DNA of 64,000 nt from positions 1 through 64,000 of the forward strand of contig FTLJ01000292.1 in the NCBI GenBank assembly GCA_900155495.1, in the 5' to 3' direction. Source of the stretch: Porogramme epimiltina (Eukaryota; Basidiomycota; Agaricomycetes; Polyporales; Polyporaceae). Position 1 is the first letter of the stretch. Each line of letters begins with the position of its first letter. Made by a program: the position numbers and the translations under genes. The notes under the pieces were generated by a model. That model was not told the origin of the DNA. It ran no database searches and saw only the letters and a list, made by a program, of their open reading frames with translations. Positions 1-64,000 of this stretch are shown here, piece after piece.

Positions 1-124
1 GCGGGAGCGGGAGATGGAAGAAGGAGGGTTGGGGTGCCCGGCGGCGGGGCGGGCGGGCGGGAACCCCGAATGCGTGCCTCCTCCGCGGTTCGCGAGGGAC
101 GGGTCAGAACGTGAGGGGGCTCAC

Positions 125-2722
125 CTGAGGGTCATCGTGCGCTTCTGAACGGCTGGGGTGACGACGGAAATGACCAGGCCCGTGCGTCAGCACGAAATCG
201 CGTCTGCGGACGTCTGATGACAGTATGAGAACGTACAAGCAAAGTCTAGGGTGAGGCCGTAGGGCGTGCCCAGCTCGTCGTTGCGCGCGTAGCGCTTGCC
301 AATAGACGTATTTGAGTCGTCCACGCGCGAGAAGACGCCAGCCTTGCGCAGCTTCGTGGCTGTTGGACACAAGTGGGGTGAGCATCGGACTCCGCGAGAG
401 ACGCCGGCGGGGTGTCGCGTGATTCCCGGACGATTAACAACGGCAGCGGCGGCGCTGGCACTCACAGACTTCACGGATGAGCGGATCGAACTCGGGCTTC
501 GCGCTGAGCGGAACGATGAGAACCTTGGTCGGGGCGACGACGGCCGGCAGAGACAGGACCTGCAAGCCAATTAAAATCGACGGGGGTCAGGACATCGCGG
601 AGGAGCAGCCGGGACGGGACACAGCGGAAGACGCACCCCGCGCTCGACGTCCTGCTCTCGGCTCCAGAAGCTGTGCTCGAGCAGCGCGTACAGAATGCGG
701 CCGAGACCAAACGACGGCTCAATGACGTTCGGTGTAAACTCGCGGACTGAATGTGTGCCAGTCAGATGACACTGCACCCCGTCCGATATGCGAGAGCGCG
801 GCTTACTCGATTGCTTGAACGTTTTCTTCTCGATGGTCAGAAGGTCGGGCGTGAGCTTGAATTCCTTGCCGTCGGACGTGGTGACGGTGGTCGCCCTGCG
901 GAATGCGGGCGGTCCTGTGAGCAGGCACGAAGGGCGACTATACAGTCCCGTGCGTGAATGTGAAACGGGTGCCTCACCCTTGTGCGAGCTCGCCCTGCAT
1001 CTTCGCGAGCGCTGCCTCGTCCATCCCACCGATGAGGGCCTGGATCGCTGCGTTGTCCTTGCCGAACGTCTTGCCAAAGCTCTTCTTGTTAAACTCCGGG
1101 GTGAGCTTCTCGGTGACGATCGGCTCCTTGAGCGCCTGGCGTACAACCAGGGGGTGCCCCGTCTTTGCCATGTGCACGGTCAGGTCGTAAGCCGCGCGGT
1201 CGGCGCAGCCGACACACTCCGTCCAGCCGTAAGAGTTCTGGATCTCGGCGTCCCAGCAGTCGGTGGCGTAGTGCGCCATTTCGTTCGCCATGTGCTGCCG
1301 GAAGCGCAGGCGCGTGGGGTTAATACCAATCTTGGTTAGGAACTGGTGGATACGGGCCAGGAAGTACCCCAGCGTCTCGTTCGCGACGACACCCTTGTCG
1401 ACGGCGTCCCCGATCTTCATGCGTGTCAGCTGCGTACTCCCGGAGGACTGCGTGTCGCGGTCCAGGAGGTCTAGCTCCACGTCCCGCACGTCGGCGAAAC
1501 GCTCGTGCTTCTTGTCGTCCGGGTCGACGTAGTGCTCGATCTCGGCCATGGTGAATTCCCGTACGCGAAGCAACCCCGCACGCGGCGAGATCTCGTTCCG
1601 GAACGAGCGACCAATCTGCGCGGACGCGAACGGTATCCGCCCGTTGTTGAACTCCAGAAGCCGGGAGAAGTTGAGGAAGTGACCCTGGGCCGTCTCCGGC
1701 CGAAGGAAACCAGGGTGCTGGCCGGTGGGGCCAATGCTACTGGCGAACATCAGGTTGAACTGGACAGGCTCTGACACTTCATTGCCGGAGTCAGGATTCC
1801 TGATGTCGTATTTTCTGCAGAGACCACCGAGCTCTGGGCCGGAGTAGTTGTCCAGCTGGTTGACGCGGGGCGTATGAGCTCTCATCCCATTCGACCATCT
1901 CACCATGCTTACCTGCGCAAGAATGGACTCGTACTCGGCGACGACCTCATCTGTGAGTTTGACGGGCGCAGCCTTAGCCTTGTCCTTCTTTTTCTTCTTC
2001 TTGTCATCCTCCTTTACAGGCTCAGCAGCAAGACCCCGCGCCTCCTTGTCGCCCGCCAACCGCGCCTCCAAGACGTTCTTGACGAGGTGGTCCGCACGCA
2101 AAACCTCTCCATTCTTGACGTCCTTCACCATCCAGTCGGCGAACCGCGCAACGTGGCCAGAAGTCTCGAATACGGGTGCTGGCGTCATGATGGTAGTGTC
2201 GACCTCAAGCATGTGCTCCTCGACGATGAAGTGTTTCCGCCATTCGGCGATGATGTTGCTCTGAAGGGAAGAGCCAGGAGGGCCATAGTCGTAGAGACCA
2301 GCGACCCCTAGCAAGAGAAACTAGGTAAGCACGGAATGCGTCTCGGTGGAATGAAGGGACGACTGTAGCGTTCACAAAAGCCCCAAGAGCTGCATCCAGT
2401 AGAGACGTCAATACGGATGCAAGTGCCATCCGAAACATGACTACGACGTCCCTTTGGGCGATAATTCGGCCATTCCCTGTACGTCGGAACCACATCATAG
2501 CCTCCTCGGTATCCCAGCAGTGACCCCAGCAGAACGATGTGTTCGCAATCCGCCTCAACAGCAAGTACAGGGATATCTTGACGAAAAGAAAGATGTGTGA
2601 TCAGGATACTCACCGCCATAGATCTCAAAGGCTGGAGCGTAGAAGAAGCGACGGTTGAGCAGCGCCTCAAACCGCGGCTTGTCGAAGGCGTGTGCGGTCT
2701 TGTTGACCTGGATGTTGGCCAT
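125..2722 (-). CDS. GRS1: Glycyl-tRNA synthetase (3' end beyond the window)
   Basis: Class II aminoacyl-tRNA synthetase that charges tRNA-Gly, in the cytosol and in many fungi also the mitochondrion. Exons on the minus strand are 2722-2614, 2307-1913, 1855-978, 895-807, 746-637, 559-466, 359-237 and 152-125. All phases match, and the last exon ends at a GTGAGC donor, so the remaining C-terminus lies left of base 1. The start gives MANIQVNKTAHAF and is followed by the family's FEIYGG...GLYDYGPPG block. Class II motif 2 is seen as FRNEISPRAGLLRVREF and motif 3 as PSFGLGRILYALLEH. The anticodon-binding domain begins at LSLPAVVAPTKVLIVPLS and continues through GKRYARNDELGTPYG. A lysine-rich insert (about ten K/D residues) lies near residue 120, as in other eukaryotic enzymes. 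Intron 1 is 306 nt, long for this window. It is divergent from the bestrophin gene. Confidence 0.96.
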
Positions 2723-3479
2723 GTCTAAATGCTTAGAACGGACCCAGATGCGATGCGCGGTAAAAGTACAAGGACGAGGACGAAGAAGACGAGCACCAGG
2801 CCGAAAAAGCATCTAGCTGCAGCTGCGAGTCAGTTCTCCAAATCGGTCCGGACGGGGGCAGATCAGGATAAACGCGACGCGTGACATACGCCTCACGTGA
2901 CGATTCTTCCGCGATCCTTCGCGTCGCCGCCTCCCATCGCTTAATTACGGCTCGCTCGAGGTATTCGGGGGCTTTAACTGATAATTTTGTGAAGTGAAAG
3001 CAGTGTTGAATTGTTTTGAGGTATCTATATGTAATGAAGCAACATCAATAAGTGACCAATCAGTGCCTCCTGAGATCATTGTGGATGTTCAACACGCCCT
3101 TCACACGCGAATGCGTACTTATCGGGTTTGAGGGGACTTCTTCGTGGGACTCTCGGGGGATAGGACCACATACAAGTGCATTAGAGATGTAATCAACAAT
3201 GCCGATAGGTCGCGCCCACCACCAGCTTCAGGGGTCCTGAAACTAAGCATGGCCGACGAATTCCGCCCCGAGAGATCTGATCAGCCAAGAGTTGCCCTGG
3301 ACACCGCCAGTCATTCCAGGGTGTCCGGCCCAGCCCTTCTCAGCCAAGACACTCCGTCTTCGTACGTTCTCTATAACGACGCACGCTGTGTGCTCAGCCT
3401 CCTCATTTTTTCTCTCCACTTTCTTTGCATGTGCCTCTCTCTTTGAACATTTTCGTGCAATTCGTTCTCCCCCGGAAAA
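2723..3479. promoter_or_regulatory. Shared divergent promoter region
   Basis: A 757-nt gap between the starts of the divergent glycyl-tRNA synthetase and bestrophin genes must hold both promoters. An AT-richer stretch lies around 2970-3060. A pyrimidine-rich leader (about 3395-3445, many CT and TTTC runs) precedes the bestrophin start, as is common before fungal transcription starts. No coding sequence is seen. Confidence 0.5.
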
Positions 3480-5780
3480 ATGGACTCGACCTTCATGTAC
3501 TCGATCGACCCCTTCTCGCCTGGACGCGGCGGCGGGGGTTTGCATAGATTCGTCAGTGCGGTCCTCGCTACCGCTCTCTTCCGTTGCTGGCCGCTACTCC
3601 TCTTCTACTCCGGTTGGGCGACGGCGGTGGCCGTCATCAGCCATTCCGTCAAGCCTCTGACGATCCAGCCTACGCTGCTGACCGTGTAAGTGTTTATTGT
3701 GTCTTTCGCATGACGGCACACGACCTGGACAATCTCGATCAGTGCCATTAGTATGAACCGAGTTACTGACCGTGCCTTTCCGCAGATTCGGTACAGTACT
3801 CGGTTTTATCGTTTCCTACCGGACAACAGCTAGTTTCGAGCGATACAATGAAGGCCGGAGGTTGTGGTCCCAGATCATCCTAGGGAGCCGGACGTTGGCG
3901 CGGACGGTCTGGTTTCATGTTCCAGGTGCGTTCCATATATGCTTGTGCGGGCGTAGTTCGGCTTACGAGCGTGCATGGCTCGGTAGAGGTGATGCCTCCT
4001 ATAGCTGGAGACCCGTCGACGGTAGACCAACGAAAGGCCCGGGTGCTTATTGAGAAGAAGACGGTGATCAACCTTATCGAGGCGTTTGGCGTTGCCGTCA
4101 AACACTACCTTCGCGGGGAAGAGGGTGTGTACTATGTCGACCTCTACCACCTTGTCAAGTACCTTCCCGCGTATGCTCTGCCGGCCGGTCTCCCTTCCCT
4201 CGTCGATGTGACCTCGCTTGACGGTGCGTCCACTCGGTCACCGTTTCGTGCCCGAGGGGACAGCTCCGCCCCGCACCCGGATCCCGAAATGCTACAGAAC
4301 GGCGTACCCAAATCACCATCCGCAACGTCCCCGACTTTCCCGCATAGCCCGCTTCCTCCTCCAGTCACCTCTCCTCACGGGCGCAAGGTCAGCGTGCAAG
4401 TGCCGCAGGCCCAGCGCTTCAACGTGCGCACGAAGACGTTCGACAAGAGCGAGAAGGGTGACAAGGGTTCGACGTACTCAGGTGTCACGGGCGTGGGCGT
4501 AAACGAAGACTTCCTTCTCCCTGCACGCAACCCTCCGAAGTACCACCTGCTTGACTTGTTCCCCTTCTCGTTGCTTGTGGGCTTCTTGACGAAACGTGGC
4601 AAGGAAGTGAAGGTATGTCATGACGCACTATGCGATCTCCTTCACACGTTCATCTCGGGTGCAGGGCAAGAAGGCAGCACGCATTCGTGCGAAGCTTCGG
4701 AGCCGTGTCGTCACGCACAATCTCCCGCTTGAGATCTCGCTCTATCTTGTACGTGATGCTCATCGCAAAATATATTACACAAATCTCACTGGTCGTTGCA
4801 GAGTTCATACATAGCGGCACTCCAGGAGCGGAACTCCGTCCCTCCGCCTACGGCCAGTGAGTGTGCCTCCGCCTCCCAGATGACATCAGCCTGAGCTGTG
4901 TTTAGCCAACTTGTTGAACGCACTGAACCAACTGGTTGATGCGTTGACTGGGTTGGAGCGTATCTTGACGACGCCTATTCCCTTCTCGTGCGTTTCCGCT
5001 CTATATGCGCGCAACCGTTTCCAATGATTCCCCCCCCCCCCCAGTTACCGGGTCCACTTGTGGAGCGTTGCGATTGTGTATAACTTGCTGCTGGTGAGTC
5101 TCATCTCCAAGTTCACACCTATATGAAGCTGAGCGTACATACAGCCTTTCCAAATCTGGGCTGCCCTGGGATGGCTTACCATTCCTGCAACTACCATTGC
5201 GGTACGTTTCCGTGTACTCCATAGATACACCAATTTACTGATGAGCCCGATAGAGCTTCATCTTCTTTGGCTTCTTGGTGGCGGGCGAGGAGATCGAGAG
5301 TACGTCCTCAATATCATCCGTGTTCTCATGACGTGAAACTGATCTCTTCCTGCTGCATAGATCCCTTCGGTAAGCAATCCATCTAGGTTCCATCAGTGAA
5401 CACGAGGCAGAGGTACTAACATCGATCCTTTAATGAAGGCTATGATAAGAACGATCTGGTGCGTCACAGACGTGGTGGACTGTGGCACATCTACCGAGAC
5501 CTGATGTTGTTATCCTTCACAGAACTTAGACCACTTCACGCACAACATTATCCGTGCGCCAATCTCTGCTTCTCGCTGCGCGTACCCCTCAATCTAACAT
5601 AATTTCCCTCCCATAGGCAGCGAGCTCCGTGCGATCACGGCGTTGCCTGCTCCACACGTCGAGAACTGGGCCTTCTCCCAGTTCAATGATCAGATCTTCA
5701 CTGCAGAGGAGCGTGTTACGCCCGACGAGTGGATGCAGCGCGGCTCCGACCGCATGCAGCTCGCACTCGCGACCCTGTGA
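3480..5780 (+). CDS. Bestrophin-family (UPF0187) anion channel
   Basis: Predicted membrane anion channel of the bestrophin/RFP-TM family (522 residues). Thirteen exons join in frame: 3480-3685, 3786-3925, 3987-4612, 4665-4748, 4802-4856, 4906-4987, 5045-5093, 5145-5201, 5254-5299, 5361-5369, 5439-5458, 5523-5553 and 5617-5780. An N-terminal hydrophobic helix (WPLLLFYSGWATAVAV) is followed by the family signature VSYRTTASFERYNEGRRLW. Later helices include IWAALGWLTIPATTIA and SFIFFGFLVAGEEIENPFGY, whose EIENPFG end matches the conserved bestrophin acidic segment. Between the signature and the later helices lies a hydrophilic Ser/Pro-rich insert (about residues 190-290), probably a cytosolic loop. 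One exon is only 9 nt. Substrate (chloride or bicarbonate) cannot be read from the sequence; the plasma membrane or a vacuolar membrane is possible. Confidence 0.92.
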
Positions 5781-7497
5781 TTGCAGCGACGCTCGGAATC
5801 AAAAACACGCTGACTCCCCAGACCGGGGGAGAACGGACACACGGACCATCAGGACAATCCAACTCATGCATCATACTGCTCCCCTCACATCACACATATC
5901 TAGTATATTCGTGTTTTAGTCCCTTGCATATATACCTTCACGCCGCTCATGACGACTCATCATCAACGGATATAGACGCACTCACTGTGCACCAGTACAT
6001 ACTTATTCTCCACGGCTGCTAGGCATCACGGCTGTCATCTTATTCTCGTACATGCTCTCGGATATGTATTGGTGGTATCATCGCCCCTTCACGCCGCACG
6101 CATAATTTTATAGATTGGCTCCTATAAACCTTGATACGTGTCTCGTGTTTCTGTCTGATGATTTCTGACGCAAGTTAGCGTTAAGGAGTCAAGGTTGTGT
6201 AGATTCTGTAACTCCTCAGAGACGCGCGTGTCGCGACATGTGCTGTACGCTCATGTGACCGCGAAGTCATTCCGTAGACGCCTAATGAAGGTCATGTTCC
6301 ATCCGTTCATTTCGCGTCTTGGCTCTCGCCAGCGACGTGCCATATCTCACCGTCCTTCGGAGGCATGGAAGGTACTTCAACTTTACTCTCCTGTCTATAG
6401 CTTGACTAAAGTACCTTTAGGGCTTCACAAACCTGACCATGTCGTCATTGACATACGTGGGTGGCTGGACTAGGAAGGAAGGTTGTGGTCCGGGTGCCGC
6501 AGCAACGCTCCCTTGACAGCATATACAAGTATAGGTCTACGTGTCTCTCACAGCTCTCTAGCTACGGTGTCTCGACACGTTGTGCCCAATGTCCCACTCC
6601 TGGTCATCGAACACGTTCAGACCTCTGACCACCCTTTGTTTGTGTGGTTTGCGGGTAGGTTCCGCTGCACAATCGGATGTCTTGCGATCCACTGATATAG
6701 CCATAGATTATCACTAGGTCTACACAGGTATGGTGTGAAAGACTCCGCACACCTCTTTTAAACGGCACACATGTGAGCACCCCCGACAGGGCTTGTGTCA
6801 AGTGAGTGGCCCACTCCGTTGTTCATCGCTCCGATAACTGATATGGGCCACAGTCACGTATAGGCCCGACTAGAATGTTTTGGCTCTTTGGCTACAGTGT
6901 AACGGAGCACCGCAGCCTGGTATTGTTCGTCCTTGGGGGTTTTATATACAATATGCGACACTTCACGACTCGTATTCTACGCTTAAAGCGGAGGGCACCC
7001 CTGAATTTATGCGAGTCATCCGCGGGGGTGATACGGGCTCTCCTTTGTCTCGAATATTCCACCCGCCTACCGTTGTGAGTGGTGTTAAGCAGGATATCCG
7101 GAATACAGGTACGCATACCATTGTCTTGATGATACTTCCGTGTTTGCTCACCCGAGCGTCACTTTCTTAGCTTTGTCTGTCGATTCGGCTGTTGCTCTCC
7201 GCTCTCCGCCCAGGGGCTAACCACTCCGTGTCTTTCCTATTCGTGCGACGGTCCGAGCACTTTGACGGAGACTGCGGAGCTTGAGGCTCAAGCGGTGTAC
7301 ATGCCAATCGGCGTCTGCAACCTGCCCTGCCACACGTGTTACCGTCATCGCCGGAAGCGCCCGTGGGATGCGCTTGACTCGGCGGTAGGCAGCCCACAAC
7401 TTGACATATAACCCCACGCACGCCAGACACCGACACTCCCTTCTGACCCACTTTTCTCTTCTTCCATCATTTCTACCCACATATCCACCCTGTATTT
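5781..7497. other. Intergenic region, no gene recognised
   Basis: This 1.7-kb stretch separates the bestrophin stop from the start of the NYN gene. All open frames are under 100 codons and none resembles a known family or joins to another across plausible splice sites. The last 100 bases (about 7400-7490) are pyrimidine-rich and probably belong to the NYN gene promoter. Confidence 0.5.
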
Positions 7498-9434
7498 ATG
7501 ACACAGTCTGTCACCGAGTCCTCTATATCCCCCGGCCCCTTGAGTCCCTTCTCCACATACTCGGTTGCTAGTGGGATCACATCCGATGGTAAGAGATATT
7601 GCCTCCAAGTCCAAATGATGTGTATTAATTGCGTCAATAACGCAGACGCGCCAGACCTGGGAGCCTTTGGTCCAGTTTTCAGGGCATTGACCAACCTACA
7701 ACGAGGACAAGACGCTGACTTGCGCGGCGCCACGCCGACTTCCTCCTTTGCTTTATCCCACTCAGACGACTCTGATCCTCTCCAAGGACCTTCAACATGG
7801 ACTGTTAGGCGAGTGCCCCGCGTCACATCCTCCCTTCCTGGAAGCCCCACACCTGCGCGGTCCTCCCTACCCCCTGAGACGGATGAGACGGCATCGGAGT
7901 ATGACGATGGCACTGAGCTCGAAGTTCCCATCTATGATGTGGCCCCGATGGACAGTCAATCCGTGGACTACCCGACTGTAGACCGCCCCTCGCTCGGATA
8001 CCTTGACCAGGCGTTGACGTATATCCAGGCTGAGCGGGAGAAGTTCGTCCTCCGTCGGGAACTGCGTGGGAATGGCTCGACAACGTCGGACAGCCCCTCT
8101 CAGTTCGTCCTCCCTCCTACTATGCGCAGGAAACGCAGGCGCAAGCGTCCCAAGCCGGTTCGCAGGACCGCACAGGATGATGATACCCGGGTCGAGACGG
8201 CGGTGGACGAGGGCGATGGCGTGGATGAGGGTAGTGCGGATAACGAAGACGGTGATACTTCCTCCTCGTCGTTTGATGCCTCGTCGTCGCCATCGCGCTT
8301 CAAGACCACCCCCTCCACCCCTGCTACGTTCCGGCGCGAGAAGCAGAAGCAGCGCGCCGCGGCGGAGCAGAACCCACGTCTACACCACAGTCGTTCAACT
8401 CCCAGTCTACAAGTTTCCACACACTCGTTCGACGTGCGCACTATCCAGCTGCGCACGCTCGCGCACAAGCTCCGGCTTCTCTTCTCGACGGAACGCGAAG
8501 CGCTGACGGAAGTGCTTGCGCGCGACTTCACCTCATCACTAGCTTATGCCGATCCACGCGGTCCCGTACCCCAATCTCAGGACACTCTCATACATGTTTT
8601 CATCGACCAGTGCGTCCTGCTTTTCTCCTGTGTCTATCTACTCCCTCTCACACTCATCTGCACCGTTGTCACCTCCGTAGCTCGAATATTCTTATCGGAT
8701 TCATTAATTACGCTCGTCGACACCTGGCCCACGTCGTGAAGAAGACGAAGCAGGTGCACCTCTCACACGCCGCGCTCGTGCTCATCCTCGAGCGCGGCAG
8801 GCCGATCACAAGGCGAGTGCTCGTGGCGTCCTCGCCGCTCTACCAGCCCATGGACGGCATCCAGCAGCTCGGGTACGAGACTGGCATCTACGCACGCGTC
8901 CCCGACAATGGCGACGGCGCGGACCGGCAGCATGTTCCCGGCCACGCGCGCAACGGCAGCCGCGGGCAGAACAACGCGGAGGCTGGGCCGTCCCGCGCCC
9001 GGGGTGGCAAGCCCCGTGCGCCGACGCGCGGGCACGCGCACAAGACCTCCACGGGTGGGACCGGGACGTCGACGGAGTCAGACCAGAGCTCAGGACAGCA
9101 GAAGTTGCGGTTCCGGGAGCAGGGTGTGGACGAGCTGCTCCAGCTGAAGTTGCACCAAGCGATCGCGGACGTGGACGACGTGCCCGCGGGCGCGACGATC
9201 GTGCTCGCGACTGGAGACGGGAACGTGGGCCAGTTTAACGAAGACGGCTTCCTCGGCTGCGTCCGCACGGCACTCAAGAAGGGCTGGCGCGTCGAACTGT
9301 ACGCGTGGGAGGGCGGTCTGAGCCGCGCGTGGTCGCGCGAGTTCGGGGCGGACGAGCGGTTCGTGATCCACATGCTGGATAAGTACGCGCAAGACCTGCT
9401 AGAGATGCCAGAGGTCGGCAGCGCTGCTCACTGA
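7498..9434 (+). CDS. NYN-domain (PIN-like) putative RNase
   Basis: A 602-residue protein from exons 7498-7588, 7646-8609 and 8681-9434, all in frame. The N-terminal half is low-complexity and acidic/Ser-rich with a basic patch (RRKRRRKRPKPVRR, about residue 200). The C-terminal part is an NYN/PIN-like fold, as in LabA, MARF1 and limkain. The first acidic motif is HVFIDHSNILIGFINYARR at about residue 350, split by the last intron. LILERGRPITRRVLVASSP follows, and the second acidic motif LATGDGNVGQFNEDGF lies near residue 525. The candidate metal ligands (D and N of DHSN, D of GDGN) are present, so nuclease activity on RNA is a fair inference for the family. A hydrophilic Gly/Arg/Ser-rich insert of about 80 residues interrupts the domain. 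It stands alone with its own pyrimidine-rich leader. Confidence 0.85.
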
Positions 9435-10036
9435 GGGCGGGCGTTATGCCTGAGCCTGCCGTCAGTGTGGAAAGAGAGGTAGTTGACGTCATTGATATTG
9501 TAAGAGATGAGTTTGTGAGGAACACTGTGTATGATTGACATGTATGTAGGGATGTTGTGGACCACACAACGCTCGTTAGTTCATGGATGACTGAAGATAC
9601 TTGTTATTGTAGTTCATGCATGCTTGTAAGAATAGTCATACGCTCCTAAATTGGTAATGCGATGTGAATATGTACTTAGATCTAGTACATGTTTTGTGTT
9701 TCTCGTTTTGCAATACCAACGATCTCTGTCATACAGCCTAGACAGCCTAGGACGAAGCCTACCCACTCTACTGTGATCATACTTTTTCTGTCATATTAAA
9801 GAAGTATGTATTGGTATCAGTCATGGGCTATGTAGGATGTCTTCACATCCAGCTACAGACGAAACAAGGTCCGACATCATTCGAGCTCGCTCAGACACTC
9901 ATTCGCCCCTAGTGCCCCGGTACCCCCTTTCCCATTCGATCCCACGGTGTGGCTCTGCTAGCGCTGCTAGAAGTTTCCTTAGCTCTCCGGCTCCACCCGT
10001 GAACGTATAGAACGACCGTGCAGGCTTACCCTTGAC
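9435..10036. other. Convergent 3' region
   Basis: These 600 bases lie between the ends of the convergent NYN and DUF5648 genes. The sequence is AT-richer than the coding parts (notably 9480-9850) and no coding frame is seen; it probably holds both 3' untranslated regions. Confidence 0.4.
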
Positions 10037-10687
10037 CTAGTAGTAGCAGTACTCGCCGCAGTCACAGTACGACCCGTTCTTCGGGTTCACGTACCCCGCG
10101 ATGCCCTCATCGCTGTACCCCAGGTTCGTGATCGCGTTCTGCCTCTCCGCCGCGTTCGTCGTGTAGAAGTGGTCCGTCGCGCTGGGCGAGTACATCCGGT
10201 ACAGCGGCACGCTGCTGCACGTCGCGCCCGGGAAGATGTACGCCGCGATGCCCTCCGCCGAGTACCCGAGGTTGTTCACCGCGTTGTCGCGCTCCGCCTC
10301 GTTCGTGGTGTAGAAGTGGTCCGTAGCACTGGGGCTGTACGCGCGGTAGAGCGGCACGGCGCCCGTCGCCGCCGCGGAGAGCACCTCCGCCGCGTCGCCC
10401 TCACGGGTGTAGCCGAGGTTAGCGACCGCGTTGTTGATCTCGGCGTCGGAGGTGGTGTAGAAATGGTCGGTCGCGCTGGGGCTGTAACCGCGGTGGAGCG
10501 GGACGGTGGAGTAGCAGCACTCGTCCGGCTTGCCGGGGTAGTAGCCACCGTCGGTGCGGCGCTGGGGACATGACAGCGAGTGAGCACACCTCTGAAGATG
10601 TTTCAGAAAGAGTCTTACCTCGGAAGGCAGGGCATAAGCCTGGAGGAGAACGGCAGACGCGACAAGGGTAGCAAAGAAGGACTTCAT
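10037..10687 (-). CDS. Secreted DUF5648-repeat protein
   Basis: A 197-residue predicted secreted protein. Exon 1 (10687-10619) encodes a signal peptide (MKSFFATLVASAVLLQAYA). A 57-nt GTAAGA...CAG intron follows, then exon 2 (10561-10037). The mature part holds three copies of about 43 residues built on VPLYR-YSPSATDHFYTT---E--NAV-NLGY--EG, the pattern of the DUF5648 family found in bacterial and fungal secreted or cell-wall proteins. Cysteines flank the repeats (DECCYST before, SYCDCGEYCYY at the C-terminus) and could form disulfides. The intron is a multiple of three and has no stop, so a retained form would add 19 residues. Function is unknown; a carbohydrate or surface role is often assumed for this family. 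Confidence 0.85.
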   Translation of the reverse strand: MKSFFATLVASAVLLQAYALPSEVRLFLKHLQRCAHSLSCPQRRTDGGYYPGKPDECCYSTVPLHRGYSPSATDHFYTTSDAEINNAVANLGYTREGDAAEVLSAAATGAVPLYRAYSPSATDHFYTTNEAERDNAVNNLGYSAEGIAAYIFPGATCSSVPLYRMYSPSATDHFYTTNAAERQNAITNLGYSDEGIAGYVNPKNGSYCDCGEYCYY

Positions 10688-12970
10688 AGCGATTGGGATA
10701 GAGGTTGGTGGGACTGATAGGAAGATGAGCTTTGAGATGGAGTGGGAGATGAGCTGCGAGACTCTGACCTCCAGTTGAGCTTCACCTCGTCCTTTTATGC
10801 GATCCTAGCAGTCCAGTCACATGAGGTTACTTGCACTCGTAGCGGAGAACCACCGCACAGTGCGATTCCCCGACACCTGTCATACAGCCAGCATAGCGTG
10901 CGCTTGTCGAAGGGCTTCTTCCGGTCGGGAGCACAGCATGAGCAGGAGACGTGAGTCCAGTGTTTCCCACCTGTCAGCGCGGAGTCACATGTGGTGAGGA
11001 ATGGACGTACTCGACGGAATTTACGAAGACACCTCGATTGGGGTGCTCGTGCTGGTAGTACCGTGTGTCAAGTAATGCCTACCTGAAGAGGGAAACGGGG
11101 AGGATAGTTCGCAAAAAGTTCACNNCATGGATGGGCGTCAAGAGCGGCGGTCATAGTGCCTCCATTCAACTTGTCGATCGTTTGGGGATTTACGGTGTGA
11201 AGAGGCGGGTTCTAGCATTAGCGGACCTGTATCGCATCACGGATGAGTAAGTCGCGAACGTTAAGCTTGCGCGTACCAGAGTGACATGTTGGCTGTTACG
11301 TGCCTGCAGATGCACGGAATATAACAGCGTGCATCATGATGACGACTTCTTTAACAACACCCAAGGGAAGAGTTTCGAGTTTTAGACACGTGTCTTGCCC
11401 GAATTGGGAGTTTTATAGGTTGAGATGATGTGAAACGTGCGTCCGCAAGATGCGGAGAACAAATTGTGGTATGCGTCAATTCAGAAATTGACATCGAAGT
11501 AGTCCGAGGACCTTCAAAGAAGCTGTGGAGCCTAGCACTAGTATCAGCGCGGTTGACGTCAAATATTTTCGCTTAACACTGACGTCTGTGAACAACAATA
11601 GTGACAGGTCACCCGGGGTAGTCGGGGACAGATCGTAAATGCTGAAAAGGTCCCACTGCTGAGGTTACGCGGTAGTGAATGCATCAGAGCAGTCCTTGTC
11701 ACCTGAGCTGAGACGGTGCTCAAAATGGCGTGCACCAATCAACGCAAGTGAGGGAATTGGAACACGGGAGAGGAAGGGCTGTCGCAATGGCAGAAAATAT
11801 GCTTGTGATACAGGCTAGAAGCTGCTTTGTTTCATAGCATCCTACCCAATCAAGTTAGAGAGCTTGCAGCGCTTTCGGGCCACGATGGCCAGGCTGAAGG
11901 CGCGGTGGACGCTGTATTGGAGCGAGAGGAGAACGCTGGCGACGAAGGACATCGCATACAGCGTGTCTTGTCGCACGGTCTAGGCGAGCGCGAGGACGAA
12001 GGCCATGAGCACGAGTGTGGATACGAGTGCGCAGAAGGCGGGCACTGGGGAGGCAGGACAGCGCTGAAGAAAAGGGTAAGGACAGGGTCCCAGGGAAGAC
12101 GGAGTATTAGGACGTGGTCACTCACCTGAGCTTGACGAAATCGGTGCCGCTGTGAGTGAGCAGGAACCATACGTCAAGGGCAAGATTGCTGCAGGTGTGT
12201 AGACAAGCAGGGTTTCAATGAGACACCGGGAATACGAAATAAATATGTGGTATTTGAACGTGATTAGAGCTTTTTACCAGTATAACTCAGACATTAGTTT
12301 AGTTACGTCGCCATTATATAGCTGTACGAGCAATAGTAGGGGAGCAGAGAAGAGCTCAGTGAAGGCGAGGGAAGACATCATTTAGGCGCCAATGTCCTAC
12401 ACGGATATATGAACGGAGGCGCTCAGAGTACCTGCTCCGAGTCCCACTGCACGGAAAGCCCGCTGCGTGTCCAAGGTCCAAGGGAGCTGCACGTTCGGGG
12501 GGCGGGGGGTTCGAGCTGCGACCAGAGGTTGAGCAAGAGGAATACTGCGTCGTCGATATTCTACGGCTCAACCGTCGATTGGAGGAGAAATAAAGGTTCT
12601 TGTAGTAGACTACTAGGGGGGGAAGCGATGGTATGGGATGTGTTGCGGCTTGCTGTGAGGCTTGTACCCTATCAACATAGTTTGTTGATCCACTGAACAC
12701 TCTTTTATCGCCTCCAAGTCGTGAGCGATTATTGAGAATTGGATACATTGGCCTGGTATTCTTGTTTATGATTTATTGTATTTGTTGTCAGCGATGGCTC
12801 GTATATTCACCCTAATCCCCTTGTATTCGTCGCGCCTTTTGACATGCGATGATCCACCTTTGCACGCAGCCCGTGTGATGATATCACGATACAATACATT
12901 CACTTGCTAGCTTCTGGTCGTACACGAATGGGGTACTCTATAGGTTGTGCCTCGATCCGCAGCGTTGCGT
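10688..12970. other. Long intergenic region with an assembly ambiguity
   Basis: About 2.3 kb between the DUF5648 gene start and the TPI1 stop. Two undetermined bases (NN) sit at 11124-11125. No open frame here resembles a known family. A short hydrophobic frame at about 11830-12170 on the minus strand could be a gene remnant, but no complete model could be built (see rejected items). The rest is AT-richer and looks non-coding. Confidence 0.45.
10791..10800 (-). promoter_or_regulatory. TATA-like box of the DUF5648 gene
   Basis: Read on the minus strand this is GCATAAAAGG, about 105 bases upstream of the start codon at 10687, a usual distance for a fungal TATA element. No transcript data support it. 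Confidence 0.35.
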
Positions 12971-14123
<1,153 letters not shown>

Positions 14124-14260
14124 CTTGCTTGTGGTGGTGCGCAGGGGGGTGCGAGGAGAAGAGAGACGAGGATGGAGGAAGGAGACGAAGGGGAGAAAGA
14201 GGGTGGATCGATTGCGTGGTCTGGGACGATCGCGGACGAACGCGACTCGATTTTTATCTA
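14124..14260 (-). promoter_or_regulatory. TPI1 pyrimidine-rich leader and TATA-like site
   Basis: Read on the minus strand, 14200-14130 is almost all C and T and runs into the TPI1 start codon region. An A/T-rich GATAAAAAT lies at about 14256-14248, roughly 130 bases upstream of the start. A TATA element followed by a CT block is the typical arrangement in strongly transcribed fungal glycolytic genes. Confidence 0.4.
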
Positions 14261-14548
14261 ATCTAATCAAAAGCGTACTGGCCGCTCTCCGCTCTCTTGG
14301 AGCCTGGGGCGGCGACAGAGCGGGGGTCTTGGCAGAAACAGGGACTTGGTGTCTTCCTCGAGGCCGTTGAGGAGAGAAGCAAACAAGGACCTTGTTACAC
14401 AGAATAACGAGCGAGTACGTACACATACAAAAATGATCCGGAAAGTAAACTACAAAAATATCGACAGGTACTTGGTACGCATACATATCGAAGAGTGGCG
14501 AGCCTAAAGTGGAGACTATAGCCTACAGCGAAGTCCGAGATTTCGGGG

Positions 14549-16369
14549 CTATTTGACCTCCTCAGAGCTGCCGGCCTTGGCATTTGAGAGTGTCAGCAGG
14601 TGTTTTGGCGACTGCGCACGCATTTGGCGGAGTTGGCGCATCTCCATGACGGTAAGCGTGCCGCCCTCGGGAACTACTGAAATACTGTGGTCTGTGTGAT
14701 CAGATGTGTTGTCGCGTCGGCTCAGAGAGATCAGTGCCATGTTTCGCGGTCGATATGCGTTGGACGCCCCCGGGAGGTCCGAGTCTTGTAGAAGATATTC
14801 GCGCACGTTGAGGCAAAGCCGGCTTGACATGACGCAGGACAGGGCAACTGCGAAACCTATAGGGATTTCTACCTCCGAATCCTGGGTATCAAAGTCTGCA
14901 TGTCAATCATGACTATCAGCGGAGGGGGTGCTTAGTATACGCACCGGCCGGGTTAGGAAGATGATGGCGTTCGTCAAATATGTTGCAAAGATACTGTGAG
15001 CGACGACGATCAGAAGGGAGCTCTAAGGACAGCATAGAACATAACCAACGTCACAAAATACCATACGGAATCGCGCACAAGTATCTCCACGATCCTTCTC
15101 CCACTTAGAATCATGGACTGGCCGGGACGATAGGTTTTGAATCCACGGTACAGGGCCAACGCGCAAAGTACGCTCTCTGAGATGAGCATTGGTACCCAGA
15201 ACGCGAAGAACTCGCTTGGTAGACCAAATGGCACACAGATCGATGAGCCTGGCAGAGAGACTGGGACGGCTAGAGCAGCGTGTATTTGATTAATTCACAA
15301 AACAGAGAAATAGAGAGGCCCGTGATACGTGCCTGTGATCACGGATAGTGCTTTGCCCATCACGTAGGCGGATCCTATGGCGGCGCCGATGCTTATTATA
15401 GACATTGTGGCAAGGACGCGCTTGTTCCCGAAGTATAATGCGTAAAGTCGTAGCTGTAGGATAACTACCGCGCAATGTTAGGTCTTAAAATGAGGGTACT
15501 ACCGAGTGGATTACACTCACATTCGGCCAAAATGAACATGACAACTCCCGTAGTTCCTTGCCACCGAAACCAATGGATACAGCTGCCGCTGATGATTTGA
15601 AGGAGGTCATCGGAATATAGGGTGCGAGGACGTACAACTGTAAAAGATTATCCTCAGTGTCATGTATGAAAGGCTATAATCTGGACTTACTGAGGCGGAG
15701 AGACTATTCGAGGTAAACAATACTGGGGGGGGGAGATAGTCAGCATGGACTCGCTCAGTAGACGATCGATCTCTGGGGACGTGGCACTGACCATAGTTGT
15801 TGAATCTGTAGTGGCTCGTGAGTACTGCGCAGAGAGCAGGAGTAGATACGGAATACCCACATTACTATCGATAAAGCATAATATCGATTCTGGTTGGAGT
15901 ACGTCAGAGGCGTGAACGCCGGGCTGATGGAAAGACGCACCAGTAGGAAGAGGATCTTTCCTGTCGACCATTGTGCCCTCTGCAAGAGTGGTAATGGTCA
16001 GGCTTAAGACACAGAAGACCGCCATCGGCCGCAGCACTTGAAATGATGATTACCCAAATGAGCCGAATCTAATAACGTTGGTTGACGTCAGCTCATGTCA
16101 AACCAGCGGTAATGAGCGGTCGATCGGCTCACCTCTTGGTCTAGCGTCAATGCTTAATGTCACGATAACGAAAGTCCCGGATTATCAGGCAAGGGTTCCT
16201 GGCGCGGGGAGAGGAACGGCTCACCATGGTCGAATAGGATGATAGTTGTGCTGGCTACTGTAATACCGGCCTGTAAGCATTGCGAGAAATACAAGAGCAT
16301 AACACACTTACACTCGGCATAGCGGATCTTGAACACAGTGGCAAGAAGTTCGGGGGGGACAGCATGCAT
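14549..16369 (-). CDS. DUF6533 seven-helix membrane protein, copy 1
   Basis: A multi-exon gene of the basidiomycete DUF6533 family, membrane proteins with a seven-helix, receptor-like layout and no known function. The start (MHAVPPELLATVFKIRYAE) precedes a short exon ending IILFDH, which is the family's opening motif. Later blocks are FRWQGTTGVVMFILAE, a helix ending in an extracellular loop, WVPMLISESVLCALALYRG, RRIVEILVRDSVWYF, IFATYLTNAIIFLTRP, and the last exon (14895-14549) with EIPIGFAVALSCVMSSRLCLNVREYLL, the family's C-terminal signature. A cytosolic Ser-rich tail ends in SEEVK. Not every internal exon border was fixed. It shares order and spacing of blocks with the gene at 18611-20438, so the two are tandem paralogues. 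Confidence 0.78.
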
Positions 16370-17036
16370 GGCTAGAACCTATTTGGGGACACCTTGATGT
16401 TCTGCGATGCCTTGAACGTTTTAGGGTAACGATGACTACCTGGTGAAGGGTGTGGGGGACGCAAATCGAATGTGAAGAGTAGATATGTCGGGGGGCGGCG
16501 CAGTCGGGGGTAGTGAGGTGGTGGGTCGTGAGGAGGGATTAACGGGCGAGGCGCGAGGTGGGTGGCGTGAGGGGCGGGGAAAGGCCAGATGTATACCTGG
16601 ACCTCCACGTAGAGATCGAGACCCCAAGGGGGCCGGGCGGTGGGTCCCTGGCGATATTAAAGGCACATGGCGTCTCGGTCCGTCTTCGAGCGCGCGGCGA
16701 GCAGTGGGAACACGCCGCGCGAAGACGATGGAAATTTGACCTGGCATGCGGTGCGTCGCCGTTGACGTGGGCGCAAGGGGCGTCGAAGGTTGCCGTGAAG
16801 TGTAGTGGTACTTGCCTTCTTCCGCAATCGGTAGCTAGTCTTCTTGGGATGGCGCCGGGGCGGAGGATGGGCGGACCGAAGACATCACTGCCCCCTCGCA
16901 AAAGATGTTTGCCGGGTGGATTAGAGCCTCGAGGCCATGGAGACGCACTGAATACTGGACGGTGGAGACGAGGCGCGACGCCACCGTCTGAGGATGGGAG
17001 TGTACTGCGTTCCCCATAGATAATCTTGCAATAGGA

Positions 17037-17060
17037 GGGTCATCTAGATTTAGATGACCC
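17037..17060. repeat. Perfect inverted repeat (10-base arms, 4-base loop)
   Basis: GGGTCATCTA at 17037-17046 is followed by GATT and then by its exact reverse complement, TAGATGACCC, at 17051-17060. A further copy of ATCTAGATG follows directly. It could form a hairpin or be a palindromic protein-binding site; nothing nearby tells which. Confidence 0.6.
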
Positions 17061-18507
17061 ATCTAGATGAACATACACACCTGCCACAAGAGATGTGCGT
17101 GTCCTCACACGGGGCGCAGGAGAGCGCACGATGTTAATGGATCAGGTAAGGCACGTTACGATGTCTTCAACACTGCAGCCGTTGTCAGACCGTAGCAGCG
17201 GCGACTTCTTTCCGCGAAGCGCCGTCACTTCCAGGAAATCTGTGGTCCGTTGAATCTCGGTGGAATGGTTATGAGTTCGGCTGTATCCGCATTAGCTCGA
17301 CGAATGGACGGGATGCGCCACCATTCAAGAAGATGTGGGGACCTGAGGGTTGTCCTTACACAAGACTTGGGGCGCTGCGGTCTGTTTGATGGTGGCAAAC
17401 CCATCCAGGTTGGCGGATTTCCATCTGAGCTCCTCTCCGATCTTTAAGGACTATCTTCTACGGGGAATGGAAGGAAACTCAAAATTTTCTCTACCCCACG
17501 GTGCTAGACAACTTTGAATCTCGATTCTCTGCACTTGTCAATCCACTCACCATGGTCCATATGTGCAGCTATGCTTACAGAAAGAGGCTGACATGCCGCA
17601 GTCCTTCTCGCATCCTGATGAGTGGCCGTTGTTTTACGGCTACCCGGCGCATAGTACAGCGTTAGAAGCTCTTGACCACAAAGAGGCAATGCTCGTGGGA
17701 TGAGATGAGGGGATGTCTGATGTAGCGTTCAGATTGATTTTGAGGCTCGCACGGCCTGGGTCTTGCGAGTTCGCTGGTAGTTGGTGTCCCGAACATGGAA
17801 GCAGAGGCAGAGGACATGAGATCATGAATGATGACGAAAGAGGAAGAGCTGGGCTTCGGATTTCAGGAGTTCGAGGATAAGCGATGTCGACTATGATGAT
17901 CTCTTTGTCGAAGCAGGCGCTCTAAGCTCTTCCTACATACATACTTACATCAAACGGTGCATCATTCGCACGCTAAGCTACTAATGACACTTCTCCAGAT
18001 GACTATCAAAACTCATCTTCATAGCCTCGAGGATAGGATCATAAACAGCACGTCTACCAGCTGACTAGTTAAGTCAGAAGAAGAGGTTATCGCGGTTAAA
18101 GCGTAACTGTAAGATTGAAAGTAACAATGAACTAAGGTAGTGAGAATACAAATGCTAGTGCGCCGAGAAATGTAGATGGAAACAAGGGCGGACGAGTAAC
18201 GCGAATCCTAGAAATACACGAAATATGCCTGCATGGAACCCATTAAATGGACCGGAGACACGAGAAAGCAACTAGGGATGATTGTTAAAGTTGGAATGAA
18301 TGTGACGTGTGGAGGGAACGACGAGGGTTAGAGAAATCCAGGAGTGGGTGTATGCGCGTGCTGCGTGTGGAGGAGTTGGTAAATGACAGCAAACAGTGAC
18401 CAAGGATGCAATGAGGTGCCTCAAACAGACTCTAGTCGGGCACTACAGTACAGCACAACCATGAGCAATAGGGAGACAATAGCCGTATCCGCCGAGAGAG
18501 GAGAGTT

Positions 18508-18548
18508 GGGGGGGGGGGGGGGGGCCGGGGGANNGGGGGGGGGGGGGG
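18508..18548. repeat. G homopolymer tract with undetermined bases
   Basis: Nearly unbroken G over 41 positions, broken only by CC (18525-18526), an A (18532) and NN (18533-18534). It lies about 60 bases beyond the stop of DUF6533 copy 2. True length is uncertain because such tracts are prone to sequencing error. Confidence 0.8.
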
Positions 18549-18610
18549 TCCGAGGGAGGAACGCAACGCCTTGAGCTATAACGAGGGGCATAAAAGCCAC
18601 GGGCGCGCCT

Positions 18611-20438
18611 TCACTTGATGTCGAGCATGTCCGCGGGGTAATACATCTTCGAGAACTTGCGTCCCGCGTCAGGCACGCGCATCGTCCTGAGCTCGCGCAG
18701 CTCGACCTCGCTGAGCGCCTTGCCCTCGCCGACGACGACGGAGCCGGTGTGGCCCATGCTCGCGGTGCCCACCTCGCCAAACGAGACGAACGCGTTGCGC
18801 GACGACGCGGAGATGGGCGAGATGGGCGGAGACGAGAGCATCCCTCGGCTCTCAGACTGCTCGCGGATGAAGCCGCGTACGTTTAAGCACAGCCGGCTTG
18901 ACATGACGCATGAGAGGGACTGGGCGAACCCGATCGGGATTTCGACCTCTGCGCTCTGGCGGAATGGTGAGCAAGGGAATTGGGTGGTGGTGGTGGTAAA
19001 GACGTACTGGGCTTGTGAGGAAGATGACGGCGTTCGTGAGGTATGTTGCGAAGATTCTAGCGAAATGGGTCTGGTCAGCTTCTAGGCGAGATGCTTAAGA
19101 AAAGGTAGCGTCGCACATGAAGAAGTAGTAGAGCGAATCGCGGACGAGGATGTTTATGAGTTGCTTCCCGCTCTGCAACACGTTCTGTCCGCGTCGGTAG
19201 CCTCGTAGTCCTCGATACATCGCGCATGCACAATAGAAGCTCTCTGAGATGAGCATCGGGATCCAGAATGCGTAGAAGTCCTTCGGAATGCCTGTGGGCA
19301 CGCACACTGTGGTGTTGTCCAGGGGAAGATGGATAGATATGGCTGCAGCGGAGTGAACGGTTCGAGCTGTGAGGGGCCAACTAACAAAGAAGCGATGGGG
19401 CTGTCTTACCTCCGATGACCATGAGGGCTCTGACCATGACGTAAATGGAGCCCCCTGCCGCCCCCGCACATACGAGACCAATCATGAGCAGCACCCGTTT
19501 GTCCCGGAAGTACATGGCATACAAACGGAGCATGAGGATGACTGACATGGGGTTAGCTTGGTAGACTAGCTTGGGGGAATTAATTTGGTACTCACGTTCC
19601 GCTACGATGAACATGAAGATTCCTGTTGCCCCTTGCCATTTGACCCATCCAGCGCAACTGGTTTTGGTGTGAACATGAAGCGGACTAGAGAGGAGGCTCA
19701 GGACGAAACGTACAACTACGACTATAGTGAGTGTGTATCCCGGAGGCTCATGGGTCGTAGAAACTCACATCACTCTTAAAATGACTTGGGCTGAACAACA
19801 CTGTATCGCCCGTCAGTGGACATTTGGTTATGATACCCATGGGGTCTGCTAATCAGACTGACCGAAGTTGTTAAACCTGGTGTTACGAGCGTAAACATGA
19901 GCCAAGAGTGAAGGAAAACGATCGAGAAAACATACACAACAGGGACAAGGGCATAATAGCGATTCTTCCCTTTGAAGTAAGCCCCCGTACTGTCAGACAT
20001 CGAAGGGCAGGACGTACCACCAAGAACAGAACTTTCCCCAATGACCAGTCCGCATTCTACGACGATCCATCAGTTCCATCCTCACATTCTCTTCCGCGGC
20101 GTTGTCGTACCCAGATAAGGTTGATCTTCATGGGTCCCAGTTGTCTCAGATCCCGATGCATGCATGATTATCCCGATGACGCACCTCTTGATCCAGTGTA
20201 AGGACTGGGTGAAACACCAGCAACCGTCCTTCAACACATCTCAACATTCCGACTCGCCGGGAAGCACTCACGGTGATCAAACACAATGATCGCAGTGTTG
20301 GCCACTACAAGTACGTCATTGGCAAGTGTTGGTAAAGTATGCCACAGAGTAGCGGTACTCACATGCTGTATATCTGATCTTGGTGATTGTAGGGACTAGT
20401 TGTAGGAGGATTTGCGCCTCGAGAGGATTGACTGCCAT
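18611..20438 (-). CDS. DUF6533 seven-helix membrane protein, copy 2
   Basis: Second DUF6533 family gene. Exons include 20438-20363 (MAVNPLEAQILLQLVP), 20304-20272 (LANTAIIVFDH), 20204-20185 (LLTLDQE), a 15-nt exon 20125-20111 (INLIW), 20056-20018 (NADWSLGKVLFLV), 19964-19936 (NRYYALVPVV) and a 14-nt exon 19876-19863 (FNNFG). Together these spell the DUF6533 core: FDH-LLTL-E-NLIW, KVLFL-NRY. Downstream blocks are CAGWVKWQGATGIFMFIVAE, VILMLRLYAMYFRDKRVLL, FYAFWIPMLISESFYCACAM, VRDSLYYFFM and, in the last exon, EIPIGFAQSLSCVMSSRLCL. The tail is Ser-rich and ends DMLDIK. It is a paralogue of the gene at 14549-16369, same strand, same order. A sensory or receptor role is only a guess from topology. 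Confidence 0.82.
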
Positions 20439-22267
20439 GTTTTTCTAGCCCGTGACACGCCCTGGGGTTTGGAGCGTACGAAGCCGCGGTCTCCACCGGG
20501 ATCAGGTGGGTGTAGGGAGGCCGCCGACCGGAGACGGACGGGGCGAGACGAGGGTTGGTGGGGGCTCGGGGAAGGGGGTGTTGGCGTACGAAGACGCGAC
20601 GGAGAACACGAGCATTAGGTCCGGGGATGTTTATGTATCAGCTATAGCCTATGCGCGAAGCTAGGATCGCCACCCGTGCGGACGTCGGGCGCATGGGCGT
20701 GGCTACATCGGATTTCTGCGCGGAAGCCGGGCGGGAAATCGGAAGCCGAACACCATGACCATGGTCACGGATACGAGCCTCGACCCACGGGGGGACCCGC
20801 GCTCAGGTCGGTGGCGATACGGAAGGGTGGTGGAGCGATTTGAGCCGGCGGTTATGCGCCCTTTCGGAGGCGGAGATTGTAGTATGGTTTGCAGAAGCCT
20901 GGTGGCTCCACTGCTAGCATCGGAGTAAAGCATACGGGTTTTCTAGTTACACGTAGCTGGCCAACGTTGCACCTCAGTTTTCCATAGTGTTGCCATGAAT
21001 TGAATGCCTACCCGTTATCCCCGCTCGTGAGTTGCCGGCGGCGAAGGATGTGCGCAGCCCGATGGAGCCTAGGAACAAAGAGAGGGACAACCAAACCGTA
21101 TTTGGACAAGCCTGAAAGTGCCTCGCGCAGCGACATTGATGGGAACTGTTGATTCCCTAAAGGAGTATTCTCATCCTCAGGTGTGAAAGACTAGTATGAG
21201 AGTGTGAGCAGAAAACACTTGGGGTGAATAAAAACGGCCCACGCGTCGACGGTGCAGTGTTTGCCTGAAGAGCCCCTCGCATTTTGTTGCCTTGAAGGGG
21301 AGTGCGGAACGAGACTGTTTTCACTGGAGGCGAATTTATGACATGATGGAAAAGCGGGCCTGACAGACCAGGAGACGAGATCAATGTTAACGTTCATCCG
21401 GTGCGTCGAGCGTCGGCGTCTTGTGCCAGCTTGTGCCTCTCCTGACTTTAACCGAACCACGCGACCCATCCTTATGTGGTAACGTTGACGCCCGTTGACC
21501 AAGCACAACGGCAGCATGATGACCTCAGAGTCTTACAGCCACCTCTTCGCTCAATTTATCCCGTTTTCCTCGTTCACATCGGTCTCCGAGCCTTCATGAA
21601 CTACAGATATCCAGTGGAATGTACTTGCACCCCCACGCCTCGCTGTATCGCATGTGTTGTTACTTACTTGAATTTGCCACTGAATCTCTATTGACTCTGA
21701 CATTTGATGGCGATGGGCCGCCCAGCACCATCTGTGTGCAGCCGACTCCTCGACACGCGATCATAGTCTACAGAGTACGGTCAATTTTATTAACACAGTT
21801 GAGTCACGAGTTGAGTGTCCTCTCCACTCTCATGCACTCCCAGTGCTTCGTGAGCCAGAAGCTTGTCCGGGGTGACATGCGCTCAGATCGTCTGATCACC
21901 CTTTGCCCCATCAAACACGCCAAGCTGAGAGTTCGTGCCTTCATCTACTCATGCCAGGTCCTCCGAATCCTCGCACTTGTCCCTCCTTTCCAAGGTTTCA
22001 AACGACTTCTGCCCGTTCAGCAGGGCATTCACAAGAGTCACTGCGGACCGGAAGCCCGCGAATGAATGCGCGGAAAATGATCGGGCGAATTGATTACTAC
22101 GTCACCGCAGCGTTCGCCCAAGCCGGGGCAGACGCGCCGCCTTCTGGCGCACGTTGGATGTTTTGAAGCTCTACCCAAATCCCTCCTTCCCGCCGCTGTG
22201 GGCCGGTCTGTATGCTCTGATCATCCGTCTCCCGATTATCCAAGTCACGACCTCTCGCGCTCCCAAG
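20439..22267. other. Divergent intergenic region
   Basis: A 1.8-kb gap between the starts of DUF6533 copy 2 (minus) and the mannose-6-phosphate isomerase gene (plus). Open frames reach 148 codons (around 21619-22065) but show no family resemblance and no splice partners. It presumably contains two promoters. Confidence 0.4.
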
Positions 22268-23790
22268 ATGCCTGGCGTTTTCAAGATTCTGCCCACAACT
22301 CAAAAATACGATTGGGGTAAGATCGGTCTCTCATCCAAGGTTGCACAATACGCGGCGGCATGCAAACTGCCTGGCTTCACGCTCGACGAGAACGCGCCCT
22401 ATGCAGAGGTGAGCCCGTCATCCTTCCCGCTCCCAATTCCTTTCGTTCATCGGGCACACTGACCTCTCAGATGTCTCTGCGGTGACTTCGCGCAGCTATG
22501 GATGGGTACCCACCACACCTCCCCATCACGGCTTGCGGATTCGCCTACGCAGGAGAAGCTCTCTGAGCATCTGGAAGCGCACCCGGAACTGATCGGTGCG
22601 CGGGTCTGCGAACGATTCAAGGGCGACGGTACGGCCGAGGGCAACCTCCCATTCCTCTTCAAGATCCTCGCGATCGGCAAGGCCCTCAGCATCCAAACAC
22701 ACCCAGACAAGGAGATGGCGGAGCGACTTCATAGGGAGCGGCCGGATGTGTACAAAGGTGAGACTTGCTGTCCCTCCCTGTGCTCCCTCCACGCGCATAC
22801 ACCCAAACCACCGTCCTCAACACGTCGCTCTTTCCCAACGGCCAGATGCAAATCACAAGCCCGAGATGGCGCTCGCCCTCTCGCCCTTCCAGGCAATGTG
22901 CGGTTTCCTGCCCCTTCCGCGCATCGCTGCTTTCCTCGGAAGCACGCCCGAGTTCGCCGCGCTCGTTCCGCCCGCGGTGCGCGACCGCTTTCTCGCCGTC
23001 CAGGGCGCTGCGGACCCCGCGGGCCCGGAGGCGAAGCAGGCGCTGCGCGACGTGTTCGCCGCGGTCATGACCGCGGACCCGGCCGTGTTCCAACCCGAGC
23101 TCGAGCGGCTCGTCGCAAGGTACAAGCGGGGAGTAACGCTACCGGAAGAGGAAGACGTCAAGGAGCTCGTACTCCTCTTGGACAGCCAGTTCCCGGGCGA
23201 CATCGGCGTGTTCTGCGCGTTCATTCTCAACCATATGACGCTGCGCCCCGGAGAGGCCATCTTCCTCGCGGCAGGAGAGCCTCACGCGTACGTCTCTGGA
23301 GGTATGTCCGCCGTCCCGCTTTCATCTACCCTGATCCCGAACTGACCCATCCGTTCGCTACGAAGACATTGCCGAGTGCATGGCGACATCGGACAATGTC
23401 ATCCGTGCCGGCCTCACGCCAAAGCTGCGTGACGTGCCGAACCTCGTTGACGGACTCACGTACAACGCCGCGCCCGCAAGCAAGCACGCCGTCGCGCCGC
23501 GCTCGTTCGGCTCCGCAACCCACAGCACGCTCTACGACCCGCCGATCCCCGAGTTCTCCGTCGTCCGCGCAGTCGTGCCCGCGGGGCAGGGCGAGCCGCA
23601 TCCACCTATCGACGGCCCGAGCATCGCGATCGTCACGGAGGGTGCCGGCGCGGTCGTGTTTGGGGGCGGGGAGCAACTGAACCTCTCGGAAGGCGATGTG
23701 TTCTTTGCGGGTGCAGGACAGGAGATAAGGCTGAACGCGGGTGGGCTGGGGCAGTTTGTTGTGCATCGGGCGTTCGTGGAAGCAAACTGA
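22268..23790 (+). CDS. PMI1: Mannose-6-phosphate isomerase (type I, zinc-dependent)
   Basis: Interconverts fructose-6-phosphate and mannose-6-phosphate in the cytosol, feeding GDP-mannose for glycosylation and cell-wall mannan. Exons 22268-22408, 22496-22757, 22846-23301 and 23366-23790 give 427 residues. Zinc ligands of the cupin fold are visible: Q and H in LSIQTHPDKEMAERLH, E in ANHKPEMALAL, and H in AAGEPHAYVSG. The catalytic arginine region is NVIRAGLTPKLRDV. The start MPGVFKILPTTQKYDWG is the family's usual N-terminus. The helical insert between the third ligand and the second cupin half (FQAMCGFLPLPRI onward) is of normal size. A 392-codon open frame overlapping in another reading frame is a shadow. 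Confidence 0.96.
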
Positions 23791-24122
23791 AGGAATCAAA
23801 GGACAGGAAGCATAGGTTGGTTGTATGATACCAGTTTGTGAGACTCGTTGTAGAGTGCAATAGATGAAGTCTACTCCTAAGTTTTGACATGGTGTAGCTT
23901 CCCTTTGTAAAGTCACCGTATGGGTGTCAGTTAATGTCCATGGGCATGTGCATTCAAGACCACGCCGGTGGATAATGTGGATACATGTAATACACGAAGA
24001 GCAATCGAACAGCTAGAAATACAACAGCTTGTGTACCTTGGGCCGAGGTCAGCCGCGTTCAGGAAGTTTCAGAAACGGAAGGCTCACAAAAGTAAGGTAC
24101 ACCGACTAAAATAGTCGTAACA
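23791..24122. other. Convergent 3' region
   Basis: A 332-base gap between the stops of the isomerase gene and the convergent four-helix membrane protein gene. No coding potential is seen. Confidence 0.4.
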
Positions 24123-24902
24123 TCATGTTTCATGCTTCGTCTTCTGGTCTGCTGCCACAATCTCTCTAGAGATTGGGTCTGAGTCCGTATCGTGCGCCTC
24201 TTGTGAGGTAGCGCGGGAGCGCCTCCAAGCGGCCAGGGACAGCGCACTGGACGTGGCCCCAAACAGGAATGCGATCCACGGAAAGACGACGGCAAGTCGC
24301 ACTGCGTGACGAAAGGAACAGAGATCGGCACGGTGGCGGGATGAACGGAAGGCGAGAACACACTCACGGTAGCCAATCTCGTGATAAACAGGCGTGATCC
24401 CCGACCCCTCCTCTACGGCATGTATGATGAAAGCCGGGACGTCGAACCCCAGCGCGGTCGCGTTAACCTGCGCCTCGCGTGTCGCGAAGATGTCCGTCAT
24501 CGCGATCGCCGAGGACAGCAGCCCAAGTGTGAGCAGCGAAAGGAGCGCGCATTGCCATGGGAGAGTGCGCGTCGCCAGCCGCGCGCGCCCTAGGTTCTTG
24601 TTCTTCCCGCCCTTGGAGGTCCTGCGAGGGAGGAGGGCGAACGCGAGCAAGGCGAGGGCAGCGAGCGAGGTGACGGCGAGGAGGATGGAGAAGACGGCGA
24701 CGGCGGTGCCCGCGCCGACGACGTCCGCGGTGTCGATGGAAACGGAGACACCGTCCGGAACGAGGCGCGCGATTTCGTCTTTCTGCGCGTTTGACTTGAC
24801 GGACGCGGAAAGGCCCAGCGCGAAGCTGACGATCCCGAATACGAAACAGAGGAAGAGCGAGAGGAGGCGGGCAGCGGCGTAGTGGGTCCGGACTGTGTAC
24901 AT
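24123..24902 (-). CDS. Four-helix membrane protein, function unknown
   Basis: Exons 24902-24368 and 24301-24123 give 237 residues. The 66-nt intron (GTGAGT...GCAG) is a multiple of three without a stop, so a 259-residue unspliced form is also open. Four hydrophobic helices are seen: ARLLSLFLCFVFGIVSFALG near the N-terminus, VAVFSILLAVTSLAALALLA, ALLSLLTLGLLSSAIAM, and FPWIAFLFGATSSALSLAAW near the C-terminus. A basic loop (PRRTSKGGKNKNLGRARL) lies between helices 2 and 3, and a polar tail follows helix 4. The layout (short N-terminus, four helices, basic middle loop) recalls MARVEL/SUR7-like fungal membrane proteins, but I see no diagnostic motif. It stands convergent to the isomerase gene. 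Confidence 0.75.
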   Translation of the reverse strand: MYTVRTHYAAARLLSLFLCFVFGIVSFALGLSASVKSNAQKDEIARLVPDGVSVSIDTADVVGAGTAVAVFSILLAVTSLAALALLAFALLPRRTSKGGKNKNLGRARLATRTLPWQCALLSLLTLGLLSSAIAMTDIFATREAQVNATALGFDVPAFIIHAVEEGSGITPVYHEIGYRECVLAFRSSRHRADLCSFRHAVRLAVVFPWIAFLFGATSSALSLAAWRRSRATSQEAHDTDSDPISREIVAADQKTKHET

Positions 24903-25424
24903 GATGGAGTCCTCGGATCCACCGTTTGGAAGATTCCTATGTGTTGCTGAGATTAGGTTGGGTCGGGTACGGTGAAGGATAGAGGGCTGGGGGGAAGGAG
25001 AAGGAGCCAGTCCTTGAGAAAGACAAGATTATGGCATGGCCAAGGTTGTCGTCGCAGCTGACAACAGGTGCGAAATCGGAGCTTGGTCGCCGCTGAGCCA
25101 CCTTGGATGACGGCGCAGTGGTTTCCTGAATTGGTATGGTGAGATTTCAGTATCTCTCACCAGTTCCCAGTCCCCCCCCCTTTTCCCCTTCATGTGAGAT
25201 AGGCTGAACTCGGGGACCATGCGTAGTTAAGACACGGGTTCCTTGACTCTTGAGTTCTCCACCGTGAGTAGTCGCCAATTGGCGCCGATTCTCGAAGCTC
25301 CCGAATTTCAGCCCGGGCCCCGGTCGATAATTGAGTCATTGCATGTTGTCAAAGGACCTTGCATAAAACGCGTAGTATATGTACAGGTACCTGATTCTGC
25401 AGCATGGCCCACAGGATCCACAGT
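24903..25424. other. Short intergenic region
   Basis: About 520 bases between the start of the four-helix protein gene and the stop of the methyltransferase gene, both on the minus strand. It likely holds the promoter of the former. No coding frame is supported. Confidence 0.4.
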
Positions 25425-26604
25425 TCACGCCCTCCGCGCGAGAATCATCGCAAGCGGCCATTCGATCGTGATGACGTCATCGTCACTTGGAATCTCCTTC
25501 CCGTCCACACTAGCCACCTCTTCCTTGAGTCGTCTCCAGAAACGCACTGCGATATCTCCATCTTGACGTTCAAGGTCCTGAGGGTACTGCTCGTGGAAGT
25601 TGTGCAGGGAGCTGAAAGTCCGGAAGTATCCCATGAGGTCTGTCCAAGTCATGTCCTTCCGCAGAATGACAGGGCGGGGGTTGGGGAGAGAGGGATAATG
25701 GTCCCCGGCATAGAACACGCGTTCAAACGAGCTGAACTTGTCCGGAAGGACTGTTGTTGGGTCGGGAACAGCGAGCAGGTGGTTGTCCAAAATCGTCCGG
25801 CCAGGGCGTTCCCAGTGGGGGCCGAGGGAGCGCTCCGGATCGCTTCCTTGGGCATACGCATTGATGAGAGGAGTGGCGGATGGGTAGCGCGATAGCCGGA
25901 ACTCGGAGTAGCCCTAGATTTAGTTCATGAGTTGCTTCCATCTGGGGAATGGAGTCATGACAAACCTACCCATGCGGCAAAGGTCCCTTCCTTTCGCAGA
26001 ACCCGTGCGACCTCGGGCCAGAACTTGTCCCAGTTAAACCAATGGCATGCTTGAGCTAGGGGCCGCAGTTCGGTGAGCTAAAAGCACTAGATCGTTCGAC
26101 GAGGCTGCGCAATCATAGGACGTACCAGCGACCACGAGATCCACAGAGCCGTCCTGAAGAACGTTCAGCTCCTCCGCTGAGGACTGCTCGAATTTGATCT
26201 GTGAGGAGAGGTCGAGGCCCGCGAGGCTCGTCTTGACACCTTCCCGTGCCCGCTCGATCATCCGTGCGCTAGGGTCTACACCAATAATATGCTTGAAGGG
26301 CGTCAGCTCGACCGTCGCCTGACCTGTAAGCCGTAATGCACACGGAATCTCGTCATCCGCCCTGATACGGCGAACGAGGGACAAGGAGGGGGCGTACCTG
26401 TGCCACACCCTACATCTACAGCTGTATCCCAACGCGCTCCTTTTGATCGCTCATGGTACTGAAAGACGAAGTCATAAAGCTGTCGGGGGTATGTCGGCCT
26501 GCCTGCGAAATAGAGTTAGGACTCATGCTGGGGGCAGAAAGTCTAGAAAACTTACTTGACGCGTACTTTGCCGCATTGAATGTGGCTTTACTGAAGGTTG
26601 CCAT
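25425..26604 (-). CDS. Class I SAM-dependent methyltransferase (trans-aconitate methyltransferase-like)
   Basis: A 308-residue cytosolic methyltransferase. Exons 26604-26556, 26502-26398, 26323-26126, 26055-25970 and 25913-25425 join in frame. The start MATFSKATFNAAKYAS and the following GRPTYPRQLYDFVFQYH are the usual opening of the fungal TMT1/CRG1-like group. The SAM-binding motif I is AVDVGCGTGQATVEL and motif II lies at HIIGVDPSARMIERAR. The motif IV region is GSVDLVVAAQACHWFNWDKFW, then VARVLRKEGTFAAWGYSEF. The C-terminal half (residues about 150-308) is the substrate-cap region with several Trp and Phe residues. Family members methylate small carboxylic acids or lipophilic toxins; the exact substrate cannot be told. 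It is divergent from the long F-box-like gene. Confidence 0.9.
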
Positions 26605-27716
26605 TGCGCAGTTACAAGAGAGCCTTATGACCAGCACTTAGTCTAGGCTTCTTCGAGGGGAGGCGGGGAAAGCTGGGCCGGGTGACGAACGATCCCTCCA
26701 GGAAACTGTCCTTTATATAACGGCCGTGAAGAGAGCCTAATATGTCCCAAAGACGCGAAGGCGGTCGCAAGGCGTGGGTTGTAGAGGTCTCCAGACCAGT
26801 AGTAGTTCGGAGTCGAGCACCGTTGTCGGTCGAGAGGTCCGAAGGTGAGAGTGTGGGGTAAGTCCGAAATAGTCACGGTCGCGTGTCCGGCAATCTAATC
26901 GTTTAGAGTATTAGTTACTCAGTTACTCAATCAAAGCGTCTATCTAATCGTCGAGGACTCCGCAACGCTCGAGCCCCGTTCGAACCTTGTTGCTTTCTGA
27001 TCCAGCCGGGTCCGCTGCCTGCCTCGTTGCGCCTGCCACCCGCCTGCAGGCCAGGTTCTCGACTCTGCTCTCTATTTATCTGCTTCGTTCTACCGCCCGC
27101 CCTCGTGCGACCGCAAATCTTGCCCAACGGCCCCCAACTTCACGAGGTCCGGCATCACCGGTGCTTTACACGCCTTCCCATCTGAAAGGCGTCGCACCAA
27201 ACGTCTCAATACCAAAACGCTCGTAGCTTCCACGCAGCTTGCTACATCTACACGCAAGACGGCCCCAAACTGAACTCCCAGCTCGCACGCATTTACGGTT
27301 CCTGACGACAGGCACGATCGCCGCACTGCTTGGAGCAACGAACCAACGCCGACTCGGCCTGACCGTTCACGACATCACGAACGTCACGATTTTTAGTGCG
27401 TCCTCCATGTACGTCGTCCCTCATGCGCATACATTCCCAATCCCCGCACGAACTCACGCGAGTCCTCAGACCCTATCCATAGTGCTCGTCTCGGCCGCAC
27501 TGGGCGGCCTTAGGACTCCGCAGCCTACATTCCATTGCGATTCTTCCGGTACGTGTGTTCTTCCTGCGCATGGTGCCCACCCTCTCTCATCATTTCACTC
27601 GCCCCTTCATTCCCCGTCGTCATTCAGTGATCTGCACAAGTAGCACGCATTGCTCCTAATGAGCAGAGGTCCCCTTCCACCTTCGCGCATTCACATCACC
27701 TCGTACCCTCCGCGCG
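26605..27716. promoter_or_regulatory. Divergent promoter region
   Basis: A 1.1-kb gap between the starts of the methyltransferase gene (minus) and the F-box-like gene (plus). From about 27550 to 27715 the plus strand is rich in CT runs, a likely leader for the plus-strand gene. Short open frames on both strands are not supported as genes. Confidence 0.4.
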
Positions 27717-30700
27717 ATGAAGAGCTTCCTGCGCAAACGCACCAACTCCATCTCCACCCCATCCCCCGCCATTGTATCTGCGCCCGCACCTCTCGCGCCG
27801 GCGGAGACCCCACTATATGCGCGGTTTGCCTCCCCCCAGCGGGGCCAGGACCGGCCAGTCGTGTCAGGGCCCATCGCACTCGGCCCACGCAAACCCGCTC
27901 AAAGCCACGCGCCGCCACCACCCCAGGCCCCGGCCCCCGTACCTCGCGGAAGCTCTCCGCAGAAGACGTCACGAACGCTGGAGGAGCCGCCGAGGGGAAT
28001 ATTGAAGAAGACGGAGCAACCGCGGGAAGAGAGTGAGCGCGGGAGCGGCGGGCAGGAGGAGTTGGAACTGGAGCTGGAGCTGGACCGGAAACGGGAACTA
28101 GACCGGCAACAGGAGAGGGGGAGAGAGGCAAAGCGCACTTCGCGGTCCGGCGATGCGTTGGCGGGCTGGAGTGCGAGAGGAGGCGGTGGGGATGGCACAG
28201 CGGCTGTCGGTCATCCGGAGAGGACGGACGGTGAGCGCGTCTTGCTTCCCGCTCGCAAGGTCGCCCGGAGGGCGGACGCGGTCAAGGAAGGAGCGTCGCC
28301 AGAACGGAGCAGGGGCCTGTCACCAGACAAGGAACCCGCGTCCAGTTCAGGTCCGGGACCAGACGCTGTTGGGGATAGAGTGCTGCTTCCGGCCAGGAAA
28401 GTGGCCCACAAGGCGAGCACCAGACTCGAAGGCAGCAGCGGGAGACGAATAGACGAAGGCGGGAACACCTTGACCGGAGAGCGATCTCGTGCCGTGGTGT
28501 CACCTTCTACCTCTGGGACAAGCACTTCCTCTGCTCAAGTCGTCGTGATGACCGCGTCTCCCGACGGATGGGAGGAAAAGTTCTCGACCCCGAAACGCGC
28601 GCAGTTCAACGTCACCACCAGCCCGACGTCTCTCCGCGCCGCATCTCCCTCCCCCTCTCGTCCCGTCGCCGCGTCACACACGCTGTCCCCCCTGACACAC
28701 TCTCCGCGCGACAGAAGGAGGAATTTGTCTCCCGAGAAGTCCGCAGGCCCCTCAGTCCCCTCCCCGCAGACGCATTCGCCGCGTTCCGCGCGTAAAAAGG
28801 AACTATCGCCGGAGAAGACTTCGCGATCGCACCGAAAAGCAGGTAGAGAAGAGCAGCCAGCCGCTCAAGACGGCCGCGTATTGCTCCCTGCACGCAAAGT
28901 TACTCGGAGAGTCGCGGACACCGTTGACGACTCCGCCGAGTCTCCAGTAGGCCCTTTGGCGAAGTCTTCGGCTGTCAGGCCCAACGAGAAGCGAGCGAGT
29001 CTTGAGGTCACTGGAGGTAGGCCTCTTCAGTCTCTTCCCCCTTCTTTCCGAGGGTATCGTGATGTTGATGGAGCCTTCTCCTTTGTACCCCATCTCGTTA
29101 GGTTCTTCGTCTGTCATTCCGCCATCCACGGCTTTCCAAGCCGGTGACCACGACGTTCGTGCACACGACTTGCGAGGGCGAGTAGTAGGCGACCGCGTAC
29201 TCTTGCCCGCGAGAAAGGTTACCCGAAAGAACCCCCATCCCGACACTGCCCGCGATCGTCCAACAGAACCGGAGCGGACAGCCACTCACCCTCGGCAGGA
29301 CATTTCCCCCCGCCTCTCCGTGGACGGCCCGCATGATACAAGCTTCTTTCCGTTACGTGAAGGGCCCCGCCCAAGTTCCCCGTCCAACGTTAGTTCGACG
29401 CCCCAGCACCCCACCTCACCCGACTCCTCACGACAAGTAGTGCAACCCGTCAGCGTTCCGGACGGCTCCATTTCCAGCTTTTCCGCAAGCTCCAAAGTGG
29501 TCGCACCCAGTCTAGCGTCGCAACCCTCAACAAGCTCTGTGGAGACGACCGAAAAACAGCCAAGGCGGAGGAAGTATTCATTACGTGCGGCGTTTGGATT
29601 GCCCTCGTCCCGGACGGCATCAGACTCCGAAGACGCCAAGGTACGGAGCTTATTTCTAATGGACTGCGTCTGTTCTATTTTGTGCGGTTGTTTGGCCTTT
29701 GTCTTGTCGGTAGCGTCTGAGGAAGAACCCGTGATGTGCGGCGACGCGGTGGTGACGTCTTCTTCTCTCCGTTGTGTAGAGGGTAGAGTGGGAGGCAGAG
29801 GGGTGGTGTGCCGCATGTCCTCGCGCCTCGCACGTTGCTTAGTCGTGGGTGGCGAGCGTCGTGCGCCATGCGCTTCATCTCGAATGGCTTCGCCGGTGCT
29901 AAACACGTTCTTCTCGATCACGTGGGCGCGTCGAGACCGGGGAGACGATCCGCTGGAGAAGCTCTTTCCAATTTCCGCACTTTCTCCCATCCCCTGGCCT
30001 TGTATTCATTATATATGATGCTAACCTTGGCGTCGTGATGACAGCGTCCGGTCCACGCCTCATCAGGCCCGTCTTCGTCCACAACCTCTGCCCCATCCAC
30101 CACCGATCCGCCACACTCTGGTCTGCACACGGCTTCGCCCTCGTTTGCCATCCCTGCTTCTACGGATCCTGTCATTGAAGTTCGTCAGGTATGGTCACAT
30201 CATCAGGCGCATCGCCGGCCTTTGTTCATCTGGATGGCCGGCATGTTGCCCCTGCGTCAAAACTGACATCTTCGCTTCACTCAGCGCGTCCCGTCCGTCA
30301 GTCGTGCTCAACCGACCGAACTACAGCTCAAGTCGCTCCATCTTAGTGGATTCAATTTCCCTCTTGACGCACTCCTTAGTGGAGAAAAAGACGCGGAGCC
30401 CGAGGCCCCCCCTATCCCGCCGCTGCCTCCCACCTTACAACCGCCGCGGAGCCCAGCGACCTCGAACCGTCGCAGCATCACTGACGTTAGTTCTTCACAA
30501 GACATCGTTCCATCCAATCCGGCTGTCGTCGTTCCCGTTCAACAGCCCGCATCGGCAAAGAAGTTCCCGGTCGCAAGTGCGAACTCAAATACCCAGACTC
30601 CTCGCCCCTCTCCATCCCCTCCCGCGCCCACCCCTCCGCCCCATCCCCCTACTGCTTCAGCAGAGCACCCAGTGCGGAAAGGTGCGGTTCCTGTGCCACC

Positions 30701-33700
30701 TCGGAAGTCGAAGCCCTCGAAGAACCGCAGCATCGATATCGAACATAGCCTCCTCCCTCCCGAAGCAGACACCCGATATCCCCTCCCCTCTCGACGTTCA
30801 CCAACAGGCCAACCCTCTCAGTCCCACCCGCGCAAGCCCTCGCCTCCGCGCATGAAGCCCTCTGCCAGCTCTTCACGCTCGTCGCCCTCCGCGGACGAGC
30901 AGTTCTCCACGCCACATGGCCAACGCGGTCCCATGCAAGGGCGACCGCTCATCTTCGCCGCGATGGCTGCCGCAGAGGCCGAGGCGGAAATTGCGGAACC
31001 GAGGGCGTGGATGGCGGTTGCTACGTCTGAGCCGGAGCTGGAGGAGTTCCACGCGAACGCCGTGCAGACCGAGCACAGCAACGGTTCCAGCCAGTTCGTC
31101 AACGGGTACCCTACTCCTCGCTCCGCGTCACCGAACAAGCAGCCCTTTACGAACGCGCACGAAAGCGAAGGCGAGGAGAGAGGTGCGAGGATCGGATGGG
31201 GCCTCGGCGGCCAAACTGTCGACCGCGCGACGAGCAAAGAGGATGCGCGGCGTGCGCACAGTCCGCCACTCGCATCCAGCAATTTACCCACCCCGCCGGA
31301 GGCACAGCGACCGCGAGCGCGGAAGCTGAGCAAGTCCAAATCGCGCGTAGCCCGCATGGCGAACTCTTCCCAGTCTGCGCCGCAGACGCCTATACCTTCA
31401 GCCACGTTCGGTGCAAAGCCTCCCACTCCCGTAGAGGATGCGCCACCGTCCAGGAGTAAGGATGCTCCTCCCAGAGGCGGTGTCAAGGCCGTGGCGGGCT
31501 CGGGTGGCGCATCCGTCTCCGCGGTGTTGCCAGCTGCTTCCCGCAACGAGAAGCGCGGAGGTGAATCCCGACACCCACCGGGGGCATCGCGTTCTCCTCC
31601 ACCCCGCGTCATCTCTTCCGAGTCCCCTGTCCCGACCCGGCCAGTCAAGATACTTACCGAGCGACAAATGGAGAAGCTCAGCGCGACAAAAGGTCTCTCC
31701 ATGACCGGTACCCACGGATCGGGGCATAACGGCGTGCATCCGCAGCCGCGGCGTGTGGACCCGCCCGCCCCCGCAAAGTCTCACAGCCACTCTTCATCCT
31801 CACGCTTGCCTCCCGAGCCAGCGCCGATCGTTCAAACTTCCAATAATCATGTCTCCGACGACGTGCCTCCAGCTACGCCTCCGGGGCGGCCAACCGAGCT
31901 TGGAACTGTTGGCAGTCCGCGGCGAGATGAGAAGTCCCTTCCCGAGCCACCGTCATCCCCCGATGACTACGCGCAGTCTCGTTCCCGTCGCCGCGGGAAG
32001 CCCCTCGAAAAGGCACGACCGGAAGGTATCGAGAACGTCGCGCCGGCCGCGGACCCGACGCCCGACGACCTCAAGGAACCCACATTCTATCCTATTGAGA
32101 AACACTTGGCTGAACCGGCGCTCTTCGGCGCGCTCTTGTGGTATCTTTCGTTCACCGACTGGCTCGTGGTGTCCCATGCAAGCAAGTCCATTCGCGCGCT
32201 CTTGTATACTGAGCGCGAACTGGGAGAGCTCGCGCTTGAAAGGTTCCTACGGACAGTTGGATACGCCCGGTGGACGTTTCCGGAGAATGAGCCTCTCTCG
32301 CTCACCGCGCAGGTATGTGGATATATCCGGCGACATAAGAGCCGATATTAACAGCTATCTCAAGGACCTAAGCGCGTATATGAGAGGCGTCTCACTACCA
32401 CAACATCAGTTCGCGCGGTTTTCAGACGCATACCTTCACGCGCGCGATCGTCGTCAACGGGATTCTATCCAGATACACCTGCTCCAAGCCGCATGCCGCT
32501 CATATACGCGTGTTGTCCTTCGCCTCCATGCTCAAGCCGAGGCGGAGGCGCGCAGCGCTCCGGTTGCCGCGCGCGATGGAGCTCCCAGCCCCACGCGTGG
32601 ATGGGGCGGTTCAACCACATCCCTTAATCACATACCTAGCCAGGCCGCCGGCCGCCCAGGAAACAAAAGTTTCTCTCGCAGCTCAAGTCGCGCGGCCTCG
32701 CCAACGTCGGCCTTCAGTCATTCACAGCCAGGGCATACACGCTCAGGGTCAATCCCTGGTGTCAGTCTAGCACAAGGGGCTGTTGTGGCGGGGTTTCAGT
32801 CACCTCTGGTCCGTCTCCGGAGAGCGCCGTTGCTACAGGTGTTTGTGCCGTCACCGGAGGGCGACTGGTTGTCCGATGCAAGCGTGCTGGAGTGTGAACA
32901 GGAGCTGAAACGCGCGGGCGTTACACACTTGCTGCGCGCTGGTGACGTGATCTGGGATACTGCGGTTGGCGACGAAGGGAACGTAGGGCGGCTGGTTTGG
33001 GACGGCAACTATCTCATCGTGGGTCACTCTATCGTGGTTCTGTCAAGTAGTTCGCTCGCGCTCATACACCGTGATACACAGGATCTCGACTATGCTTACT
33101 CGCGAGCGGGCGATCTACCGCGATATCTCCCTACGCTAGCGTTTGCGCCATCGTATTTCCACCGCGTCATCCGTACCATGGGCAATCCAATCTGTCACAT
33201 TGATATTGCACCCTGGGGGGAGGAGATCGCTGCGAACTTGCAGCTACTCCAAGACAGGATGAAGATGGAGACGTAAGTTTGCGCTTTACGTATTCGCGGC
33301 CATCGCGCTGAAGCTCGTGGGACAGACCGCAAGGCGGACACCATATGGTCGTGCGGTGGGTACACCGCTCGTCATTCACGATCCGCCCCTCGTCAAACGG
33401 CAAGCCGATTCGCATATCTGTGCCGAAAAACGTCGGTCCAGGCCCTGCTCCAGGCGGCGCGTGGCTGGTCGACCCCGGCTGGTATGGCACTGTGGTCGTC
33501 GAAGCCGAGGGCACGAACGAGGGATTGGCCGACCTCCAAGCGCGTTGCCGTGGAGCATTCCCCATCCGAGCGGCTGGTGCGGCTCCGGGTGTCAGCTCGA
33601 GCCCTGACCGGGCGGCCAAGGAAGCAGCTAGGCGCATGGTGTTCAGGATCTTGCGGGAGAGAAGGTGCGGTGCGCTGTGTTCTCCACACTCTGCGTTGCT

Positions 33701-33781
33701 AACGCGTTTTTTTGCTTTAGCCGCCCCCAAGAGATATGGATCCGAACTGTAACAGATAAGGAACGTCTACTGCCCCTGTGA
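27717..33781 (+). CDS. Large disordered protein with F-box-like segment and repeated basic motif
   Basis: A 1,738-residue model from exons 27717-29016, 29141-29640, 30045-30188, 30285-32312, 32365-33018, 33082-33272, 33326-33664 and 33721-33781, all phase-consistent. Residues 1 to about 1240 are disordered and rich in Ser, Pro, Arg and Lys. They carry four copies of RVLLPARKV followed by a basic pair (about residues 170, 220, 387 and 449) and an EL repeat near residue 117. Around residues 1250-1315 an F-box-like helical segment reads LFGALLWYLSFTDWLVVSHA and then SKSIRALLYTERELGELALE. The C-terminal 400 residues are globular and well conserved in look (LLQVFVPSPEGDWLSDASV, LPTLAFAPSYFHRVIRTMG) and end in a predicted strand-rich part. 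Similar basidiomycete proteins are often labelled proteophosphoglycan-like. A role as a ubiquitin-ligase substrate adaptor is inference. The 404-nt intron 29641-30044 is the least certain part. Confidence 0.8.
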
Positions 33782-34212
33782 AACATGACACCCTTTGTTG
33801 TTGTCTTAAGGTAGATATCATAAGTGTATTTCAGCCCCCTACCTGTGTTGCTATCGATGTGTTGTGCTTATTAGGTCCTTCATCGTTTTCAAATGTCTGT
33901 TTAATTCGTGTCTCCTTATAGTATCATCACGCTCACACTGTACGCCTAGTTATCAGCGGCATCTAAAGTTCCATCCTACGATTACCGATTCCGCTGCGAG
34001 TCCATCCGCAGAAACGAAGTAATAATAGTGATCACCCTTATCCGCATATCTCCCAAAGCGCCGGGCTCATTTCCACATACAGACGCCTATAGCCAGCGCT
34101 TTCCCGTCATCGAAACGAGCTACTGTTTCGGAGCGATGTTAGTTTTGTGCACAACTCTAGGTTCAGAGCCAGAGAAGCTAACCTGGTGCCCGCACACGTC
34201 CTCCGGCTACTT
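33782..34212. other. Convergent 3' region
   Basis: About 430 bases between the stops of the F-box-like gene and the first gene of the RPA70N-like array. AT-richer, with no coding frame supported. Confidence 0.4.
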
Positions 34213-34825
34213 CTATTGAGCGCAAATATCCCCTATTCCACGGATCATGGAGGTGACATCTGACATGACTTCGGGGGTAGAGAGCTCGCGAAGCTTCCGC
34301 GCACGCTCCTCCCGGGTCTTCCCCGGTACATGGCGAGCGAGAACATTGTCTTGTCTCTGTATCTCTTCAGACAGACCTAGGATGGGGTTTTCTAGTCATC
34401 CCGCCAACGGATAGAGACAAAACATACATTGATCCTCAGCGCTCAGCGCGCTTTCCATCATCTCAGCTTGCACGCTCTTGAAAACGAGTGCTCCTCTAGA
34501 AGGGAAAAACATGAGTAGTTTCTCGGGAGACCGTAGCGACATGGACGACATACGACCCATCTGGCAACTTTACAAGTTGTAATTCGTCGAGGGCGATAGA
34601 GCAATTTACGTCTAGCTCGAATGAGCTCATGTTGCTGTAGTCTTCATCATTGAAAAGAAGGTTTGGAGAGAGGAAGATAGTGATGGTTTCGCATTGGAAG
34701 GGGGAGAGGACCTGGACAGAGAGTTTGTATTTGAACTCGGGTTTGCAGAGCTCCTTGAACTCCTTCACTGTAACGGTCCAGGGTGTGGGGTGTTGTGAGG
34801 CGGCGTTAGCAGATTTCCAATCCAT
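34213..34825 (-). CDS. RPA70N-like OB-fold protein, array member 1
   Basis: A 167-residue protein from exons 34825-34554, 34495-34428 and 34376-34213, intron phases 2 then 1. The start is MDWKSANAASQH. The domain (about residues 15-108) reads PWTVTVKEFKELCKPEFKYK, then TITIFLSPNLL and NCSIALDELQLVKLPDGS. After intron 1 comes the last strand, GALVFKSVQAEMM. The order of strands and the cysteine/hydrophobic-then-basic closing part follow the N-terminal OB fold of the large RPA subunit, but identity is very low and the usual DG loop is absent here. Exon 3 encodes a charged helical tail (EIQRQDNVLARHV, TREERARKLREL) that ends ICAQ. It is the most divergent member; membership rests mainly on the shared intron layout. 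Function is unknown. Confidence 0.68.
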
Positions 34826-36368
34826 GGTTGTGGAGATGAGCGGACTGAGCTGTGGGGAGGTGAAAACAATGGGAGGGCATTTATATCTCGACAACAGGAC
34901 GGTACAAGCGTCTCCGGATACTTGTATCCGGATGGACGATCGGTCAATAAGCCGCTGCCAAAACACACGAGCGTGCTCACCACCACAATGGGCGCTCCGT
35001 TCACGGTGTGTCCACGACGAGACATTGATGATGGGCAGGTATGTCCAATCCTTCCAGCCCGTTCCCGACATCGGTGACTCGGGACAGAAGACTTCGAAGG
35101 GATAACGTCAGGGAAGGAAACATACGGGTGATTGTGGAACGCGCTTGTGAGACGCAGGGTTCAGTGGCGTTGAGCTATCCGTGTCACGGAATGAGATGAG
35201 CCCCGAGATATCCGCAGTGCGCCTGAATAAAGTCTATTGGCCGGTTTACATAGGCCCAACACAGATAGGCTTACTGCATGACACGTGTCACGGTATTCTT
35301 CCATTCATCATTATGTACCTCAAGCAACGTATCGTCCTAGTCTCCCGTAGCTTTCTTCGTCTGTTAGTCGAGTGGATGGTGGACAGCCTCGTGAATGGAA
35401 GGGACTTACAAAGGTACTCAAGCCCGGCAACCGCCCGAGGGCTAGACGGGAACTTCCGGAACCAGGTCCAACACCGACCGAGGTGTGGTCTGATTGACCT
35501 GGTTGCACAGACTCGATTAGAATGATACGGCGTCATAAGGGGTAATCGGGTCAATCCTGTGAACGTCCCCCTGTACTTTGCAAGATGGCGACATCTTGAA
35601 CACGACTGTGATTACAATGCTGCCTCGCTGGCGATTCTTGACGTGGGCTGCCAGTTCATGAGACTAGATCAGTATGGCGTAGTGCATTAGAACATACATA
35701 GATTGACTATGTACTGTCGGTTAGAACACTAATCACCGAAAAGCCTCGTCTTTAGCATTTGCCATTGATTAAAAACCTTACGGCAGTGAACGTCGTCAGG
35801 GTCGCCAAGACCTGGTTAGAATAGGCCACGCGGCCCACTGTCATGTTCGATCACACCACAGCTACCATTGCGGGCTTTGGGTAAAAGGTGGGCTACCGAA
35901 GAAACGGCCAGCGATCGGAGAAGGGGCGAACTCCCATAGCAAGGTTCCATGTGGCAGGAACCAACTTGCGACGCAGTATACATTGAGTACGGCATCAATT
36001 TAGCCAGCATCTCGGACATAGCCGATGACGCCGAGGTTGGTAAGCAAAACGTGTCGCCTCCCAACACTCGGGCCCGGGGCCTTCTATCAGTGCTTGTTGT
36101 TCCGGTTCGCTGCAAAATGCACTATCCATCGCACTCATTCTAATTGCCATGTAATATACTCGATTAAGATGTATACACCAAGAGAACCGAAAGTAGAATT
36201 TCTCCTGTACTCCATTGCCGTTGGGGTACACTTCTCGGAACACTTCCTGTACACAAATGCGTGGTCATGTTGGAAATTGACGTATCCTGGTATTGTCAAA
36301 GTCAGTAACGCCCCCGGGGTTCTATTCATCACCGCCACTCGCCCATAGATTCCCATTTTCCCTCGACC
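34826..36368. other. Spacer between array members 1 and 2
   Basis: A 1.5-kb region without a supported gene. Open frames stay under 155 codons, lack family features, and do not contain the strand pattern of the neighbouring OB-fold genes. It could hold the promoter of member 1. Confidence 0.4.
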
Positions 36369-37034
36369 TCATTCGGCATCTGTGACCTGGTGCACCACCT
36401 CGTCGTATTGCACGGTCAAAACATCCGTCTGGAGACGGTTCAACTCGTCTGAAAGGTCTGGTTGTACAACCGCGTTAGTTTTATGGGGTCACCGGAGCAT
36501 GTTATCAATGGAAGCCTCACTCCAACGATCTCGAGGGAGAATTTCCAAGATATTAACGACGATTCTAGGGTGGGAGATATCAGCATCCGTCGAGCTCCTA
36601 CGCCGTAGTGTTTTCTGGTCTGAAATTTGTTACCTCGTTTGGCCCTCGAATTGCACTGGAGAGTACTTCCTCAATATGATTACGCATCCGTCCTGTAGTC
36701 GAACTTGTTCATCGCCGAGGTAGTGGCTCTGGACGAGGTCTTCGTGGCATTCGAGGAATACGGTCACTGTGTTGTTGTTGCCGTCCTTGATATCGCATTC
36801 GTGCTCGACATCAAAATTACCAACTTTGAACCCTGTAATCTCGCGTAGTTTGACCATCTGAACAATCGGGTTCTTGACTGGCCGATCCGAGTTTATACGC
36901 AAGACAGCGTCGTGATGGGGAGATGGGGTCTGCTGAGGGGGATCCATCGGCGAAGGTGAAGAGGTAGCTTCTGTGGGAGGATATGGAACGATAGGCCGTT
37001 GTTGTGTACCGTCGGCCCAGCGAGGTTTTATCAT
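36369..37034 (-). CDS. RPA70N-like OB-fold protein, array member 2
   Basis: A 177-residue protein from exons 37034-36634, 36564-36521 and 36457-36369, intron phases 2 then 1. A Pro/Ser-rich N-terminus of about 55 residues precedes the domain. The domain opens NPIVQMVKLREITGFKVG, close to the NP-VQVL-IR pattern that begins the RPA70 N-terminal OB fold. It continues with CDIKDGNNNTVTVFLEC (the conserved DG turn) and VRLQDGCVIILRKYSPVQF (the G-VI-L pattern of strand 4). Exon 2 supplies the last strand, IVVNILEILPRDRWN. Exon 3 supplies a short coiled-coil tail, LSDELNRLQTDVLTVQYDEV. An earlier in-frame ATG-free stretch makes MIKPRWADG the likely start. It would act in the nucleus if RPA-like, but no localisation signal is visible. 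Confidence 0.78.
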
Positions 37035-38553
37035 GTTCAGACCCCCGAGCGTTACCTGTTGCTCACCTAATGTTCGTACACATTGCAGCTACGAAAGGTG
37101 TAGGATCCACATACTGCGATGGCGCGCTGTAATGAAGGCCACCGCATGAGGCTACGTGGTTGACGGTGGTTGACCTTATCCTGGAAGGTGCCAGGCGTTG
37201 TTCCACCTTCACGACATCCTAATCTCATGCTGTGATACACATAAATGTCCAGGTGACCTTAAGACAGCCGCGAAATTCTAGGTAGTCAATGGTAGTTAGT
37301 ACACCAAGCAATATCCAAGCGATCGACACGCGGACGACTTCATGCGCATAGAAACTTGGTAATCGCTGGCATATGATCTATACCCTATGAAGTTTCAAAC
37401 GCTTGGAACACGGTCAGCCAATAGTTCGTGAGTACACATAGTTGCCTTACACGGCGGAGGTTGCCACACTTAGCACTCAGGTGACCGGTGTAGACACATT
37501 ACGTCGTTTCACTCTCTGCCACCAACGCTCAACAGCGCTTGTACGCTGCAGAAGCCTGTGATAACATATGACGTCCTATCAGCCTCAGAGGTTTAGAAAG
37601 ATATTGTACTCACGCGGTGAATGGAATCAGGGCAAGACGCGTTGCGCCTTCAACCACAATGACTGTGCCGGTGGTTCATCTGATGTCTATGTCTTTTTTT
37701 GGGCGATGCTCGTAGGATATTTGGAATGAAGAGGCTAAGCTGAGATGGAAATGAGATGATTTCACTTCATTTTATCCCAGGTCTTGCGCAGATATCCAAT
37801 GACCTTGAAGCGCCCATGCGGAGGCGGGGCGCTGCAAGTTAGCGCAGATGCCAGCATTGGGGCCGTATAACGTCTATAGAGCAACCCAAGAGCGATTCAG
37901 CAGGTCATTCATGGAATGAGGGACAACTCCGCCCGACAAAACCGCAACGCATCGGGTAATTTGGAAGTCATCCCCCGCGGTGACCCATGTCAGCTGCCAC
38001 CAGTGTAATCGAAAATGGCGCGAGCGAGCATTCCAAACGGTGGGGTCTACAGACGATAAAAGTTAGCGACGACAGCACCGACAAAGAGACTCCGGCACAG
38101 ACGACGCCTCGAAGCTACAAGCAAAAACACCTCTTACACCCCTATGAGATGGGGAGTGGTGAAAGATGCCAACCCAAGTTCAACTTCGTCGAGAGTTGAT
38201 GAAATTTTGTCACGTGGCCTTACCTCAGGCTGCTAGCGCCAAGTTGTAGCTTGACAGATGCGGTTCGCTGGTCTTGGCGCCATAGCTTGTTGCACGCCCC
38301 CTTAGTAGTCAGGCGCAAACAAGGTCCTATGTGTCGTCTCGCACCGCAAATTGCTTAGCTCTGACTAGTAACACTACACAGGATAAGCACAGCTGATAAA
38401 CCACTAGGATTTATAGGCTGACTTGTCTACCGCTGACTCCACACATCCCCCCCCTAAAGCGGGACTACGATCCTTGGTCTCACGAATATACGGTGATCAT
38501 ACAAAAAGGGTCAAGTACAAGCACTCGAAAACTGCCCCCTATAGACTTCCAGC
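37035..38553. other. Spacer between array members 2 and 3
   Basis: A 1.5-kb stretch of AT-richer sequence with almost no open frames over 60 codons. No gene, repeat or transposon signature is seen. It probably includes the promoter of member 2. Confidence 0.45.
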
Positions 38554-39260
38554 CTACTGATTGACTTCCCCATCACCGGACATGCCATCTGTGGTGACGC
38601 GCGCGAGCTCGTTAATCATATTCTGGGCCGGACGAATTGTCTCCGCGACGCCGTCGCGATCGATGTTGGCCAATACGCGTTCAGTCCTCCTCCTGCGGTC
38701 TTCTAGCCGCTGCAGCTCTTGTTCCTCTCTGTCAATCTTCAAGAGGATCTCTGACAACAATGTGAATGGTATCAGTTACAACCCCTACTTGGGAACGAGA
38801 AAATCTCTCACCGTCTGATTCAAGGGGAGTAGCCGATATTCCAGGGGATCCTTCGTATGTATTCAGCTCCTTCACCAACACTACGCTAATAAAAACGATG
38901 CCTCTCGGCTCAGTTCCACAGAAAATCTAGCAAGAAGTTGATCGTGTCTTACCTCTGATCATTGACAGCTGGCACTCGAATCATACGTTTGAGTATGATG
39001 GCGCCGTGAAGGTTTCCACCCCCATAACGCCTTCCATTGACCTCAAAATTCTGGGGGAGCACGAGCCGGGTCCTGCCTCCGGCGCCGTCGACGACAACGA
39101 GCTCGTACTGGACTATCAAGTTACCGAGGTTGAAAAGCTGAGGGAGCTCCGTGAAGTCTTCAATTGTGACCTCAGGCTCGGCCACGAGGATATCCAAGTC
39201 GTTAGGGTCGTTGAGACGGTGGCAGGGGGTACCTGCGGCAGGGGTGTGGTGTTGAGCCAT
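38554..39260 (-). CDS. RPA70N-like OB-fold protein, array member 3
   Basis: A 198-residue protein from exons 39260-38953, 38903-38812 and 38750-38554, intron phases 2 then 1. The start is MAQHHTPAAGTPCHRLND. The domain opens EPEVTIEDFTELPQLFNLG and continues with YELVVVDGAGGRTRLVLP, which has the DG turn. GGNLHGAIILKRMIRVP follows as the G-II-L-R pattern of RPA70N strand 4. Exon 2 gives the closing strand, GIVFISVVLVKELNTYEG, and a short linker. Exon 3 encodes a clear coiled coil, LLKIDREEQELQRLEDRRRR, with a tail ending GDGEVNQ. Of the five genes this shows the architecture most cleanly: N-terminal leader, OB fold, coiled coil. A role in binding peptides or single-stranded DNA is inferred from the fold only. 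Confidence 0.8.
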
Positions 39261-40378
39261 GTTCGCTGTGTCAAAGAGCGGCGTTTTGCTCTGGAGATCC
39301 GGGAGTATTTATCTGAAGCCATTCAGCGCCCTTGAGCTTGCCCGGATATTTGTCACACATGGTTAGGACGCTGAGACATTCTCTATGGACGAAGACTACT
39401 CAAATGGGCGACTAACTACCACACTGTCGCGGCACTTATAGCCGCGTATCCCAGAATGACATAGTGATGAACATCCAGATACAGTTATGATGCGCATAAC
39501 TTTGCATAATATCTATGGTTTCCAGAAGAATCACCCTCGACTTGGAGTTCATGCGGAGCGCAGTAAGGTCGAAGGGCATGCCTGCACTGTTAATCCACAC
39601 TCCGCAGCCTCTTTCCTTTATGAGGATATTCATATCCGCTCATATCGAAGCGGAACACAATCGGTTCGTGTCAAGTTATGACCGTCATGTAGGAATGTCA
39701 CCGTGCCGCATAGGTACGTGACACTCAGTAGAAAAAGAGGGACCAATCTTCGTCTGTGCTTGATTCTGTGATTGAGGACTTCTGACCCCCGAAGGTCGTC
39801 ACGCTGATATGTGATGAAGAAGCATAGAAGTGGTTCGTGCTCTTGATGGCTATGTAGCCGTAAAATCTTAGCAGAAGGTTCTAGACACGTAGAACCACAT
39901 GTGAGGGTGCCGAGATTCCGGGTCGCCCCGCCTTGTTTGTGGTCAAAGTCGACAGTCTAGCGTTCGATGGGCGTCAGGAAGGCTCTTAAGGCTCGCTGGC
40001 CTGATACGCCTAGATCTAGAATTAAGGTGAGGAAGCCGCTCCGACGTGAAGCGACGCTCACCACAATTTTGAGTAGCTGTCGGAAGCATATTCACACGTA
40101 AACAGGCCCTAAATAATACATATTGTCCAGACACTTGAACCTTACGACAAAGCGGAATCGGATGGGCAGCAGAGCCTTTGTGGGAAATGGATTGCATTGT
40201 GCAAAGGCGTCTCATGGACTTGGTCGTGTAGAATACGAGGTGTGAATTCGAGACCGACCACTCCGTATCTAACATATTCTGTAGGAAACACTGAAATAAT
40301 CTCGAACTGCTGTCTTATGTAGCGAGAAAAATTAATGCTGCTATCTCATTAAGTGAATCTAAAGCGCACCATTGCTCC
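39261..40378. other. Spacer between array members 3 and 4
   Basis: A 1.1-kb gap with no supported coding frame; the longest open frame, on the minus strand near 39943-40275, shows no similarity to its neighbours. Confidence 0.45.
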
Positions 40379-41043
40379 TCAGCCTCGCGTGGCTTCTTCA
40401 CCATGCCCTTGGATGAAGATTTGAAGCTCGGCCATGAGTCTAACTACTTCTTGTTGATGCCCCAAGGTGGGGGATATAACGTCGACCAATCGCTGAAATA
40501 CAGCCTGGGCATCCTGGTCCGCTTTCTCGCGCTGGACCTGCACACTGTGCAGTCGCTGTTGTAAGGCTACGAATTACATGGGGTGTTAAAGGGATAGCGG
40601 ATCGAATGAGGAGAACAGGAGCTAACTGAGCGGCTGGTGTTGACAGAAGACCTCGACGTCGTGAACGTAGATCATGTTGCTTTATAGGAGAACATAGCCA
40701 TTAGTATAGAGAGAAGACGTTGGCTATGGCTTATAAGCTACCTTGGAGGAGGGAGACGGAGCATGCGTTGCACCGTGATGATAGCACCGTTCGTGAAGGT
40801 GCAGTCTGAAGGTCCATTGACGCATTCGTGGCCTTTCACGGCTTCGCCCCGAAGGGCTACGTTGACGACTTGGCCGTTACCGTCTTCGAGAGTTGCATGA
40901 TAGTCAAGCTGTAGACCGTTGGTCAGGGTAGGAGCCGCGAGGGGCGTAAGGGTGTGGACGCGTAGAGTGGGGTTGGTTAACAGGACTGTATGGTCGGTCA
41001 GGTCACCGAGCCTGGCGCAGGTGTTGAGAGTGAGGGCGGCCAT
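40379..41043 (-). CDS. RPA70N-like OB-fold protein, array member 4
   Basis: A 180-residue protein from exons 41043-40742, 40679-40627 and 40566-40379, intron phases 2 then 1. The frame stays open upstream of the chosen ATG (MAALTLNTC) but contains no earlier ATG. The domain opens NPTLRVHTLTPLAAPTLTNG and continues with YHATLEDGNGQVVNVALRG, which has the DG turn. TFTNGAIITVQRMLRLPPP is the G-II-V-R pattern. Exon 2 gives the closing strand, NMIYVHDVEVFCQHQPL, which lines up with VRDFELVNV of member 5. Exon 3 encodes a glutamine-rich coiled coil, LQQRLHSVQVQREKADQDAQ, and a second helix LGHQQEVVRLMAELQIFI. The donors GTAGCT and GTTAGC are less usual but keep the frame. Confidence 0.78.
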
Positions 41044-42327
41044 GACTGAGCTGCTATGGATGCTGTCGTCGTAGGGCTCTTGCTGAGACACTTATATGCT
41101 GTCCCAGAGACTCGAACGAAGTCGCCCTAACGAATTCGGACATCCTCTGAGAAACGCGGGAGAGCCACGGAACGTTTCTGGGGTGAGAACGACCGGGACA
41201 CTCCTGGCAAAATGGGAGGCACATCGACTTGTCGTTACCGGCGCTCCCAGACGGTCACATCGTCCATGCTACCGTGTAAACTGTCAAACAGCCAGATGAG
41301 CCACTATGCCAAGGGGGGAATGCGGCTGAGATGCCTCTTGACTAAACACCTTTGGCTATGAGCGGAACCGAGCGCGATTTCCTCCCACCGCAGGCTGTCA
41401 GCCCCCGACGCCCTACGTTGCCACAAGCCTAGCGAAGGTTGAGGGAAGCAAAAGGCTGTTCCTACGTGAAGTGGATTTGATTAGCACTTGCATCTTCGTA
41501 CTCGGACTGTCCCATGCCGGCTGCACCCAGCAGGAGTGCGGGGACGGATTAAAATTTTTGGTCCATGTTCCTCTCTTGCACGCAAGTTCGCTGTCGTTAC
41601 GTCACCGTGCTAGTGTACAATGAAGACAGTATGCGCCAGTATCGAGTACGGCATGTCGACACGGCAAGTAGACTAATGCCGAACTTGCCGTTATTCGAAC
41701 GTGCGATCATGATTAGCATTGCAATTGCATGCAGGGAAAGTGGACTTTGGCGGCATCCCGCTTACCATAAGTTCCGTTCCAGCCCGGAGTTTGCACCTGT
41801 CTCTGGAACGCCAACATTGCATAGGTGAATGGAGGCTATTAGTTCCACCGTGGTGCAGCGACAGAAAAGCTCACTGCGTAACATGATCCCACTTGCTCCC
41901 AATTGTGCTAGCGTTACGCGCGTCACATATTATCAGGGTTTGAACGGATATTATTTGGGGTAATTTATAGGACATGGCACAGTTCATTTGTTCACTTGCA
42001 TGTGTTCAGTGAAATATCCAGTGATGCCGCGACGCAAACCTGAAATATAGTGTCAGAATAGCCGGATAGGGGATCATCGATCACTTCCCGTAACGAGATC
42101 TAGAAAAGGTACGGCTGATAACTAAGAAGCGCGGAGATGAGGCTTATTATGTCACAACACATGTTCTTGTCCATGTGGTTACAGGTGCGAGCGGAGGGTG
42201 TCCCAATGAATGACTGCTAAAGATGATGTAGCACACAGCCGCAATAATACAATATATTACACACCCAATTTGCCGATATCCTCAGAATGGACATGTTTGG
42301 GCCACCGGAAGCCCGGCGCACGGAGCG
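41044..42327. other. Spacer between array members 4 and 5
   Basis: A 1.3-kb gap with no gene recognised; the only open frame over 80 codons (around 41565-41828, plus) has no family features. It presumably carries the promoter of member 4. Confidence 0.45.
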
Positions 42328-44671
42328 CTATATTGGGCTGACACTCATTACGGAGTCGGTTAAGTCCTCGATGCGCTCCATGACCTCCAGAACAGCGGGC
42401 GCGATCGCATCCCTCCTGTGTAAGTCGGCGCATACGTGCGCGAGGGCACGCTCTAGAACGAGCCGGTTCTGACGCTCCTCCTGGAGACGCATTTCGGCTA
42501 GGAGGCGCTGGGCACGCTCCTTCTTGAGCGCCGCAGCCGCAGCTCCGTCAACATCAAGCACTGAATCGGTAACAATTAGTATCACTTGCGGGTATAGTAG
42601 ATTATGCGGAGCGTAGCTCTGGGGCACTCACGCGTGGGGGGGCTCATCGAGTGGGGCACCGAGTGGACCGATGGTGACTCGAGGGCGTTGGACGAGAGCT
42701 TCATCGTGATCTCCGCCACCCTCTTAGGACGTTCAGGCCGCACGTTGACAAGCTCGAAGTCGCGAACCAGGACGGCACTGTCGGGAAGGCGGGTAGAACG
42801 TTCGTGAGCGGGCGATAGTAATAATAGAGTCGAAAGTACCAGGCATCGCCAGGCTCGAGCCTGTTAATGTTCTTGAGCTTCGCGACTGAGCCAATTTGCA
42901 GGTGGTCCGCATTCCCGAAGCCGGCGATACGGCCCTGTAGCGTAGGTGCGAGTGCGATCCATACGTATCCACGGCCGTCCGTGACATACGCTTCGTACGC
43001 TTTCGCTTGATTGGGATGTCCGACCGGCCCCGGATCAACGCCTCGTAGAACGAGGATCTGAACGACAGGGCATGCGGACAAGATGGTGTCCTCAGAGCGG
43101 TCTCGGAGCCGGTCACACGAACCGGCCGTGAGGGATATTGCTGGCGGCGAATAGGATGGCGCTGCCTTTGGAAGAGACGGAGCCGCTGGCGAGAGCGGAG
43201 CGCCGTGATCAGTGGCAGACCACCGACTGGGCGCCGGCGATCGTTGAACAGGGGCGGGGTCCGAATGTTCCTGCGAAGTGGAGCCGCTGAGAGGCCACAA
43301 AAGAGAAACATCGCGTAATAACTCACCGTCATAGTATGTACGGAAGGGGCAAGACTAGGGTTCGAAGACATTCCTGGGACGCACCCACCGCTATCCGAAG
43401 GTGCGCTCCAACGACCAAGTTCCGGTGCCGCCATCATGCCGCCCGCTGGAGACACCGTCGGAGTCCCGGCTGAAGATATCGTCCGGACGCTGTCTAGAGG
43501 AGCCGCCCGTGGACTGCCTGACGACGTGGCGGTAGAAGGCGTTATAGGCTGTCTTGGAGTGGTCGCGGCCATCATCGGGAATGCACCTTTGTTGGTCGCT
43601 CCGCTGCCCGATACACCGTGTTCCTGTAGCTGGACAGATGGAAGCACAGGCTGAGCTGGTGAGGCTTTCGGAGGCTGCTGTGGAGCAGGGTGCGCATGTG
43701 CCCTATGTGATAGCTCCACAACCTTGGTTTGTTGTGTCCCTTCTCGCGACTGTGCCGGGGTGTGGGCTGGTAATGTTGGGCGAGGCCGCGATGTGACTGG
43801 TACCACTACCTCTCCACCTGCGCTAGTAGGCGGAAGTCCAGATCGCGTTGCTGGATTTAGAACTTCGCGCGCACGATCCATGGTGCCTGTGTCAGTTGAC
43901 CGGGAGGTTCTGGCCGTCTGTGGTTGAGACGTGGATGCAATGGTCCTGGCGCTGCTCTGAGGTGGCCGTTGAGCGGGGCCACTGACCGCAACGTTGGCGT
44001 TGGAAGTCGCGCGGGAATGTTCCGTTTCTGGTGGAACGTCTTTAGTGGGCAGCACTGCACCTGTATTCCTTGGACGAAAAAGTGGGACTTCCGGGGCTAA
44101 CTTGTCCATATCCCATACCCGGCCGCTGGCGAGTGGGGAGTTAGCGCAGGTAAATCGGAATACGCAACACACGAGACAATACGTACTCTTCACTGTAAAA
44201 GATGTTTGCTCTGGAACCACGCTGTTATTTCTGCGCCTTAATGTTGACGATTCGATACGCACATCATACGTTCCGACAGTGTATCTTTGACCTCTTGCTG
44301 AGTTAATGCTCGCCGAACCAAGTACTGGATGGCGTAACAGATATCCTACGAAGACGAAACGGTCAGTGAGGCGAGCGCGTCTCAGAAGAACAGAAGGTGC
44401 TCACTATGTGCAGCCGGGGGTATGTACCCCTAACTTGGCCAGTTCCCCATACGACTTTACATTCTGTCAAAGGCATTGTGCCTAAAGAGAGCGCTTGTAG
44501 ATCCGCCCGGAATTCATCCACAATGGACGCTTCCATCGAATCTCTTCTTGATGGGTCCTTGGTTGTCTGTAGCGCACGTGCTCGGCTGCCCATATACTGG
44601 ATCCACACTCCTGGCTGTTTGCGTTCCGGGGTATTCACATGGCCAGCGTCCCGTGCGAGTGATTGTGACAT
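42328..44671 (-). CDS. Long RPA70N-like OB-fold protein with Ser/Pro-rich linker, array member 5
   Basis: A 655-residue protein from exons 44671-44428, 44297-44183, 44125-43327, 43270-42840, 42777-42632 and 42560-42328, all in frame. Residues 1 to about 130 form an unknown N-terminal region (GVWIQYMGSRARALQ and a strand-rich YTVGTYDVRIESSTLRRR). Residues about 135-445 are a Ser/Thr/Pro/Ala-rich disordered linker. The OB fold follows and is the clearest in the array: CPVVQILVLRGVDPGPVGHP, then YVTDGRGYVWIALAP and HLQIGSVAKLKNINRLEPGD, closing with AVLVRDFELVNV. This matches the RPA70 N-terminal domain pattern (P-VQVL, DG turn, L--GS---L, VL--FELV). The C-terminal exon is a charged coiled coil, LKKERAQRLLAEMRLQEERQ. 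The last two introns have the same phases (2, 1) and places as in the four short paralogues. The first intron (130 nt) is the weakest border. Confidence 0.78.
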
Positions 44672-45533
44672 AGCTGAACGAAGGAGGAGCCTGGCAGGCA
44701 CAACGTATGCAATCCGATGGTTCGTTTGAGGTACTAGTAGAGGCGGGTCCTATAATCCAGAGTATGGGCTCTCGCCCCCTTCCACCGAGTCTTCGTGCCT
44801 CAGAAGGGGTAAACGATTGGTGGTTGAGCCGTAACAGAAGGATGTGGGGTTTAGGGGTGCGGAGAGGTGCTCCCGAAATAGAAATGCTATTGAAAGCATG
44901 AATAACCGCACAGAGAGGCTATATGCGCATACTCACAAGAAACAGCTATGGTTGAGCCAGGGCAGTAAATAGGTGATGACGTTCAGGATGAAGATGAGCC
45001 TCCGGCAATCAGAACCGGTGCTGACTGTTCGCGAGCCACAACAGTTTTTCACGTGACCTATTGGGCGAAGCTGACGGCTCTGTTTCTGGACTGGAAGACG
45101 TTATCATGGGGAAGTTGGGTCGCTTTCAAGCGTGGGGCGCTTCACGTTCCTGACACAGCAGAGGGTCGCATAGTCCGACATCCTCCCAATGTTGTATTGC
45201 TTTGAATTTGAAAATAAGCCTGAAGCCTCCCGTGTCGATCATGTTCTACACTATCCAGGAGTCCCTTAGTAACTCTTGAAGAAAGTACAGTATGAAATCC
45301 TGGCTGGGAGGGTGAGACGCGCAGCCTGAGCCGACCCGCACAACGCGTCATGGATATCTTGTTCGAGCGAGGCGGTGCAACTCTAAATTAATACAAGGAT
45401 GTCATTGTGAGCGAGAAGATAGGTAGTCAAATATACAGCGTGTCGTCGTCGAATCTTGAGTTTCATCCACCGAGGGCGGCCACATCCCGCCTCCATCGGC
45501 ACCCCTAAACCAAGCGTGGTGGAGCGCATGTTT
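44672..45533. other. Intergenic region upstream of array member 5
   Basis: An 860-base gap between the start of array member 5 and the stop of profilin, both on the minus strand. No coding frame is supported; it probably contains the promoter of member 5 and the profilin 3' untranslated region. Confidence 0.4.
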
Positions 45534-46412
45534 TCAATATCCGACGCCGATGAGGTAGTCAGCGAGGCCCTCGACTATAGGGGTGCACTCGGGGGCCTGG
45601 AGCGGCGCGGAGTACTCAGCGACGAGGACTGCCTGCTTCGTCTTGACGAGGACACAGCCGTCGGCCTGTACACAGAAGCCGCGAGAACGGTGGTCAGCGC
45701 ACGCGTAACGCATGGCAGCGGACAGCAGTCTGGGAAGAGAAGGCAGGACAGGGGCAGTGGGCCAGCGCGTGCGCCCCGCTCGACGCAAGTGGCGATCATG
45801 GAAAAACAAACGTGCGGCACTCACCCCCTTCTTCCCGTACACGCTCCGCTCGTTCGCAGAAAGGGTGAAGTACTTCGTGCCCGCGAGCCGGATGCCGTGC
45901 TCGCGCGCCTCGGCGGGGTTGCTGAACGCGCCGAGAACCTTTTGCTGCTCCTCCGTCGAGAGCTATCAAGGAGGGGCGGGGTTTGACAAGGTTCGAGCCG
46001 AAGGACGGGGAGCGGGAAGGAGAAGGGGCGTGCGGGGTTGGAGAACGGGAGAGAAGGACCACAAAGTGAGGGTTCCGACGTCAAGATCGCGTTGCGAAGG
46101 TTGCAAGTGGTGTTCATCAGCTTCATGGATCTGCGAGCAGCATTATGCTCCGAGCCGAGCGCACCGTGTACCCCTGGGACGCTGCCCACACGCCGCCGCC
46201 GAGGCCGACGATAGCAGCCTTCGTGACCTTGCCCGTCCCGATGAGATTGGTGTCGACGTACGCTGAGCGGCCGCAAGAAGAGCGCGGCCGGGAGAAATCG
46301 GTATCAGAATGTGGACATGGGCGGGGTGGTGGGGTGGACAAGGGCCGCGCGCGCTCGGACGCGGGACGCGCACACCGGGCGCTCGGCCTTTAGACTCACA
46401 TTGCCAGGACAT
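45534..46412 (-). CDS. PFY1: Profilin
   Basis: Small actin-monomer and poly-proline binding protein that promotes actin assembly with formins. Exons 46412-46400 (13 nt), 46262-46165, 45962-45825 and 45665-45534 give 126 residues, the exact fungal profilin length. The start MSWQSYVDTNLIGTGKVTKA is the family signature. The middle part is GGVWAASQGYTLSTEEQQKV, then GIRLAGTKYFTLSANERSVY and GKKGADGCVLVKTKQAVLV. The C-terminus EGLADYLIGVGY is the conserved helix end with the aromatic poly-proline contacts. The very short first exon, cut after the fourth codon, is common in fungal profilin genes. Single-copy housekeeping gene; no oddities. Confidence 0.97.
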
Positions 46413-46913
46413 TACAGAAATCCGGAGAATGGAGAGAGAGAAGGTGGAGGGTAGGGAGGGCACAGGGAAACGTGAGGCCCAGCACGGCGGTGGATGAGGA
46501 GAGGCGGGCGGATCAGGCAAGCCATTAAGTACGGACTCCCAAAGGGCCTCCGCGAGCACGGCTCACCACCAATCACCGTCACGCCGACGGGGCGTCGCAA
46601 TCCGATAACATCCACTGCAATCGCGAACAGTGCGCGGGAGAGGCCTTCGCTCGGCCGCCACGCCTCATCGTGCGCATCGGGCTCGGTTGTGCTGTAAAGG
46701 GGCGGACACGCTGCAAAGGCGGGCAGACGAGTAAGTGCAAGCAAACGAGCGACGACGTCATCGATATTAGCCGTGTATAGCCTATGGTAAAGAGCGTATC
46801 CGTACAGGCGCACCGACGCCAACCCGTTACTGCACACCTCCAACCTTGCGTATTACCCTACAAACACGTATCCCACATACACCCGACTATCAAAATAAAA
46901 CAAACGGTGTTCT
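46413..46913. other. Intergenic region upstream of profilin
   Basis: A 500-base gap between the profilin start and the phosphatase stop. The part next to the profilin start (46420-46500) is pyrimidine-rich on the minus strand, a likely profilin leader. No gene is seen. Confidence 0.4.
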
Positions 46914-48860
46914 TCACACCGCGACTGGGTACGGGAGCGGCACCTGCGACACGCTAGACTGCGCGGTCGTCGACGGCACGTGGGTGTAGATGTCAAGCTG
47001 GCTCGTCGCGTTCGACGTGCTCGTCAGCCCGCACACCGTCTTGAAGTCGCCGATCGCGGCGCCGCGCTTCTCGACGTACGTCGCGAATGACGAGAGCGGG
47101 CACGAGCCGCCGGGTCCGCTATCGCACCCGGGAACGGGGGTGACTGCGTCGTTGATCTGTTTGTCGCGCGCGTAAGCACTCAGGGTTAGAGACAAAGGGG
47201 GCGCGGAGAAAGGAGGCAGGCGGAAGCATGCAGGAGCGCTACTGACCTTAATCCGGATGTACTTCTTCGCGCTCGCGCTCTCGCCAGGGCTGAGGGTGAC
47301 CTGCCCCGCGACGTGCTTCACCTGCGTGGCGGGCTCGTGGTCGCACGAGAGGCGCTCGATGGCGACGTAGCCCCGGAACGCGACGAGATACGAGGAGCGG
47401 AACGTGTGGTCGTCGTTGCGGCTGTTGACGTTCAGCGGGTACACGTTCTTGTGCGAAGACGTGTTCCAGAGGCCGAGCGCAGACAGGACCGGGGGCAGGT
47501 TGTTGTCGTGCTGGATAGAACCGTCAGCGCAGCGCGAGGATCACGGCGCAGAAGCCGCTCACAGTGAAACTCATGATGAGCGGAGGGGGCGTGAAGTTGC
47601 CGTCGGTGGTGCCGTTCGGGCCAGCGACCATGAGGTCGGTAATGGCCTTCACGTAGGGGTATCCAGTCACAGCCGAGTACGGGTTGCCGGGTCCAGCACT
47701 GGTCAGATGCCTTTAGCCCCCGTCTATGTGGAAATCGGGATATTCTCACCCATAGTAGTAGTTGAGATCGTGAGCGTACTCATAATCCAACCACTCGGAC
47801 TCTGTAAGAACGTTCATTTACAAACGCCACTGTCACAGGTGGTTGGACACACCTTCGAAGATGTCACAGAAGCGGCTGTCACCGTTGACTTCCGTCTGGA
47901 AGCCGCACAAGTCCTGCATAACACCGATATCGCTAGCATTGAGGGTGAGCCCGTCAAGGTACTTGTTCAGGCGCTTGGCAACGTTGGGGCGGTAGAGAGC
48001 GCGGAATGTGTCCGCGTTCGAGGACTTGTCGCCGCTCTTGTAAGTCGGGCACCCCGAGGACGGCGTGAGGGAGTCCGCGAAGGTGTAGCTGACGGAGTCC
48101 GGCGTGGTGACGATCTTGCCGCGGTTTTCGTTGGTGGCGGTGAGGTAGTTGCCCTTGGAGAGGTAACCTTGCATAAACCAGGTCGCGGTGTCGAGCACAC
48201 GCTGCTGGCTCGCAGCCCTGAGGTACAGGTGATAAGAGGTCGTGCGCGACGAGCACATGCGCGGAGAAACTCACCAAATGGTGAAGTTATCGCCACCGGC
48301 CGTGAACCCATAGCGCTTCCTCAGGTCGGCGCCGAGCTCGAAGGCCTCCTTCGCACCGGTGGAGGTCAGGTAGAGGGGCTGGTGGGGCTGATCGTCGACA
48401 GGGAGAGTCCACGACGGGACCCACGCGAGAGGGCCCTTAGCAGTGTAGGTTGCGTTTTGGAACTTCTGGTAGAGGCCGACCCAACCCTGGTACGAGCCGG
48501 GCTCCGGGAAACGACTGCATGCGTGCGTCAGAAGCTGCGTCGTCTGACCGGGTTGCACACGGATGCGTGGGTGAAAGAGCGCGGGTGTAGTTGGAAGAGG
48601 GGGAGGGGGTTGAGAAAACAGACGAGTACTCACGAGCCGTGACGAAGGATGTATGCGGCTTGCTCGACCTTGCACGCCGCGGGGGTATCGGAAGAGATGC
48701 CAAACTGCGCGGGGGCGTCGAAGTACGGGGACGCGGGGCCCGAGTGGTGGAGCGGGTTGAAGCTGCTGTCGGAGGACGAGCTTGAGCTGCGCGCGTACGC
48801 GTTGCCAACTCCGGAGAGGATGGCGAGGGTGGTAAGGAGCGTGGTTGTCACGGAGGCCAT
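46914..48860 (-). CDS. Secreted histidine acid phosphatase (phytase-like)
   Basis: Extracellular phosphomonoesterase of the histidine acid phosphatase clan, 508 residues. Exons are 48860-48634, 48514-48275, 48217-47853, 47801-47750, 47698-47563, 47510-47247 and 47156-46914. An N-terminal signal peptide (MASVTTTLLTTLAILSGVGN) is followed by a Ser-rich stretch. The catalytic motif is AYILRHGSRFPEPG, split by intron 1, giving the RHG-R-P nucleophile and phosphate-binding residues. The second catalytic motif is MSFTHDNNLPPVL, with the HD pair. Cysteines at conserved-looking places (GFQTE region, CDHEP, PGC, CPL) suggest disulfides, and several NXT/NXS sites are present. Fungal relatives release phosphate from phytate or other esters; phytate specificity cannot be told. 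Intron 6 (90 nt) begins GTCAGT and is open in frame. Confidence 0.92.
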
Positions 48861-49944
48861 GGCGGAGCCGGGGTCGAAGGTGCGCGTCGGGTGGTGAGGG
48901 CGGTATCGCGACAAAGCACCGAGTCTTCATCTACGCGGTTTATATGGGCGAGGAGAATCATGAGGGGGAGACGGAGAGGCGAGGGGCGGATGGCTCGAAT
49001 CAGAAGGGCAAGAGAGCCACGTTCGTGCTGGGGGACGACGGCGATAGCGTGCAGGCTACGTCCCTGGGTGACACAGCCATCTGGCCGACGTGCTAGCACG
49101 CGTGAACGGTAGTCCCACCCGCGGCCCGCGTCCGTCCCGTCGGCCTGGCCACACCCGCCCCAAACCCCCGCCCGCCGGCGCGCCCACTCCTGCCCGCCAT
49201 ACGCGAGGTTCGAGCAACGTGTGTCTGTGCCTGGCGCAGGTCATTTTGCTACCCGGCGCGGCGTATTGGGCCCTCGACAAACGGTCTTTCTCTTACTTTT
49301 CTCCGTGCCGATCCCTCCAAGCCACAGGGCGCGATGACGTCCTCCAAACTCGTCCAGCCTCTTGCCGCCGGCAACTTCCTTCAACCTCCCACTAAGAAAT
49401 AAACTATGTTGTCTCGTTCGTCCCTGAGATTTTTCTCGGGTTTGCACAATATATGAGTACTGTGGGGGCCGTCGCTCGGAAGATGGTCGAGAAGACTTCA
49501 TCCCAATTCTCAGTCGATTCGCAACAGAGACAACACGCCAGGGTTCTCATTCGGGGCCGAGAAATTGATGTGAGCTCTAAAACAAATACATGAAGTGCAG
49601 ATGTCCTGTACAGTGGGGATATAAGCTGGGAGACAAGGCGACATGGAGGTAGCGCGGTGTACGGGAGGTGAGGAGGTGAGGGAGGAGAGGTCAATCAAAG
49701 GAGTGTTCGCCATGTGCGTATGGAAACAGTGAGTGGGGGTCGGCCGAGGGCGGATGTTACATGATAATGATAATACAACGGGGCGGCGCCGCGCGCTGCG
49801 GGGGTTGAACATATTGCTACAGACACGTGCACCATACCAGAGGGCGGGCGAAGGTGAAGGCGGGGAACCAAAAGAGAAGAAATGTCGGGACCGCGGCGGA
49901 AGGGAGAGGGGGCGGCGGCGGTGGCGGACGGCCGGCGGGTCGGT
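48861..49944. other. Intergenic region, phosphatase promoter and OPT 3' end
   Basis: A 1.1-kb gap between the phosphatase start and the OPT transporter stop, both on the minus strand. Open frames under 105 codons show no family features. Phosphate-responsive sites were not identified with confidence. Confidence 0.4.
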
Positions 49945-52739
49945 TTACGACCACTCGGTCGGCCCGATGGGCACGTCCGTCACTAGCAGGCGCGGCATCC
50001 CGATTGCGTCGAACGTGTTCAGCCACACGGTGTTGCCCCACCAGTTGAGTGTGACGCCGCCGTTGGCGTATTGGAGCGCGAAGAAGACGAGCACGGCGCC
50101 GACGGACACGCCGATGTCGAGACCCGCGGAAAGGATGTAGTTGAAGCGGAGCCACCACCGGAAGTGGAAGCGGCGCATGAACCACTGGAAGAACGCGCCG
50201 ACCATCGCCCACGACGAGTAGTTGATGCCTGTCGCGGGCGGGAGCTGCGCGAGCCCCGCAAAGCAGACTGGGATGTTGACGTAGCGCCAGAACGAGGTCG
50301 GGTACCGCCGCGCGAGGATGTAGAAGGGGATGGGCAGGAGCGCGCCGATGAGGAAGAAGTAGAGGACCCAGTTGTACCTGCGGGGCGAGGTCTGTCAGGA
50401 TGAGGGATAAAGGAAAATGCGTAAGGACTTACGGAGCACCAGGTGAGAAAAGACGACGAGGGCCGATACCGCCCCAGATGATCGACGCGGTTGAGAACGT
50501 AGTGACATCCAGGCACAGGAAGCCGTCCTTCTGTGTTGGGGAGCAGAAATCCTGAATGTGGGAGAATTGCCACTCCTGCACGCCAATAGACACGAAGCAC
50601 AGAATGATGGTGGCGACGAGCTGTGCCATGAACATAACACGGGGAGGGATCTTCTGGTAGTGGCCGACCTTGAGGTCGTTGAGGAGCGAAAGGGCTTGGT
50701 ACATTGGCACAAAGCCCATCGTCTTGAACACCATGGACCCGAGAGGCTGGCCGGGGAGCGCGTATCCGCCAATGAATTCGGCGAGAACGTTGATGCCGAG
50801 GAGCTGGTTCGTGATGGCGCGAACGATGCCGACGGGGATGACGAAGAAGAACGAGATCGCAATCGACAGGATGAACGCCCACACTGGGAATTGCGTGGGG
50901 AAAATCTCGATCGCGACGACGCCAAAGACGAAGGCAATGACGAAGAGGACACCGTACCACCACGTGGGGACTTCGGGGTACGCAGACATGAGACGGGCGT
51001 GGATATCCTTCTCGTCCCGGACGGTGCGGCGGAATTGGCGGATGATATCGTGTCTGTACCACACTGAGAAACAATTTAGTCAGCACTTCGCGTTCATACA
51101 TGGAAAGAACTCACAGAGAGTGTGCACAATGACAGCGGTGATGACCGCAAACTGAGTGCCATAAGCGAGCATGAGGGTCGCGGACATGAACAGGGGCGAA
51201 TAGGCCCGGTACTTCTCCTCATCGAAGAGACCATCGGGAGTAATAACTGCGGAGATGTTGTAAGGCATGCCGAGATTATCGAACGCGCCGGCAGATGAGA
51301 TAGGGAAGTATGCCGTGTTCATGAAGTTGGTGACTGCATCAAGGTCAGCGCAATTCGTACAGAAAGCCCACGAAGACACTCACAGTACATGATCGGAGCG
51401 ATGAACCAGTAGATCACAACAAACATAATAAAGATATTGAGTTCAGTCCACCACTGGAAAGGAATACGTTTGTCAGTGGCATTGGAAATGAAAGGTAGAA
51501 ATGGTACATACGGGAGAAACCAGTGGACTCCCGAGCCAGGAGATCATCGACCAGTCGAAAGTGAGGAAACCGAGGCCAAGGCCTGAGTTGTACCCGAACA
51601 ACGTGTTGACCGTCTGGTTCTCCGGCGCGATCCAGCATACCCAGCTGAAAACGCTCAGGCCGGTGAACAGGAAGCCAGGGATGAAGTAGTACAGCGCGCT
51701 TCCGACGGCGACGAAGAGGAAGAACTTCTCCCGCGAGATGTGCTTCTTCTCAACCTTGCCCCAGTTCTTGTTAAGCGCGTTGAGCAGTGCACAGCTCACA
51801 AGCGCCGACGGCCAGATCATACTCGAAGGCCACACGAGAAGCGAACGCGCGATGCCCGCGTACGCGTACCCAATAAGCTGTGAGGAGAGCGAGAGGAGGA
51901 GCTGGTAGCCGATAGTCGGGCGCTGGTTGTAGAAAACCCGCTGGGAGAGGAAGATGACGGACGCGTAGACGTCGCTGTAAACGGCATTGGCCATGATCGT
52001 GATCACGGTGTGCTCCTTGACGTTGAAGGGGCCAGGGTTGAACGACCAAACGTAACCGAACGTGTTGAACCGCCGTGTCGGGAGGGCCCATTCCAGAAAC
52101 TTGCCCGCCGGGAGTGCAACAAGCTGGGCAATAAGTGCACTAATTGAGACCGCAGGCCCTATTCTGTGGGTGAGCATATGCGAGGATGCGATAGTAGAAA
52201 ATATGCGCACAGCGGGTGGCGAAGAAATGATTCAAGCCAGAAAGAATGATGGAGATAATAGTTCCCAGGAACCAACTGTGGCGACGGATGAGTGACGTCA
52301 GACAATGATCGTCCAAATACAACTCACACTCGGAAGGTGTTGACCGGCATCGAAGGGTCATCGTAGTTGGGGACTGCAGCCCTGACTTCGGCATAGGGCG
52401 AATCTCTGCATGTGGCGTCAACCAACCGCGAGACGGTCAATGTCACGAAAGAACGTACTCGTTTTGGAGAGCATTGTCGTGGAGATCCACCTTGGAAGGC
52501 CCTTTCGTCGACTCGTACTGAGATGACATCTCGATATCTGACGAGCGGAAAGACTTGTTCTCCCATGATGCGCTATTTTGCACGAAGGTGGCGGTAGTAG
52601 CAGTGGGCGAGGGCGCCGAATAGTCCCAATTAGGATCGTTGAAATGGTCGTCGATGTCCTCGGGCACATCTGGAGAGTCATTGCGACGGTGAATGAGGTT
52701 CGGGAGGGTTGGGTGAAGTCGAACTGCTGTTGACTGCAT
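49945..52739 (-). CDS. Oligopeptide transporter (OPT family)
   Basis: Proton-coupled importer of small peptides (or, in some members, glutathione or metal chelates) in the plasma membrane, 807 residues. Exons 52739-52459, 52405-52328, 52275-52211, 52158-51512, 51453-51384, 51333-51115, 51063-50433 and 50377-49945 are all in frame. A soluble N-terminus of about 110 residues is followed by the family opening DSPYAEVRAAVPNYDDPSMP and TFRVWFLGTIISIILSGLNH. NPGPFNVKEHTVITIMANA contains the NPG and KEH motifs typical of OPT proteins. Later blocks are WWTELNIFIMFVVIYWFIAP, the Pro- and Asn-rich loops, INQLLG-type FIGGYALPGQPLGSMVFKT, and the C-terminal FWRYVNIPVCFAGLAQLPPA with NWWGN. About 14 hydrophobic helices are seen. 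It lies alone; nitrogen regulation is usual for the family but no sites are claimed. Confidence 0.95.
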
Positions 52740-53576
52740 GATGGTCACAGCGAACTACGGGAAGAAGGTGAAGGGTCGTAGACACGGAGAGGGAACTGGC
52801 GGGAGCAAAGGCAGTGAGGAATGTCGGCATTAAGAGGGATGGGCGTCGTCATGAGGGGCGCCCGAGCTATTGTCTTGCATGGCGGCTCTCGCCAAGGAAA
52901 GCTCGTGGTCGTTAATATGAAAGGGAAGAAGACGTGCTCGGTCGGGCCGAAGCGCGGAACATCTGTAGCAAGACAATAGGTCGTGGAATCAGCCTCTATA
53001 TAAGACTTGCTCCGTAAATCCTTACTTGACACCTCTTTGCAGGCCCCTCTTCTTGAAAAACTAACCCGGACTGGCGGATATATGCATCATACATTAACTG
53101 GTCTTTCTTAGAGCAGCTGAGTCGCAAGGCGGCGGTCTACAGCAGCTAGGATTGACGGTTCGCGACGGACGAGTGAAGCTGTTCCCGATGTGCCTGACTT
53201 GCACAGGCCATGTGCAGTCTATGTCAAAAGCGGTCATGTCGACCAGGGGCTGAGAAGGTCGAAGTACAGCTCCGGTTTATTGTTAAAGTTGGGTCCGGGG
53301 ACGGAAGGCAAGACAATAATATAGGGTTCGCACGCTTGGACCAGCTGGGCACGGGCGCTTCTGTCGAGACCAGTCCAGAGCCACAGCCTGTCATATCCGT
53401 AACTCACCTTATCACTGTGGCGAAAACTGCCGACTAGCATCTTGACCTATCTCGTAGGAGAGTGTGTTCCTAGCTCATTGACTACAGTATGGGTGGTATA
53501 GATGTGTGGAGATCCGTGTGCGTAATAATACATGCGAGTACATCCAGAAAGCGAGAAAGCAGCAAAGGTCCAGTAT
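52740..53576. promoter_or_regulatory. OPT promoter region
   Basis: An 840-base gap between the OPT start and the stop of the BEACH gene. It should contain the OPT promoter. A GATA-type search of the region would be informative for nitrogen control, but I claim no site. No coding frame is supported. Confidence 0.4.
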
Positions 53577-61327
<7,751 letters not shown>

Positions 61328-62055
61328 AGCGGGGAGGGAAGAGAGGGGGCCAGGAGAGCTACCAGAGTTCCAGGGTTTAGGCAGTCATGAGCATCTCAGA
61401 CGGGTGGCAGAAGGTGTTGTCGAGAAGGAGGAAGAGGTCGTTAGGAGTGTTGGCGGCTTCAGCCACTCATGGCATGATGCAGCACATCATGTCTCAACCG
61501 GTGCAGGCGCGACGTGCCGTGATCAACTAACGATTTCGCTCGTCCCTAGCTTCGGTCCTGTGCTACAACATTCGCATCCTATCACCACCATTCGGGCGGG
61601 GTCGGGCATTTTCGCACATATTCGGCGAAGCCAACATATCGCGGGCGGTTGGCGGGCAAGCCCAAGCGCGCCATCCCCCTTCGCGAAGGCATGGAAACAT
61701 CCACGGTCGTAAACATGCGTCCGTCGCGTGGACTGCCCAGGACTCTTCCTCTGTTAAAACATAGTGCCAGCGTGTCTAAGCACATTCCCGTGGGCCTGAC
61801 ATCTACCGGAACGCAACAACCGTGTTTGGTCGCTCTCGCAGTCCTAAGTCCGCCAAGGCTATCGGAAAGGGGGACAACTACAACACTCGACAGTTAGGGA
61901 GCGGGGAGGAAATTGTGCGGGCCACGTCTTCCGAGGTTCGAAAATAAATACTAGCTAGGTCATGAGTAGGTATTACGCTGCGTTTTATACAAGTACTAGA
62001 TCGTAAACGGAGAACGGACAAGTGCGCGGGGAGGATAGACGGGCGGCGGGCGAAA
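61328..62055. other. Intergenic region
   Basis: A 730-base gap between the BEACH gene start and the stop of the 2-oxoglutarate dehydrogenase gene. It presumably contains the BEACH promoter and the 3' untranslated region of the other gene. No coding frame is supported. Confidence 0.4.
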
Positions 62056-64000
62056 TCACTGCCCGAAAGCAGTCGCGAGGAACTGCTCGATCTGCTTCTT
62101 GTGCATCACCTTGCTGCCGGTCGCGACGGAGCTCGTGGGATCGCGGCCCGCGTAGAGCGGGTACTTGCCCTTGTGGTGCTCCGTCTCGTTCGCCGCGGTC
62201 TGGATGCGGGGCCCGACGTAGGTCCACGCGCCGTTGTTGAGGGGCTCTTCCTGGCACCAGAGGATGTCCGCGTTGGGGTACTTGTCGAGGTGCGCAGTAA
62301 TCTATTCACAGTGGTCAGTAGCAGCTCAAGCAACGCCCACACGTGTTGCACGTACCAAGTCATAGGGGAAGGGAGAAATCTGCTCGACCCTGCTGATAGC
62401 GACATCGTTGATGCCCTTGTCCTCACGCTCCTGGAGGAGGGTGTGGTAGACCTGGCCTGTAAACGCAGACCGACATCAGTACGCCACACTACCAGCGCAT
62501 TGCTGCAAGACGTACCCGTGCACAGAATATGGCGGCGGACGTTTTCGGGAGCGACCATGGTCTCCGGGTGGGCCTCGGGGATGTAGCGCTGGAAGTGCGT
62601 GTCGCCGACCATCTCCGAGAGCTCGGAGCGGGCCTTGGGGTGGCGGAGGAGCGACTTGGAGAAGAAGATGACGAGGGGCTTGCGGAAGTCGCGGTGAATC
62701 TGGCGACGGAGGACGTGGAACTAGAGACGAACATGGTCAGTACCTCTATTGAGCAGTGACAAGTGTCAGAGTGCACTAACGTAGTTAGCGGGGGTCCTAG
62801 AAGACAACAAGCATAAGTAAACATGTCAAAAAGCGAGGATGCGCATCAACATACGTGGGGTAGACAATCTGCATGTTGCAGTCCTGGTGCTGCCTCTCGA
62901 TCTTCTCCGGCGAGGGGTACACATGCGGGTGGTCGTCGCACAGCTGCAAGAAGCGCTCGATGCGGCCGCTCGAGTGCTCCGGGCCCTGGCCGTCGAACCC
63001 GTGGGGCATGCTCATGACGAGGCCCGTGCGCTGGAGCCACTTGCGCTCGCCCGAGGCGAGGAACTGGTCGATGATGCACTGCGCGTTGTTCGCAAAGTCC
63101 CCAAACTGCGCCTCCCAGATCGTCAGCGCGTCGGGCGAGACGAGCGAGTACCCGAGCTCGAACCCGAGCGCGCCGTACTCGGACAGCGACGAGTTCGCGA
63201 CGACGAACCGCGCCTGCTGCGAGCCGAGGTCGTTCAAAGGCACGTACTGCCCCTCGTTCTCCTGGTCGTGGATCACCGCGTGCCGCTGCGAGAACGTGCC
63301 GCGCTCGACGTCCTGCCCGGACAGCCGGATGTGGTTCCGCTCGAGCGCGAGCGTGCCGAACGCGAGCGCCTCCGCCGTCGCCCAGTCGATGTTCTGGCCC
63401 TCCTCGACCGTCTTGCCGCGGTTCGTCAGGATGCGCGCGAGGTTGCGGTGCGGCTTGAAGCCGCTCGGGAACGACGAGATCACCTTGCCGATGTGCTTCA
63501 GCGTGTCCTCCTCCGCGCCCGTCGCGCGCGTGGGCAGCGTCTTGTCCGCGAGCTCCTTCGGCGACGGGAAGCCGGGCCACGTCGCGGAGAGCCACTCCTT
63601 GCTCGACGGCACGTAGTCCTTCGCGCCCGCCGCGGCCTTGTCGAGCATGCCCCACACCCACTTCTTGTGCTCCTCGATGTCCTTCTCCGTGAACGTCCCG
63701 CGCCCGACGAGGAACTGCGAGTACTTCGTCAGCGTCGTCGGCTGCTTCTCGATCGCCTTGTACATCCGCGGCTGCGTGAAGCTCGGCTGGTCCGTCTCGT
63801 TGTGCCCGTGGCGCCGGTAGCAGACGATGTCGACCACGACGTCCTTCTTCCACTTGGCGCGCCAGTCCGCGGCGAGCTGGCAGACGAAGTTGACCGCCTC
63901 GACGTTGTCGCCGTTGACGTGGAAGATGGGCGCGTCGATGGCCTTCGCGAGGTCGGACGGGTACGGCGTCGAGCGCGAGAAGCGCGGGTCCGTCGTGAAG
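62056..64000 (-). CDS. KGD1: 2-oxoglutarate dehydrogenase E1 component (5' end beyond the window)
   Basis: Thiamine-diphosphate-dependent E1 subunit of the mitochondrial 2-oxoglutarate dehydrogenase complex of the TCA cycle. The window holds the C-terminal part, about 570 residues: exon 64000-62855 (continuing to the right), a 16-nt exon 62796-62781, then 62720-62516, 62456-62356 and 62301-62056. The first visible block is [20 protein letters not shown], a thiamine-diphosphate/Mg-binding segment. [44 protein letters not shown] and [20 protein letters not shown] follow, as in all E1o enzymes. The C-terminus [20 protein letters not shown] to [14 protein letters not shown] is complete. The upstream E1 N-terminal and mitochondrial targeting parts are off the window. 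Confidence 0.97.

Follow-up and report, generated by a model that had tools for sequence, protein, structure and literature searches.

One question raised by this locus is whether the N-terminal OB domain of RPA70 (RPA70N), which is widely used for docking in the DNA-damage response and is normally part of RPA, has given rise to a family of small stand-alone proteins in a fungal genome. The window is the whole stretch of 64,000 nucleotides analysed here from Porogramme epimiltina, and an earlier note had placed in it five head-to-tail genes on the minus strand. These genes were recovered at 34213-44671 with models spliced by hand, using GT-AG introns of 51-82 nt:

Gene A: 34213-34825, minus strand, 167 aa; three exons (34825-34554, 34495-34428, 34376-34213), OB-like domain and charged tail.
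Gene B: 36369-37034, minus strand, 177 aa; three exons (37034-36634, 36564-36521, 36457-36369), P/S-rich start, OB domain and short tail.
Gene C: 38554-39260, minus strand, 192 aa; three exons (39260-38953, 38885-38812, 38750-38554), OB domain and charged tail.
Gene D: 40379-41043, minus strand, 180 aa; three exons (41043-40742, 40679-40627, 40566-40379), OB domain and charged tail.
Gene E, well-supported core: 42328-43117, minus strand; OB domain in 43117-42840 and the start of 42777-42632, charged tail in 42560-42328.
Gene E, proposed 5' part: 43118-44671, minus strand; P/S-rich stretch together with the first exons, the position of the start codon being uncertain.

The five models were all open (671 aa in the case of E), and the exons of A-E are predicted from the genomic sequence to be joined in this way. 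Each gene encodes one RPA70N-like OB domain followed by a charged tail. The spacers measured 1543, 1519, 1118 and 1284 nt, in agreement with the 1.1-1.5 kb given before, and the DG turn described for four of the five proteins was present in B, C, D and E and absent from A, which is the most divergent member of the array. Identity of the other copies to D was 16-26%. Between 30 and 48 kb the repeats found were short and imperfect, with no long ones, and so the duplication of the array is probably old. No further members of the family were seen in the window, where the next profile match had an E-value of 0.31.

The best new evidence for the link with RPA70N is provided by the gene structure, that is, by introns common to the array and to the RPA70 gene of the same genome. 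In all five genes the last OB strand is preceded by a phase-2 intron and, with its linker, is separated from the charged tail by a phase-1 intron:

Phase-2 intron of A, before the last OB strand: 34496-34553, minus strand.
Phase-2 intron of B, before the last OB strand: 36565-36633, minus strand; the environmental proteins P0001-P0003 stop at that same residue.
Phase-2 intron of C, before the last OB strand: 38886-38952, minus strand.
Phase-2 intron of D, before the last OB strand: 40680-40741, minus strand.
Phase-2 intron of E, before the last OB strand: 42778-42839, minus strand.
Phase-1 intron of A, before the tail: 34377-34427, minus strand.
Phase-1 intron of B, before the tail: 36458-36520, minus strand.
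Phase-1 intron of C, before the tail: 38751-38811, minus strand.
Phase-1 intron of D, before the tail: 40567-40626, minus strand.
Phase-1 intron of E, before the tail: 42561-42631, minus strand.

The 41.9-Mb genome (926 contigs) contained one Rep-A_N match at an E-value of 0.001, on contig C106, followed there by the sole REPA_OB_2 match, and on account of these two matches the C106 locus is identified as the true RPA70 of this genome. This gene has a phase-2 intron after ...FIQGR, at a position matching that of all five array genes.

The relationship was also analysed with profiles. When profiles built from the other copies plus RPA70 were run against the window ORFs, the copy held out was recovered for B (E 2.9e-8), C (1.5e-8), D (1.1e-7) and E (4e-6), and held-out A was missing from the best eight matches listed. 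With three profiles from which RPA70 had been omitted, RPA70 exon 1 was each time the top non-member among 1918 ORFs (E 0.002-0.01); the next ORFs came at 0.28-0.66, two of them being second exons of members. In comparisons of the family profile with three RPA70s, none of 500 shuffles did as well in any case. In the reverse direction, using an RPA70N profile built from just three sequences, as the final protein-database search for relatives of RPA70 had yielded one, the number of shuffles out of 500 that scored as well was 0 for E, 1 for B, 11 for D, 34 for C, 88 for the sixth copy F (see below) and 246 for A. The hhalign result was weak (probability 12.6%, E 0.0023). A PDB sequence search with the B domain returned nothing, and the same database searched with the family profile gave mostly DARPins, RPA70N being absent from the best 60 matches listed. 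The Rep-A_N search of the five spliced proteins, which had been proposed as a check, gave a divided answer: B was matched (PF04057, 17.6 bits, E 0.004), but under the 26.7-bit cut-off, and A, C, D and E had no match to this family. Common descent with RPA70 is thus indicated by the matching intron position and phase together with the profile ranking and, for A, by the introns and its position only. We conclude that B-E very probably descend from RPA70N; the descent of A is less well supported than that of B-E and F, and its membership is inferred.

Structure prediction, also proposed beforehand, was in part favourable. The AlphaFold2 model of B has five strands forming an OB barrel near RPA70N, but the OB domain of the telomere protein TPP1 was equally near, the two tying at modest scores, and exon 1 of A, modelled with one homologue, gave low confidence (mean pLDDT 48.8). 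Foldseek against the PDB and viral models returned no match at E <=0.001. This tie raises the alternative that the family stems from another OB lineage such as TPP1. The likeness to TPP1 rests on the fold tie, and sequence identity to B in the same comparison was 13-14% against 21-22% for RPA70N (five rows listed); moreover, intron position and phase are common to the array and RPA70, and we consider such an origin very improbable. The earlier proposal of an expanded family of stand-alone RPA70N-like proteins is therefore supported by the intron position and phase shared with the host gene, the held-out profiles and the fold of B.

Since the copies are highly divergent, it was also considered whether they are decaying duplicates that are not expressed. 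Codon usage was scored with a test trained on 1725 codons from four stretches of the window, including a proline-rich frame at 30-32 kb of unproven coding status. All five genes scored above the 1.1-1.5 kb spacers, and the proposed frame outscored the other five frames in A, B, D and E; in gene C an antisense frame was slightly ahead (-0.01 vs -0.04). In gene E, residues 480-671, comprising the OB domain and the tail, scored as coding, residues 135-402 of the long model were ambiguous and residues 1-135 scored like spacer. The 5' end previously set at 44671 is doubtful for this last reason, and the long model of E is probably over-extended. This apparently non-coding 5' part would fit decay, but frames and GT-AG introns could be modelled in all five genes, and the environmental protein P0004 is 73% identical to exon 1 of A. 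TATA-like boxes were located upstream of the ATG in A (TATAAAT, -60), C (GATAAAT, -53) and D (TATAAGT, -53), but not before the ATG of B or E; such motifs occurred in a fraction of 0.027 of 25-nt spacer windows, and the motif set had been widened after looking. Taken with these data, decay of silent copies appears highly improbable.

A sixth, dispersed copy was detected by profile searches elsewhere in the genome:

Copy F: contig C371, locus L012 (G000:C371:12000-21900), at about 5417-4900, minus strand.

F was found by B at E 3.7e-5 and found B back at 1.2e-4 in searches of the own genome, and it was recovered at 1.8e-8 when held out; B-E and F are homologous by computation. By reading, F has both family introns, with just 11 residues after the second and almost no tail. 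The same searches, which score their best candidates only, gave no additional copies with A, C, D or E. Among environmental proteins, B has close relatives in P0001-P0003, and P0005, which resembles the tail of A by eye with a profile E-value of only 0.087, is probably related to it. P0002 equals B exactly over residues 56-134. P0001 and P0002 have the same sequence at residues 30-60, but 15 of the 74 positions over 61-134 differ between them; most of the differences among the environmental variants of B lie in the OB domain. The versions look mosaic, P0001 and P0002 having their start in common and not their OB domain, and P0003 has six of seven residues changed at 61-67, the strand edge that bears R31 in human RPA70N.

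A further question is whether these domains could still bind the usual partners of RPA70N. The groove and side pocket of the human domain are described as binding sites for peptides that are both acidic and hydrophobic, and a HelB peptide was bound less well when R31, R41, R43 or R91 was mutated (PMC10479964). The equivalent residues in the family were assigned by alignment and by eye, from a putative placing of the human residue numbers on the human sequence. At these positions the RPA70 of this genome has K, R, R and R, and the stand-alone copies have the following residues (by eye from the alignments):

Groove of B at R31/R41/R43/R91: R, E, E, T.
Groove of C at R31/R41/R43/R91: T, Q, E, lost.
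Groove of D at R31/R41/R43/R91: T, D, H, lost.
Groove of E at R31/R41/R43/R91: R, A, E, lost.
Groove of F at R31/R41/R43/R91: T, D, T, lost.
Groove of A at R31/R41/R43/R91: K, K, K, lost, as read from one of the possible alignments; the alignment of A shifts between runs.

The full set of four basic residues is kept in none of the six copies, although A may retain K-Y-K at 41-43 on its unstable alignment. Net charge of the domain was -6 in A, -6 in B, -2 in C, -3 in D and 0 in E and F, as compared with +3 for the domain of the host RPA70 and +1 for the human stretch. With the basic groove mostly lost, the usual binding of checkpoint peptides cannot be assumed. The suggestion of the earlier note that the proteins may act as competitors or partners in repair, taken to mean through the binding of acidic peptides, is not supported in view of these replacements and the change in charge. 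Both also bear on the possibility that the domains act as decoys or modulators, occupying RPA70N partners or RPA itself and so tuning checkpoint or repair. Descent from RPA70N, a protein-interaction domain (PMC10479964), would agree with such a role, as would the position of R31, still basic in B, E and perhaps A; but no member has the complete set in this mapping by eye and the domains are neutral to acidic, and we regard the decoy role as improbable.

The DNA-binding parts of RPA are missing as well: the array proteins end after the tail, without the ssDNA-binding domains DBD-A/B/C, and REPA_OB_2 was matched on C106 alone. As they have no ssDNA-binding parts and most of the groove arginines are lost, a function as protein-interaction modules is the most likely. 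In comparison with RPA70N (DBD-F, PF04057), the array shares the OB fold of B, the strand pattern, the C-x-x-L-x-D start motif (seen in C, D and E as in the host RPA70) and the phase-2 intron before the last strand; it differs in that its proteins stand alone, score under the Pfam cut-off, have mostly lost the basic groove residues and have gained a charged tail. The plant group RPA1B is described as an RPA1 lacking Binding Surface I, the basic cleft, and in this respect it resembles the array (PMC4731521); however, as presented in that source, it is an RPA1 protein with its other domains. The charged tails of the array are plausibly helical. Held-out tail profiles were no better than shuffles, 53-172 of 500 doing as well, and for this reason homology among the tails is not claimed.

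Where the stand-alone genes come from might also be explained by mobile elements, the array being what is left of a Helitron or another element with a captured RPA fragment. Plant Helitrons are described as carrying RPA homologues, which are likewise extra RPA-derived genes outside the core complex (PMC4683698), and Helitron_like_N was matched at no fewer than five loci of this genome. Nevertheless, the plant homologues lie in transposons, whereas the loci listed here are on contigs C30, C602, C4, C781 and C478, none being on the array contig or C371; Pleurotus Helitrons are reported to lack RPA domains (PMC4289320). A Helitron route is unlikely on these two grounds, and as the array genes keep introns and frames and no long repeats were found at 30-48 kb, we give this explanation hardly any credence. 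The Helitron_like_N matches on the five contigs sit inside open frames of 1681-2458 aa.

Eight of 20 ORFs scanned in the flanks of the array had Pfam matches, all to common families: tRNA synthetase class II, DUF5648, triosephosphate isomerase, phosphomannose isomerase, OPT transporter, WD40/neurobeachin, Arm_4 and 2-oxoacid dehydrogenase E1. No tRNA was found. The ORF at 45534-45962 (minus strand), which adjoins the array, may resemble profilin. Beside the array, 27663-33273 on the plus strand has long proline/serine-rich open frames of 494, 355, 694 and 523 aa from stop to stop, for which Pfam gave no match. Two tandem paralogues at 13900-15500 and 18300-19900 (minus strand), whose listed translations are 52-84% alike, are unrelated to the array.

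The variation among relatives of B raises the alternative of a diversifying recognition cluster, in which the OB groove would be kept as a ligand surface and its specificity would be under diversifying selection, in self/non-self discrimination or in an arms race with mobile elements or viruses. This would be consistent with a tandem array of strongly diverged paralogues and with the common start and differing OB domains of P0001 and P0002. Variable sites of P0001-P0003 fell on 6 of 10 groove-equivalent positions versus 22 of 79 overall (P 0.024), but this test was post hoc, with our own list and mapping of the ten positions, and it used three environmental sequences, which may be paralogues or come from other species. 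In addition, no killer, toxin or receptor Pfam domain was found in the 20 flanking ORFs, 12 of which had no match at all. The variant pattern is a lead for a recognition role and not evidence of one, and we consider such a cluster unlikely. Slightly less likely still would be a fungal recognition locus in which the former checkpoint-peptide groove is now a fast-changing, polymorphic surface for self/non-self or invader proteins.

The explanation that we favour, with modest confidence, is that the array encodes stand-alone protein-interaction modules of changed specificity. The 5' end of an RPA70 gene, with the N-terminal OB domain and its intron, would have been copied, and the fragment would have acquired, downstream of a second intron, a short exon encoding the charged tail before it was tandem-duplicated and diverged. 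If expressed, as we infer, the products would be small OB proteins without the ssDNA-binding and trimerisation domains of RPA; the groove, with most arginines lost, may bind a partner's peptide with a new specificity, and the copies may be linked to one another or to a partner by the tail. Weak searches of the titles and abstract openings of open-access papers found no account of such an array; this agrees with the earlier statement that no fungal system of this form had been described, but it does not prove absence.

In this fungus, RPA70N has been cut loose, multiplied, tailed and left largely without its canonical binding residues. If the genes are expressed, they would represent natural experiments in the gain of new partners by an essential docking groove, and a candidate fungal recognition or regulatory system that has been missed by Pfam because its sequences score under the cut-off.
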